From positions 20,737,208-20,801,207 of the forward strand of contig OZ038450.1 of assembly GCA_964036195.1 (NCBI GenBank): a DNA stretch of 64,000 bases. The letters run 5' to 3'. Source of the stretch: Sphaerolaimus hirsutus. Taxonomy: Eukaryota > Nematoda > Chromadorea > Monhysterida > Sphaerolaimidae. Under the pieces are notes generated by a model that searched no databases, was not told where the DNA came from, and was given only the letters and a program-made list of their open reading frames with translations. Positions 1 to 64,000 of the stretch are shown here, one piece after another. The stretch's first letter is position 1, and each line of letters opens with the position of its first letter. A program made the translations under genes and the position numbers.

Positions 1-111
1 GGTTTACAACAGCATGCTTAAATCAAGAATCTTGATTCAAGATAGAGATGCTAATCACTGTTCCTTACCCACAACCCACCGCGGACATTCCCAATGGCGC
101 TGCTCACAGTA

Positions 112-298
112 ATCTAATGACGGTAAACCAAGAATTTGGTAAACTAATTTTTCATCTTCTGAGCGCATCTGAGTTTACCGGAATGAGCTGTTCGTCAAGT
201 ACAGTTGACGAAGATGGAAAATAACACACTCCGGTAAACTCAGATGCGCTCAGAAACCGAAAAATGAGTTTGTCGAAATCTTAGATTACCGTTAGTAA
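112..298. repeat. Family K hairpin element
   Basis: Inverted repeat with arms reading GAGCGCATCTGAGTTTACCG and its complement around a TCAAGTACAGTTGACGA centre. It lies in the TTC21B intron that fills bases 1-463, where no exon was seen. Confidence 0.7.
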
Positions 299-339
299 AC
301 TATTGTGTGCAGCGCCAATGCATTGAAATGTGAAAAATA

Positions 340-436
340 TACGGTATTTCCTCGAAATACCCCCTCGTTTAACCCCCCTCAAAATTTCCAACCTGAAAAA
401 TAAACCCCCGGGGGGGTAATTTGTGGAAATACGGTA
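340..436. mobile_element. Family A MITE (mariner-like, TA-flanked)
   Basis: Short copy bounded by ACGGTATTTCCTCGAAATA and GGAAATACGGTA, C/G-rich inside. It sits 27 bp before the first TTC21B exon. Confidence 0.75.
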
Positions 437-463
437 GCCAACGCCCTAGTCCACCACCACCAG

Positions 464-3400
464 ACTCCTCCGCAATGTACGACGAAGTTCGCCTATTGGC
501 TTTACTATCGCGACTGCACGTGGCGCGCGGCGACCCCCCTGCCAAGGGCATGCAGGAACTGCTGCGAGCCAAGCAGCTGCAGACAAAACTGGTGCAGCAG
601 ACCGGCGCCAATGGGGCCTCGCTGGCCGGTATCGACTTGCAGCAGCAGAAGGCCTATGCTAAACAGTTGGTTGGGTGTGGGGGTTGGGGGTTGGGGTGGG
701 GTGTCGGGTGAAATTGATGAGAGTAGGGATGGAAAGAGACCTTTTTAACAAACCAATTCATATTTAAAAAATTTATTTTTCAAAGAAAACCTTTTGATGG
801 TTTTTAAGGCTACCAAATGACGGTGTACTATTACGCACAAATACCCATTCCGCACATTTGCCGGTTACGCACAAAATCGAACCCATCATGCATAATTTCC
901 CATTACGCACATGACTGATCATTTGTGCATAATGGGCATTGTGCGAAATGGATATTTGTGCATGCCGGGCTTATTACCGAGCATGAATACCCCCTACCCA
1001 ATTGAAAAAATTTTAAAATTTAAAAACGCTCATCACTTGACTTCTCGGAAAACTGCCAAAAAAGTCAATTTTCAAGTTTTTTGTCACTTTTCCAACTTGT
1101 CAAGTGACAAAAAAACTTGAAAATTGACTTTTTTGGCAGTTTTCCAAAAATTCAAGTGATAAGCATTTTGAAAATTAACATTCTTTCAATTTCTGAAAAG
1201 TGGCTTATCACTTGAAATTTTCAAGTTTTTTTGTCACTTGATAAGTTGGAAAAGTGACAAAAAAACTTGAAATCTGACTTTTTTGGCAGTTTACTGAGAA
1301 CTCAAGTGATAAGCATTTTGAATTTTGTAATTTTTCAATTGGGGGGGGGTTTCATGCTCAGTAATGAGCCCGGCATGCACAAATACCCATTCCGCACAAA
1401 TACCCGTTTCACACAATGCCCATTACGCACAAATGATCAGTTGTGTGCGTATTGGGCAATTGTGCATGATGGGTTTGATTTTGTGAGTAACAGGCAGATG
1501 TGCGAAATGGGTATTTATGCGTAATAGGCATGCCCCCTACCAAATATAGTTACAAGACTAGTGATGTAAAGGCTGGTGCTGGTGCGTTGCCCTTTCGATT
1601 TTGAGAGGTGCGCTGCCGGTGCCGGTGCCATTTTTTTCAGAATAGCACCAGTGCTGGTGCGGTGCGGTGGCAATTTTCCCGGTGCCTCTAACATCACTAT
1701 GTAACAAGACAACATATACAGGTGTATAAGACTTTGTCCTTTGTCCGTTTACCACGTTTACCGGTAATTCCAATCTGTACATGTGTGAAATTTCGTGCGT
1801 GCATGTAAAAATTGCGAAAAAAAACTTTAAAAGTGAATCTGTATTAAAAATTTCAGCTACCATTCTTGTTAAAAATGGCTATGATGCTTGTGTTAAAAAA
1901 ATTGTTTAAAATAATAATAATAAAACTCCTGTCCCAATTAAGGGTAATTAATCACCTTTGCAGGCTGTGTGTTGAGCTGGCGGAATATGCGGAAAGTCGC
2001 AGAGAAATGGACAATGCCATTGTGTTGTACAAAGAAGCGTTAGCATATGCTGAAGCTGATACTAAGGTAGGAGAAAATTTTAACCGGAAACTGGAGCAAC
2101 AAAACATATTTGTAACCAGGGCAAAAACAGGCGCACCATGTCCAATGCAGGTCATGCTAGCGCTGGCACACGCGTACTTGTCAACTGGAAAAACAGATGA
2201 ATGCAACAACCAATGTCAGATGCTGCTCAAAATCGATCCAAACAATGATGATGCCACGCTGGTGGGTTTCAGTTCAGTTTTATTACAAACTTCGACTCAT
2301 TTCATAAGGGAATATGCCATCGCAGCTAGTCGCTGACAACCTCTACCAAAAGAATGAGACCAACGCTGCACTGACTCACTATGAACGACTGCTAGAACAC
2401 GACCCAAGTAAAATATCCCTGCATGTGATAGTTATTTACACCAACAAAATGCCCACACATTTATTAAACACTGACAACCCTCCCCCCCCAATCAGACCAG
2501 TATTCAGCGCTGTCTCACTTGGTTGAGTTGTGCTGGCGCACTGGCAATTTAGCGCGCGCAGAACGAGCCTTGGATTGTGCCGCGGCGGCGCATTCCCGCG
2601 CCACTTTGGACCCGGGATATAATTATTGCAGGGCTACGTTTGACTGGCGCACTGGCGATTTGAACGCGGCGTTGCAGCACTTTGGAAGGGCCAGGAGGGA
2701 TGAGGTTTGGCGAGTTCAAGACACTTTACATGCTGGAGTTTATGTAAACATGTAAACTGTCACATTAGGGATGGTGTTGCATCTAAGCAGCATGATATAA
2801 AAATTGCTAGCATGAAAACTGTCACACTATGGCATGTCAAATGGCGTTTTATCATGTAGAGTGTCATTTGTAACAGCATATGAAATGGGCAGCATGTAAA
2901 GTGTCCTGGTTTCAGGTATGGCTGCGGCATCTGTTCCGGCATATTTATGTTCCTCAAATCTTATTCACACAGGTTTGGGGCGAGGCGGCCACTCTGGCCA
3001 TAATCGAGATTTGCCTGAATCCTGACAATGAAATAATAGGTGGAGAAGCCATGAATCAAACCGTTGCGGATGATGTGTTGGTTCGAATAGAAACTTATCC
3101 ACTCACATTTACACTAGTGATGGATTAGCAATTTGGCCATCATGGCGCCATTTTTTCTGACGCTTTTCCATCACTATGGCACACACAGATTCACGTCACA
3201 TGTCATTTATGTAATCACGAAAAATTACAGTCAAAATCAAACGAGCGAGGAAAAAGAAGTTGGGATAAAAACTGCGGAAAAATTTCTGAAAGAGCTGCGA
3301 CAATCGCACTCTAGCGGCGCAGTGAAAAATGCAGGAAACTTCAATTACAAACTGATGGAAAATTTTATACTACTAGCTGGGAAAACAAAAGCTGGTGCAG

Positions 3401-5369
3401 AGGCGGCACTTAGGGTTCAAACGGGATTGACTTTTCGGGATCGGGATCGGGATCGGGATTCACTTTTTGAGATTTCGGGATCGGGATCGGGATCGGGATT
3501 GGGGTTTCGGGATCGGGATCGGGATCGGGATTGGTTTTTTGAGATTTCGGGATCGGGATCGGGATCGGGATTGGCCGGGATTGGGGTCACGGGATCGGGA
3601 TCGGGATTGGGATAGGCATTTTTCCGGGATCGGGATTGGGTTCTAGGGAAAGAGATTTTGGCCATTTTTCTGGCATTCACAGTTCTTCATAAAGGTCTCA
3701 AAACACTGTTGGATGCCAGAAAAGTGGCATAAAATTGACGCTGGGGGTTTGCATCCACTTTTTTGCATGCAAAAACGTCATTATTTCACTTTCTATAATT
3801 TCCACTAATTTTTCCGGGATCGGGATCCCGGACTTGGGAGTTTCTCGGGATCGGGATCGGGATTTGAAAACTTTCGGGATCGGGATCGGGATCGGGATTG
3901 GTATTTTTGAGATTTCGGGATCGGGATCGGGATCGGGATTGGGGTTTCGGGATCGGGATCGGGATCGGGACTGGTAAATCCCGGAATTTCACGGGATCCG
4001 GGATCGGGATCGGGATCCCGTTTGAACCCTAGCGGCACTACAGGAATTTCTCAACATGATTGGGAATGAACCGGACGAAACGGTGACTTTCAACGTTGCA
4101 TTTATTCATACATTCCTATATAAAAACATTGGGCCCACACACACTGGTTGACATCCCAAATTCGTGTCAACTAAATAAAACACAATATTTCTTAGACCAG
4201 AAAAAATGCAATTTAAGTGTCACGATTAACCATGTTCTATTACATAGGAAAGTTCAAATCACATGATTAATCAAAATTTAGTTGAATTTAGTTGACACGA
4301 ATTTACGAATGTTATTTACAATCCAACTAAAATTTCTCATCCAAAAATTTCTTACCCTTAACAGGTGGACGCATCAGCGATCCTGGGCGCGGCGCGCGCG
4401 CAAATGCTGCTCAAACAAGCGGCCAAAGCCAAGCCGCTGCTGAAACGAGTGTCCACTCGCACGTGGACGCTGGAGCAGGCGGCCAGCTTGGAGCAGTGCT
4501 GGCTCCTGCTCGCCGACATGCACATCAACGCGGCCAAGTTCGACCAGGCAAACTTGTTGCTCGATAATGTGCTCAAGCATAATGCGGTCGGTCATATAGC
4601 TGGCGTTGAATTGATAGAAATGACTAGGCACTTCTAATGACTGTGTGCCAGTAGTCATGTAAACCTGACAGTCATGTAGACCTGCCAGTCATGTACTTTT
4701 CTACCGCTAGCACGGCATGGCGAATGAGTGGCAGTGTGTTGCATAATTAGTTGAGTACAAAGCATGAGCCACAGTGCGTGTGCACTCTCTCCGTTCTTGC
4801 CGCTCTTATGATAACACCACTCAAAGAAAAAATGAAAAACTCATAAATCAGTTGTTACACATTTGAGTTTTCCTATTTTCCTTTGAGTGGTGTCATCTAA
4901 AATGCAATAAAGGCAATGGGAGTGCACACGCATGTAAATACTCTACTAATTATGCAAACCCGCTGCCGCTAACTCCCGATGCTATGCTTATCCCCCTTAA
5001 TACATGACTGCCGGGTCTACATGACTAGCGGGTTAACATGATTAGTAGGCCTATCCATCTAATCGCAATCAATCAATCAATCTTCTGCCTTCCCTTCCTC
5101 AGTCCTGCATCAAAGCCTACGAATGCCTGGGGCTGATAAAAGAGAAAGAATCAAACTGGCTCGCTGCTGGCGAGCAGTACGCAAAAGCGTGGGCAGTTGG
5201 CAAACGGCGCCACGCGTCAATTGGCTACAAACTGGCGCACTGCGAACTCAGAGCCAAGCGATACTTTCAAGCTATTGATGCCTGCAATAGGGTGCTCGAA
5301 TTGCATCCGAATTATCCTAATATTAGGAAGGATGTTTTGGTCAAGGCGAGGAGTCAGTTGAGAAATTGA
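464..5369 (+). CDS. TTC21B: TTC21B / IFT139 C-terminal part (5' end outside window)
   Basis: Tetratricopeptide subunit of intraflagellar transport complex A, acting in retrograde transport in cilia. Ten exons read: 464-674, 1964-2066, 2151-2261, 2326-2407, 2496-2704, 2973-3076, 3231-3414, 4044-4082, 4365-4586, 5103-5369. All phases agree and give 509 codons plus stop, about the last 510 residues of a protein of about 1,300. Family-specific strings are visible: LDPGYNYC, EICLNPDNE, TAEKFLKEL, CWLLLADMHINAAKFDQA, IGYKLAHCELRAKRY and the ending KARSQLRN. The donor of exon 6 (GT at 3077) was chosen by phase and is the least certain. The exon 7/8 intron is a transposon (see the element at 3411). 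Exon 1 needs one base from an upstream exon, so the gene starts left of the window. A polyadenylation signal follows at 5423. Human TTC21B aligns along the whole stretch from memory; the identification is firm. Confidence 0.93.
819..1537. mobile_element. Family H element with exact 8-bp duplication TACCAAAT
   Basis: 719-bp element in TTC21B intron 1, flanked by TACCAAAT at 811-818 and 1538-1545. The arms consist of reiterated (N)TTACGCACAAATACCCATT words in both orientations; the centre (about 1020-1320) is a second inverted repeat of CACTTGA/TCAAGTG words. Confidence 0.85.
1558..1704. mobile_element. Family F element (GGTGCC-rich)
   Basis: Ends TAGTGATGTAAAGGC and CATCACTATGT; interior is reiterated GGTGC(C). 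Flanks TACAAGAC and AACAAGAC fit an aged 8-bp duplication. Confidence 0.65.
3114..3176. mobile_element. Miniature family F element
   Basis: Only about 63 bp: TAGTGATGGA at one end and TTTTCCATCACTA at the other, in TTC21B intron 6. Confidence 0.6.
3411..4031. mobile_element. Family E hAT-like element forming TTC21B intron 7
   Basis: 621 bp from TAGGGTTCAAACGGGAT to its exact complement, flanked by perfect 8-bp duplications GCGGCACT (3403-3410 and 4032-4039). Interior is amplified (GGGATC)n. The target lies in coding sequence: removing the element plus one duplication restores an open frame. Confidence 0.95.
4126..4315. mobile_element. Family B hairpin element
   Basis: Arms start CCCACACACACTGGTTGACA and contain AATTCGTGTCAACTAAAT with its complement. 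Lies in TTC21B intron 8. Confidence 0.65.
4644..5050. repeat. Nested inverted repeats in TTC21B intron 9
   Basis: Outer arms reiterate GTCATGTA-ACCTG words; an inner hairpin (about 4800-4905) pairs ACACCACTCAAAG with CTTTGAGTGGTGT. Confidence 0.6.
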
Positions 5370-5422
5370 TGTTCTGTTTTTTGTTTTCCCGTAAATTTAT
5401 TACTACGCGGCGTCGAGTACCT

Positions 5423-5428
5423 AATAAA
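5423..5428 (+). terminator. Polyadenylation signal AATAAA after TTC21B
   Basis: AATAAA 54 bp downstream of the TTC21B stop codon, correct strand. Confidence 0.6.
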
Positions 5429-5482
5429 CTACCTATTTAACACTAATTATTGTTGTCGATAATAAAAAGTAATAAGTAGTTT

Positions 5483-5589
5483 CAGGGACGTATCCAGGAT
5501 TTTTGAGCGGGGGGGGCTGCTTGTTTACGGGAGCCGGCGAACGGGGGGGGACTGCAGCCCCCCCGCCCCCCCCCCTGGATACGTCCTTG
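5483..5589. mobile_element. Family J element, short copy
   Basis: Ends CAGGGACGTATCCAGG and CCTGGATACGTCCTTG; flanks AGTAGTTT and GGTAGTTT (7 of 8). Lies between TTC21B and LANCL; the rest of 5590-6139 shows nothing else. Confidence 0.8.
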
Positions 5590-6139
5590 GGTAGTTTATG
5601 TTTTCTTATATATTCACTGAAATACATCATTTGACTCGGGGTTAGCAGTGGGGAGGTGCGTTTCGTAGCTGAAAGGCGGGCAATTATTTCGCAACAATTA
5701 ACAGCCGAAAAAACAAGCAATACAAACGTGTTACGAAAGGAATATTCTAGAGGCTGAATAAAACGGCACAAGTAACTGGCTAAAACCAATGACAAGTGGA
5801 CGCTGAACGCGCAAATTTCTGAAATTTGTACGCCTTTGAATGCACAAAAGAAATATATCATTTTCCGTGCCGAATTACAGTCTGAAAGGAGGTATCCTAA
5901 ATAAATTTCCGAACTTCCTCTGAGGGGTGGCAGTGTAACATCCAGAGTGGGATCAATGTATTTTGACTCCGCCTATAAATTAGTTAAAACGACTAAATTC
6001 TCGGAACTAAGACCCATTTGTATCCTAAAATGGCGGTTGAACAGAAAGTGAAAGCCCGCTGCTGTACGATTCTCAATAAATGAAATTCCTTTGTTGTTGC
6101 CGAACAACTGGAAAACGAGTCGTCGTAGCCAATTCAGCC

Positions 6140-9100
6140 ATGGGGGACGAACGTAGTTTCGCTAACCCCTTTCCACCGTATTCTCCCGAAACTGCCGCCC
6201 CATTTGGGGACATGGTAACTGGATCGGTGCGTGTCTCTCCGTGTTTTCCCTCTTGTCCACAATTGGCACTTGTCCAATTCACACTATCCAACTTCGGTGA
6301 TTCACAGCTGAGCGGCGCCTTTGCGGAGCGAGTCAAATCGTGTGTTCAAACACTTGCTGATAGAGTCGATCAGGCCATAGAGCGAGGGGTGGATGAAGGC
6401 ACCCGAGCCAAGGAAGATTCATCGGTGTACACTGGAGTGGCTGGTGGGTGGTTTGAGAAATAGTTGCCCGCTCCCACTTGCAGAATGCCCTGTAAAGTGT
6501 CAAATGTCATGTCAAAAGTGATGTAAACTTGCCATGAAATTAGACATTTTCTGCATGACAAATGACACTTTACGGGCCATTTTGACAGGGCCTGGAAGTG
6601 CCTTCACTTCACTACTATCACCCAACCTTCAGGAGTTGCATGGATGTATTGGATCCTATCTCAACGACTAGACGACCGCCGCCGGAGGGCCATGGCAGCC
6701 AAGATGGCGCCGGCGGCACTCAAGTACGCCAACGGCAAGCGAGTGAGTTTTGCTCATCTGTGGCGGCTGTGGAAGCCTTGCTAAAACGCAATTTCACCCG
6801 CGTTTCGGTGTTTGAGTGCACTCTGCTGTGCGGCGACGCTGGACCACTGGCTGTTTCTGCCGCTATTTACAATGGTTTGGGACAACAAAGTCATGCTGAT
6901 CGTGACGCCTGCTTGCGGAGGTTTGCTAAGTTTTTATCTTTTGTATGTAGGTAGCGCACTTGCTATTTGACTTCATGTTTGATTACTGGCACACTGAAAT
7001 TAGGAGTTGTACATCCGTTCAGTGTGTGATGCGGAGTAATCTGTTTAATGCCGACACTTTGGTAGTAATGATGTATCTAGTGATGGAATGACGCTGTGGC
7101 CCCGTTTCTCTTTGATGTCGCCTAAGGGCGTTCGCGCCATTGACGCTTGGCGCCCGACGCCATTATTTCGAATGTTGCCAAAGGCTGGCTGTTTCCCATC
7201 GCTAATTGTAACCCAAAATATTGAAAAACTGACAACGTTTTCCAGGCTTCATGAACTTTCTGATGCCGTGTGCAAGCAGCCGCTGAGTTCAATGCCAGAT
7301 GAATTGCTGTACGGCAGGATGGGTGTGGTGTCTGCGTTGCACTTTGTTGACAAGCACATTAGTGAGGGATCTGCTGATAGGCAGCTTGTTGACACGGTGT
7401 GTTCATAGATCATTTCATTGGCAAAATAAGGTCAGGGTAATGTGCTTCGAGGATCTGGGGATAAATACTGTTTTAAGGGCGCTGTTTTGAAATCGATAGC
7501 ACCATTGCATAAAAATGTAACAGTTTTGGCGTCAATAGCAATACTCCATAAAAATGGTGTCACTGTAAAAAAATTTTTTTTAATTTTGGTGTCAGGTGTG
7601 CCAATGCATAAAAGTGGTTGTTGCTTTGGTGTCAATGGCGCCATTTTGTAGTTGGTAGCGCCACTGAATAAAATTGCACTGTTTTGGAGCTGAACGTGCC
7701 ACCACAAAAATGGCACTGTCTCAGAGCATGGCATTCCGTGCAAGCACATGATCTTACACGCATGGTGGTCGCATGTACCCAATATAGGCATAAATAGTAA
7801 ATTCATATTGTTCTACCTAGTCACCACTAAGCAGTTGTCTACCTTCAACCTGTTTCAGTTGGTCACGCAAGTCTACACACACGGCGAGCAGCTGGTCAGG
7901 CAAGTACCTGAATTCCAACCGCACACGCCGCTCATGTGGGAGTGGCACGGCTCCTACTACCTCGGCGCTGCGCACGGGCTGGCCGGCATTTTCTATGTCA
8001 TCATGAAAGTTAATTGTTTTTAATTGGAAGTTGACATTGAAAACGCTAAATTTGATATCCATTTATTTGGCAGATAGCCGACCATTGCGGCCATGCGTAG
8101 GGTGGCAGACGGTACGGCCTTGCGGTAAACCGTACGGTACGGTAAATTTTCTCATTTGCGGTAAACGGTACAGTACGGTAAATCTTCAATTTTGCGGTAA
8201 ACGGTACGGTACGGTAAATCTGAAAAGTGCGGTTCGCGGTACGGTATGGTACGGTGCGGTAAATTTTCGCTTGTCAGAAATGTACCAATGCCGGACTACA
8301 GACAACTTTTACTTCATGAATTGACACTAAATTGAATTATGCAATGTGTTAATGGACTTTAGAACACAACAACAGTGCGATAACATAGAATTACATTAAC
8401 CACAATGCAGTGGTCCAATATATAGGCTTTTTCAATGTTCAGAAGGAAGAAATGGAGAAAAATGGCTAAAAGTGGGTGAAAATGGTTTAAAAAAGTATAT
8501 AAGTGCATATGGCAATAAGCCATGAATTCAATTTGGGGACACACTTCAACCCCCCATTGGAGACCCCTGCTGTGTAGCCATAAGATTTCAATTTGCCACA
8601 GATTTCAAAGCAACAGATTTTAATTCAACAGCAAAGTTGTCATTTCATTCAAACATTCATTTTTCTTTTGATTACCTTTTGTATACTACCCTACATCAAA
8701 CATATGTAAATACCTACAACAAATAAGCTCAAAACATTGAGGGTGATGTAAAACACCTACAGTGCGATTTGAAGCACATGGCTCGATTTTAAAAACACAT
8801 AATACTAATGTAAATGAAGAGTTACAGCCATATTGCATATGCAAATGGAAAAGCTTCACATCAGTCGAAACAATGTTGTCAAACTTGCGTGCTTGCGCGC
8901 AAAAAAATTTGCAGAACACCACATTTTAAAGTCAATTTAAGGTGCATTTTTAAGGTCAATCTGAGTAAAATTTACCGCATTTTCTGCGGTAAGTGAGTGC
9001 GGTACGCGGTACGGTACGGTAAATTTTGGAAAATGCGGTACGCGGTACGGTACGGTAAATTTCTAAAAATGCGGTAAACGGTACGGTACGGTACGGTAAT

Positions 9101-10613
9101 TTTTCCAAAAATGCGGTACGGTACGGTAAATTCTGCCACCCTAGCCATGCGCATTAGTGTACCATCGAAAGTTGGGAAACTAATAAATATGTTTTCAACG
9201 CAGTTGAGTTTACCAGAAAGACTTATTTTTTATCGCTGTCAACTGTAGTTGACAGATTCAGTAGTGGTAAACTGGTCAAATGTGTGCAAAAAATCTTTCC
9301 CAGTTGCCCTAATTTCGGTAGTATATTAGTGAGCGCAGCACGATTAAACCAGTCCTCACGCAAAATCAATCCACCAAAACAACCCACAGACGAAATCATT
9401 CACCCCAAATGACGCGCGCGGAGTGCAGCTGCGAGCTGCGTTGGACTGGTGCCTGACGCTGGCCTTCCCCAGCGGCAACATGCCGTCGTCTGTGGGTCGC
9501 GAGCGGGACAAGTTGTTGCATTGGTGCCACGGCGCCCCCGGCTGGATACACACCTTCCTGCTGGCGCACAAGGTGTGTCGTTTGCACACCGATACGTTCG
9601 ATCATGCGTACCAGTTGATACCTGTCAACTGAATGTCAACTAAATAGCGCAAAAAAGCTTCTTTTTTAAAGCATCATACCGAATTAGTGATCGGAGACAA
9701 TGAGAATTAAGTGTCAAGATATAAAATTATCTATTTATCTGTCACTTTCAAAGTTAAAAGTTTAAATCTCATACGTATTCCTAAATTAAGTTGAATTTAT
9801 CAAACGTTGAACGTTTGATCCCCGCTCAATTCAGTTGTACGGAGACGACCGCTATTTGTCCGCGGCGGTGAAGTGCGGCGACGTGATCTGGCAGCGCGGA
9901 CTGCTGCGCAAGGGCTACGGCCTGTGCCACGGCACCGCCGGCAACGCGTATGGCTTCATTGCGCTGTGGCAGCACACCAAGCAACCGCAGCACCTGTATA
10001 GGGCGTGTAGGGTGGGTTGAGTAAGGTTTCTCCTAGGGTTCAAACGGGATCCCAAATCCCGAAAAATTTTCGGGATTTTGTGGTTTCGATCCCGAAATTT
10101 CAATCCCGATCCCGAAATCTAAAAACAAACATCTTATTTTAGGGGGGGGCGGTCCCACAGCGCTCCTGATGCCAGAAGTTTCTAGCGAAAAATGCCAACA
10201 GCGAAACCCTAATCCCGATCCCGAAAAAATGCCGATCCAAGTCCCGAAACCCCAATCCCGATAACGAAATCGCGAGAAACCAATCGCGGTCCCGAAAACT
10301 CAAAAACCAATCACGATTCCAAAACGTCGATCCTGTTTGAACCCTAGCTCCTCCCAGTTTTACTGCATTGCATTCCGTAATTTGAGTTTTTGCAGTTTGC
10401 TGAGTGGATATTTGACTACGGACGTCACGGGTGCGGTACACCGGACCGCCCATTCAGCTTTTTTGAAGGCTGGTGACGTTTCTACATTTTTTTTGTGTTA
10501 ACGTCATTGGATGTTTCAACTGGGTTGACTTATTTACAGGTATGGCTGGTACGATCTACTTCCTGGTCGATTTGCTGAATCCATCAGAAGCAGAGTTTCC
10601 GATGTTTGGCTGA
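6140..10613 (+). CDS. LANCL: LanC-like protein (LANCL1/2 type)
   Basis: Eukaryotic LanC-like protein, a zinc-binding cytosolic or peripheral membrane protein of the LANCL family that adds glutathione to dehydroamino acids in proteins. Exons: 6140-6226, 6308-6443, 6633-6920, 7246-7396, 7859-8008, 9390-9572, 9835-10011, 10396-10468, 10540-10613. Motifs in order: VYTGVAG, TLLCGDAGPLAV, ELLYGRMG, EWHGSYYLGAAHGLAGI, LLHWCHGAPG, KKGYGLCHG-like RKGYGLCHGTAGNAYG, GMAGTIYFLVDLL. The Cys of WCHGAPG and the Cys-His of GLCHG are the zinc ligands of the family. ATG 6140 fits the family N-terminus; an in-frame ATG lies upstream at 6080. Exon 3 changes frame between about 6743 and 6765 (see findings), and the intron 10469-10539 begins GC rather than GT. 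It ends 327 bp before the next gene on the same strand. Confidence 0.92.
6470..6600. mobile_element. Degenerate family C hairpin in LANCL intron 2
   Basis: Arms ATGCCCTGTAAAGTGTCA and its near complement, but both ends have decayed and do not coincide with the splice sites. Confidence 0.65.
8098..9143. mobile_element. Family E-type hAT element built of (GGTAC)n
   Basis: 1,046 bp in LANCL intron 5. Ends TAGGGTGGCAGA and its complement, with exact 8-bp duplications GCCATGCG at 8090-8097 and 9144-9151. Both arms are reiterated GGTACGGTAAAT; the AT-rich centre has no long ORF. Confidence 0.93.
9175..9300. repeat. Family K fragment
   Basis: Contains GAGTTTACCAGAA and GTCAACTGTAGTTGACAG, as in other K copies, immediately downstream of the (GGTAC)n element. 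Confidence 0.5.
10034..10346. mobile_element. Family E element in LANCL intron 7
   Basis: TAGGGTTCAAACGGGATCCC to a CCTGTTTGAACCCTA end; diverged copy with imperfect 8-bp flanks (GTTTCTCC and GCTCCTCC). Confidence 0.85.
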
Positions 10614-10940
10614 AAATGCAAAGTTGTCAATTGTGATTGCCAGTGAAATGAGTCGATTCTGTTTGATAGCTGAGAGTGTGTGTAGGCTTCGTTTTCGTTA
10701 ACTCTTCTCGCTTACTCGTTTTCATTCGCTTAGCTTTATCCCAGATTAGTCTACAAAATGAAAGTCATCTCGCCACCACTCCCAAACACTCAACATCACA
10801 TCCAATAGCTCACTTTTAATTTGTGAGGCGGCCATTAGTGGCCGCCCTTACCTCGTGCCGTGCACACCCGTTTGTAGTCTCGTCACTGTGATTTGTCACT
10901 TGTCACCGTTTCGTTGTCATTGTGACGCGCGTGACAGGCG

Positions 10941-13268
10941 ATGGGCGGCGCACCGGGCACTTCTGGAGGCGTTGGCCAGACGGACACTGGCTTACCTGCG
11001 CACAGACTTATTGTTGTGGGAGATGGAGGCGTGGGCAAGAGTTGTCTTACTATACAGTTCTTCCAGGTGTGTTGCTGGGTTTTGAGGTGGATTTATCCGG
11101 GTCTCGTTCAGGTGTCTCTGGTATTTTGACCGTTCCCATGGTCGTATGGCATAATCGCGCCTCCGGGGGATAGATGGCTGAAACTCGCGTGTCGGGGGGG
11201 GGGGGGCAGTGCACTATTCCGCATGTAAACCCATCCCGCATGTTGACCCGGAACACACTTATTTATAACTGGCATCTTGAAAATAGGTAATAAAACACAT
11301 GACCTAGTTATTTTGAAGGTGAAAATCTATAAGAAGTATGAAAATTAGGGAATTTTGGTGAAAATTTGGGTGAAATTGCTCAAAAGCGCTCCAGATAGCT
11401 AGATATCTAGGCAATTAGCGGGTGGGGGGGTGTTCAGGGGAATGTAGCCAAACAAATTTGCGCCAGGGATAGATAGATAGCTGGGCGGTTTGTGGTGGTG
11501 TTACCCACCCCCTTTCTTACCCCTGCAGGCATAATGTGTATATAATGGGTCTACATGCGGAATGGGCTTAGATGCGGAATGGGCTCTAGCCGGGGGGGGG
11601 GGTGGGGGGTCAGTAGGTAGGTGATAAATACTGATCAGTGGCACACCGTACAAAAAGTAGGTGATAAATACTGATCAGTGGCACACCGTACAAAAAGTAG
11701 CTCAAAATAAGCAACTGATCGAACTAGTGAATTTGAAGGTGGAATTCTGTAAAAAGGTGTTGAAATCGGTGATTGTGAGCAACACTGGTGAAATTCTCAA
11801 AAATTGCTCTAAATAGCTAATCGCGATTTAGCGGGGTTACCCCCCCCCCCCCTAACCTCCCCCCAAATTGGAGACCCCTTCTTTGTATCAAACATCACCC
11901 CGTGCACACAGAAAACGTTCTGCGAGTGGTACGACCCGACCATCGAGGAGGAGTACTTCCAGCACTGCGAGGTGGACGGGCGCTGGTGCAAGCTGGACGT
12001 GCTCGACACGGCCGGCCAGCACGAGTTCGCCTCCATGCTCGACTACCACATGGGCACCGGCAGGGGATTCTTGCTCGTTTTTTCAGGTATTTTTGGGGGT
12101 GGTTCTGCTTATGGTAATAGAAGGTATACTTTTTTACTTTATTTGAGCCACAAAATAAATATAAGGGCTGCCTCCAATAGAAGGGTCAAAACCTGCTGGA
12201 ATTGTGCCAAAATTTAGAAAAAATAATAAAATGTCATGTTATTTAGTGGGTTTGGTCTATTGGTTTGGTGCCATTTTTAGATCACATGTTGAATGAACTC
12301 TGAATCGTCTATGACGTAACCCTTTGAGAAACCTTAGCTGAACTAAATTGGCTGTAAAAATAGCGACAAAATAGAAAAGCGGCTTCCAGTAAATGGGTGT
12401 CTTCAATAGAAGGCAGGTAAAAGTTGACGTTGAGAATAGATGGGCGCCCTTCTATTAGAAGATCTACGTTATCTTTGCGACGCTGGGTTTTTCCGATCGA
12501 TATTCCATTGTCGCCTTTTCGCCTTACTCAGTGACCGACAGTAAAAGTCTGGAGGCGGCCAAACGTCTATACGAGAAAATACTGCGGCTGAAAGACGTGG
12601 ACAATTACCCGGTGGTGCTGGTGGGCAACAAGATCGATTTGAGCATGCAGAGGGAAGTGGACGAGCGCGAGGCCAATGAATGGGCCAGAAGGATTGGGGT
12701 CGGTGTGACGGTTTTCATAATAGGGTTTTGCGGGTTGTGATGATTTTCGAGTTGACATTTGAGTTAGACATCTCAAATATCAAATTTCGATAATTTTTAG
12801 CATCCAATTGTACTTCGACAATGCTGACTGTCGGTTTTTGCTCTTGCATTTGGATGTGCCAAAGGATTCAACCCGAGACGTCACTATACTGTTGTCGGCC
12901 ATGCATGAGCTACACGATCTAAAACACCGTGTATTGTTGTGGAAATACATGCCACCTCTTGATAAATGAATAAATGTCAAGCTCAAACAACAAATCATAA
13001 CAAATTTCACTCAAAATACAAAACCCTGCCCCATCATCAACAGATCCCGTACCTAGAGACATCCGCCAAGGAGTACATCAACGTGGACGAGGCCTTCTAC
13101 GAACTAGTGCGCCAGGTGCGCAGGCACGACTACTCCGGCGAGGACGGCATCGCCGGCGCCGGCGGCGGGTCGCCCACCGCTGCCGCTGGCGCCGCTGCGA
13201 CTAGCGGCGCCGCCGCGCCCAAAGAGACCGCTAAAAAGAAGTCTAGTAAGAAATGCGCCATTTTGTGA
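10941..13268 (+). CDS. MRAS: Ras-family small GTPase, M-Ras-like
   Basis: Membrane-anchored GTP switch of the Ras/R-Ras/M-Ras branch. Four exons, 10941-11066, 11912-12086, 12532-12698 and 13044-13268, join in phase to 230 residues. Seen: P-loop GDGGVGKS (residues 27-34) followed by CLTIQFFQ as in M-Ras, switch [10 protein letters not shown], switch [10 protein letters not shown], guanine motif NKIDL, ETSAK, then a Gly/Ala-rich linker, a lysine-rich stretch and the CAAX box CAIL. A terminal Leu predicts geranylgeranylation. The [14 protein letters not shown] string and the 16-residue N-terminal extension favour M-Ras over R-Ras or Rap. Switch II has His where most Ras proteins have Glu after the catalytic Gln (QHEF for QEEF). 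The C-terminal linker is longer than in vertebrate M-Ras. Start: first ATG of an open frame that reaches the P-loop. Confidence 0.92.
11160..11880. repeat. Family G and H debris filling M-Ras intron 1
   Basis: GGATAGATAGATAGCTGG words, poly-G tracts, GCATGTAAACCCATTCCGC-like words and a terminal TTGGAGACCCCTTC mark overlapping element remains. Confidence 0.6.
11617..11696 (+). repeat. Exact 40-bp tandem duplication
   Basis: Two identical 40-bp units beginning GTAGGTGATAAATACTGATC, inside M-Ras intron 1. Identity implies a recent event. Confidence 0.9.
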
Positions 13269-13684
13269 GATTGCGCCATTTTGCGTTGGCGTTGGGTGCG
13301 AAGGTCATTTTGCTGCTGTTTTTAACTCGATTGTCTTTGCATTCGTTGATTGCCCAGTTTGTCAGCCGTGGAATGCCATTTTATTGCCGTTTGTGTGGAC
13401 CGTGTAAGTGCCGCCAAATTGACTTGTGCGCCATATCCGATAGACATTTCGATGCCATGGTTTATACTTTTTCATTAGATTTGCACCTAAGTGATGCTGT
13501 CGAGTCACCTAACACTGCAGTATTAAGTTTTTGGCGTTGTACAGTGCTTATTCTCGAAATTGATCGGAGCTACGCGCACTAGTAAACCGCCAAACTTTGG
13601 TCGACTGAAAAGTCATCAAGGGCGTTTTTTGAGTGGAGAGTAATTTCTGGTCTTTAATGAAAACACACACGAGTTTGACAACAT

Positions 13685-13804
13685 GAAGTGCTCGACCATT
13701 TTGGTAAACTGTTTTGACAAAACAGTACGAAACACTGTACAGATGTGTCCGGTGTTTTGTACTGCTTTGTCAAAACTGTTTACCAAAATGGTCGAGCATT
13801 TAAT
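13685..13804. repeat. 120-bp near-perfect hairpin
   Basis: Arms GTGCTCGACCATTTTGGTAAA and the complement, with an inner TTTTGACAAA/TTTGTCAAAA pair. Short loop; could fold as RNA. Confidence 0.75.
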
Positions 13805-14049
13805 GCTGGTGTGTGTGTGTGGGCTCAATATGTAGTGTTTTTCGAGACACTGATTTTTTCTCCTTTTTGCTTTAACACACTCAAAACGGATTATTTAGTT
13901 GACCGATTCAGTTGACAAGTGCGCGTGGCCACGTAACGTGTTAGCCGCAATCAATTCGCCGAATTTATTTATCCATCGACACGAGCTCCAGCGAGCTTCA
14001 GCCATTGTTTATTTTTGCCGTCGTTCATGCCTTTCATCGCATTCAGATC

Positions 14050-14264
14050 TAGGGTGTCAAAAAAATTTTCTACGGAAAACGGAAAGGTAAAAATTTTTCA
14101 CTTTAAGGAAAACGGAAAGCGGAAAGGTAAAAAAAAAATTTCTGCCGGAAAACGGAAAACGACGGAAAGGTAAAAAAAATTTCACTCAGCAGAAAACGGA
14201 AAACGGAAAGGTAAAAATTTTTCCTGGGAAAGGCGGAAACGGAAAACGGAAATTTGACACCCTA
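14050..14264. mobile_element. hAT-like element built of (GGAAAAC)n
   Basis: Ends TAGGGTGTCAAA and TTTGACACCCTA with exact 8-bp duplications TTCAGATC (14042-14049, 14265-14272). Interior amplifies GGAAAAC. Confidence 0.93.
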
Positions 14265-14549
14265 TTCAGATCGGCCCCGGTGTGTTTCACTTCTGCGATA
14301 CATACGCGATGATGTTCAGTTGATTTTTTAGTTTATCTTTCGGCTGCTCTGCATTTAGCACAATGTTCATATTTTTGTAGAGTTTTTCAGCTAGATGTCA
14401 TATTTGATGTGTCTTTACATCTTAGTGTCATTGGTAAATTTCGCATATCTAAATCTATATATTTCTTGCCGATTGCAGTTCGTGCTTGGTGCATGTCTGA
14501 ATGGGGGTCTCCAAAATTTGGACCTCCAGCTAACGGTAATGGGTGCCCG

Positions 14550-14755
14550 CAGACTAGTTTACACGTGTGTCAACTGAGATATGTCAACTCAGATTTCAGC
14601 TTCACGTGCCGCAGGGTGAACTTCTGACGCCCGCCGTAATATTTTTCTTTCAACATGCCGAATGTGTGTTTGGAGATGGCTCTACGGCACGTGAAGTTGA
14701 AATCTGAGTTGACACAGACCAGTTGACACACGTGTTAACTAGTGTGCGGGCTACC
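14550..14755. mobile_element. Family B element
   Basis: Arms with ACTAGTTTACACGTGTGTCA and TCAACTCAGATTTCAGCTTC and complements. Confidence 0.7.
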
Positions 14756-14962
14756 AATACTGTTATTTGAGCTAATATTTAGATCTGTCGGATGTTTTCT
14801 GTAGATGTGGCATACTGCGAGCATTACTTATGTAAATTCCCATGAAAACCCCACACGTGAAACACTTACAGCTGCATTAACGTAAACATGACCAAAGTAG
14901 ACCAATTTGGAAATGTGCCAACACCAAAATCACGCTTTTATGCTATTGTGTATGCATAATTG

Positions 14963-15124
14963 GCCCCACACACGCTAGTTGACATCGACACCAAATGTCA
15001 ACTGGTTCCGTTCCCAATTCAAAGCAAGCGTTTGAACGTCCATCGTCGGATCGTCAGCAAGCTTTGAATCGGGATCGGCACCAGTTGACATTTGGTGTCG
15101 ATGTCAACTAGCGTGTGGGGGCCC
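14963..15124. mobile_element. Family B hairpin, well preserved
   Basis: Long arms starting CCCACACACGCTAGTTGACA with near-perfect complement; flanked by ATTGG on both sides. Confidence 0.8.
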
Positions 15125-15547
15125 ATTGGATCGCAATGTTGTTGTTTTTGTAGTTAGTGTGACACTCGTAATTTGTACAGAATTATCTAAAAATCACGAA
15201 ATTTCATGTTTATTCACTTCCTAAATTATTTTAAAGTCTGAGTAGTAACTTTTTGTTAAAGATGACTGATAAAATAACACACACTAGTTGACTCTGGTTA
15301 ACTGAGTTGATGGTCAACCGAGAAATCTGTTTGAAATCCGTTGAAAATGTATTTTTGATTTTTACAGCTATGTAATGCGAGCAGAAATTTTTTTGTGCCG
15401 CCAATCGCTACACTGAACTTAAAACTGATTTTAAATTTGATGTCCAACTCATTGACCATCAGTGATCTAAATAGCGTGCGTGGCAGAATTGACCTAAGCT
15501 GCAGTTTTGCACGGTCACAATGCTGATGTGCTCACGGAAACTAAACT

Positions 15548-15723
15548 ACCGTATATCCTCGAATAAGACACACCTCGAGTAACCCCCGCCTCGAATAACC
15601 CACTTGAAACACTCCCTTTTGTTGGCCAGGTGAGGAAAAAAATGATTCCCAATTTCGAATAACTCCCCCTCACAACCTTCTGACGAAAACATACCCCCGA
15701 TGGTTTTATTCAAGGATATACGG
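15548..15723. mobile_element. Family A MITE
   Basis: TACCGTATATCCTCGAATAAG to CAAGGATATACGGTA, TA-flanked, interior CCCTCGAATAA repeats. Confidence 0.8.
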
Positions 15724-16733
15724 TATGTGCTTGATTACAAATCATGTGTGTTTATTACGAATAATTATAATGAATTTTTGCCTATTCTATGTTTATATGA
15801 TTCGGTTTTGTTACGGTGCGCTGTTTTTCAGCATTTATAGATAAATGTAAGAGTTTCGGTAGTTTTAATCAGACAATGTAAGCCATAAGGACAATTTACA
15901 TAAGCTATTTCTTTTAAATTCGTTTAAAAAGTTTGCTGTAAATATTTGTGTTGTTTGCCATAAGGTTCTTTGACCCAAATTAGCCTGGTAGTCTGAATAG
16001 GAAAATTAACTGTACTTTCTGATGGATAGTGCCATTCTAGCGGCACCTGTGAAGCTCTATGTATTGTGAATGTCGCCAGGCTATTATTGAGTTTCAAATT
16101 TATTTCCAAATTTACTGTCCCATTTTGCATTAGAATATTTCTAAAAATCAAATGCATGGAATTCTGGTAGAATGAATATGAGATCACGAAAATAGGAAGT
16201 CAGTGCTTTCTCTAATTGCTTTTGCGTCGCTGCAGCCGCCTGTAATGGTTCAAAGATCCGTTTAGTGATTTAAGTGTGTTTGAATATTTTTTATACCATA
16301 CAATTGTGATGAATAACATGAAGTAATTCTTGCCTTGTCAGTATTCTGCATTTTCTGTGTAGATACGGTTATCGGACTGCGTTCATGACATCTCTGTGCA
16401 TGCTAGAAGTCTGTAGATTCTTTTCTTCATCGGGTTTGACGTTGCAAGATTTCTGCTATTTTGATGTCTCTTCGATTTGAAGATTGTGAACTTTTCTATA
16501 TCTACCTTCCTGTCCAATGAATTCTGATAAATTATTTTTCTGGCCTATTTCAATCGGTGAACTGCGCTGTCATTTGTCCTGCATGCTGCAAACCACATAG
16601 TACCGTATTGTGCCTGCGTACACCAGTTGACAATTGACATTTGAACAAACTGATAATTTTGTTTTGGACGTATTTGAGTACCGCACTGGATGATTTTTCA
16701 TTTCTGTCGACAGTAGTTCATAAACTCCTTAGC

Positions 16734-16955
16734 GGCCCACACATCAGTTAACACATGCGCGTCAACTGGTCTGTGTCAACTCAGATTTTGGCTTCACGTG
16801 TCGCAGAGCGATCTCCAAATGCACACGCAGCGATGTTGAAAAATAAATATTGCGGCTTGTGCATTGCTCTGTGCTCGTGTGCACCGCGAAACGTGAAGCC
16901 GGCATCTGAGTAGACACAGACCAGTTGACACACATGTCTCAACTAGTCTGCCTGC
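16734..16955. mobile_element. Family B element
   Basis: CCCACACATCAGTTAACAC and GTGTCAACTCAGATTTTGGC arms with complements, just upstream of HIBCH. Confidence 0.7.
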
Positions 16956-17050
16956 CGCCATTCTGGTAAACTCGAGTATGTTCAAAACACATTTATCAGC
17001 CTTCGAATTGTCATTTGATCCCACCCTGAGTCGCGCCCGACCCGTCGCCA

Positions 17051-20000
17051 ATGCCGCAGTTGCGTCCGTTGCCAGTCATGTGGTTGCGCTCGGCTTCGCT
17101 GTGCACGTCGGCCGCCTGCAGCTCGCGGTTGGCTGCAAAGTCGAGACTTGTATGTCTGTCGGGAGCTAGGCAGGTGCGTTGCTTGTGCCTGGGGGTCTGC
17201 GATAGGGGTGCGTGGGGTCTCCAATGGGGGTGGGTTAGCCCCCTAGAATGGTCATCTGTCCTGGAGGCCACTCAGCTATCCATCCAGAGGCAACTTGCAC
17301 TACCCCTAATCCCCCACCCCCAAATCGTTCAGCTATCCATCTATGTGGAGCTAGTTTTGAGCGATTTCTCGACAATTTTCAGTAATTGTTGCTCCATTTA
17401 CCTATCCAATTTTCAGCCTAAAATCGCTATTTTAATCTGCATGGCTATATATTTTTAGCAAAGGACTAGAAATTCCTTCTAAACTCTGCGATGCCCGTTC
17501 CTTCTTCAAAAATTAGCTTCTGAGAATGTCAGTCCTTCCACCGCTAAACCGAAAAGTCAACTCGAAATTTATTTTTATATTATTTATCTACCAAAATTTA
17601 TACCTAAATAATTACATTTTTCTCTGTGATAGCAGTGTGGCGAACGCAGGTGCGCATGTGCTCCACGGCCGACATGGGCGACGAGCTGGAGAACAAGGCC
17701 GAGCGGCCGGTGCAGTTCCGCAAGCTCGACTCGGTGCGCCTGATCGAGTTGTCGCGGCCCAAAGCCCTCAACGCGCTCAACATCGAAATGATTAGGTTGA
17801 TGACCCAGCGGCTACTTGTTAGTCCCGCCTATCTGAACGTTTTGCAGTTCTAATGAGTATTTGGGTTACGTTGCAAATAAAATGAATACAAATTGACAAA
17901 TTAATACCTGTAAAATAAATACCAAATGAAGAAGGGTTGTCAAAAAATACCTGTCTGGGAATCTACAAAAAACAAAATCGAAAATAAATGAAAAACGGCG
18001 AACGTTAAATTTACCTATACTTTCTAAAATTACTCATTTTGCACTAATCTTTTAATATAACCTTGAAGATCAGTTAAAGTACTAAAAAACCTAAAGTATT
18101 CACTAGGTTTTGATGTGAAATTTCTGTTTGAGTTGATAAAATCGACGAAATTCGCAATATATTTATAAGCACCATTAGAGCTACAAACATGAGCGTTATG
18201 CGTAATACTCAGTAATTGTTGTAATTAATTCACAAGTTGACAAATTGCAATTTTTGCACGCGCATCAAATCAAAATCCTGTCAAACGCCACTTCAAATTC
18301 AAGCCAAATTCAAGTTGATTTTGTAGTTGTAAATACAAATTCAAACGCCACACGTGACCAAGTAAACGCGCGCAGAGATACGAGGGCGACGGGGACGTGA
18401 GGCTGGTGATCACCCAGGGCGCCGGCGGCAAGGCCTTCTGCGCTGGCGGCGATGTGCGCGCCATAGTCGAGTCGGCCAAGGCCGGAACCAGCTTTTGCAG
18501 GTGACCATTTTGTGTCAACTATGGCCCTACACACACTTGTTGACAACGACACCGAATGTCAAATTTCGCACCCCCAACCCCCCCTTCCCTATAAAAAAGT
18601 AAATTATCGTTCCCTCTATAAACGCTCATTCTCAGGGACTTTTTCCGCGAGGAGTACGTCCTGGACCACCTGATCGGCACCTACACGCTGCCCTACGTGT
18701 CAATCCTGAACGGGATCACCATGGGCGGCGGCGTGGGCATCTCCGCGCACGGCATGTTCAGGGTCGCGACCCCGGCCACCTTGTTCGCCATGCCCGAGAC
18801 CGCGATCGGTCTGTTTCCTGACGTGGGCGGGTCCTATTTCCTGCCCAGACTAGCTGGACACTTGGGCACCTTTTTGGCGCTCACTGGACACCGTTTGAAG
18901 GGCCTCGATGTGAAGCACGTGGGCGTGGCCACGCATTTTTGCAGAGATGAATTGGTTGGTCGTTTTTCAACTGTCTGCTTTTGTTGCCTCACCCGGAATA
19001 AAAATTACGCCCGCAGGTCGGCGAGCTGGAGCACCACCTGTGCACCATGGTGCCGGATCAAATCACCAACGAGTCGGTGCGGCACGTGTTGGACGAGTTC
19101 CAGACGAAATCGGTTAGCTCGTCAAGTACGGTCACTCAGTCAGAATCAGGGGTTTCCTAGGGGGGAGGGCTGCCCCCCCCCAAATCCGCCAGCTATCTGT
19201 ATATCCCGGGGCCGCTCAGCTATCTATCTATCCCGAGGCAAAAATTTTGGCTACTACCCCCTGAGCCCCCCCCCTCCAAATCACTCAGCTACCTACCTAT
19301 AGCGATTTTTGTGAAATTTTGCTCCAATTTTCGTTCAAAATCGTTAATTTTCATACCATTTTATAGCTTTTCACCTTCAAAATTGCAGCTTTCGCTTTAC
19401 ACATGTTTATATACCTACCTATTTGTAGCCATTTTAGCCTAATTTGGCTACTTTTTACCTGTTTTTAGCGATTTTCTCCCCTTTCTGCATTCTATGCATT
19501 GAAAAAGCCCATACATTTTGCCCCCGCGAGCCCCCAGCCAACCCCCCAGCCCCCCCAGAAAATTTTTCAGCTACCTATCCCTCCGGAGGAGCGATTTGCT
19601 AGCTATCCAGCCCCCGCGAGGGCCAAAATCTCGGAGACCCCTAGTCAGAACAGGGGGCACTCCCGGACTCTGTAAAATGTCAAATGTCGTGGAATGTGTC
19701 GAAAGTCATGTAAAATGCCCTGTAAAGTGGAAAACCGTTCGCAATTTTCCAGGCAATTTTACATGACTATTGAGACTTTGCATGACATTTTACAGGGCAT
19801 TTCACAGCGCCTGAGAGGGGCACCAGGACGTCGATTTTTTTAATATGTGCACCATGCAGCTCACACATGCCACCGACCAGCTGAACGTGGTATCTGATGA
19901 AAAAGAGTTCTCGCTGGCGCCACACCTCGAGACAATTGACAAGTGCTTTGCTGGGGAGACGGTCGAGGAAATTGTGCATCTGTTGAAGGCGGATGGCAGC

Positions 20001-21329
20001 AAGTTTGCCCTCCATTGCGTCGACACAATGGCAAATATGGTTATTATTCCTTCTCGTTGTTATTTGTACTCAAACATGTTTCATTTCAATATTTTGTTGT
20101 TCGCAGTCGCCGACATCCATGAAAGTGACGCTCAAGCAGCTGCAGAAGGGCGCCGACATGTCGTTCGAGGATGTCTTCCCCATGGAGTACCGCTTGTCGC
20201 AGAGATGCGTCGAGGCTAAGAAAGACTTCTGGGAGGGCGTCAGAGCAGGTCACTCTTTTATTAATTCATATTCACCCGGTGCATCTTTTTTGAATATCGG
20301 CGTTGTTCGCCGAGTATTTTGCAACCGAAAAGTTTCTTTTACTTTTGCACCAAGAAAGGTATTTTTGTCCGAGTCGATCAGATACTGATAATGGAATTTT
20401 GATAATTTTTGAATAAGGCAGAACATTTTTAACAGGTTCTAATTTTTTCAAAAAGCGAGCGAATTAAGCCCACAAAAGCCAACAAAGCCCACAAAAGCCA
20501 ACAAAGCCCACAAAAGCTTCATGATATGGCTACATCATTAGAATTAGATTCAGGTGACCAGAATCATGAAAGTCGGCTTACCCTGCACATATTCCAGGTG
20601 GCAATGGTAAATAGGTATACTTCACAAAAAATATTCCCGATTTCCAACCTCGACATTATTAAAAAACAAACTTTTAAATACACTTCATTTCAGGGACGTA
20701 TCCAGGATTTTTGAGCGGGGGGGGGGCTGCTTGTTTACGGGGGCCGGCGAACGGGGGGGGCTCAGCCCCCCCCCCTAAAATTTTTTCCTATATAGGGGCG
20801 GAAAGGTGTTTTGGCGCTGGCGCCATACAAAGGCGCCACGCCATGGCGCTATTGGCGTTGGTGCCAGCGCCAGGAACCGCTTTATATGTATGTAAATATG
20901 CATACATATACAACGAAAGTCGCAAATATGTGTGCATTTCCAAGTATATTGGTTTACAGGGACCGATCCGCTGAAAATACCATGCATGGGGAAGAAATTG
21001 CGCGCTTGCGCGCAAAATTTTTAAGAAACATCGAAAAATATTAGGAAAAGTTTCATTTTCCGGGACTTTTTAGGTCTCACCCCGGGAAGGGGGGGGCTGC
21101 AGCCCCCCCCGCCCCCCCCCCCTGGATACGTCCTTGCTTCATTTTAATAATTGAAAATAGTGTACTAAAATTTTCAGTTCTCGTGGACAAGTGTCGCAGT
21201 CCTGTATGGGACCCTCCCACCCTGGAAGCCGTTTCGAACGATTTTGTCGACTGGTTTTTCTCGCCCTTTGAGGATGAGAGTAGAGAGCTGAAACTGAAAC
21301 GCAGCCATGCGCAAGTGTCGCATCTTTAA
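17051..21329 (+). CDS. HIBCH: 3-hydroxyisobutyryl-CoA hydrolase, mitochondrial
   Basis: Valine-catabolism enzyme of the crotonase fold that hydrolyses 3-hydroxyisobutyryl-CoA in mitochondria. Exons: 17051-17173, 17650-17817, 18376-18500, 18636-18954, 19017-19112, 19881-20039, 20107-20248, 21178-21329; about 427 residues. Exon 1 gives an Arg/Ser/Ala/Leu-rich N-terminus without acids, typical of a mitochondrial presequence. Exons 3-4 carry [46 protein letters not shown] and the diagnostic [14 protein letters not shown]. Later blocks [12 protein letters not shown] and EYRLSQRC are also family-typical. The exon 5/6 intron holds two nested transposons; an alternative model extends exon 5 to 19154 and starts exon 6 at 19827, also in frame, adding about 32 residues absent from human HIBCH. 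The protein ends Ser-His-Leu, which resembles a weak peroxisomal signal; this is inference only. Confidence 0.94.
17174..17649 (+). other. HIBCH intron 1 bounded by a 9-bp direct repeat
   Basis: GCAGGTGCG occurs exactly at both splice junctions (17170-17178 and 17646-17654), so donor and acceptor are the same duplicated word. The interior holds family G-like CTATCCATC words and GGGGTCTCC. Confidence 0.6.
19146..19642. mobile_element. Family G element in HIBCH intron 5
   Basis: Ends TCAGGGGTTTCC and GGAGACCCCT with exact duplications AGTCAGAA (19138-19145, 19643-19650). Interior CAGCTATCTATC words and poly-C. Confidence 0.88.
19654..19823. mobile_element. Family C hairpin abutting the G element
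   Basis: CAG-flanked on both sides; starts one base after the G target duplication. Orientation is opposite to that of the family C introns. Confidence 0.85.
20467..20516 (+). repeat. 19-bp tandem repeat, about 2.5 copies
   Basis: CCCACAAAAGCCAACAAAG repeated in HIBCH intron 7. Confidence 0.85.
20691..21136. mobile_element. Family J element with nested family F core
   Basis: CAGGGACGTATCCAGG to CCTGGATACGTCCTTG, exact 8-bp duplications CTTCATTT (20683-20690, 21137-21144). About 20800-20880 is GGCGCCATGGCGC material of family F. Confidence 0.9.
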
Positions 21330-23244
21330 ACACAACATGCGATCGCATTAGGATCACGATCGCATATTTTTACCAGGGTATTTGTGTGATATAAATACGC
21401 ATGAATATGGTGATGGTCTAGGCTTCATATGGCTGTGGACTGGCGTTCTTGGGTTAACCGTTGGCGCTGGGCGCAATATTTCACTGTTGGACAGCGGCCA
21501 ATTAAAAACCACAACTTTTTAGATGTGGTTTATTAGGGAAGAAGTAATTTTTGGCCTCCGCCAGCACTAGTAGACGGAAATAGAAACATATATAAATACA
21601 TGAAACAGATATGCATTATACAGTTCACAACTGTTCGGTAATTCGCTTAATGTCCGTAACTTTGTTTTTTCGTAGTGAGCAGGTGATTCCTTAACTTCCT
21701 TGGTTTATTCCAGATTAAAATAGCAGGGTTGTTATATCGTTAAAATATTTGAATTTCGTAAAAACTGCGGGTTTGCCTTGTTGCGATAAAATAGATTTTT
21801 ATGTTCACAGATATTAGTAAACTATTTTCAATCTATAAAATGTGCTATTAATATGTAGATGAATACTACCATTAGTTTACTTGAAAGCTAGTATATTTTT
21901 ACGCTCCTTGGCATGTAAACCCGCTTGGCATGTTGACTCGTTGCGGGAGTCTCATGGGGGAGTGCTGCTCAACTATCTATCTACCCCGAGGCTACTATGC
22001 CCTTAGCCCTCCACAAATTGCTCAACTATCTAGGTATCTATGTGGAGCAAACTGTGAGCAATTTTAGCCCCATTTTTTACTCAAGATCACTAAATTTTGC
22101 TCCATTTTGTCAATTTTGCCACCAGCGGGCCCCCAGAATAATTTTCAGCTGTTTATCTCGCTGGAGGAGGAATTTGCTGTCTATCAAGCCCCCGCGAGGG
22201 TCAAAACCTTGGGAACCCATGATCCATTGTCTACATGCCAAACGGGTTGAGGTACATGCCGACAGGCACAGGGTCCTTGGCGTTACCCAGTCGCGTTTCA
22301 CTGGCTTTCCTTTCATATTCAATCTCACTGCCCATCTTTTTGACTGGGGCTGGAACTCGACTCAACTCGTAACATGAACACAACAACGCGGGTCGAAAAA
22401 AGATTTGGCTCGACTCAATTCTCAAACTCATTGGCAGTTGGCACCCCGCCATGGTGCGATCGATCAGCTTGTATCTGGGGCCTATCCCTTACCGAAAAAT
22501 TCAAAGGACATAAACTTTCCTTTTTCTTTTTACTGGGCGTTTTAGAATTTTGATGGAATGGCGCTGGCGCCCTTTATTCTTCAAAAGCTGCAAGAAATCA
22601 GACCTTTTGCTTATAAATTTCAGTGAATTATTGTATTATGATGAGCTAGATAATCAGAATGAACTGCATAGATTCGAACTTCTGTTAAACAAGGCATTGT
22701 TAAAAACCTAGGGAAACTATGTGGTCAACAAGACATCGCGCAAAAAGTGATGCGTTTGATTCGACTCAGCTTTTTCTTTGCCCCACGACTTCATTTTTAT
22801 GCCCACACAGTAGTTTCAACAAAAATTTCGAAACCACAACTCAGCTTTGCACGCATTTGATTTTTTTAGAACGATTCATTTTTAATCTCCGTTAACTGTA
22901 GTTGATGGACACCTCATTCTAGAAAACTCAAAGCTGATTATGAGTTAATGAAATTTGGTTGAAAACTAGTGCGTGCGTGCGTGTCTGGACTGGTGCCAGT
23001 CGCAGACCATGTAAAATGTCATGTGTCATGTAAAAGACCCTGTAAAATGTCAGGTGTCACGTAAAAGACCCTGTAAAGTGTCAAATGTTATGTCAAATAC
23101 ATTTTTTAGGGTCTTTTAAACTTTACAGGGTCTGTAACTGCTCCCCGGGCACAATGTCATCTCGCCAACTTGATTGAAAAGTTATTTCACGAGCCCCGAT
23201 CAAAATCGTTTTCAAAAATTCACTTTGACAGTGCCTCGTGCAAC
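21330..23244. other. Intergenic region HIBCH to 23-kb gene
   Basis: Contains a family G remnant (about 21945-22230), a family K element (about 22803-22985) and a family C element (about 22990-23145). No further exon supported. Confidence 0.6.
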
Positions 23245-25625
23245 ATGGCAGCGCCCGAAAACATCCGACCACTCCCTTCCGACCTGGTGCGAATCCCGGA
23301 CCCTGTAAAATGTCAAATGTCGTGTCAAGTGTCAAAAGTGATTTGAAAATGCCCTGCGAAATGGCAAACGTGTTTGCCATTTTTCAGGGCATTTTACATG
23401 ACTTTTGACACTGCACGGCATTTGACATTTTACAGGATCTGGGACTGCCCCCTGGCCTGCGTGGGCACCGTGCTCGCGTGCACGGCGACGCATGGACTGC
23501 TCGGTGTGTGGTGCGGCGGAAGTCTGGTTACTGTGCTGTTTGACAGAGCAGCTGATCCGTTTGCTGCTTACGCTAGCCTGCCGTGAGTGTTGTTTGGGTT
23601 GAGAAGTTTTTTGTGCAATTATGATTTTTCTGTTGGTCAGATTCGCATTCCACTGATAATTGTGGACATTCAAGTGCAATGCCTACTGTCTCGGATCCTG
23701 AAATGACATTTTGCATTACATGTGCGGGACTGCCACTAGGGGCCACTCGGGCCCTGTAAAGATGCCATAGGTCATGTTAAACGTCATGAAGGGTGTCAAA
23801 CAAATAGTAAAATATAATTTTACATTTTACGTGACATTTGACACTGCATGACATTTCTCAGGGCATTTTATAAGTTCTGGGGTTTGCTGGCTCCAGATCG
23901 TTACTGCTCTTCAATTTCACAGGCGGCGCTACCAGCGCGACACGGCCGTGCTGTGCTACGCCATACGCTCCTCCAAGCGCATGCCCCCCGATCTGTTCGC
24001 CGATGGAAACCTGTCGGCCGACGTGTCGCCCACGGCCGACTACGTGGCCAGCGGCATGGTGCCGGCCGACCAGGCGCCCAGCGGGCCCGCCGTCGTGCTG
24101 CACTCGAAGCGCAAAACTGCAGTTGCGGTGCTCGGCACGAAGCGCGTCTGTTTGAGTGGCATTTAGGGCCCACATCACTAGTTGACATCAAAATTATTGT
24201 CAACTAAATTCAGCTAAATTTTGGTAAATCCACCGGTGTATGTGAGACAGTGGTCAACCAGTGTATGTGAGCCAGGGGTCTCCTAGATTTTGACCCTCCT
24301 GGGGATTGGATAGATAGCGGAGCGGTCTCCGGGATAGATAGATTTTTAGCTGGAAAAAATTATGGGGGTGAGGGTTGCGGGGGTCCGATATATAGGCTTT
24401 TTCAGGATTTTGAAGGAAGGAAAGGGCGAAAAATTGCTAAAAGTATGTGTAAAATAGCTCAAAATAAGTATACAAGAGCATATAGTTCTAAAAATAGCTG
24501 AAAATTGGTAAATAGGAACAAAAACCAGTGATTTGAGGTGAAAATCTTCAAAACGGTATGAAAAGTAGTTATTTTGAGCGAAAATTGGGGTATACCTAGT
24601 TTATCAAAAATCGCTCTAGGTAGGTAGATAGCTGGGCTATTTGGGGGGGGGGGATAAGGGGGTAGCCCAAAATTTTTCCTCCAGGATAGATCGATAGCTG
24701 AGCGGCCTCCGGGATAGATAGATAGCTGGGCGGTTTTGCGGGCGGTGTAACCCTCCAACCCCCCCCCCCCATTGAAGACCCCTGATGTGAGCCCTTAAAA
24801 ATGCGGTTTTACTTTAAAATGGATCGAAAACATGCTTATCGCAGGTGATCATCTCTCCAATCACGCGGGGCCCATATGGGAAGCGCTACGCGACCCTGCA
24901 GTCTGGCTTCGTGGACTTGGCCAAATTCTTGTCTGTCGGATGTGACCTTGAAAATGGCGTGCCGCCCAAATACTTCCTGCGCGCGATACCTGTCAACTGT
25001 TCTGGCTGCGTTCGCACCAGCGCGTTTCCCGAAACTGAGAGGTGGTTCGCGCTGGATTTGCTGCTTTCCAATGAATCCAGAATACACTTTGATGTGGAAA
25101 TTGAAAGTTCGTGTTGATTCTCGACTCATTTTTGACACTAGTCTGTGTCAACTCAGGTTTCGGCTTCACGTGTCGCTGAACGATTTTCCAATCCACTTTG
25201 GCGTAATATTTATTTTTCCACATTGCCACATGTGCATTTGGAGACACGTGAAGCCGAAATCTGAGTTGACACAGACCAGTTGACAACTAGTCTGCGGGCC
25301 GCGTTTTCATCATTTCTATCTTCTCCCAGGGCGCCGCTTTTCGAAGACAACAGACCCCCCCAATCAAGAGCCCTATCAGGATTTGCAGCAGCGACCGGAT
25401 ACCCTGTCAAGTTTGTCGTCGGGTGACGCGCCGCAGATTGACACAAAATTGATATTGAGTAAATTATTGGCGAACCCTGCGATGACAAACTTTGGTAACT
25501 TTCTGCGCGAGGCCAGGTGTGTTTTGGATGCAGATGAATTTGCGTTGTTGTCTGAACTTGCGTTTTCTGCTGGCAGCGAACTTAGCAACGATGATTTTAT
25601 GGGCCGATCTTTCGATGTTGTGTAG
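23245..25625 (+). CDS. Unrecognised five-exon gene, about 316 residues
   Basis: I do not recognise this protein. Exons 23245-23286, 23455-23582, 23923-24145, 24845-25106 and 25330-25625 join in one frame from an ATG (MAAPENIRPLPSDL) to a TAG. Codon use in exons 2-5 is GC-rich and unlike the flanking introns, which supports coding. Visible: a hydrophobic Gly/Cys/Leu-rich stretch near residues 15-45, a basic-aromatic segment, the block ISPITRGPYGKRYATLQ, an acidic Ser-rich C-terminal third and a possible helical end (NFLREARCVLDADEFALLSEL). There is no clear signal peptide or catalytic motif. Introns 1-4 contain, respectively, a family C element, another family C element, B plus G elements, and a B element. 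Intron 1 would have GT-TG ends. The end of exon 3 (CGC before GTCTGT) was chosen by phase and is uncertain. A polyadenylation signal lies at 25901. Confidence 0.6.
23287..23451 (+). mobile_element. Family C element forming intron 1 (GT-TG) of the 23-kb gene
   Basis: GTGCGAATCCCGGACCCTG to GGGACTGCCCC, flanked by CTG at 23284-23286 and 23452-23454. Removing element plus one CTG joins SDL to ACVGT in frame. Confidence 0.8.
23740..23885. mobile_element. Family C element
   Basis: Hairpin with GCCATAGGTCATG and GACATTTGACACT words in intron 2 of the 23-kb gene; ends decayed. Confidence 0.65.
24273..24784. mobile_element. Family G element with 8-bp duplication ATGTGAGC
   Basis: CAGGGGTCTCC to GAAGACCCCTG; exact ATGTGAGC at 24265-24272 and 24785-24792. 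GGATAGATAGATAGCTG words inside. Confidence 0.92.
25120..25310. mobile_element. Family B element
   Basis: Arms TCAACTCAGGTTTCGGCTTC / GAAGCCGAAATCTGAGTTGA in intron 4 of the 23-kb gene. Confidence 0.75.
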
Positions 25626-25900
25626 CTGTTTTCATCCATTTAGCTTATGTTTTCGTTACGCTATTCTGCCGAATTCGTTTCAAACAGCTGCGAAACATTT
25701 GTGTTTCACGATGTGAGATTCACATTAATTGAAACAGGTAAACAATGCTAATTCCGTATTCATTTCATTCCCGACTTTATGCCCAGCGCTGAACATAACA
25801 TTGCAATTCAATAGGTATTCACTAGAAATTCAGCCTTAATTTTCTGAATGTTGTTTTGGGTGGATAAACTCAGGCTACTATTATGGTGGTTCGATGTCTG

Positions 25901-25906
25901 AATAAA
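25901..25906 (+). terminator. Polyadenylation signal AATAAA after the 23-kb gene
   Basis: First good AATAAA on the plus strand after the stop at 25625; supports the existence and strand of that gene. Confidence 0.45.
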
Positions 25907-26606
25907 TATTGATTTGTGGCCACTGAATTCTAAGTAAAATTATATTTCGTTGACGTTTATATATTTTTACGTCCATTTCATTTCCCGCAGTTTGATACAG
26001 ATTCTCCCAAATTATCTCACCACATTTTATTCGGAAGGGGTGTTTTCACACGATCACAGCACATTTCCATCATTTTTATCAAATTATTGCATATGCTTTT
26101 TCACGCCTCATCAAAGGGCCGGGCATTTTTCCACTCCTCTACACGTCCTTTTTAATACTTTCCAATTTTAATACTCCATAAACATTACATTTGCACCTGA
26201 AATTCCACCCGCCGCGCCCGCGTTTTCAACTCGCCTAGCTCGCCATGCTCACCTGTAAATGGTGTGAACAAGTTTAAACTGCAGTACTTATTGCATCGTG
26301 GACTTCACACAGACACACACAAATTATGTGCTAATTTTCCTAGATGGATGAGAAACTGGGAATGACCTCTTTTTACAACCCTGTTCTAAAAAAGATCTAT
26401 AAATGTCCCAAAAGTGGCGCATAGAGTAAATAGGTAATTCGAAATGGTAGATGTTTTTTGAAGTATGCAGCCGTTTTAAATATATTTGTAGCACCATGCT
26501 TTGTTGATACACATTTTCCAGCCAGCTAAATCCTGCTTACGCAAATAGGACCTATGCTAGCACGAATAGGTGAAATGACGATATTTTGATTAGGACAATT
26601 CCACAA

Positions 26607-26612
26607 TTTATT
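26607..26612 (-). terminator. Polyadenylation signal overlapping the PP1 stop codon
   Basis: Minus-strand AATAAA in which the TAA stop of PP1 is embedded, implying an extremely short 3' UTR. Confidence 0.55.
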
Positions 26613-29600
26613 TTCGGCGAAAAGCTTTCCCTTTCTTCGTAACATTTGCTCGTGCAAGGGCTGACTTCCCACTCAAAAATGGAAACTTGCATAGCCCAAA
26701 CTATAAATAGTAGTTCCGCCCGGATACACAACCCCCCAACTGCATCTAAGCTTGATCCGACCTTGGCGGCCGCCTTGGTGGGCCGTAGCACCTCGAAGGA
26801 GCACAGCAAGTTGTCGTCCACGGTCATCATGCCCGCAGCGTTGTCGAACTCGCCGCAGTAGTGCGGCGCGGAGAAAATGGTCACTAGGCGGCGGCCCGCG
26901 AAGAACTCGTACCCGTCCTGGACCACCTGCGGCAGAAGCGAAACTGTTCTGCAGGGCGGTGCTTTGTGGACACTACCGGTGATGGAAAAGGCACCGGGAA
27001 TTTGGCACCGCACCGGCACCGGTGCCATTCCTCAGAAAGGGCACCTGGCACCTTGGGCAACGGCTAAAAAATGGCGCCGCGCCGGCACCTGTGCTATTCT
27101 GAAAAAAATGGCACCGGCAGGGCACCCTCGAACAAGGGCACCCCACCGGTGCTGGTGCCCAGCACCGGGGTACCGGTGCCTTTCGATCACTAGTCAGTAG
27201 TCACTACCAGTTGCATCGCACTGCATCTGGCACGGTGCCAACCTGGTGCGCGCGAGCGACCAAGTCGATCTCCATGCGGTTGCAGAAGTCGACGACCACG
27301 TCCTGGCCGAACACGTAGCTGACGCCGCGCGTGTTTGCCTGCCAGCCGCGCGCGTACTTGTCCGGGTCCGACCACAGCATGTCGATCAGGATCGACGGGT
27401 TGGGTGGGTCGACCGGGCGGCGCACCTGCATGCAATTTGTAGTGTGTATGGCGATGCGTTGCGCACGTCGCTTCGCGCAGTGGACACCCAGAGTTGTTAA
27501 AATTACTGAACTTTTTCTAAAGTATATGTAAAATATTTACTCACTCCTGAGTACAAAAAATGTAAAATCAATACTTTTTTAATGGAAAGTGTAAAACTTC
27601 TACTTTTTACATGTGAAAGCGATTTTTACACCGGAAGACTGTCGTCGAGATGTCGTTTTTTATTATTTCTTTAGTATTTTTATAGGAAAATTATGATTTC
27701 TGGGATACATTTTCTGTGCGTGTGTACTTTTCAAAAGTACGCATACAGGTGAGTACAGGTACTTCAAAAAAGTATATGTAAATGTATATCGAGTACCCAG
27801 TACTCGAGTATATTTATGTATTTTTCGAGTAAATGTAGATACATTTTATCAACCGTGCACTCACCTGTCTGAGCTGGTCCCACTGCTTCAAGTTGGGCGA
27901 CAGGCCGCCGTGCATGCACAGGATCTTGTTGGCGACGAGCGCGTTGAAGGGGATGCAGTTGAACACGTCCTGGAACACCTGCCACAGGCGGGCGGAGTAT
28001 CGCCGCTGGCACTCGTCGTAGAAGCCGTACACGCGGTTGATGGCCGCGCACTCGTGGTTGCCGCGCAGCAGGAAGAAGTTCTCGGGGTACTTGATCTTGT
28101 AGCAGAACAGAAGGCATATGGTCTCCAGGTTCTGCTTGCCCCTGCACGTTGGGGCAGCGTGATTTTCTGTAATCAACGAATGAATGCACTGTTTGTACTG
28201 TTCGCACGAGACCCTGTTTGCTATTTACCCAGATTTGGGTCGGAAAATTCGACACTGGTGTGGTGGGACTAAGCATGGCAAACCTCTCAAATTTTTGAGA
28301 ATACTTTTCGAACTTTTTCCACTATATTTTTAGATTTTCGAAATTTATTTGGTAAATTTGGAAAAAAATTAAATGTGTTGCAGCGCCAAGCTTTTGCCGC
28401 AGACGCGTTTACACATTTTTGGTTCACCGCGAGAAATAGATCCATGTGAAATTTAAACTGTGAAAGTTTTGAATTGTGTTTTTGCACTTTATTCATATAT
28501 TTGCATGGATTTTCGATCAAAATAACAATAAAATCGAAACACTTTTAGAAATTTTCTCACAAAATATGGACTTTTAGTGTGTTTTCTATTAATAAAAAAT
28601 CGGAACTATTGTTTGCCATCGTGACCCAGTATCGGGATCCCAAATTAGTTAGTATCTTATAAATCAACACCAGCACACCTGTCCACATAGTCGCCCAAAA
28701 ACACGTAGTTTGTAGCCGGTGGGAAGCCGCCCCTGTTGAAAATACGCAACAAGTCAGCGTACTGGCCGTGCGTGTCGCCGCAGATCTTCACCGGCGCGTC
28801 CACCTGCAAATACACGCGAAAATATTGCCGAACCTCTCGAATGGCGTCTGCGTGGAGACCACACACACTGGTTGATATGAAACAAATTCCAATAGGTATT
28901 CAACAAAATTCGTGTCGACAAATTCAACTAAATTTTGGTTACCGTAAATCCTCGGATAAGTCCCCCCCTCGAAAAACTCCCCCCCTCGAATAACTCCCCC
29001 CTCTAAGCAGGCTGAGGAAAAAATAACTCCCCCCCTCGAATAACTCCCCCCTATTTTATGGGTGGGAAAGAAGTCCACGTATAAAAAAACGTATTTATGT
29101 ATACGTTCATTGAAAGTATGTATTATTTTGCATTTGATGCACACTAACATTGATTTCATTCCATGAATTATGGGATTTCTATACTGGCTTAGACCTTTAT
29201 GCAACTAACTTAACCCCATTCGGATGATATATTGATCATGCTTTTTACTCAAAATTCTGACGAAAAAATAACTCCCCCCCCCCTCGAATAACTCCCCCCT
29301 CGAATAAGTCCCCCCTCAAAAAATTCAGAGGAAAAAATAACTCCCCCGGGGACTTATTCGAGGATTTACGGTAATTATGTGATTTCAACTTTTCTATGTG
29401 ATAGAGGCATAGAGCACAGTCAATTATGTTGACACTTTTCATTGTTTGTATCAAGTGTGATGCTTTAAACGATTTTTTTGTTATTTAGTTGACATTCAGT
29501 TGACACAAATTATCAATGTCAACTAAGGTAGTGTGTGTGGGCCCTTGTCTACCAACCTCCAGCAGCGGTGGCTGCGACATGAACAAGTCCCTGGTGGCGG

Positions 29601-29709
29601 CGCACAGGGCGGTGATCTCGGACTCGGGCACGGTGCCCGACAGCGACATGCCCTGCTGCCCGACGGTGAGCAGGCGCTCGATCAACCCGTCCACTTCCAT
29701 CGTGGGCAT
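26608..29709 (-). CDS. PPP1C: Serine/threonine protein phosphatase PP1 catalytic subunit
   Basis: Metal-dependent protein phosphatase of the PPP family, PP1 branch, normally targeted by RVxF-type regulators. Exons in transcript order: 29709-29557, 28803-28679, 28141-27865, 27425-27243, 26926-26728, 26660-26608; phases agree and give 329 residues, matching PP1 alpha (330). Metal and active-site blocks are present: [56 protein letters not shown]. The tail is short and basic (ends KKGKAFRRK), as in PP1. The last intron (67 bp) was found by phase; the TAA stop overlaps an AATAAA. GDTHGQ replaces the near-universal GDIHGQ, and many surface positions differ from human PP1, so it may be a specialised paralogue. 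The intron after exon 1 carries nested elements. Confidence 0.93.
26979..27193. mobile_element. Family F element of GGCACC words in PP1 intron 4
   Basis: CGGTGATGGAAAAGGCACC to GGTGCCTTTCGATCACTAG; interior amplifies GGCACCGG. Confidence 0.8.
27500..27860. repeat. Family L element (TACTCGAGTA words)
   Basis: PP1 intron 3. Words AAAGTATATGTAAAT, CAGTACTCGAGTA and TATTTTTCGAGTAAATG recur; related to 42510-42705. Confidence 0.6.
28862..29545. mobile_element. Family B element interrupted by a family A element
   Basis: B arms CACACACTGGTTGATA and TCAACTAAGGTAGTGTGTGTG enclose a TA-flanked family A insertion (28938-29373) with CCCCCTCGAATAACTCCCCC repeats, all in PP1 intron 1. Confidence 0.8.
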
Positions 29710-31760
29710 GTCGGCGACGGCTTTCGCTCAGTACTTTGAGGTGGTGCAAAGCGCCCAGCCGGTGCTCGCCCGTCTCCGTTCAGTTGATATTTGGTCCGTT
29801 GAAACCTGTAGCCGGGTATGAGCCCACCAGTCTCGTTTTGCGTGAATTTATTCAATTTTTGCAGCATTTTTAGCCGCGTGCATTTGCCGTCCATTTTTGT
29901 CTATTTTTGAAACCTTTTAGCGCCAAACTTCCATCTCCGCTAGACGACGGTCGTTGTTGCCACGGCGGGAATTGTGGACCCTGCAATACTTCACAACTTA
30001 GGCAGTTGACAACTAGGGAAAACCAGGCAGTTCACAACTAATTATCAGGCAGATCACAACTGCTACCGCCTCACTTGACAACTAGAGTTCCACCTGGATT
30101 TTAAGCTCACTTGACAACTAAATATGCAGCAGTTCACAACTATTACCACAACATATGACAACTAAATTTCAACCTGGATTTTATGCTCACTTGACAACTT
30201 GGCAATGCCATTTCCATGCTCACTTCACAACTTCATATGCCAAAATTTACAAGGTCACAAATGTAACAATATCTTGGTAATGATTCTAAATTGCACATTT
30301 GACCAAGTTGAAAATTCAGAAATCAAATAGCATTTTTTGTTGCCTGATTGATTGATTGACATCTTTGATTGACACCAAATTGACAAGACAGGAAAAGATG
30401 TGGCATCACATGTGGCACATAACTAGTGATGGAAAAGCGCCATGGCGCTGGCGCCTGGCGCTAGCGCCAAAGCAAAAAGCGCCATGGTGCTTTTGGTGCT
30501 TGGCGCTAAAACGCTCTGGCGCCATCGGCGCTTGGCGCTGGGGTCTGCGAAAGCGCCATGGCGCTTTTGGCGCTTGGTGCCATTTTCTGGTGGCGCTATT
30601 GGTGCCTGGCGCCGGCATTTTAAATGGCGCCAAAAAAGCGCCAACCATGATAATATAAAATTGTTATAATACGGTGGAATCGCCACTCCGGTTGATCAAT
30701 TTTGAGGACAAATGAATAAATATAAGTTAATTTTAGGGCAGCCTTTATATAGGTACCTACATCGAATAAAAGCAAATGTGTTCAAATGTGCTGGCGATAA
30801 ATCCCCTTTTATGCTTTGCTCCCAATTCTTTCTTGCAGTCTGAATCAGGGGTTCAGTCTGGCGGGGGTTGGAGGGGGATGGTGGAGTTACCCTTAAATGC
30901 TGCAGTTATCTATCCACCCCCAGGGCCGCTCGGCTATCTATCTTACCTGAAACATAATTTTAGGCTACTATCCCTCGAGCCCCCCCCCCCAAATCAACCT
31001 GCAACCAGATATACTCAGATGACATTACGCCGTACATTTCTCCGGAGGAAACACTCCATCATGACGTCATACCCGAAACAGTCAGCGTACGCGCTAATCT
31101 TCTTTTCTTGTGGGGAGTCGGCTCATAAGTTTTCGGTTGGCCGTCTGCCAGCCGAAGACATAAATCATATCTATTTGTAGAGTATCATGTCTGCCGAGTA
31201 TACAGATCGATTATTAGAGAATATTTGCCCCAATTTTTACAGAAAAATGCTGATTTTCATTCTTTTTATAGTATTCACTTTAAAAATCACTATCGTGTTT
31301 TTTCAGACTTCAAAATCATCATCTTTCACGTGTATTATCGCCTTACATCACTCCAGCTTTTAGCTGTAAAAAACAAACAAATGTTTGACTGAAAAATATA
31401 TCTCTGGGCATTTAAATGAATTTTTCACATTGTAGTGGTTGTTTGAATGGGCAAAAGTTCAATGGACTACTGGGACTTGAGCGGTACGTCACACACAGTT
31501 ATGCACTCATTTTTCTAAAATCAAATTGCAGAACAAATTTTTTGGCGCTGGCGCTATTGGCGCTTGGCGCCATTACCCTCTGGCGCCATTGGCGCTTGGC
31601 GCTGTGGTTCAGAAAAGCGCCATGGCGCTTTTGGCGCCATTTTATGGTGGCGCTATTGGCGCCTGGCGCTGGGATCAGAAAAGCGCCATGGCACTTTTGG
31701 CGCCGAAAGCCTGGCGCTTTTTCCATCACTACACATAACACTGTTTGTATTATAGATTAT

Positions 31761-33216
31761 AAACACCTTCCCGGACAAGTTTACCACCCATTTTTTTGAT
31801 TCACTTCGGTTGTAATATCTCCATCTATGGGGGTGTTATATAGCTGAAACTTTGAATATCTAAAGTTGTAACACCCCCCTACTTTGCTTGTATGGGGGGA
31901 GGTGGGGCGACTCACTACAGGGTGGGTTGCCTTAGATGCAAAAATTTTTTTGGCTTTTTTGGTGTCCCAAACAAGTTCACCACCCACTTGATTAGCTACA
32001 CTTCGAGGGTCATATCTCCAGCTGTGAGGCTGGTATAAAGCTGAAATTTGGGGGATGTCTTGCCAACAACCCCCCTTACAATACACCAGTGGGGGTGCCT
32101 GCCAGCGATCCACTACGGTATGCGTTACTGTATGTACAGTTGTTCATTTTTTTCAAAACAACCCAAGTGTCCCAAACAAGTTTGCCACCCAGCTCCATTA
32201 TAAAAAATGTTGTGAGAAGATTCCTAATATAAAATTGAGTCAGATTCGAACCCTAGTTCTGCTCATTAAATTTTTTTCAGTAGGGCACCCACCCCGTCCC
32301 AAAAACAGCAGAGCGAAAATTTCACTTTAAACCAATTTTTTGTTTCACATTTTAAAAGTTGGTTTACAAAGTTCACTAGGGAAGGGTTCAAGGTTCAAAG
32401 TTACGTAAACAACATGACCTTTAAAATGCATCCATAAGGAAATTTATTTGGGGTGAATATTATGATGTCATAATCACAACATTACAGGAACAAAATTTGA
32501 CAAAATTTTGACTTTTTCATTCACCCCAAATAAATTTCATTATGCAGGCATTTTAGAGGTGTTGTTGTTTACATAACTTTGAACCTTAGACCCTCCCCTA
32601 GTGAACTTTGTAAACCAACTTCTTAAGTATGAAACCAAAAATTGGTTTTAAGTGAAATTTTCAGTCTGCCTTTTATGGGACAGGGTGGGTGCCCTACTGA
32701 AAACTTTTTAATGAGCAGAACTAAGGTTCAAATCTGATTCAATTTTAATATCAGGTTTGTTCTTACAACACTTTTTTACAATGCAGTTGGGCGGCAAACT
32801 TGTTTGGGAGACTTGAGTTGTTTGTAAAAATGAACAAATTTATAAGCGGCGACCCATGCTGTAGTGGATTGTTGGCGGCCACAAACTGGTGTATTGTGAG
32901 AGGGGGTTGTTTGCAAAGCAACCCCCAAATTACAGCTTTCTATCGCCCTCACAGCTGGAGATATGGCCCTCGTAGTGTTGCTAATCAAGTGGGTGGTGAA
33001 CTTGTTTGGGACACCGAAAAAGCCACAGAAAATGTTTGCATAAAGGGCGACCCACCCTGTAGTGACTCGGTGACACTTCCCCCATTGATTCGGAGTAGCA
33101 GGGTGTTAGGACTATATACCCACCCAATATTAGGTTTATACGACTCCCATAGCCAGAGATATTGCATCTTAAGTGAAATAAAAAAATGGGTGGTGAACTT
33201 GTCCGGGAAGGTGTTT
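31761..33216. repeat. Second-level inverted repeat inside the foldback element
   Basis: Arms start AAACACCTTCCCGGACAAGT and reiterate CCCAAACAAGTTCACCACCCA and GTCATATCTCCAGCTGTGAG words in both orientations. Confidence 0.8.
32224..32757. repeat. Third-level inverted repeat at the foldback centre
   Basis: Arms include TTCTGCTCATTAAA, CAGTAGGGCACCCACCC, GTTGGTTTACAAAGTTCACT and complements around AATATTATGATGTCATAATC. Confidence 0.8.
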
Positions 33217-34390
33217 ACATTCTGGAAGTTGCCTTTAATTACTGTGACAATGTTTGCACAATGAATGAAAACAGATGTGTATTTACATGTGGCATTTGTC
33301 ACATTTGTGGCATTTGGTTGACAATGATTCTCAATATTACATTATACCAGAAATGAACATATCTAAAAGCTTTTTTTTCTTGCCTGGATAATCCCATTTT
33401 TTAGCCACACTAGGTGCTCCCAGGCATTCGACAAGGTGTTTTCATTGAATGCACCTTTGATAAACACCATCTCATCAAAGGCAGGAAATAATATTGCATC
33501 AGGCAAGCGTATGCACCTGAACCATTAGATTATGGAACATACTAAAATTTTAAGTAACTTTGATGAAAGCGACAATGTTTGCATAATGAAAACACACCAC
33601 ATGCCATGTAAATACGTCGGGCATTTGTTACTTGTGAAATCTTACGCTGTGAAGATACTTTTTTACTTTGTGAACTTTGGCATATGAAGTTGTGAAGTGA
33701 GCATGGAAATGGCGTTGTCAAGTGTCAAGTGAGCATAAAATCCAGGTTGAAAGTTAGTTGGCAGGTGAGGCGGTAGTAGTTGTGAACTGCTGCATATTTA
33801 GTTGTCAAGTGAGCATAAAATCCAGGTGGAGCTCTAGTTGTCAAGTGGGGTAGTAGCAGTTGTGAACTGCCTGATGATTAGTTGTGAACTGCCTGGTTTT
33901 CCCTAGTTGTCAACTGCCTCAGTTGTGAAGTGATCATTGCCCGAATTGTGCCATTTTTTACATTGACAAACTATGGAGTGGCACGGTCAAAGGGATTTTT
34001 GAAATTTTAGACACTTATTTATGCTGTTAATGGCACCGAATGTCCCGCAGCTGTCGGCTAGGCTGTCTAGGTACTGCTTTATGCATAAAATACTGAACAT
34101 TTTCTTAGTCACTCACTCACCAGCGGCGCCTTCAAATTCGATGGCACTAAATCACTTAGATTTTGTCATGTGTTTCTTTAGTTTGCTGACACGTGACGCT
34201 GGACTGGTGCGTACTGGATTGCAAGTAATTGGATAGCTTTTGCTTCTATTTGGCACGGCATTTAGTGATGCACAGTCTTGGTTCATCGTTCATTGTTTCG
34301 TCCATTTCACATAAGAATTATTTACACTCACAGCCGCAGACACTATATACATCGATTTAATTGCGTCCACTCAGCTAAACAAAAATCACC

Positions 34391-35494
34391 ATGCATCGAC
34401 TCGCACTTTTCATGGCCCTCATTTCGCTCATCGGTTGGCCCAACAAATCATTTTCAAATTCAAAATCCAACAAAAAATCCAATGGCTCTGCGCACTCTAG
34501 TTTTCACATGAAATTTCGAAGACTCACAAATGAGCTTTACACGTGTTTGAGTTTTCCACATTGACTCACTTTAAATCTCTGTCAACTGTAGTTGACGGAC
34601 ACCTCATTGTAGAAAACTCAAATGCATTTTGAGCTGATTTGTGACTTTTATCCCAATTTCGTGTGAAAACTAGTGTGCGCAGGTACAATGTGCCTACACA
34701 CTAGTTTTTCCCCTCACACCGTTGGAAAACTGAATTTTTTTCAAATGCAGATTAATCAACAGGGTTGAATGATTTTGTGTAATTTTAATGTGAATTTTTA
34801 AATCAATGAAAGGTTAAATTTGAAAATTTGAAAACTAAAACACATATAGCATACAATAAGAGTAGGCTGAATGTCGCCATGTCGCCATTTCAGTTTTCAC
34901 AGAAGTCACTGTGGAAACTAGCGTGCGCAATCACATTAAAACTCCACAACCCCCAAAACCCCCCCATCAGCCATCGCTTACTCAAACGAGGAGGTACCCC
35001 TCGAGCCCGTCGACGGCAGTTCCGAAGAGATCGAGGGCAGCGGCGTGGAGTCGTCGAGCGGCGCCGACACGAAGCCGCTCGTGTGCTCGGAGAAGGCCAT
35101 GCTGTGCACGTGCCCGGCGGACGTGAGCGCCGAGGACAAGGTGTGCGCCAGCGACGGGGTCAGCTACGATAGCAGGTGCCACCTGTGCTGCGCCAAGTAT
35201 GGAGAGAGACCGAACCCTCAGTTGGAGCTAGTTCATGATGGTTGGTGGGTGTGCTGGGGGTGCTCACGGACTCGTGAAAGGGTCTGCAAAATGTAAAATG
35301 TTTTAATGTCATGTCAAGTGTCGAACATCATGTAAAATATCCTGAAAAATGGCAAACGTGTTTACCATTTTACAGTGCATTTTACATGACTTGACATTTT
35401 ACACGGTGTGGGAGTGACACCTGGCGTCATGTTATATCTGGCGCGTTCAAACACGAAAAAATTTTTACTTTCGATCGCAGGGAAGTGCGAGTAG
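34391..35494 (+). CDS. Small secreted Kazal-domain protein
   Basis: Three exons, 34391-34499, 34971-35240 and 35481-35494, join in phase 1 at both junctions to 130 residues. Exon 1 encodes a signal peptide (MHRLALFMALISLIGW) and a Ser/Asn/Lys-rich linker. Exon 2 begins with an acidic segment with a Ser-Gly-Ser/Gly-Val-Glu pattern like a glycosaminoglycan attachment site, then a Kazal-type inhibitor fold with CTCPAD, VCASDGVSYDSRC and HLCCAKYGE. The last Kazal cysteine sits alone in a 14-bp terminal exon (Gly-Lys-Cys-Glu-stop), completing the C-terminal disulfide residue. It could be a protease inhibitor or a small matrix proteoglycan; targets cannot be read. A polyadenylation signal is at 35791. 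The first intron starts inside a family K element terminus. Confidence 0.8.
34494..34682. mobile_element. Family K element at the Kazal exon 1 donor
   Basis: CTAGTTTTCACA to TGTGAAAACTAG flanked by TGCGCA on both sides; its terminal GTTTTCAC supplies the donor of the Kazal gene. Confidence 0.75.
34691..34927. mobile_element. Family K short element (deletion derivative)
   Basis: TGCCTACACACTAGTTTTTC to GGAAACTAGCGTGCGCA; shares CTAAAACACATATAGCATAC and AATGTCGCCATGTCGCCATT with the 3.5-kb copy at 48751. Confidence 0.75.
35276..35420. mobile_element. Family C element in Kazal intron 2
   Basis: CTG-flanked hairpin; inner ends GTGCTCACGGACTC and GTGGGAGTGACAC. Confidence 0.7.
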
Positions 35495-37670
35495 CCTGAC
35501 GTTGCCAGTAAAAAATGATCGCGTCTTTCCGCACGACGATTCCTGAACAAATTGTACAGCCTCGATTTGTTTCGTTATTGTTGAGTGTTCATTTATCAGT
35601 TAATGTTCGGTCACTAATTAATATATTGATAATTACATTTTCTCGTTTATAAAATACGCATACTGGACTACTGGTAAAAATATTTACATAATTACTTATG
35701 TGCCTAACTCGATATGTTCAAGTGTCGTCGTTTAATTTTACTTGTAGTTATTCTTACCTTCGACAAATTTCTAAAACAATTATCGACGTGAATAAAGATA
35801 TTTTGACAAAATAAAAATAAGTTCGTGCCATAATAACACATGTAAAATACATGTAAGCGCAACAAAAACATTGATCAAGTCATTTGGCATAATATTTGTG
35901 CAATGAAAGCGTTGATATTTGCTAAATTACCATCTGGTAAATAGCAGCCTGGCACCCTGCAAAGTGTAAAATAAAATTTCACGTAAACTGTTAAGTACAA
36001 AAAAATAAAGGATTTTATTACTGAACATTTTGACATTTTGCATGGCACTTGACAAGTTTGTATGCAACTTGCATGACATTTTGACACTTGACTTTACACT
36101 TTACATCACCACGGCACCAGTATTTCAGATCACCCGATCTGGTAGTGTGAAGCCCATCAGTTGCACAGTAATGATTAGGGTCTGGTATTTTATTTACACT
36201 GACCCACAGGGCGAATCTTTTTGCAGTATGCGGCAACTCAGGCGCTACATTTTTCACAGTCACGTTCACGGATAAACAGAATGTTGGCAACGTTTTGGTA
36301 TTCGTATTGGCAAGGTATCCGTTTCAATCAGATATCTGTTTTAGTCAAAATAGCTTTTTATTTTCAGAATGTTTTTTTAAATAAATAAATACCGTATTTC
36401 CTCGAAATACCCCCCTTCAAATTACCCCCCCCCCCGCCCTCGAAATACCCCCAGGTGTTTTTGAGCTGGGGGAAAAATACCCCCTCGAATAAGCCCCCCT
36501 CGAAATACCCCCCCCCCTCAAAATTTCCACTCTGAAAAAATAAACCCCCTGGGGGTATTTCGAGGAAATACGGTATGTATTTATGTGAAATAAATATCTA
36601 TAGCCATCGGGTTACACTTCAAGCAAACTTCCCACAGCGATACGGATTGCCCATAAACCTTTCTATGAATGCATGTTAACCTATTTTGTGCGAAATATTT
36701 GCACTTTATTGAAGTTCTGAATTAGGTAGTCATATTCATTCTGGGCTTGACATGACATAAAAATGTGGCGCATAGATTGCCGCAAACTCTTTCTGACAAA
36801 AAGTTTATCGCACGCCGGTAGCCAGCGGCAATGGGTGTCATTTTATTGGTAGATGATGATCTTAATCGGGTGATTTGAATTTTGACCCACGTACGATTAT
36901 CAACAATGAGTAAGGCTTTAGCTCAGCACTATTTACCTACGTGTCCACTTAATTTTTAAAGCTTAGAACGGATTTGATACATTGCATCCCTTACCAAAAG
37001 CTAAGCAGCGTGAAACGGGAGGGCTGTAAGTGTGTGTTGCCAATTTATCACTACTTGATTTAACAAAAACGAACACTCGATCGACCATTATAATGGCAAG
37101 TGCAGAGGGCAGTGCTTCAAAATGTGTATACTTTTGAGCTCTAAGCACCAAACGGCGCCATTCTTAGTGTAAAACCGGAGTTACAGCACAACGACAAATA
37201 GGAGTTGTAGGGACAAATTCAGTGTCGACAAATTAAAAATACTCAAGAACGCTTAGAGATATACATCAACAAATAGACTTGTTGAAAACACTAATCGATA
37301 TCTACATCGTGTCCAAAAATTATCCAACAAGCTCCAGTTGTTCTCAAGGTATAAATCAAAATTAAAAATTTCGCTATTTGTTGGCAACATTTCTCGTTGG
37401 AATTGCCGACAAATAGCAAAAAAAATTAAATTTATATTTCGAAAACTACTTTAGCTTTTTGGATATTTTTGGACACGATGTAGATATAGGTTAGTGCTTT
37501 CAACATCTCAATTTGGGGATGGATATCTTCAAGCATTCTTGAGTATTTGTAATTTGTCGACGCTGATTTGTCGCTTCAGCTTCTATTTGTCGTCGGGCTG
37601 TAACTACGGCTCAAAGCCCATTATACGAAATACTAAACGACAGTATGAAAGAAAGAACGGCGGCCCACGG
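35495..37670. other. Intergenic region Kazal to ZP 3' end
   Basis: Family C element at about 35951-36118, family A element at 36391-36575, and a 440-bp inverted repeat at about 37170-37610 with arms ACAAATAGGAGTTG / TTGTCGACGCTGATTTGTCG. Nothing else recognised. Confidence 0.6.
35791..35796 (+). terminator. Polyadenylation signal after the Kazal gene
   Basis: AATAAA about 300 bp after the stop at 35494, with a T-rich stretch nearby. Confidence 0.45.
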
Positions 37671-40600
37671 TCACGGGGTCGGCGGCTGGAAAGCTCTGAG
37701 ACTGGGCAGCTTAACACCAACACTGGACGGCTTCGTGCTGCCGCCGCCCACTTGTCGCTGATTGTGTCGCTGCACGCTGGCCACGTGCGACTTGTCGCTG
37801 CACAACGTGTTGGTCGACTGGGCGAGTCGCCGGGTAGCGCGCAGCTGCATCATCAGGAAGGCGGTGATGGCGGCAAACAGCACCGCCAGGGGGCAGTCCC
37901 GGACCCTGTAAAGTGCCCTGGAAAATGTCAAATATCATGTAAAGTGCCAAAAGTCGTGTTGCCATTTTGCAGGGCATTTTACATGACTTTTGACACTTTG
38001 CATGACATTTGACATGTTACAGGGCATTTTACAGGGTCTGGGACTGGCACCAGGCCGATGGCGGACGCGAGCGCGATCGTCAGTCCGGTGGGCGCGCACG
38101 GTTTCGCGCGCATTGGACGCCGCCGCTGCGGCGATCCGCTTTGATCGTTGTTGCCGCCCGAGTACAAGGACGACCAGTAAGACAGCTCGTTCTTGTCAAA
38201 GAAACTGCCGGAGTTCTCCCATTGACGTAATTGCTCTGCGGTGTTTCGAGGTATGATTACGGAAATGACAAACAATGCCGATAACTCCCAGACTCTAAAA
38301 TGTCAAATGTCATGCAAAATGTCAAAAGACACGAAAAATTCCCTGTAAAAGGCAAATGTACGTTTGCCATATTACAGGGCATTCACATTACTTGCATGAA
38401 CACATTGCATGAAATATGACATTTTACAGGGCATTTTACAAGGTCCGGGAGTGACACCAAAGGATTCACCTTCTTGTGCAGCCGTATCCTGCGGCAGTTC
38501 GTCCGTGATGCGCACGTAGTCGTGCAGAGTTAACGCGCGCACGTCGCTGCCCCTGGCGGCCGCGTTCCCGTTAATGGGCAGCCCGTAGCCCGTGTCCATG
38601 TACGCGGGCATAGAGCGCAGTCGGCGCACCACTCGGTTACTGCTGCCCGGCGCTGGGCAGATTTCCTGCGGTCGCACACGATATTCATCCAGAGCTACTG
38701 AAGCACGCAAGCGCTTCAACACAGATTTCGGTTTCACATTTCGCAGAGCGATCTCCAAATGCACATGCGGCAATGTTGAAAAATAAAAGTTATGGCAAGT
38801 GCATTTGAAGATCGCTGTGCGTCAAGTGAAGCCAAAATCTGAGTTGACACAGACCAGTTGACTCATATGTGTCAACTAATGTATGAGTCAGCAATGACGC
38901 ACCTTGAATTCGCAGTCGTGGCACACGTCGACGGTGCAAGTGAAGTACACGTCGTTGGGGCCGGGGAACTTGAACGCGCTCATCCGGAAGTAGTACAGGG
39001 CGTCGCCGGTGGCCGTGCGCGCCCGCTGCATCCGACCGGCCACCTGCGGCCGCGCCGTGCACCTGCGCATGGAATTCATGCGGTTGTGAGTTAGATGAAT
39101 ACTGAAAAGCTGCTATAGTTATTGAATTTAATTTAGACTTCAGGAAATTCAGAAAATACTGTAGAGATATTGACTTAAGGATACTATATCATCGCAGTGG
39201 CAATCAATTATAAGGAAAGGAAAAAATTTATGCAAAATGCCAGGTAAAATGCAAAAGAATTTTTAACCCGACATTTTACACTTGTCACTCTAACAATTGT
39301 CAAAACTGTCTGGCTTTTCACATGACATGACAGTTTACATCGTATTGTTAGATGGTTGGATGTAGCCACTGCTTATTTTACCATCACCATCAATAGGGCA
39401 AACTATCGCTTCCCCAAATTATCTCCACTCACCCTCTCTCATCAATGAGCATGACACTCTGATGCCCAGTGCCATCCTTAGCAAAGCACGAGTGCACGAA
39501 TATGGAGTATCCAGCCTCAGTGCTCTGATCCACCGTACTATCCGCGCGCGCCGCCCTCACCACCAGCGTTATAACGTCGCCCTGGGGGCAGTCCCTGACC
39601 CTGTAAAATGCCCTGTAAAATGTCAAATGGCATGCAAAGTGGCAAAAGTCATGTAAAATGCCCTGCAAAATGGCAAACGTACGTTTGCCATTTTGCAGGG
39701 CATTTTACATGACTTTGGACACTTTGCGTGACATTTCACATTTTACAGGGCATTTTACAGGGTCCGGGATTGGCACCAGCTTGAGGGGGCTGTCGACGGG
39801 CGGGCGGTAGGGCCCCACACCGGACTGGATTTCCATGCGAACGTCGGCGGGGCGGTCGAGACTCGACTGAGTTACCACGATGCGCGTCGGCGTGATCGTT
39901 CTGATAGTGAGGGTCAGGATTGATGTTTGGTTGCGACTGTAGCTGCGCAGTCAAGTTTATATTTAATTTCTGTTGTAAATGACCTATTTCGATGTAATTC
40001 GACCCACGAATTATACGGCGAGCAAAATTTAGCATAACATATTATATCCACGAGAAATATGTACCTTTACTGTAATTCTATGATTTATCACCCATCGGGT
40101 CACGCTCCCCCTCGAATAATCCCATTTATATTTTCTGCTGGTAGAAAAAATGTACTTTGTCTACAGTATTTCTCGCTGTGAGTAAATTCTAAATACCGTA
40201 TTTGCTTGAATAATCGCCCTGGGGGATTATTATTTCGTCAGACTTTTTTGAGGGGGGTACTATTCGAGGGGGGGGGGAATCATTCAAGGGGGGAATTATT
40301 ATTTCGTCAAAATTTTCAAGCATGTTTGTATCAAATAGTTTCATGAATTATGCTTTATCAACACAATAATGTGCCATTTTTGTTCAAATTAGGCAAAACA
40401 AATTGATCAACTCACTTAAGGGGGGATTATTTAAGGGGGGAATTATTTTGTCGTCACTCGTCTTACAGGGGGGATTATTCGAGGGGGGAATTATTCAAGG
40501 GGGGAACTATTCAAGCAAATACGGTACATTATATTTTAATGCAATATATTTGCATAAAAATCAATTTTTAGAAAAAGGATTTAAACATTTGTTTCCACTT

Positions 40601-43197
40601 CTTTGCCACTGGTGCATGTCCAATTAGCCTGCTCGCAGAAAATCGTAAAGTTCCAAAGCCGCAGCTCTGTTCAATCTATGGGAGCAGGTGGTTTAAAAAA
40701 AAGCATTTGAATGCATACAAGAATGTTTCAGAAAGAAGTTCACTAAACCAGTGGATGTCTTTCCCACAATGAAATTTTTGTTCCTGGCAAAAAGATTGCC
40801 TTGTAGGCTTTTCTTGGACTTAAAATTTTCAGAATTCAGTGCCCATAATGGACTTAAATGCTTGCTTGTTTCAACAGAAGAAATTGGGGCAATATTAGGC
40901 TTATTGATTTCTTGCACAATTTTGGGTGGACTTATCAACTTTTTGCCTGACTTTTTGCAAATTTGTCAAAATATATCAGAGTGCAACACGTGATAAAATG
41001 GGCATATGACATTCAATGTTTTTGGGAAATGCTGAAAATGGGCGGGACAAACTGTAGATACCATTTCCGGGATTAATTAAATTTTCGATGTTTTGTACTT
41101 ATAGACTTTTGAAAGTGGTCGCCTCAAATCCAATCTTCAACAACCCACAACCCACTCAATAATAACAGTCTGCGCTGGCGTCACAGTAAATCGGTCGGTG
41201 AGACTGCCGAAGCGGGTATTGCTGCCGCCGCCGCCGCCGCCGCCAGAGATGCTGTTCGTGTCCACGTTGGTGTTGGTGTTGCCCGCGTCGATGGACGACG
41301 ATGCGAGCTCGCAGATGAACAGGAAGCGTCTGTCGTGCTCTGTTTGCGTGTCTTTGTCGTACTGCACGTAGACCTCGTTTTCCATTTTGGTTACTAGCTG
41401 CGGGTGGGTGAGTACTGTTTTAGTTAAATGTAAGGCCTGGTCAAGTGCCTCTGCCAGACCTTGTAAAATGCCCTGTAAAATGTTAAATAGGATGCAAACT
41501 CTCAAAAGCCAAGTAAAGTAGTTATGTAAAATATCAGATTCTCCTATACTTTTTCAATGGGCCAGTCCCGCAAACTATTAAATGTCATACAAATTGGCTA
41601 ACACGTTCGTTCATGACATGTAAAATGTAAAAGAAAAAAACTGGGCATTTACATTTTATGACATTGGACAAATTTGTGTGACACTTTTCAAGACATTGAT
41701 AAATTTGTCTGACAGTTTAGGCAAATTTTACTGGCTCGGAACTGGCACCAGATCGGCCTGCTTAAACCATTCGTGGTAACAACCGTCCCCTGTGTGAATA
41801 CCGTATTTCCTCGAAATACCCCCCCCACGAAATACCCCCCTCAAAATGGGCACTATGAATTTGTGATCAGGGAAATGCACAACAGACGTTTAAAACACTT
41901 ACTGTGTTATGTTAGAACATCGTTTATACCATCTACATCCTTATATAAGGCTGTAAAAACGTATAAATGGTGGTTATTGTTGCATTTTTCACGTTTTTCT
42001 CTCAAAATTTTCACTCTGAAAAAATAAACCCCCCGGGGGTAATTCGAGGAAATACGGTAGCTTACGTTTGCGCTGTTCCGCTGCACCTTGGTCCCGCATT
42101 TCAGGTTCGGTATGGAGAACATAACCATGTCCATGCTGTACGTGTTGTAATAAACGCAGTCGTGCTCGTGCGCGTAGTTTTGTGAGTAAATCTTGCCGAA
42201 AAATTCCTTGGCGAACATCAGCTGCACGGTGATGCCGTCGCCGGAGCACATGGCCGACACTTCTGCGCGTGGATATTTTTTTGCTCTACTTCATAGATAA
42301 TTTCTGTCAAGCGCTGGCTATCGGAAAGGATCATGCCATGTCTAAAAATTTGAAATTCCCAGTAAATTTTCAAGTGAAATTTAGTGAAGTGAAACTTTCA
42401 GTCTCATAAGCGCTGTGATCGAACCACTTCCGGAATCTGTCACTTGATGTGATTCGCGTAGGATTGGTACCAGGTGTCATATGTTCCAAATCGGTGATCA
42501 CATGCGGGAAAAGTTAAAATAACATTTTCTGTACTCGAGTACTTTCAAAAAGTAAAACGTAAAAGTGTCTACAGGTACTGTTTTAAAGGGGATACGCAAA
42601 AGCGAGTACAGAAACTTGTTTTCGGAGGCAACGTAAAGTATTCATTCAGTACTCGAGTAAACGTATTTTTCGAGTAAACGTAAATACATTTAAACAACTA
42701 TGTTACACCCAACACAACGAACCAGCAACCGCCGGAGTAAACATCTGCTCAGCGGGCTCAATCGGCGGCAGCGCGCCCGCCTCCCCCTGCTGCCCCCCAC
42801 TTTGCACCCCCTGACCCCCCTGTCCAGTAATTGCATTGGTACCCAACGGCGGGGGCGGGGGCGGCGGGGGCGGCGCTGTCAATGACGCCTGACCCAACGC
42901 TGTTGGCGCCATGGAGAGGGTTAATAAGGCGACCTGGGGGCACTCCCAGAGCCTGTAAAGTGCCCTGTAAAATGTCAAATGTCACGCAAAGCGTCAAAAG
43001 TCATGGAAATGCCCGGTAAAATGGCAAACGTACGTACGTTTGCCATTTTACCGGGCATTTTACGTGACTTTTGACGCTTTGCGTGACATATGACATTTTA
43101 CAGGGCATTTTACAGGCTCTGGGACTGGCACCAGTGAGATGGTAGTGAATGGGGATTGTTTTAGGGTAGTGAAAGTCCTTTCTAGCTGCCGCGGCAT
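37671..43197 (-). CDS. Zona pellucida (ZP) domain transmembrane protein, cuticlin-like
   Basis: Secreted or apical-membrane protein whose ZP domain polymerises into extracellular matrix. Exons in transcript order: 43197-43132, 42933-42723, 42262-42066, 41397-41152, 39866-39777, 39581-39433, 39062-38903, 38665-38458, 38235-38051, 37886-37671; all phases agree, about 575 residues. Seen: signal peptide with core ISLVALLTLSMAPTALG split by intron 1; Pro/Gly/Gln-rich linker; ZP-N with CSGDGITVQL and IPNLKCGT; ZP-C with MEIQSGVGPYRPP, GDVITLVV, HSCFAKDGTG, LIDERGC and VCHDC; an RxRR-like furin site (NRVVRRLRS); a transmembrane helix (LTIALASAIGL + AVLFAAITAFLMM) split by the last intron; short basic tail. 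Introns 1, 5 and 9 are exactly family C elements. The exon 5 start was chosen by phase and is uncertain. Confidence 0.88.
37890..38050 (-). mobile_element. Family C element forming the last ZP intron (GT-TG)
   Basis: On the minus strand GTGCCAGTCCCAGACCCTG to GGGACTGCCCC, flanked by CTG codons; it interrupts the transmembrane-helix coding sequence between IGL and AVL in phase 0. Confidence 0.88.
38285..38457 (-). mobile_element. Family C element at the donor of ZP intron 8
   Basis: The element's terminal GTGTCACTCCCGG is the donor; the acceptor (CACCGCAG) lies about 50 bp beyond the far end. Confidence 0.75.
38712..38890. mobile_element. Family B element in ZP intron 7
   Basis: CACATTTCGCAGAGCGATCT and GATCGCTGTGCG arms with ATCTGAGTTGACACAGACCA. 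Confidence 0.7.
39585..39776 (-). mobile_element. Family C element forming ZP intron 5 (GT-AG)
   Basis: Minus-strand intron 39776-39582 runs from GTGCCAATCCCGGACCCTG to GGGACTGCCCCCAG. Near-perfect hairpin with GCAAACGTACGTTTGC centre. Exons join LKL to GDV in phase 0. Confidence 0.92.
40195..40527. mobile_element. Family A variant (TACCGTATTTGCTTGAATAA)
   Basis: TA-flanked element in ZP intron 4 with GGGGGGATTATT words in place of the usual CCTCGAATA repeats. Confidence 0.75.
41452..42059. mobile_element. Family C and family A elements together in ZP intron 3
   Basis: C remnant at about 41452-41753 and TA-flanked A element at 41800-42059. Open frames between them are not needed: the exons join NSAN to LVTK in phase. 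Confidence 0.75.
42937..43131 (-). mobile_element. Family C element forming ZP intron 1 (GT-AG)
   Basis: Minus-strand intron 43131-42934 from GTGCCAGTCCCAGAGCCTG to GGGAGTGCCCCCAG, splitting the signal-peptide core between ISL and VAL in phase 0. Confidence 0.92.
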
Positions 43198-46100
43198 GGT
43201 ATTTTTCATCGAGTGAGGTCGATTTTTCTGCCCTTTCAGTGAATCTGGCGCAGCTTTTTTAGCGGTGTACACGGTGGCGGATGCGTTCGAACAGCTCGGC
43301 CAGTCGCAGCGGTCGCCAGTCGGCTGGCGGGTTTGCCGCGCGCCGCGACGCATATTAAATTAAGAATTCTGGGCGTGTGGGTGGGTTTTTTGTTTGTGTA
43401 TTGAGAGTAGGTGTCTAAAAATAGTGACTGCGGAATTATTCCTCAAAACTTCTCGACGTAATATAATGCGTCATGCAGGGCAACCCGGTTTTACTATAGA
43501 TTTCGGGCGAAGATTCCCAGGCATGCGCGGCGACGCGGGCCGCAGCGCAGCACCGGAAGTGTGATGCAATGCGTCAGTGCCCTTCAGCCTTGATTTGCGC
43601 GTTTCTCGCACGCGCAGATCTATAGTGATGAAATGTGGGCGCGCGCGCCACGGGGCGACAATCCACTACCTAGAGGTGACCGAAAAAGGACTTTCGGATG
43701 AAATATAGAAAGATAAAGTGGCTAAAGATAATGCAATGCAATCAATTGTCAGACTTCAAAAGGAACAGATGCCTATCTGGCTGCTGTGGTTTGAAAGCAT
43801 GGCGCAGTGCACCGCTGCCAGTCAAATACTTCAAACAAAGTTTGGCGCCAATCCCAGCGACAACGCCAAAAAAATGGCGTGGCGTGGCGCACTGAATGCC
43901 CGAGTGGCAATAAATTCATATCGGTGCTCACCTGGGACTGGGCAAGGAGGGGGACATGCATTCGTGAATCTGCTGCGCTGCGTAGAAACGCGTCAGTATC
44001 GAACCCGCTGGCACACAAGTGATTTCTGACGCAGCGTCTCCATGTCCATAGTTTGTGCATTACTTAGACATACGCATGGATATCACACACAAAACACAAT
44101 TGGTAGTCCAAGGGCAGATTGTATTGGATGGAAATACGTACCTATCTACCTATATACATAAATACATACATATTTATAGGTAAAAATAGACACAAATCTA
44201 AGGTAAATTTGAAGTCACATGAAAAAAGTGGAGAGGCACTCGATCACGCACGCGGAGTTGAGCACAGCGCATATTTGTTTATTGTTTTTCCATATCAATA
44301 CTAACAATGATAATAACTTTTTTGTTTACAGACAGAGGGGCGAGTTTGTGACCACTCGAATAAATCATCTGCTCAATTGTTTTTTTTTGTTTTATAATCA
44401 AATGAAGGGGCGATTTTCGAATTGGGCACAATTCACTAGGGGATTTCGATTCAAAAAATGCCGGAAGACGCCATTTGATGGCAGTCAGATATATCTGAAA
44501 ATGCAGTGCGGATTGAATGGATGGGTAGGAAATGATGCCTTTGTCATTTAGTCTTTGAAAAGACAAATCGGTCATTAAACTGCAGAAACGCTGCAAGTGT
44601 GCACGGCACTGCGCGCCATTTGTTTGAATATGACAAAGATGTCAGCTCGTTCCCGAATTTTTGTGTGTATCTTCCCTAATATGAAAAAGCTTGACCACCA
44701 TCGAAAGTCGACACCAGGAATATTTTTCTCTTTGAGATTTCACCGTATGTTCATGTACCAAAACCTTGAATTATGTATTTTGTCGCTACACAACAAAATT
44801 TATGTGAAAATAAAAGTTGACGCAGACAACGATGTGATATTTGACGAGGTTACTGCGTGCTATAACAGTTACTGTCTTGTCATATGACATCAAACAAATT
44901 ATATACCTGAATCGATCTTCGCCAAGTTAGGCCTACGGCAATAGCCAGGCTTGTAAATAGATCAATAAAATTGCCCCTGATTCATATAAAATCAACACGT
45001 CCACATGGGAATAATGCCAATACAACATCATTCGATATCAACACGCATCCGCGTTATCACCGCGCGTATTTTTTTGTCAACTCAACAAAGGTGAAATAAA
45101 TCTGGGTTGGTGCAGGTGCCGATATTGGTTTGCGAAGAAAATTTGCTGCGATACGAGGACACGTTCACGCTTGAGCTGTCCGCTTGAATAAATATTTTTT
45201 ACCTCGAAAAAATCTTAATGCAAAGTTGTCCTTGAGTTGTCATCGGATGGAGATGAGCACATATCGAGGCGACGTAAACATGTTGATATTTATGTTGTGA
45301 AAGTAAAAATATTTACAATAGAATAGACGGGCGGTAGTAGCCGCGGGGCAAATGTCAAACGTTGATGCGCCGAAAAACTTCATTATTCAAGGACAAGAAA
45401 AATAACGAATTAGAATGTGTTAGGCATAAATATATACCTACCCTCAAGTGAGTGAAGTGTGTCAAAAACGCCGAAAACGTTACCTCCGAGCGCGATTACG
45501 TGTGAACTGCGAACTAAGCTTCCTGCGCATGTTCTGGCTGCAGCACAGGTAGAGAGAGTTTCACGCGGCAGCGGCGGCACAAACTCCACGCAGTCGCCAA
45601 ACACGCGGCCACACATGACGCCGCAGTCCCCCACGGGCCGCACAATGGCCGCCCTTGCGTGTGCATCGCGGCCGCTCCCGTGGAAGCGCACAATGCCGCA
45701 CTGTAGGTACCGGACGGGCGCGCTGTTACTGTCGGCGTGTGCGCGCACAGCGCAGATTAACCTACTGGGGAAATGGCCGTGTTTTGATGCGACCGAATGA
45801 TGCCGCTGGTAATTGTTGTGCGTGCCGTCGCGTCCCGAATAAATAAATGTGTGGCCAATTTTCTTTTGGACCGTTTCTGATCGCAAAAACCGCACCCTCA
45901 CCGAGAAATTAGAGCCGGCTTTCAGGCTGCCAGCCTACTTACAGTCACTGTATTTACAGTGTGGAAGTCGACGATAAAAAATTATAACAATATAAAAACG
46001 ACGCGCGCGCGCATTCAGGCGGCACAGCCAGAAATGTGCAAGGTCAGCGCGGCACAGGTAAATAGATACAGTGCCGCGGGTGTACGCATTTGCAACTATT

Positions 46101-47261
46101 GTACCTAACTGGATAGACGCTGCAGCGGCGCGGCCGCGCGGCTGCATGGAGCCACCGGCTGCAACTGCAAGGTCGACTACAAACCCGTCACATGCCGGCA
46201 CCCCAAGTTCACTGGGTCACATCGGCATGATGACCGTGATCACCACTGGGCAGCCATGAAAATACATGCTAACTGTTGTAATGGTGACCGACAATGGCAC
46301 GGCTCCAGGCGCCGATACTCTTTGTCGGTCGCGCGCTATATTTCACGCTGCTGTCAAATCGATTCGGCCGCGATGAAATAACGTCAAGTTTGACAGCGGC
46401 CAGTGCCGCGTTCTCAATTTGGCAACATGGGTGGATTTTTAGTGCTTACATATTACCTATGTCGCATAAAATTGTGTCACACAATGGGCCACATTGTGAA
46501 ACTTGCGATGTGTAAATCGACAGCCGCACTTTATTAAGGCGTTTTAACAGTCTGTCTGTTGATCGGCGGATGCGTTACATGCTCTCATTCACAATTTCGC
46601 AATGAAAGCATTGCGAAATCATTTCATTTCCATTGCGGAACGCCAGCGCCAGCAAACGCCTGCGGCGGTAATCGGACACTTTGAAAAAAGCGTCCACAGG
46701 CGAGCATTTCTGCAGTGAGGTCACGATGGTGTTAAAGTGCGGCAAATGCTCTCGGAAACGGCAATAAAAACGAGTGGAATTGATGCTGTTCGAATGTTGG
46801 CAGCAGTGTGGCGGCGAGAATCACAGGCGGCGTGGAAAATTCGACAAACTACCTACATGCGTACATTTAACTCACCTAGTGGGCCGCATGAGACAAATTG
46901 TTGGCGGGAGTTTTTACCTGCCTGTTTCCTACCTAGAATGAATCCACTTGACCCGACCTTACGAATTCCGATACGGCACACCGTCAAGCCGCAGTATACA
47001 AGGCACATGAACTTAAAAATGTCTAGATACCTATTTTTGTAACATATTCCGCAATTAAGGGAAAATGTCCACACAAATGAGACATTTTTAATGGGGCATA
47101 ACTATCATTTGTAACTTCAAATGCTCTTGTAAACCGACCGCTTCTATAAAAAGTTATGTGTAAAAAGTTGGTGGCTTCACAAAAACCCAAACGCTTTCAA
47201 ATCAACAAATTTATAGGATAATATCACAGTTTCAATCGAATACACGTTGAAGATAAAATTA
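43198..47261. other. Region without a resolved gene (ZP promoter and unknown ORFs)
   Basis: Few MITEs here. Open frames exist on plus (about 43721-44029, 44600-44887, 46148-46300 with a Cys-rich HGATGCNCKVDYKPVTC peptide) and minus (45410-45901), but none gave a recognised family or a coherent splice model. GC-rich patches at 43500-43680 and 45540-46200 may be promoters or exons of a missed gene. Confidence 0.4.
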
Positions 47262-50200
47262 TCATAATGACTGGTTCAATCTGTTCACAATCTTATTCTT
47301 TGAGCAATTGCACTTGTGCTTCTGCGGTGCGCCCGGCTGCCCGCCGAGACACTCGTGTTGCACGGAATCCTGTGACATAAAAAATATTTGACATAATTTA
47401 TTTTTTCTGGTATAATATGAACATTTTTACACGACCAGATTCTATCTGACTTTACTTTTGAGCGCGGCTTTCTTATATTTTACTTTCATCGATAACAATG
47501 CAAAACTCGCACATCCTATTTGAAAATTCGAAGTAATATCCGGAGCCAGAAGTAGCGTTATATTAATTTAATCAGAAAAATATGACACGTAGACGATATC
47601 CACCCAGCGTCAGATTCGGGTTAGGAGGATATTCCAGAAAACTTTTAGGATTATTGCGAAAGTTTACTAGCTGGGCTGTTTTTTTCGGGTGAAAGCTCAT
47701 GTCAGTATTGAACCCTTCACAAGTCATGTAAATATACGGTGTGCTCGAAAGCATCCGCCATAGGAAAAAAAAAGTCTGCTTGTTCACCAATCCCTGGTCC
47801 AGTGTAGCGATGTAAGCGGTGACTTCGGCACCTCAACAAAATGACGCCAAGCGCCAGCCCGTGGCCGCGTCACATCATTACTCCCGGGCTGAGGACACTC
47901 CCAGACATTGTAAAACTTCAAACTTCAACTGCAAAGTGTCAAAAGCCACGTAAAATCACAAACGTACGTTTGCTATTTTACATGACCTTTGAGACACTTT
48001 GCATGACATTTAACATTTTACATGGTCCAGCACATTCACGCACCTCATAGACTGGCGGAGGCTCGGTGCCGGCGGCGGCGGCGGTGTCCACGGGCGGCGG
48101 TCTGGGGTGGCCGGCAGACATGCACGTGTTGTAGTCGGGCGGGCGGGCGCGGTCCGCCAGTTGCGCAGAGAGACTGTCGCGCGACGCTACTGCGGGTGGA
48201 CTTTGGGTAGTGAATGTGTGGATGATAGAGTATTGGCAGCCTACCGGCAACTGTGGTGGTGACGCACTGCACCCGGTTGTGGTGCAGGTAAATCTTTCTG
48301 TAGACCACGTAGCAACCCAGTATGCACATGATGCATGTGACCACTAGTAGCACCAGAATCCTGCACAAATGCGAATATAATTTCGGGTGGAAGTACCATT
48401 TTCAATTCGAAATATTCAAGCGCCACCTCACCAAATGAACCATCTGGCATATTTCAATGGTCTCCCTTTAGCACCATTCAATAGGCAGCATCCAGTGGGA
48501 CAGCACTGTGCCGGTGGCCAGCATCTGTACAACCAGAAAAAAACGGGATTGAGCGCTAAAATGGGAGATGTCTCGAAAATCACACCCATTGATCGGAAAG
48601 GTAACATAGTAATGACCACTATGAATTTATTAGCCCCCCCCCCTCGAAAGACCTCCCCCCAAGTTGAGTGTACAGAGAACGTACATACATAACAAAACTG
48701 CGGTTTGTGATTAATGCAAAACACATTAAAAACAATGAATTGTTACATTGTGCCTACACACACTAGTTTTCACCGTGACTTCGTGTGAAAACTGAAATTT
48801 TTTCAAATGCAAATTAATGAATACGGTTGACTGATGTTGTTTTATTTTAATTGGAAATTAAATTAATGGAAGTTAAAATTTAAAAATTTGAAAACTAAAA
48901 CACATATAGCATACAAAAAGAGTAGGTGTCATGAATTTTCACCGGCTGCTTTTTACTCAACCAAATTCCACTATGGCAAACTGCCAAGTTTTACCGATCT
49001 CACACCTACTCGTTGGATGAGCGACAAAGTAAGGCAACGGAAAAGCGACTACCGATTGAATTCGCAACGCACAATGGTGAATCCACCGAAGTGAATGTCA
49101 CAGGTGTACGCTACGTCAATTAAGTTAGCTTTTTAGCGAATGGCGTTTTTATCAACGCACTAGCAATTAGTTGAATGTCTAATTTACACCAAGGGGTCCG
49201 AAGTTTTTTAGAAGAGATTTTATTTTAGACGATTTTAGACTCAGAATTCACACATTCAGATAGAACACAGGGAACACACTGAGAGCAAGTTTCTAACCAG
49301 CGGCACAAAACCTTCGAAAATACTCCAAGAAATAAAACCGAAGCAATTTCGACTGAATCGACCCCTACTCTAAATTACGGTACGCTTTTATACGCAACAA
49401 CATAAGCCAAGTCCAGACAACACTTCCACATACCACGAGGAGCATGCTTACAGCCGATTTGACGGACACACGGAATTTGAAAATGGGCATACCTTAAATG
49501 ATTCACGGCGTCAGTTTACAGTAGGGTGTAAAAAATTTTTTTTTACGGAAAACGGAAACGGAAACAGAAAAATTATTTCAGCAGCCGGAAAACGGAACGG
49601 AAAACGGAAAAAAATTTGCACTTGGCGGAAAACGGAAACGGAAACAGAAAAAAAATTTCAGCGGCCGGAAAACGGAAAAAAAGGCCAGAAAAACGGAAAC
49701 GGAAAAATCAAATTTGCACGGAAATGGAAAAACTTGCTGAAATTTTGCCGGAAAATGGATAAAATTTTCTGAAATTTTGCTGGAAGTGGGAAAAATTTGC
49801 AGTAATTTTGCTGGAAACAGAAAATTTTTCACATGATTGACAATCTGCATGAATTTTTACCAGTTTGGCTGATCAGAAAACAGAAAGTTGAGCCAGAAAA
49901 GGGTAAAATGAGGCGGAAAAATGGAAAATTGAGGCGAAAAATGGAAAAAAAGCGGAAAAACTGGAAATTGAGGCGGAAAACGGAAAAAAAGGCGGAAAAA
50001 CTGAAAATTGAGCCGGAAAACGGAAAATGAGCCGGAAAAACGGAAACGGAAAAAAAAGTTGCCGGAAAACGGAACGGAAAACAGAAAAAAAATTTCAGCA
50101 GCCGGAAAACGGAACGGAAAACGGAAAAAATTTGCCTGCGGAAAACGGAAAACGGAAATTTGACACCCTAGTTTACAGGATATGTCGATCAAAGTACACA

Positions 50201-53107
50201 AAAACACAAAGAATTCACGCGCAAACATGGATGGGAATGAGAACGAGTACAAAAATAGAAAATGAACGAATGCGAGAGGAATAAAAAGAACAGGAAAAAC
50301 ACAAGAGATACTGTAAAAACTTGTTTTAACGCAATAAAAAGGCGGGCGATTCAAAAATTACTCAGCGAATTCTCCAAAACCACCTCCACGAATGGGGAAA
50401 CACACAGCAATTAGCGAAACAAATAGACACGCGAACAACAATCCCATTAGCAAAAATAACGTATAGTAAACAAAAATGACGTTGATATCCAAAGCGTAAG
50501 AAGCACACGTATTATTAATGCACAATGAAAAAATGTCGTAAGAGGGATAATCCATGATAAGATTAGGATACCGGTAAGGCGAATAGAATTAACTTTCACA
50601 CTGACTGTCAAGGAAAAAATGAATTACGGTACCGTTTTAAAGACGCTAAGCGGAAATTCCACCAGAGTGATAAAATACGCACTCAATTCAGATCACCTTT
50701 ACACTTATCAAAATATTCGGGGAGAAAACAGGAAAACAAGTGGCTTATTATTTCATCTCTTTGTATAGTAAAGTTCAACCACGAAATTTGCATAAATTCC
50801 TAAATATCCGAATGTCAAGTTATCAGTTTTCTAGGGGAAAAGGAAACACTCAAAAAAAACAATCAATCTAGGATTAGGTAGATAAAAAATAGCGAAGTTG
50901 CAAATTAGATAAAAATTAACATACTCGAGTTTTACCTATTCCCTACCCAACCTAACGTTAAAATGAATGTGAAATCGGTATGACGCTAAATAAAAATATT
51001 ACTGCAAATGATTGGCAACTGGAAAGTTGATAATTTCAATCTTTTTAGCTCAAATGCATGTTTAGATTGCATGATTTTTTTAGAAATTCAAAACTGAACA
51101 AAATATCTAAGTGAATCCACTGCCACATGCCGAAACGCAACAGCCACTAACCACCGAAGACACACCACTCTCGCTGCTACACCACTCATTCTGCTACCAG
51201 AATGCTAATTAGTCAACCATGGCTTTTGATCCCATACGCACTGTGCAAAAACCACACCCCGAAAATACCGAACTACTCAATTCACTCAAAAATAAGTACA
51301 CTTGTCACTGTATGGGTGCTTGTTTCGATGAGATCGGCGGACTGGGCTGTTCTCACAACAAGCCAAGGGAGTAGGCATTTAAACATGAAATCATGTCTGT
51401 CGAGTTAGACTCGATTCTTTTAATTACCTCTCATTTTCAACACCAATCATCACCGCACCGCTATAATCAGTGTACTTTTGTAAAATCGCTTGTAAATTAA
51501 CTTTTGTTTCTCAACTCGGAAATGCAGAAATGCACAGTACATACTAGATCAATAGCCACGGCCCTCACTTCAAAAAAACAGCGAAAGTTAGTCAAATATC
51601 AACCTATGTGTCCTCAGCCATCACTGACCATTCACGCACTACGACACGTAACCGCAGCGTCACTTTTTTTTACTTAGAGAAAATAAACAAAACTTTATTA
51701 TGCAATCTAAACTGCTGGTAAAATTGGAAAAATACTTTTTAATCAATCTGTCACAAATAAAATTGTTGCCACCTCACTTGTCTCACTTTTTTTAAAAAAA
51801 AACTACCTAATTGAATAAAAATTCTAAACAAGAGAAAAACAACTATTTACATCACAGCGTCAACTTTGTGTCAGATCCTCAATACCTCCAATCCTTCCTT
51901 GGCCAAAAGGACATACATAACACAATGGGGCACCGGAAAAACGGAAATGCACGTTGCCAACGTAGCCAACGACGTCGCCGAAAACGTCAACGCCACGTTC
52001 GCCCACCAAATCGCCCAAACCCAACGTCGAAGTAGAACTGAAATGTTTTAATTACTGTAAGCTCGGAAGTGTAAACAACCCTCTACATAAATTCATTAGG
52101 TAAACTGTATTTACGTTTAAAATTTTTGGAATTTTACAATTTTTAGACACCCACTTTTGCTCACATAGGCTCAATGTCGCCATGTCGCCATTTCAGTTTT
52201 CACACGAGTCACGGTGAAAAAAGTGTGTAGGGCCAATATAACAGTGTTACATACTTACATACCGTATTTCCTCGAAATACCCCCGGGGGGTTTATTTTTT
52301 CAGAGTGAGAATTTTGAGGGGGGGTTAAACGAGGGGGGGTATTTCGAGGGGGGGGGGGTTATAAGTTCATAGTGTCCATTTTGAGGGGAGGTATTTCGAG
52401 GAAATACTGTAAGTCAATACTCTTATTGTCGCATTTTTCAACGTCTGTGTACGTTTCAGACGACAATTTAGTACTGGAATTTCAAAAAAAATTCTGGCGA
52501 AATAAAAAGCCCCCTCGTTTAACCCCCCCCTGAAAATTCTCACTCTGAAACAATCACCCCTCGGGGGGTATTTCGAGGAAATACGGTATACACAGTAAAT
52601 TTATTATATGCCTAAAGGGGAAATTATTCGAGGGGGGATTATTTTTTCCCACTCGTCTAACATGGGGGTATTATTCAAGAGGGGAAATTATTCGAATAAA
52701 TACTCAAGTATTTACTCAAACGGCTAACAGGCAGACGATACAAGCCGCGAGACATTTCTGCGCTTACAATCTTCCATGGGTTTCATTACTCAAGTGGAGT
52801 GGCGAGTGATTTGGGAGGTGGCAAGTGCTGTGGCCACTTTTTAAAGTACTCGCCTTTTCGCTTGCCACTTATAAGGCTAAAATGACGTGTCACTTATAAT
52901 TTATTTTTACTTCTCCACTTGCGGACCCCAGGACCCGCTAGCACCATAAACTGACTCAAACTGAGTTGATGTTCCATTCGCCATTATTGTGCAAGTCATT
53001 TTCCTGCCATTTCTGGCATGAGCCGGCAACGCGACTGAAATCATCGCAGCCAAAATCGTTAACAATCCAGCTAAATTGACCACAATTGACCCGGCAGAAA
53101 TGGACAT
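47262..53107 (-). CDS. VOPP1/WBP1-like single-pass protein with PPxY motifs
   Basis: Exons in transcript order: 53107-52911, 48524-48432, 48360-48245, 48189-48044, 47888-47832, 47369-47262; phases agree, about 238 residues. Exon 1 gives a signal peptide (core AGLLTILAAMISVALPAHA). A Cys-rich ectodomain follows (KCWPPAQCCPTGCC), then RWFIW leading into the membrane helix ILVLLVVTCIMCILGCY and a Pro-rich cytoplasmic tail with two PPxY motifs (PPDY and PPVY). This order and the CC-x2-CC pattern match the VOPP1/WBP1 family, whose PPxY motifs bind WW domains of NEDD4-type ubiquitin ligases. The C-terminus is less sure: if the fifth exon is not spliced at 47832 it ends at a TGA at 47784. The first intron is 4.4 kb and holds a 3.5-kb family K element. 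The fourth intron is a family C element. Confidence 0.75.
47892..48043 (-). mobile_element. Family C element forming intron 4 of the VOPP1-like gene
   Basis: Minus-strand intron 48043-47889 starts GTGCGTGAATGTGCTGGACC and ends GGGAGTGTCCTCAG; hairpin interior with CAAACGTACGTTTG. Confidence 0.8.
48751..52234. mobile_element. 3.5-kb family K element in VOPP1-like intron 1
   Basis: Ends TGCCTACACACACTAGTTTT...CACCGTGACT and its diverged complement. Subterminal sequence equals the 237-bp element at 34691. Interior (about 48930-52160) has no long ORF and carries a nested hAT element. Confidence 0.75.
49522..50170. mobile_element. hAT-like element built of (GGAAAAC)n, larger copy
   Basis: TAGGGTGTAAAAAA to TTTGACACCCTA with exact 8-bp duplications GTTTACAG (49514-49521, 50171-50178); 649 bp of GGAAAACGGAAA words. 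Confidence 0.93.
52261..52705. mobile_element. Family A element plus adjacent A fragment
   Basis: TA-flanked TACCGTATTTCCTCGAAAT to GGAAATACGGTA (52261-52590), then a truncated ATTATTCGAGGGGGGATTATT copy. Confidence 0.8.
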
Positions 53108-55717
53108 TTTTTATTTATGCATGACATTCGACAGAGAACAGCTATGCGAATGCCGCATAATGGGCATGGCGTGCAGAAAACTGCAGTAGAACGTTATACA
53201 TGCGCGGTGTGTTGCCATGGGCGCACTTCTTTTGTTTTGGATGCACATGTTTTTGGGTAGTGATGTGAAAGCGCCAGAATTTTGGCGCCGAGCACTATGG
53301 CGCTTTTCATGGGCATGGCGCCAAGCGCCACAGCAAAATAGCGCCTAGCGCCATGGTGCTTTTTGCTTTGGCGCCAGCGCAATGGCGCTTTTACATTACT
53401 ACACATGGGCCAACATGTGCTGTGCCTGTTGGTGCCAGCACACTACTGCCCCATAAACCGCGGATGCACATATTTGAGCCACTTCTAATTTGGTATCGAG
53501 CACATCATCATTTTATGGATGTGTATGTTACAAGTAGGGCAGATCCCGTTAGCAGTTTCGCGGAACTAGATTCAAGATGCCAGGGGCAGTCCCGCACCCT
53601 GTAATGTGTCAGAGTCAAGTGTCAAATGACTTTGATCAAAATAAAACAAATTTTCTTTATTACTGAAACTTTGCAATTTTGCGCGACAATATGAATTTGA
53701 CAGTTGACTTTACACATCAGGTGCGGGTTTGGCATCAGAAGTCTGGGTTGAGATATTTCTAGATTAGTTTTTCTTTTTGTCTGCATTCCACACATTGAAA
53801 AAGCCTGTCACCCCCACCCGAAAAGTGAAATCTTTCCAGCTATCTAACCCCCTGTAGGAGTGTTTTACTGTGCAAATCTACAAGCATTTTGATGTTCGGA
53901 CTTCTGGGCAGTAACTATTTATCAATGAAAACAGATAACCATCGAATATTTATTAACATCCAAACGGCACTTTTCAGAAAACTCCTGTACCTAAAAGACT
54001 GACGAGTTGCTAAGTATCACGTAACACATGTTTCCAGTACTTGGTGCAGGTATGCTAATTCAATTTACATGTATTTGGGCCCATGACTAAGAGTGTAACC
54101 AGTAGACAAATAAAAAAAAGCATGCGCGTAGACAATATCAGAGCATTGTAAGTGTAAAATGCAGATACAACTAAAACCCACATGTTTCCCAATACCCACA
54201 GACAAAAGTGTACTACCATTAATATTCATCAATTAGGTTCTATTTACCTTTTATTTATGACGAATTCACAATGTTAAACACGGTTTTTCCTAAATGTCCT
54301 CTACCTGCACATAGGGTTCAAACGGGATTGACTTTTCGGGATCGGGATTCACTTTTTGAGATTTCGGGATCGGGATCGGGATTGGGGTTTCGGGATCGGG
54401 ATTGGGGTTTCGGGATCGGGATTGGTTTTTTGAGATTTCGGGATCGGGATCGGGATCGGCCGGGATTGGGGTCACGGGATCGGGATTTGCATTTTTCCGG
54501 GATCGGGATTGGGTTCTAGGGATAGAGATTTTGGCCATTTTTCTGGCATTCACAGTTGTTCATAAAGGTCTCAAAACACTGTTGGATGCCAGAAAAGTGA
54601 CATAAAATTGACGCTGGGGTTTGCCTGCATGCAAAAACGTCATTATTTCACTTTTTACAGTTTCCACTAATTTTTCCGGGATCGGGATCCCGGACTTGGG
54701 AGTTTCTCGGGATCGGGATTTGAACATTTTCGGGATCGGGATTGGTATTTTTGGATTTCGGGATCGGGATTGGGGTTTCGGGATCGGGATCGGGACTGGT
54801 AAATCCCGGAATTTCACGGGATTCGGGATCGGGATCCCGTTTGAACCCTACCTGCACACGAGTCTTAACGAAATGGTATGGTAAATAAATACTGTGTATG
54901 TGGAAATATGTACTTTGGTAAAAATAGGTACCGTAAATATTAATTCCACCAAATAATGCATCAGGCTTTTTTGTAGGTTTCAGCGACCAGCATGTGATTC
55001 TAAAAACTAAATAGTTTTCTAATAACGGTATAGAATAGAGAATAACAGAACCTTCGCATGTGATTAAGTAATCGCCATTGTGTTCCAACCATTTTATGGT
55101 CAACTTTTAAACAGGGTATAATTTCAGGCCCGCTGCACTATTCGATGAAATACGGTATCTAACACGGTTGTACCAATTACTCAAATAAGCGAAAACCCGT
55201 ACAGAGACACATTAACGTCAGACAGAATGTAAAATGCGGGGTTTTTAAAGGGAGGAAACACCGTTGCGCAGAAGCCGACGCACAATACTAACCAAACGCT
55301 ACGAAAAAGCGCCATGATTAGGTAGCATCAGTGGAGGAAATCGTGTTATGCAGGGGTATCCAAGATTTAGACCCCCGGGGGTTGGATAGATAGCAAATCG
55401 CTCCTCTGGAGGGATAGACAGCTGAACATTTTTTCTCTCAATATTTCAAAATTTTGCTTTCGGGATAAATAGATAGCTGAGCGACCTCCGAGATGTATAG
55501 ATAGCTGGGCGGACCGTGGGAGAGGTTTACCCCCGTTACGCCTGGTGTGATGCATTTGTGCTTAAAGCGTAAGAAATAGTAAATCACCCACTGACATTAC
55601 CGCATATTCAGTCGGATAAAGCACAGCCAACAAGAACCCCACGGGCATCCCACAAATAATAAAAAACACAAAATTAACACAAAAATCGAATAAATAAATA
55701 GTTGAATGACCAGATAA
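53108..55717. other. Intergenic region between VOPP1-like start and TFIIB end
   Basis: Holds a family F element (about 53258-53404), a family C element (53584-53735, CAG-flanked), a family E element and a family G remnant (about 55350-55552). Promoter of the VOPP1-like gene should lie at about 53110-53250. Confidence 0.6.
54312..54850. mobile_element. Family E hAT-like (GGGATC)n element
   Basis: Close relative of the TTC21B intron element; TAGGGTTCAAACGGGAT ends and exact 8-bp duplications CCTGCACA (54304-54311, 54851-54858). Confidence 0.95.
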
Positions 55718-58700
55718 TCAGGACATTGGCAAACGAGCGATGGGAACGATAAAATTGAAATTATCTGGAAACAGCTGCTGAGCAGACGGCAGCAGCAGTT
55801 TGTAAGTGTTCTTAACGGTTGTTTCGGCCGCCCCGGCTATTTCTCCGATTTCTGCGAGATATGGTACGCTACTGTATCAATTTAAAAACTAAAAACGGAG
55901 CCAGGGGGGCAGTCCCGTACCCTGTAAAGTCAAGTGTTAAATTTCATGTAAAATGTTTTTCACAAAAAAGAAAGATTACATTTAGATACTTTGTATGACA
56001 ATGAGAAATTGAATGACATTCTGGAATTTTCAGGGTGCGGGACTGGCACCTGGTGAGAGGACCAGACATAATTCTGGGCCCCATAATCGAAATTTGCAAA
56101 GACAAAAGAATTTTTGACCATCATTGAGAAAATTAAGTCAAATTTGAACTATTCCAGGACGTTAAATTTGAATTCAACACTTGAACACACTAACCTTTAG
56201 CACTTTTATTCATGTTGAGTGCCAAGCTAGCCAAATAAATGGCGGCCGCAGCGACAGAAATCGGACTGCGGCCGGGCACGCAGTCCAGTTCGAATGCCTT
56301 CTTCGCTATGTGTGTCGCTGCGGTGGGGTGAACATAAAAAGTCAAGTGAAGTGAGTGACAAACTTGATACGAACATGACTTGAATACGAAATCAAAATAG
56401 ACCTAGTCGGTCCAATGGTGCTGCGCACACTAGTAGGCCACCTAAATTTGGGAAACTCGTAAATCTGTTTTGAACACATTTGAGTTTACGAGAATGAGGA
56501 CTCTGTCAACTACTGTTAATGACAATCAAATATAATTCATTCTGATAAACTCAAATGTGTACAGAACAGATTTATGAGTTTCATGAAATATCAGTGGTCT
56601 ACTACCTAGTGTGCAATGCCACAATCGCCCAGTAGCGATTCCGTGTTTTTACATATCTCCGTATTTTTACATATCTTTATTTTTTCTACTTTTTCTATAT
56701 CTTTCTACTTTTCTACAAATTTGGACGCGCAAATCAACCACCAACAGAAGTTTACACAAATCCCGAATCACCCTACCAGTTAATTGCAGCTGCCTGGCGC
56801 CATGGGGATCCAATGACAAGTTCGAACAAAATCGGGACATAAAATCCACGCTGGTGAGATGGTCCAAACTGGTCTCCAAAGCTTTCAAAATGAGTTTGAA
56901 GCAACGACCAATTTCCTTTTTAGACACTTGCTGTGAAATGGCACATATTTCCTTGAACGAACGCGGCACCTGCAATATTGGGGATAATCATTGTTATTGA
57001 AAATGATAGCGAGATTATCCTTTCCAGAGTGCAAAAGAAAAGTTTTGTAAACTTTACCAACTCTACGGAAAAGAAACGTAAAAAATTCGAGAATTTAATT
57101 ACGGAAAAGAAACGTTTTTTCCATCAATTTTTCTGAAAATATATCAGGTTTCAATAAGAAATATAAAATATGTTGGAACGGCGAATGAACATCTAATGAT
57201 GCATGCAGCAGCGCCATTTTCTTCACAATGAACCACTGCTTAGATAACCACAACTGAAATTGCTTACAACCATAAGTACCAGACATTCTTATTTTTCTTA
57301 TCATGCTACATTGTTTTTTATCATAACCACTTTGACTTCATTCATCAAAATACGGTAAAATTATCCTGCCAAAATGGATTCCATCACTATACTGACCTGT
57401 TCCTTCCTGCACGCAATGTAAAGACAGGCGGCGGCGACGGCGGATGGATTCTTCCCTTTGAGTTGTTTCGTTTCCAGCACATCCTTGTAAATCCTCGCCG
57501 CCTGATCTTGTATGGAACGGGGCAGGTGCACTCGCTCGGACATTTCGCGGATTACACCCATAGCCTGGGAGAAATGGGGGATGTTGGAAAGGGTGCAATG
57601 TGTAGGGTTTTTTAAGGTGGTGAAAAAAGCAGAAAAATGAAAAAATCGCTACAATAGAGGGAAAATAACTAATAAATAGGTGAAAAATGGCAAAAAGAAT
57701 GACAATTTGAGCGTTTGAGCGAAAATTAGGAGAAAATGTCTCAACACTAGCTTCAGGTGCCGGTTCCGCAAATTGAGAAGTGAGAAGTAAAATGACAAAA
57801 GCTAAATAAAATTGCAAAAGTGAAGTGCAGTGGCAAATAAATTGGCAAAAGCGAAGTAGAAAAATAAAAATAAAAAGTGATTTCCCTACGCTTTTGCCAT
57901 TTCACTTCGCATTTGCCATTTTACTTCTCACTTCTCAATTTGCGGAACTGGCCCCAGATATTTAGATTTAGAGCCGGCAGTTTTCGGGGGTGAAGGGGGT
58001 TCCGGTGCTGAAATTCCCCCATCACACCTGCATGAGTGCTCTGTCGGTGCTGTTGACAGTTCTGCGCTGCAGTTTCGCCACGCCCCAGTCCGAGCTGCCC
58101 GGCCCGGCCGCAATCGACGTGGATAAATCGCCACTCGATAGCAGCGAATTTTCTGGCGCACCTGCACGGTAATGGATTGTTGGTTGTATTTTATACGTAT
58201 GTAAACATCACGGTACTCTGCGAGTTTTGGTACACAGCATTCGAAGGTTTTTTTAGGTTCGCAAGTAATGAAATAGTGTTTTAAAAAGTGTTCTTAACAG
58301 TTCGAACACGGAAAGTACCTTCTAGTAATGTATTCTGCCATTGTGTATATGATAAAATATCATTCAGCGGCAGTGTTGAAACTACTATCGTGCGTGGGAA
58401 AACACACAGACAACGTGCTCCATCACACGCGTAGAGATGCTACATACAATTCACAAGACTAGCGTATGGAATTTTATTTATTTTGCGAATGTCTTGTCTT
58501 GGTTATGGTTACTTATATACTACAACGAAACACAAGCCTTGGGAACCTTTTGGCTTTTCTGTCATTACGTCTATTGTATTGGAATAGTTTATGACATATG
58601 AATTTAGATTCTACCATAATTTAATGAAAAAAACCTTATGGTTGATTTAGTAGTTAATTATGCCATAGAAAAAAACGAAATATTATGAAGAAATAACTGA

Positions 58701-59213
58701 ATCATCTTTGGTTCACTATTCAGATGGGTTTTATGGTAGGTTTTCATACACAGTCTGATGTCCATCGAGTATATAAGAAAATGAATACTGAGAAACATTT
58801 TCATTCATGTTTTAAATCCATTTCCTTTCCTTCTGAGATGATAGGGACTGGCTTCCGACTATCATTCCCTCACCCGACGTTAACTAACCCACTCTGCTGG
58901 GATCCTTGCAACTTTTTTCATTGTTGAAACTTCTCCACTCAGTGCCCACATCTACGACACGATCGCCCACAACCAAACCGCACCTGCGAACAAAACCTTG
59001 TTGGAAAATTGGCAGAGCGCCAAGATTTGTGAGAGAATTCCTGACGTCAACTGAATGTCTACACAACAAAAACAGTTGCTGAATTTCATCCAACGAACCA
59101 AAAATAGCGAAAAAAAAGTGAGCCAACCTGGAGCAAACCACATCGCCAGCGCGGTGATCGTCTATTAGATCAGCATCTGGATGGGAGGGACAGCTGAGAG
59201 TCACCGTCGCCAT
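55718..59213 (-). CDS. GTF2B: General transcription factor TFIIB
   Basis: RNA polymerase II initiation factor that bridges TBP and the polymerase. Exons in transcript order: 59213-59128, 58983-58889, 58161-58028, 57564-57397, 56969-56777, 56317-56195, 55851-55718; phases agree, 310 residues (human 316). Seen: N-terminal zinc ribbon CPSH...[33 protein letters not shown], the B-linker [11 protein letters not shown], first cyclin repeat with [31 protein letters not shown], second repeat with [17 protein letters not shown] and [18 protein letters not shown]. Notable differences: the B-reader/linker segment lacks the usual GTG-A-SFDEFG string, the repeat linker contains an extra DPHGARQL insertion, and the C-terminus ends LPMS instead of LPQL. 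Start ATG 59213 fits a shorter N-terminus than human. Confidence 0.95.
55909..56052. mobile_element. Family C element in TFIIB intron 6
   Basis: Flanked CAG on the left and CTG on the right; it does not touch the splice sites. Confidence 0.8.
56429..56610. mobile_element. Family K element in TFIIB intron 5
   Basis: CACACTAGTAGGCCACC to GGTCTACTACCTAGTGTG, inner arms ACATTTGAGTTTACGAGAAT and complement. Confidence 0.7.
57746..57958. mobile_element. Family C subtype with different arms, TFIIB intron 3
   Basis: CAG-flanked, ends GTGCCGGTTCCGC and GCGGAACTGGCCC like family C, but the arms read AAATTGAGAAGTGAGAAGT instead of the TGTAAAATGTC words. Confidence 0.75.
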
Positions 59214-59499
59214 TGCGACAATGCAGGGCAATTAAATTCAGTTTGACGGAAACGCCACTCGCGAGAATAGAGCGGGGTTTATCCGTTTTAGAGTAGACAC
59301 TCGTTCTGGAACACCTATGTTCATGGAATTGGGACACTTATGTTAAATTGGCCTACGTCCAAGTTTTTTTGGATATAGTTACGTAATGGATGAATAATCT
59401 ACGAGAAAAAGACACAGGATTTCCGTCCGTAAAAGACACATGAGTCACCGATAATGGCAGCGCAATGCGATTAAGCGAGTAACGGTCACTTATGGCGGC

Positions 59500-59823
59500 C
59501 TACAGACACATGTGTATAAACATGTGTATCCAAAACCTGTTTTGGCCAGCTTCCAATTTTACATAAGGTATCTCCGCTTTTATGTTGTTTTGGAACATAA
59601 GTTGTTGTAGAGTTTTGATAAGTAATGGATCAAAATTTGCGTTTGAAATCTGAGAAGTGAAACCCACTTTTCGCATGAAACATTGGGCAGCAGATATATA
59701 TAAATTCTCCAATGCAACGCTTTTTAGGGCACGGAATTGTTGGGACACTTTATCTGTGACGTATTTGAAACTGTTACGTAAAATGTTGTAACAGCTTGTC
59801 GGGTGGATGAGTCGGACACGCAT
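59500..59823 (-). CDS. Hypothetical single-exon ORF, 107 residues
   Basis: An ATG-initiated open frame encodes 107 residues with ordinary amino-acid composition (MRVRLIHPTSCYNILRN at the start, aromatic C-terminus ending CL). I do not recognise it. No intron, signal peptide or membrane helix is evident and no polyadenylation signal follows closely. It lies upstream of TFIIB on the same strand. It may be a real small gene, an exon or chance. Confidence 0.25.
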   Translation of the reverse strand: MRVRLIHPTSCYNILRNSFKYVTDKVSQQFRALKSVALENLYISAAQCFMRKVGFTSQISNANFDPLLIKTLQQLMFQNNIKAEIPYVKLEAGQNRFWIHMFIHMCL

Positions 59824-60243
59824 TGTCGCCAATATTATTCACAAATTTTTCAAACTTTGTTAGACAGCGACAATAAGAAAAGCGCTAAATTCAACTGGCG
59901 AGAGAAATAGAACCACTCCACTACGCGTATGACGTAACCTAACTTTCACGGGAAACTCGCTTGTAATAAAGCGTTCATTTTAACCAATGTGTATCTGAGT
60001 GGGCGGAGCTACCAGAAAAAGAAATTTTACACTCTCATAATTGGGTTCAGTTCATTATCTGCGAGCTTTTCATCGTGTCTGATTCGTTTTCCAAAATTTT
60101 CAGGTAAATCATCAGCCAGTCATCCAACCGCAGCGGCCAATTTCGGCGCCGCTGCAATTCAATCGATCTTTACATAATCAAATCGCGTCGTTAGCGCGGT
60201 TTGATTCGTCCAGTTTAGTTGGAATTTTTCGGCTCGCCGCTCT

Positions 60244-60351
60244 TCAGTGGCCAGCCTTCTCCGGAGCCTTTTTGTCGGTCGGCGCCAACGGGTACCGGCC
60301 GTAAAAACTTCGTGGAGGCAGTTCTCGTCTCGAATTTGGTTGGTCTTCCAT
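60244..60351 (-). CDS. Small ORF, 35 residues, behind a TATA box
   Basis: ATG at 60351 opens a 35-codon frame (starts MEDQPNSRRELPPRSFYGRY, ends KKAPEKAGH) closed by TGA. It is basic, Pro-rich and hydrophilic. A TATAAAAG lies about 36-45 bp upstream, the best core promoter in the window. It could be a micropeptide or the first exon of a longer gene using an internal GT; no match known to me. Confidence 0.3.
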   Translation of the reverse strand: MEDQPNSRRELPPRSFYGRYPLAPTDKKAPEKAGH

Positions 60352-60386
60352 GACGTGTTATTTTCTCGCGTTTAGGTGGATGGTGG

Positions 60387-60396
60387 CTTTTATACC
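60387..60396 (-). promoter_or_regulatory. TATA box (GGTATAAAAG on the minus strand)
   Basis: Canonical TATA element oriented toward the small minus-strand ORF starting at 60351. The distance to the ATG leaves room for only a very short 5' UTR. Confidence 0.45.
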
Positions 60397-60608
60397 GTCT
60401 TTCAATGGAGACCGCATTTTTTAAAAAGGAAATGTTTTTCCAACGGTCCCATTATAAATACGTTGTTTTTCCAAAAGCTCCCGAAATTTCATTTTATAGC
60501 TATAACTTTCTTAATTTTTGGAAACATTGAAATTCTATCTTGAATATTAACCAGACAAAAATATAAACGAATAAATGAATGGGCGCCAGATACGCGCCTA
60601 GCACTGCT

Positions 60609-60967
60609 TTATTGGGGGGGGGGACTATGCACTTCTGGAATAGAACTCTTCAAATCGCTATGTTCCGTTTCACTGCTCAGGCCTGACCGCGGCCAATTCG
60701 AGTGCCCTGACTGGCCATTTGGCGTGCTGCCAATTGCAGTACGCTGAATTGGGAAATTGCAACAGTTGGCTTCCGCACTCCCTTTGCTGATCAATCCATC
60801 ACAAACATCTGCTGAATTACTTTCAATTGCATTTCGGTAAGATTTGCAGAAGGGTGGGTGCAAGGGATCTCTGACACTTTTGACATCGGCAGCGAAAATA
60901 TATTCTTTATATCGACAATCGACATAAAACACTTGTAATGAAACACACACACCACAAAATTCCTCAG
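60609..60967 (-). CDS. Possible terminal exon of an unrecognised gene
   Basis: Minus-strand frame of 118 codons after an acceptor (ATATCAG, exon from 60967). It is Cys-containing at first (EEFCGVC, VDCRYKEY, PPFCKSYRN, NCCNF), then Ser/Pro-rich, and its TAA lies within AATAAA, as also seen for PP1. Another open minus-strand frame at 61201-61440 may be an upstream exon. No family recognised. Confidence 0.3.
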
Positions 60968-61569
60968 CTGATATGAAAAGTCGCTGTCAGTAGGTAAGAG
61001 TGGAAACAAGGCTATAGTTGAAGCTTCTTCTATAGCCGACAACGCCAAAAGGCAAAAACGATTATAAGAAATAGTTTTTCCACAAAATGCATCTGGGCAG
61101 CAACTAAAAAGCATCGACGGAGAAGTCCAGTAATTAGGGGTAAACGGGCAATTGACATTGAAAAAATTAGGAAAATGGTGGAAAAAGTGCGAGGCCAATT
61201 TTAGGTGCCATTTCCTTGCTTAATGAACTTAATTTTCGAATTTTGGACTGATCGACTTTTAGAAGTGTACGCCTCAATCGTTACACAAGAATTTGAATTG
61301 AAATATGTATCACTATATTTTCCAGGTCTTCTGTTTCCAGTCGATTGCGCGAAGGCTTCACTTCCGACAATCCAACGGAAGCGCGCAGCGTCTGGCATCA
61401 AAACTTGCATCACCAGTTTTCCTTGCAACCATGGCCCAATTCTGAATTCGTTTACTGAACATGTCTCATCACTACACCACTATTCCAAACCTTATTGATT
61501 GGTGAGTTTGTTTGACATTGCGCTGACGTGTATATTTATAAGCTCTGAGGTTTCGGCAGTTCTGGTGCT

Positions 61570-61703
61570 GCTGCCACACCCTGCAAAAATCGCTGTAAAA
61601 TGTCAATTGTCATGAAAACTGTCAAAAGCCATGTGAAATGTCAAAAAATTTTTTTTACTGTTTGTTTGACATTTTGAATGACTTGACACTGCCTGACATT
61701 TGA
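61570..61703. mobile_element. Family C fragment
   Basis: ACACCCTGCAAAAATCGCTG start and GACACTGCCTGACATTTGAC end; joins the outer G element. Confidence 0.6.
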
Positions 61704-62682
61704 CAGGGGTCTCGAATGGGGGGTTGGGGGGGGGTTACCCCCCAAACCGCCCAGCTATCTATCTATCCCGGAGGCAAAATTTTGGGCTACTACGCCCTAA
61801 CCCCCCCCAAATCGCCCAGCTATATACCTATCTGGAGCGATTTTTGCAAAACTATACCCCATTTTTCTCTCAAAATCGATTTTTTCATACAATTTTATAG
61901 ATTTTCACTTCCAAAATCATAGTTCTGGTTCCTATTTTCAGCTATATTTAGTGCTATATGCTCTTGTATACCCAGGGGTCTCCAGGGATTTTGGCCCTCG
62001 CGGGGGCTGGATAGATAGCAAATCGCTCCTCCGGAGGGATAGATAGCTGAAAAAATTTTCTGGGGGCGGGCTGGCGGGGGCACAATATATATGCCTTTTC
62101 AAGGTTAAGAAGGCAGAAAGGGGAAAAAATCGCTAAGAATCAGTTAAAAGTAGCCAAACGTAGGTATAAAATGGCTAAAAATAGGTATATAACCATGTAT
62201 ATAGCCGGAAAGCACGATTTTGAAGGTGAAAAACTATAAAAAGGTGCGAAAATTGGTGATTTTGAGCGAAAATTGGGGCAAAATTTCTCAAAAACCACTC
62301 CAGATAGATAGATAGCTGAGCGATTTGGGGGGGGGGGGGGTCTTTGGGTGTAGTAGCCAAAACTTTTGCCTCGGGATAGATAGATAGCTGAGCGGCCTCC
62401 GGGATAGATAGATAGCTGGCCGATTTGGGGGGGGGCAGCCCCCCCCCCCAGCCCCCCCCTAGGAGACCCCTGTGTATACCCATTTTGAGCCATTTTACAC
62501 CTACTTTGAGCGATTTTTCTCCCTTTTCTTCCTTCTATGCCCCGAAAAAGCCTATATATCGAACCACCACAACCCCCCAAACCGCCCCAACCCCCAGAAA
62601 TTTTTTTAGCTATCTCTCCCTCCAGAGGAGCGATTCGCTATCTATCCAACCACTCGGAGGGTCAAAATTCAAGATACCCCTG
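61704..62682. mobile_element. Family G element containing a second family G element
   Basis: Outer copy CAGGGGTCTCG to ATACCCCTG. Inner copy 61973-62472, CAGGGGTCTCC to GGAGACCCCTG, with exact duplications TGTATACC (61965-61972, 62473-62480). Confidence 0.9.
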
Positions 62683-62735
62683 TTGCAGGGTGCCTGTGTA
62701 CACTCTAAATTCCATCCGCAGGTCGGGTGTCGTTT

Positions 62736-63354
62736 ATGAGCGCAGTGCGTCAAGGCAGCGGCAGTTGCAGTCGCGACGACAGCAGCCAAACGTCTCAACT
62801 GCATACTGCAGCGGCGACTATGAGCGACAAGAAGCATCTGTTGTGTGCGCAAGCGGGCGCCGGGGTCCCGGGGCAGGGGGCGCAAGGTTCTTTTGCTAAG
62901 GGCACCCCTGGCCAGAGGGGTGCGCAGGGAGTGCAGGGTGAGTCCTTATCGTGTTTGCTTCTTGGGGTATACAATAGTGTTTCTCAGTGACCCCCGTGTA
63001 AATATACTCCGTGGACTAAAAGGTATGCGTAAAAAATGTCTTAATCGATAAACCGTGAGCAGGATACTTACGCATCCACTTTCACAAAAAGCAAACTATT
63101 CCAAAAAGAAAAGGGCGGAGTCGCGAACAAGCAGCGAATTTTCTTATTTTCCAGTAAGGTTTTTCTTTTTGGCAACAATTTTGAATTTATTTACGATGAG
63201 TATAGCAAACTAGGCTACTTAAGGTTCGACTGGTTTCCTCAACGATGCAGGTGGGCAGTATCGCAATGTGCCGCGTAACCAGGGCGGGCGAAATTCGGGT
63301 AATTACTTTGGCGGCGGCGGCAGAGGCGCCGCCCGTCAGCGCCAGCCCAAACAG
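62736..63354 (+). CDS. Gly/Arg/Gln-rich protein, partial (runs off window)
   Basis: Two exons, 62736-62938 and 63253-63354, share one frame (phase 1 junction: TGCAG-G, then GT-GGG-CAG). The exon probably begins at the acceptor ending 62721, four codons upstream of the ATG. The product is low-complexity: Ser/Asp/Gln-rich, then GTPGQRGAQGVQG, then GGRNSGNYFGGGGRG with Arg-Gln repeats and a donor at 63355. This resembles RGG-type RNA-binding tails (LSM14, FMR1 and similar); the four Gly-X-Y triplets are too few for collagen. No folded domain is visible, and the rest lies outside the window. Confidence 0.45.
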
Positions 63355-63449
63355 GTGCGTATAAAGGTGCCGTTGCTTAACCGGAGAGAATTCACTGTGT
63401 TGGATATTTTTGGGTGTAGGGTTGGAAAACTAATGTCGCGCGTGTTCGC

Positions 63450-63653
63450 GGCCCACACACTAGTTGACACAGGTGTGTCAACTGGTCTGTGTCAACTCAG
63501 ATTTCAGCTGCTTGTGTCGCAGAGCGATCTTCCAATGCACTTGCCGTAATGTTTATTTTACAACATTGCCGCGTGTGCATTTTCGACACAGGTACACTAA
63601 ATCTGAGTTGACACAGACAAGTTGACACACCAGTGCCAACTAGTGTGCTGGCG
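63450..63653. mobile_element. Family B element
   Basis: CCCACACACTAGTTGACAC to GCCAACTAGTGTG with GAGCGATCTTCCAATGCAC inside; in the intron after the last recognised exon. Confidence 0.75.
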
Positions 63654-63711
63654 CCATTGAGGTCTGCTTTATCCAGACGGCAATTCAATTGATACATTTA
63701 AACTGGGGTCC

Positions 63712-64000
63712 ACCCAGGTTCGACAGCCCCTATGTTGGGGGTATAAGTCCCAAATTGGGGGTATAAGTCCCAAATTTTGGGAGAATATACACAACACCCC
63801 CCGCTACTATACACCGGCGGCAGAGGCCCGGCAACCCACCTGAGTGTGGGCCGCCGTATATGCAACTGTTTTTTTAATTTTTTTTGGCCATTCCACCCAG
63901 GTTCGGCACCCACCATAATGCACTAGGATATACTGACGCAGTCAGGTCTGGCACCTGACTGCGTTTCAAAAACATGCATGGTAACGTTTCCTGTGCGATT
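63712..64000. repeat. Start of an element related to the foldback interior
   Basis: GGTCCACCCAGGTTCG, duplicated GGGGGTATAAGTCCCAAATT and a CACCCAGGTTCGGCACCCACC word resemble the units at 31761-33216; truncated by the window edge. Confidence 0.5.

What the first reader, a model, noticed from the sequence alone, without database searches (positions are those of the whole stretch)
37887..43131. Family C hairpin transposons are the introns of the ZP gene (introner-like)
Introns 1 (43131-42934), 5 (39776-39582) and 9 (38050-37887) each consist of one family C element and nothing else: the donor is the first bases of the TIR (GTGCCAGTCCC or GTGCCAATCCC) and the 3' end is the last bases (G-ACT/AGT-GCCCCC-WG). 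All three lie in phase 0 directly after a Leu CTG codon, and removal rebuilds a signal-peptide core, a ZP-C strand and a transmembrane helix. The two ends are asymmetric: the 5' side keeps GTGCC, the 3' side is C-rich like a polypyrimidine tract. Introners (transposons that create introns) are established in several algae, fungi and some animals; a CWG-targeted hairpin family doing this is, as far as I know, not described.
Basis: partly seen in the sequence, partly recalled or inferred. Interest (0 to 1): 0.93.

Follow-up and report, generated by a model that had tools for sequence, protein, structure and literature searches.

The report
Jumping hairpins that become introns
In this animal genome fragment, short hairpin-shaped transposons seem to have landed inside protein-coding exons and turned, end to end, into introns, a way of making new introns that has rarely been reported in animals.

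Summary
ZP-gene introns 1, 5 and 9 are each one family C element from first to last base, at the stated coordinates. I found a fourth in another gene: 23287-23454 splits a 137-codon ORF after a CTG codon. In all four, retention gives a premature stop and exact removal restores the frame. Of 17 usable copies, CWG flanks the 5' side in 14 and the 3' side in 11 (background 3.1%). CWG is the target duplication of NuwaI, a group of PIF/Harbinger-related transposons (PMC4482050). Best reading: a NuwaI-like MITE acting as an introner. One end carries GT, the other a C-rich tail, and the target CWG supplies the intron's last three bases. Only introns 1 and 5 are GT-AG (CTG/CAG); intron 9 and the fourth are GT-TG (CTG/CTG), which ordinary splicing does not explain. 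They may be an unfinished state removed with help of the hairpin, or broken alleles. There is no RNA, relative or whole genome. Introners are known; this transposon class as introner, and the TG state, did not turn up in my paper searches.

The parts
42934..43131 (-). ZP intron 1 = family C element plus terminal CAG; GT-AG; exon side CTG at 43132-43134
39582..39776 (-). ZP intron 5 = family C element plus terminal CAG; GT-AG; exon side CTG at 39777-39779
37887..38050 (-). ZP intron 9 = family C element plus terminal CTG; GT-TG; exon side CTG at 38051-38053
23287..23454 (+). Fourth exact element-intron (T2 intron 1), GT-TG; exon side CTG at 23284-23286, terminal CTG at 23452-23454
37671..43209 (-). 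ZP/cuticlin-type gene, ten-exon model, 570 residues; exon 4/5 border uncertain
   Evidence: Pfam Zona_pellucida, CUT_N, CUT_C
23245..24166 (+). T2 gene: 414-nt ORF in three exons (23245-23286, 23455-23582, 23923-24166), 137 residues, no Pfam match
47889..48043 (-). Possible older fifth element-intron, GAG|GTGCGTGA...TCCTCAG|CCC, in a PPxY-type ORF; tentative
38281..38457 (-). Family C copy inside ZP intron 8 (38236-38469), ends not at splice sites
41441..41748 (-). Composite or decayed family C copy inside ZP intron 3 (41398-42065); two profile matches merged
19654..19823 (-). Family C copy, CTG/CTG, antisense inside an intron of an HIBCH-like gene
23740..23893 (-). Decayed family C copy, antisense inside T2 intron 2 (23583-23922)
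22993..23144 (+). Family C copy, CTG/CCG, about 100 bp upstream of the T2 ATG
35257..35420 (-). Family C copy, CAG/CAG, antisense just downstream of a Kazal-domain ORF
6463..6602 (+). Decayed family C copy inside a short intron of a LANCL-like ORF (assignment by eye)
53584..53735 (-). Decayed family C copy, CTG/CTG, no gene assigned
55905..56049 (-). Decayed family C copy, CAG/CTG, no gene assigned
57757..57954 (+). Divergent family C-like copy, CAG/CAG, no gene assigned
35937..36117 (-). Decayed family C copy, CTG/CAG, no gene assigned
61565..61721 (+). Decayed family C copy, 3' end unclear, no gene assigned

Best explanation
Family C is a non-autonomous hairpin DNA transposon (MITE) of the CWG-target type, NuwaI-like within the PIF/Harbinger-related PHIS superfamily. 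It inserts at CWG and duplicates it. One terminus carries GT, a ready donor; the other ends in a run of C, to which the duplicated CWG adds CAG or CTG. A sense insertion into a coding CWG thus creates an intron whose GT comes from the element and whose last three bases come from the target duplication, and removal restores the original exon. Insertion at CAG would give GT-AG at once. Insertion at CTG, as in all four clear cases here, first gives GT-TG; one T-to-A change in the downstream copy then makes GT-AG (introns 1 and 5). The near-perfect hairpin sets donor and acceptor side by side, unpaired at its base, and in all four holds the AG 19 nt upstream of the intron end in the stem. Shown here: element ends equal exon ends, frame restoration, CWG flanks, predicted hairpin. 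Inferred: that the RNA is spliced so, that CWG is a duplication, that T-to-A was selected, and the transposase group.
For: Exact fit in four coding exons of two genes. Retention gives a stop in 4 of 4, the AG 19 nt upstream shifts the frame in 4 of 4, exact removal restores the ORF in 4 of 4. Restored features: signal-peptide core (12-residue hydropathy 2.26), transmembrane segment at intron 9 (19-residue 2.39), hydrophobic segment in T2 (1.67). CWG flanks also outside genes or in introns: 10 of 13 non-exonic copies at 5', 7 of 13 at 3', background 3.1%. All four exact copies are in sense; of the seven other copies that I could place in or beside an ORF, three are antisense. The four exonic copies are the top four of 17 by fold energy per nucleotide.
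Against: No RNA, no empty site, no relative, no whole genome. Two of four exact copies lack an AG acceptor. W agrees in only 6 of 10 copies with CWG on both sides, no better than chance. Arm complementarity does not make the TG copies look younger than the AG copies: arm identity 92 and 91% for introns 1 and 5, 84% for T2, 79% for intron 9. No transposase with these ends was found; I did not search the window for one systematically. The 17 copies come from a profile seeded with three of the exonic copies.
Confidence: 0.75

Rival explanations
1. The CTG/CTG copies (intron 9 and T2), and perhaps young exonic copies in general, are removed from mRNA not by ordinary splicing but by SOS-type excision: the transposon is cut out of the mRNA and the ends are joined by RTCB. 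GT-AG introns 1 and 5 would be copies that later became spliceosomal introns.
For: Hairpins far more stable than shuffles (z -14.6 and -17.5), no GT-AG solution that spares the protein. SOS splicing in animals is described in a review (PMC13247085, passages); that it is triggered by paired inverted repeats is recalled, the primary paper was not held.
Against: Exact single-base junctions are not known to be a property of that pathway; GT at the 5' end is kept in 15 of 17 copies, which excision by hairpin alone would not need; introns 1 and 5 have AG.
Confidence: 0.15
2. Intron 9 and T2 are not introns: they are recent insertions that break these alleles or pseudogenes in the sequenced animal, while introns 1 and 5 are real.
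For: No AG at the exact end; retention gives a stop.
Against: Both ORFs are otherwise intact: the ZP model has 570 codons without a stop, T2 414 nt from ATG to TAG. Both copies have diverged from the consensus (94 and 91% identical) and from each other (87%), so they are unlikely to be brand new.
Confidence: 0.2
3. Old introns were colonised: the element inserted into an existing intron and the rest of that intron was later lost.
For: Other copies do sit inside ordinary introns (38281-38457, 41441-41748, 19654-19823, 23740-23893).
Against: No non-element intron base remains in four of four exact cases, and the junctions carry the same CWG as copies elsewhere.
Confidence: 0.06
4. CTG...CWG are the outermost bases of the element, not a duplicated target. 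Each insertion then adds one Leu codon to the protein.
For: W agreement 6 of 10 is no better than chance; all four exonic copies read CTG at the 5' side; introners that add codons are known (PMC9860276, legend of Fig. 2F).
Against: The 5' side is CAG in three non-exonic copies (35.3, 55.9 and 57.8 kb); the base after the 3' CWG is G in 6 of 10, as for a CWGG target; all four in phase 0 would be 1 in 81 under random phase; CWG duplications with empty sites are published for NuwaI (PMC4482050).
Confidence: 0.12

Closest known systems
Introners with TIRs and target duplications (Gozashti et al. 2022, PMC9860276: abstract, passages, sections 9 and 11 seen; Huff et al. 2016 only as a citation)
   Same: Non-autonomous transposon whose whole length is the intron; one splice site carried by the element and the other taken from the target; spliced product of unchanged length.
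   Different: CWG target and hairpin over the whole length; half of the exact copies end in TG. The main text does not contain the word Harbinger. Among animals and land plants that survey found introners in two animal groups only.
NuwaI group of the PHIS superfamily (PMC4482050, section 7 and passages)
   Same: CWG target duplications; TIRs usually starting GGG (here 10 of 17 copies at the C-rich end, counted); animals.
   Different: One end here starts GTG, not GGG; no transposase or Myb/SANT ORF seen; nearly the whole element is palindromic; intron creation is not mentioned in the parts seen.
Hairpin introner elements of the dinoflagellate Amoebophrya (PMC7789003, passages)
   Same: Inverted repeats that bring exon ends together, short direct repeats at the borders, non-canonical ends.
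   Different: There inverted repeats are 8-20 nt with many different end types; here about 65-85 pairs in the four exonic copies and a fixed GT...WG.
Human TG 3' splice sites (PMC2374985, passages)
   Same: GT...TG with an AG within 28 nt; here 19 nt upstream.
   Different: In human genes TG is always an alternative to that AG; here the AG would shift the frame in both genes and lies in the predicted stem.
SOS splicing (PMC13247085, passages; primary paper not held)
   Same: Removal of an inverted-repeat DNA transposon from an exon at the RNA level would give the same product.
   Different: Not tested here; fixed GT and, in two copies, AG ends point to the spliceosome.

Membership tests
Introner | Intron consists of the mobile element and nothing else | tested here: met
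   Four of four exact cases
Introner | Several similar copies as introns at different positions | tested here: met
   Four copies in two genes, 84.7-91.3% identical pairwise
Introner | Intron spliced from mRNA | not testable with these tools
   No RNA data; frame restoration only
Introner | Intron absent at the site in relatives | not testable with these tools
   No relatives or whole genome held; terminus patterns gave 0 hits in two collections without animals
Introner | Splice dinucleotides at the borders | tested here: inconclusive
   GT-AG in introns 1 and 5, GT-TG in intron 9 and T2
NuwaI (PHIS) | CWG at both flanks | tested here: met
   14 of 17 at 5', 11 of 17 at 3', both in 10 of 17
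NuwaI (PHIS) | CWG is a duplication, same base on both sides | tested here: inconclusive
   W equal in 6 of 10; no empty site
NuwaI (PHIS) | TIR begins GGG | tested here: inconclusive
   C-rich end read inward: GGG in 10 of 17; GT end: GTG in 14 of 17 (counted)
NuwaI (PHIS) | DDE transposase and Myb/SANT ORF in the autonomous partner | not tested
   No autonomous partner identified; nine unassigned ORFs scanned with Pfam gave no match, the rest of the window was not scanned
SOS splicing substrate | RTCB-dependent excision from mRNA | not testable with these tools
   Needs RNA and genetics

The most novel reading that the evidence does not exclude
Intron birth in two steps. A hairpin transposon lands in a CTG codon with no AG acceptor and is tolerated because its hairpin lets it be removed from the mRNA (SOS-like excision, or hairpin-assisted use of TG). 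A single T-to-A change in the duplicated CTG then makes it an ordinary GT-AG intron. This window would hold both stages in one gene: TG at intron 9, AG at introns 1 and 5.
Probability: 0.2. Interest if true: 0.92.

Novelty: new variant of a known kind. Interest (0 to 1): 0.66.

Why it matters
New introns are rarely caught in the act in animals: in a survey of 3,325 eukaryotic genomes, introners were found in only two groups among animals and land plants (PMC9860276). Here one gene carries three exact element-introns and another gene in the window a fourth, with what looks like an immature (GT-TG) and a mature (GT-AG) state that differ at one base. RNA from one species would make two open questions directly testable: how a transposon is tolerated in an exon before it has a proper 3' splice site, and whether hairpin-guided removal feeds intron gain.

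Tried and rejected
Whole-genome counting of copies at splice sites was not possible, as no genome is held. Terminus patterns gave 0 hits in viral contigs and 0 in genome contigs; those are collections of viruses and of bacteria and archaea, so this says little. The solved-structure search with the ZP region gave 12 weak matches, several to scFv linkers and one to ZP3 at E 0.62; not used. The phase-0 argument was dropped as weak. Compensatory stem changes as a sign of RNA-level selection: intron 1 against intron 5, intron 9 and T2 shows 4, 3 and 4 both-side changes and 6, 5 and 4 broken pairs; a palindromic element can keep its arms alike in other ways, so this was not counted. The line '11 of 11 ordinary acceptors end in AG' is circular, because I delimited those introns by looking for GT-AG; it shows only that such solutions exist for them. 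Rows dropped: of 20 loci with E up to 1, two weak ones (23658-23743, 39198-39365) were left out and two adjacent ones (41437-41557, 41555-41754) were merged, giving 17.

Full report
What was checked. The ZP-type gene lies on the minus strand. A ten-exon model gives a 570-residue protein with Pfam Zona_pellucida (1.1e-09), CUT_N (1e-08) and CUT_C (4.3e-07) matches. The exon 4/5 border is a guess, and all borders rest on reading frame and domain logic.

The family. A profile built from the three copies found 20 loci in the window at E up to 1. I dropped two weak ones and merged two adjacent ones, leaving 17 copies. Counted from that table, 15 of 17 begin GT (14 GTG); the other end, read inward, begins GG in 12 of 17 and GT in 1. 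Outside the element, CWG stands on the 5' side in 14 of 17 and on the 3' side in 11 of 17; without the four exonic copies, 10 of 13 and 7 of 13, against a background of 3.1%. Ten copies have CWG on both sides. In six of these W is the same, which by itself does not show a duplication. Among the non-exonic ones, the two closest to the consensus (19.7 kb, 88%, CTG/CTG; 35.3 kb, 84%, CAG/CAG) match, two decayed ones match (53.6 and 57.8 kb) and two decayed ones (35.9 and 55.9 kb, 64 and 69%) do not.

A fourth exact case. At 23287-23454 (+) an element splits the ORF MAAPENIRPLPSDL|ACVGTVLACTATHGLLGVW... after CTG. With it removed, and a GT-AG second intron at 23583-23922, a complete 414-nt ORF from ATG to TAG results. 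It has no Pfam match, so its status as a gene rests on frame, GC3 (0.77, as in the ZP CDS) and the hydrophobic segment. A possible older fifth case is at 47889-48043 (-), GAG|GTGCGTGA...TCCTCAG|CCC, in a PPxY-type ORF; Pfam gave only a sub-threshold Commissureless hit (E 0.049) to a neighbouring transmembrane-like stretch in another frame.

Reading-frame test. Retention puts a stop inside the element in four of four. Use of the AG 19 nt before the end shifts the frame in four of four. For intron 9 the next downstream AG is in frame but deletes part of the transmembrane segment (best 19-residue hydropathy 1.40 against 2.39). For T2 the downstream AG that I tried leads to an early stop.

Canonical and non-canonical ends. 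Introns 1 and 5 are GT-AG; intron 9 and T2 are GT-TG, and these two have CTG on both sides. No shift of the junction within the repeated CTG gives GT-AG, GC-AG or AT-AC (sequence). In human genes TG acceptors were found in 36 introns, always as alternatives to an AG within 28 nt (PMC2374985, passages). Here an AG lies 19 nt upstream in both, but in the predicted stem. Introns 1 and 5 have further AGs 9 and 13 nt before their ends.

Hairpin. RNA folds of intron 9, T2 and intron 5 are 14.6, 17.5 and 20.2 sd below dinucleotide shuffles. The first two to four bases and the last six or seven are unpaired at the base in the four exact copies. By fold energy per nucleotide these are the top four of 17. 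That means youth, selection for the hairpin, or both; I cannot separate them. Arm identity does not show the TG copies to be younger than the AG copies, which counts against the simplest form of the maturation story.

How it probably works. A CWG-target MITE inserts in sense into an exon at CWG. GT comes with the element; the last three bases come from the target. CAG targets would give GT-AG directly. CTG targets give GT-TG, and one transversion gives GT-AG. In all four exonic copies the 5' side is CTG; in two the 3' side is CAG, the direction that selection for an acceptor predicts. That these introns are removed from RNA, and how the TG ones would be, is not shown. Hairpin-assisted use of TG, SOS-type excision and broken alleles all remain open.

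Against known systems. Gozashti et al. (PMC9860276: abstract, passages, sections 9 and 11) report 548 introner families in 175 of 3,325 genomes, among animals and land plants in two animal groups only, and describe families that carry the 5' site and take the 3' site from the target. Hairpin introners with non-canonical ends are known from Amoebophrya (PMC7789003, passages). CWG target duplications define NuwaI, found in 16 animal genomes (PMC4482050, section 7 and passages). For the combination: 'introner' with 'Harbinger' returned one paper, on fungal introns, seen as a listing only; 'NuwaI' returned 82 papers, of which the ten listed include two on transposons; 24 papers since 2023 hold 'introner', and none of their titles or abstract openings reports this. 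The library holds open-licence PMC papers only, so absence there is weak; I recall a later introner survey on horizontal transfer that I did not see.

Limits. One 64 kb window of an unnamed animal, no RNA, no relatives, no whole genome. The counts on 17 copies come from a search seeded with three exonic copies.

Noticed in passing
6463-6602 (+): A decayed family C copy fills about 140 of some 180 nt of a short intron in a LANCL-like ORF (YTGVAG|VAWMYW); it may be an old introner whose splice sites have moved outward.
   Followed up: partly
23723-23740: Beside the antisense copy 23740-23893 another family C terminus starts (CTAGTGGCAGTCCCGCA), perhaps a truncated tandem copy.
   Followed up: no
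16746-16944, 25137-25280, 34488-34682, 38716-38847, 63456-63647: Other hairpins; several share TAGTTGACACAG/CTGTGTCAACT-like stretches and one lies inside ZP intron 7 without matching its ends.
   Followed up: no
40240-40540, 41800-42060, 52259-52589: Another repeat with ACCGTATTTCCTCGAA-like ends and runs of CCCCCC, also inside ZP introns 3 and 4.
   Followed up: no
14958-15127: A hairpin with 83% arm identity holds a weak match to the family C terminus but another interior; relation unclear.
   Followed up: no
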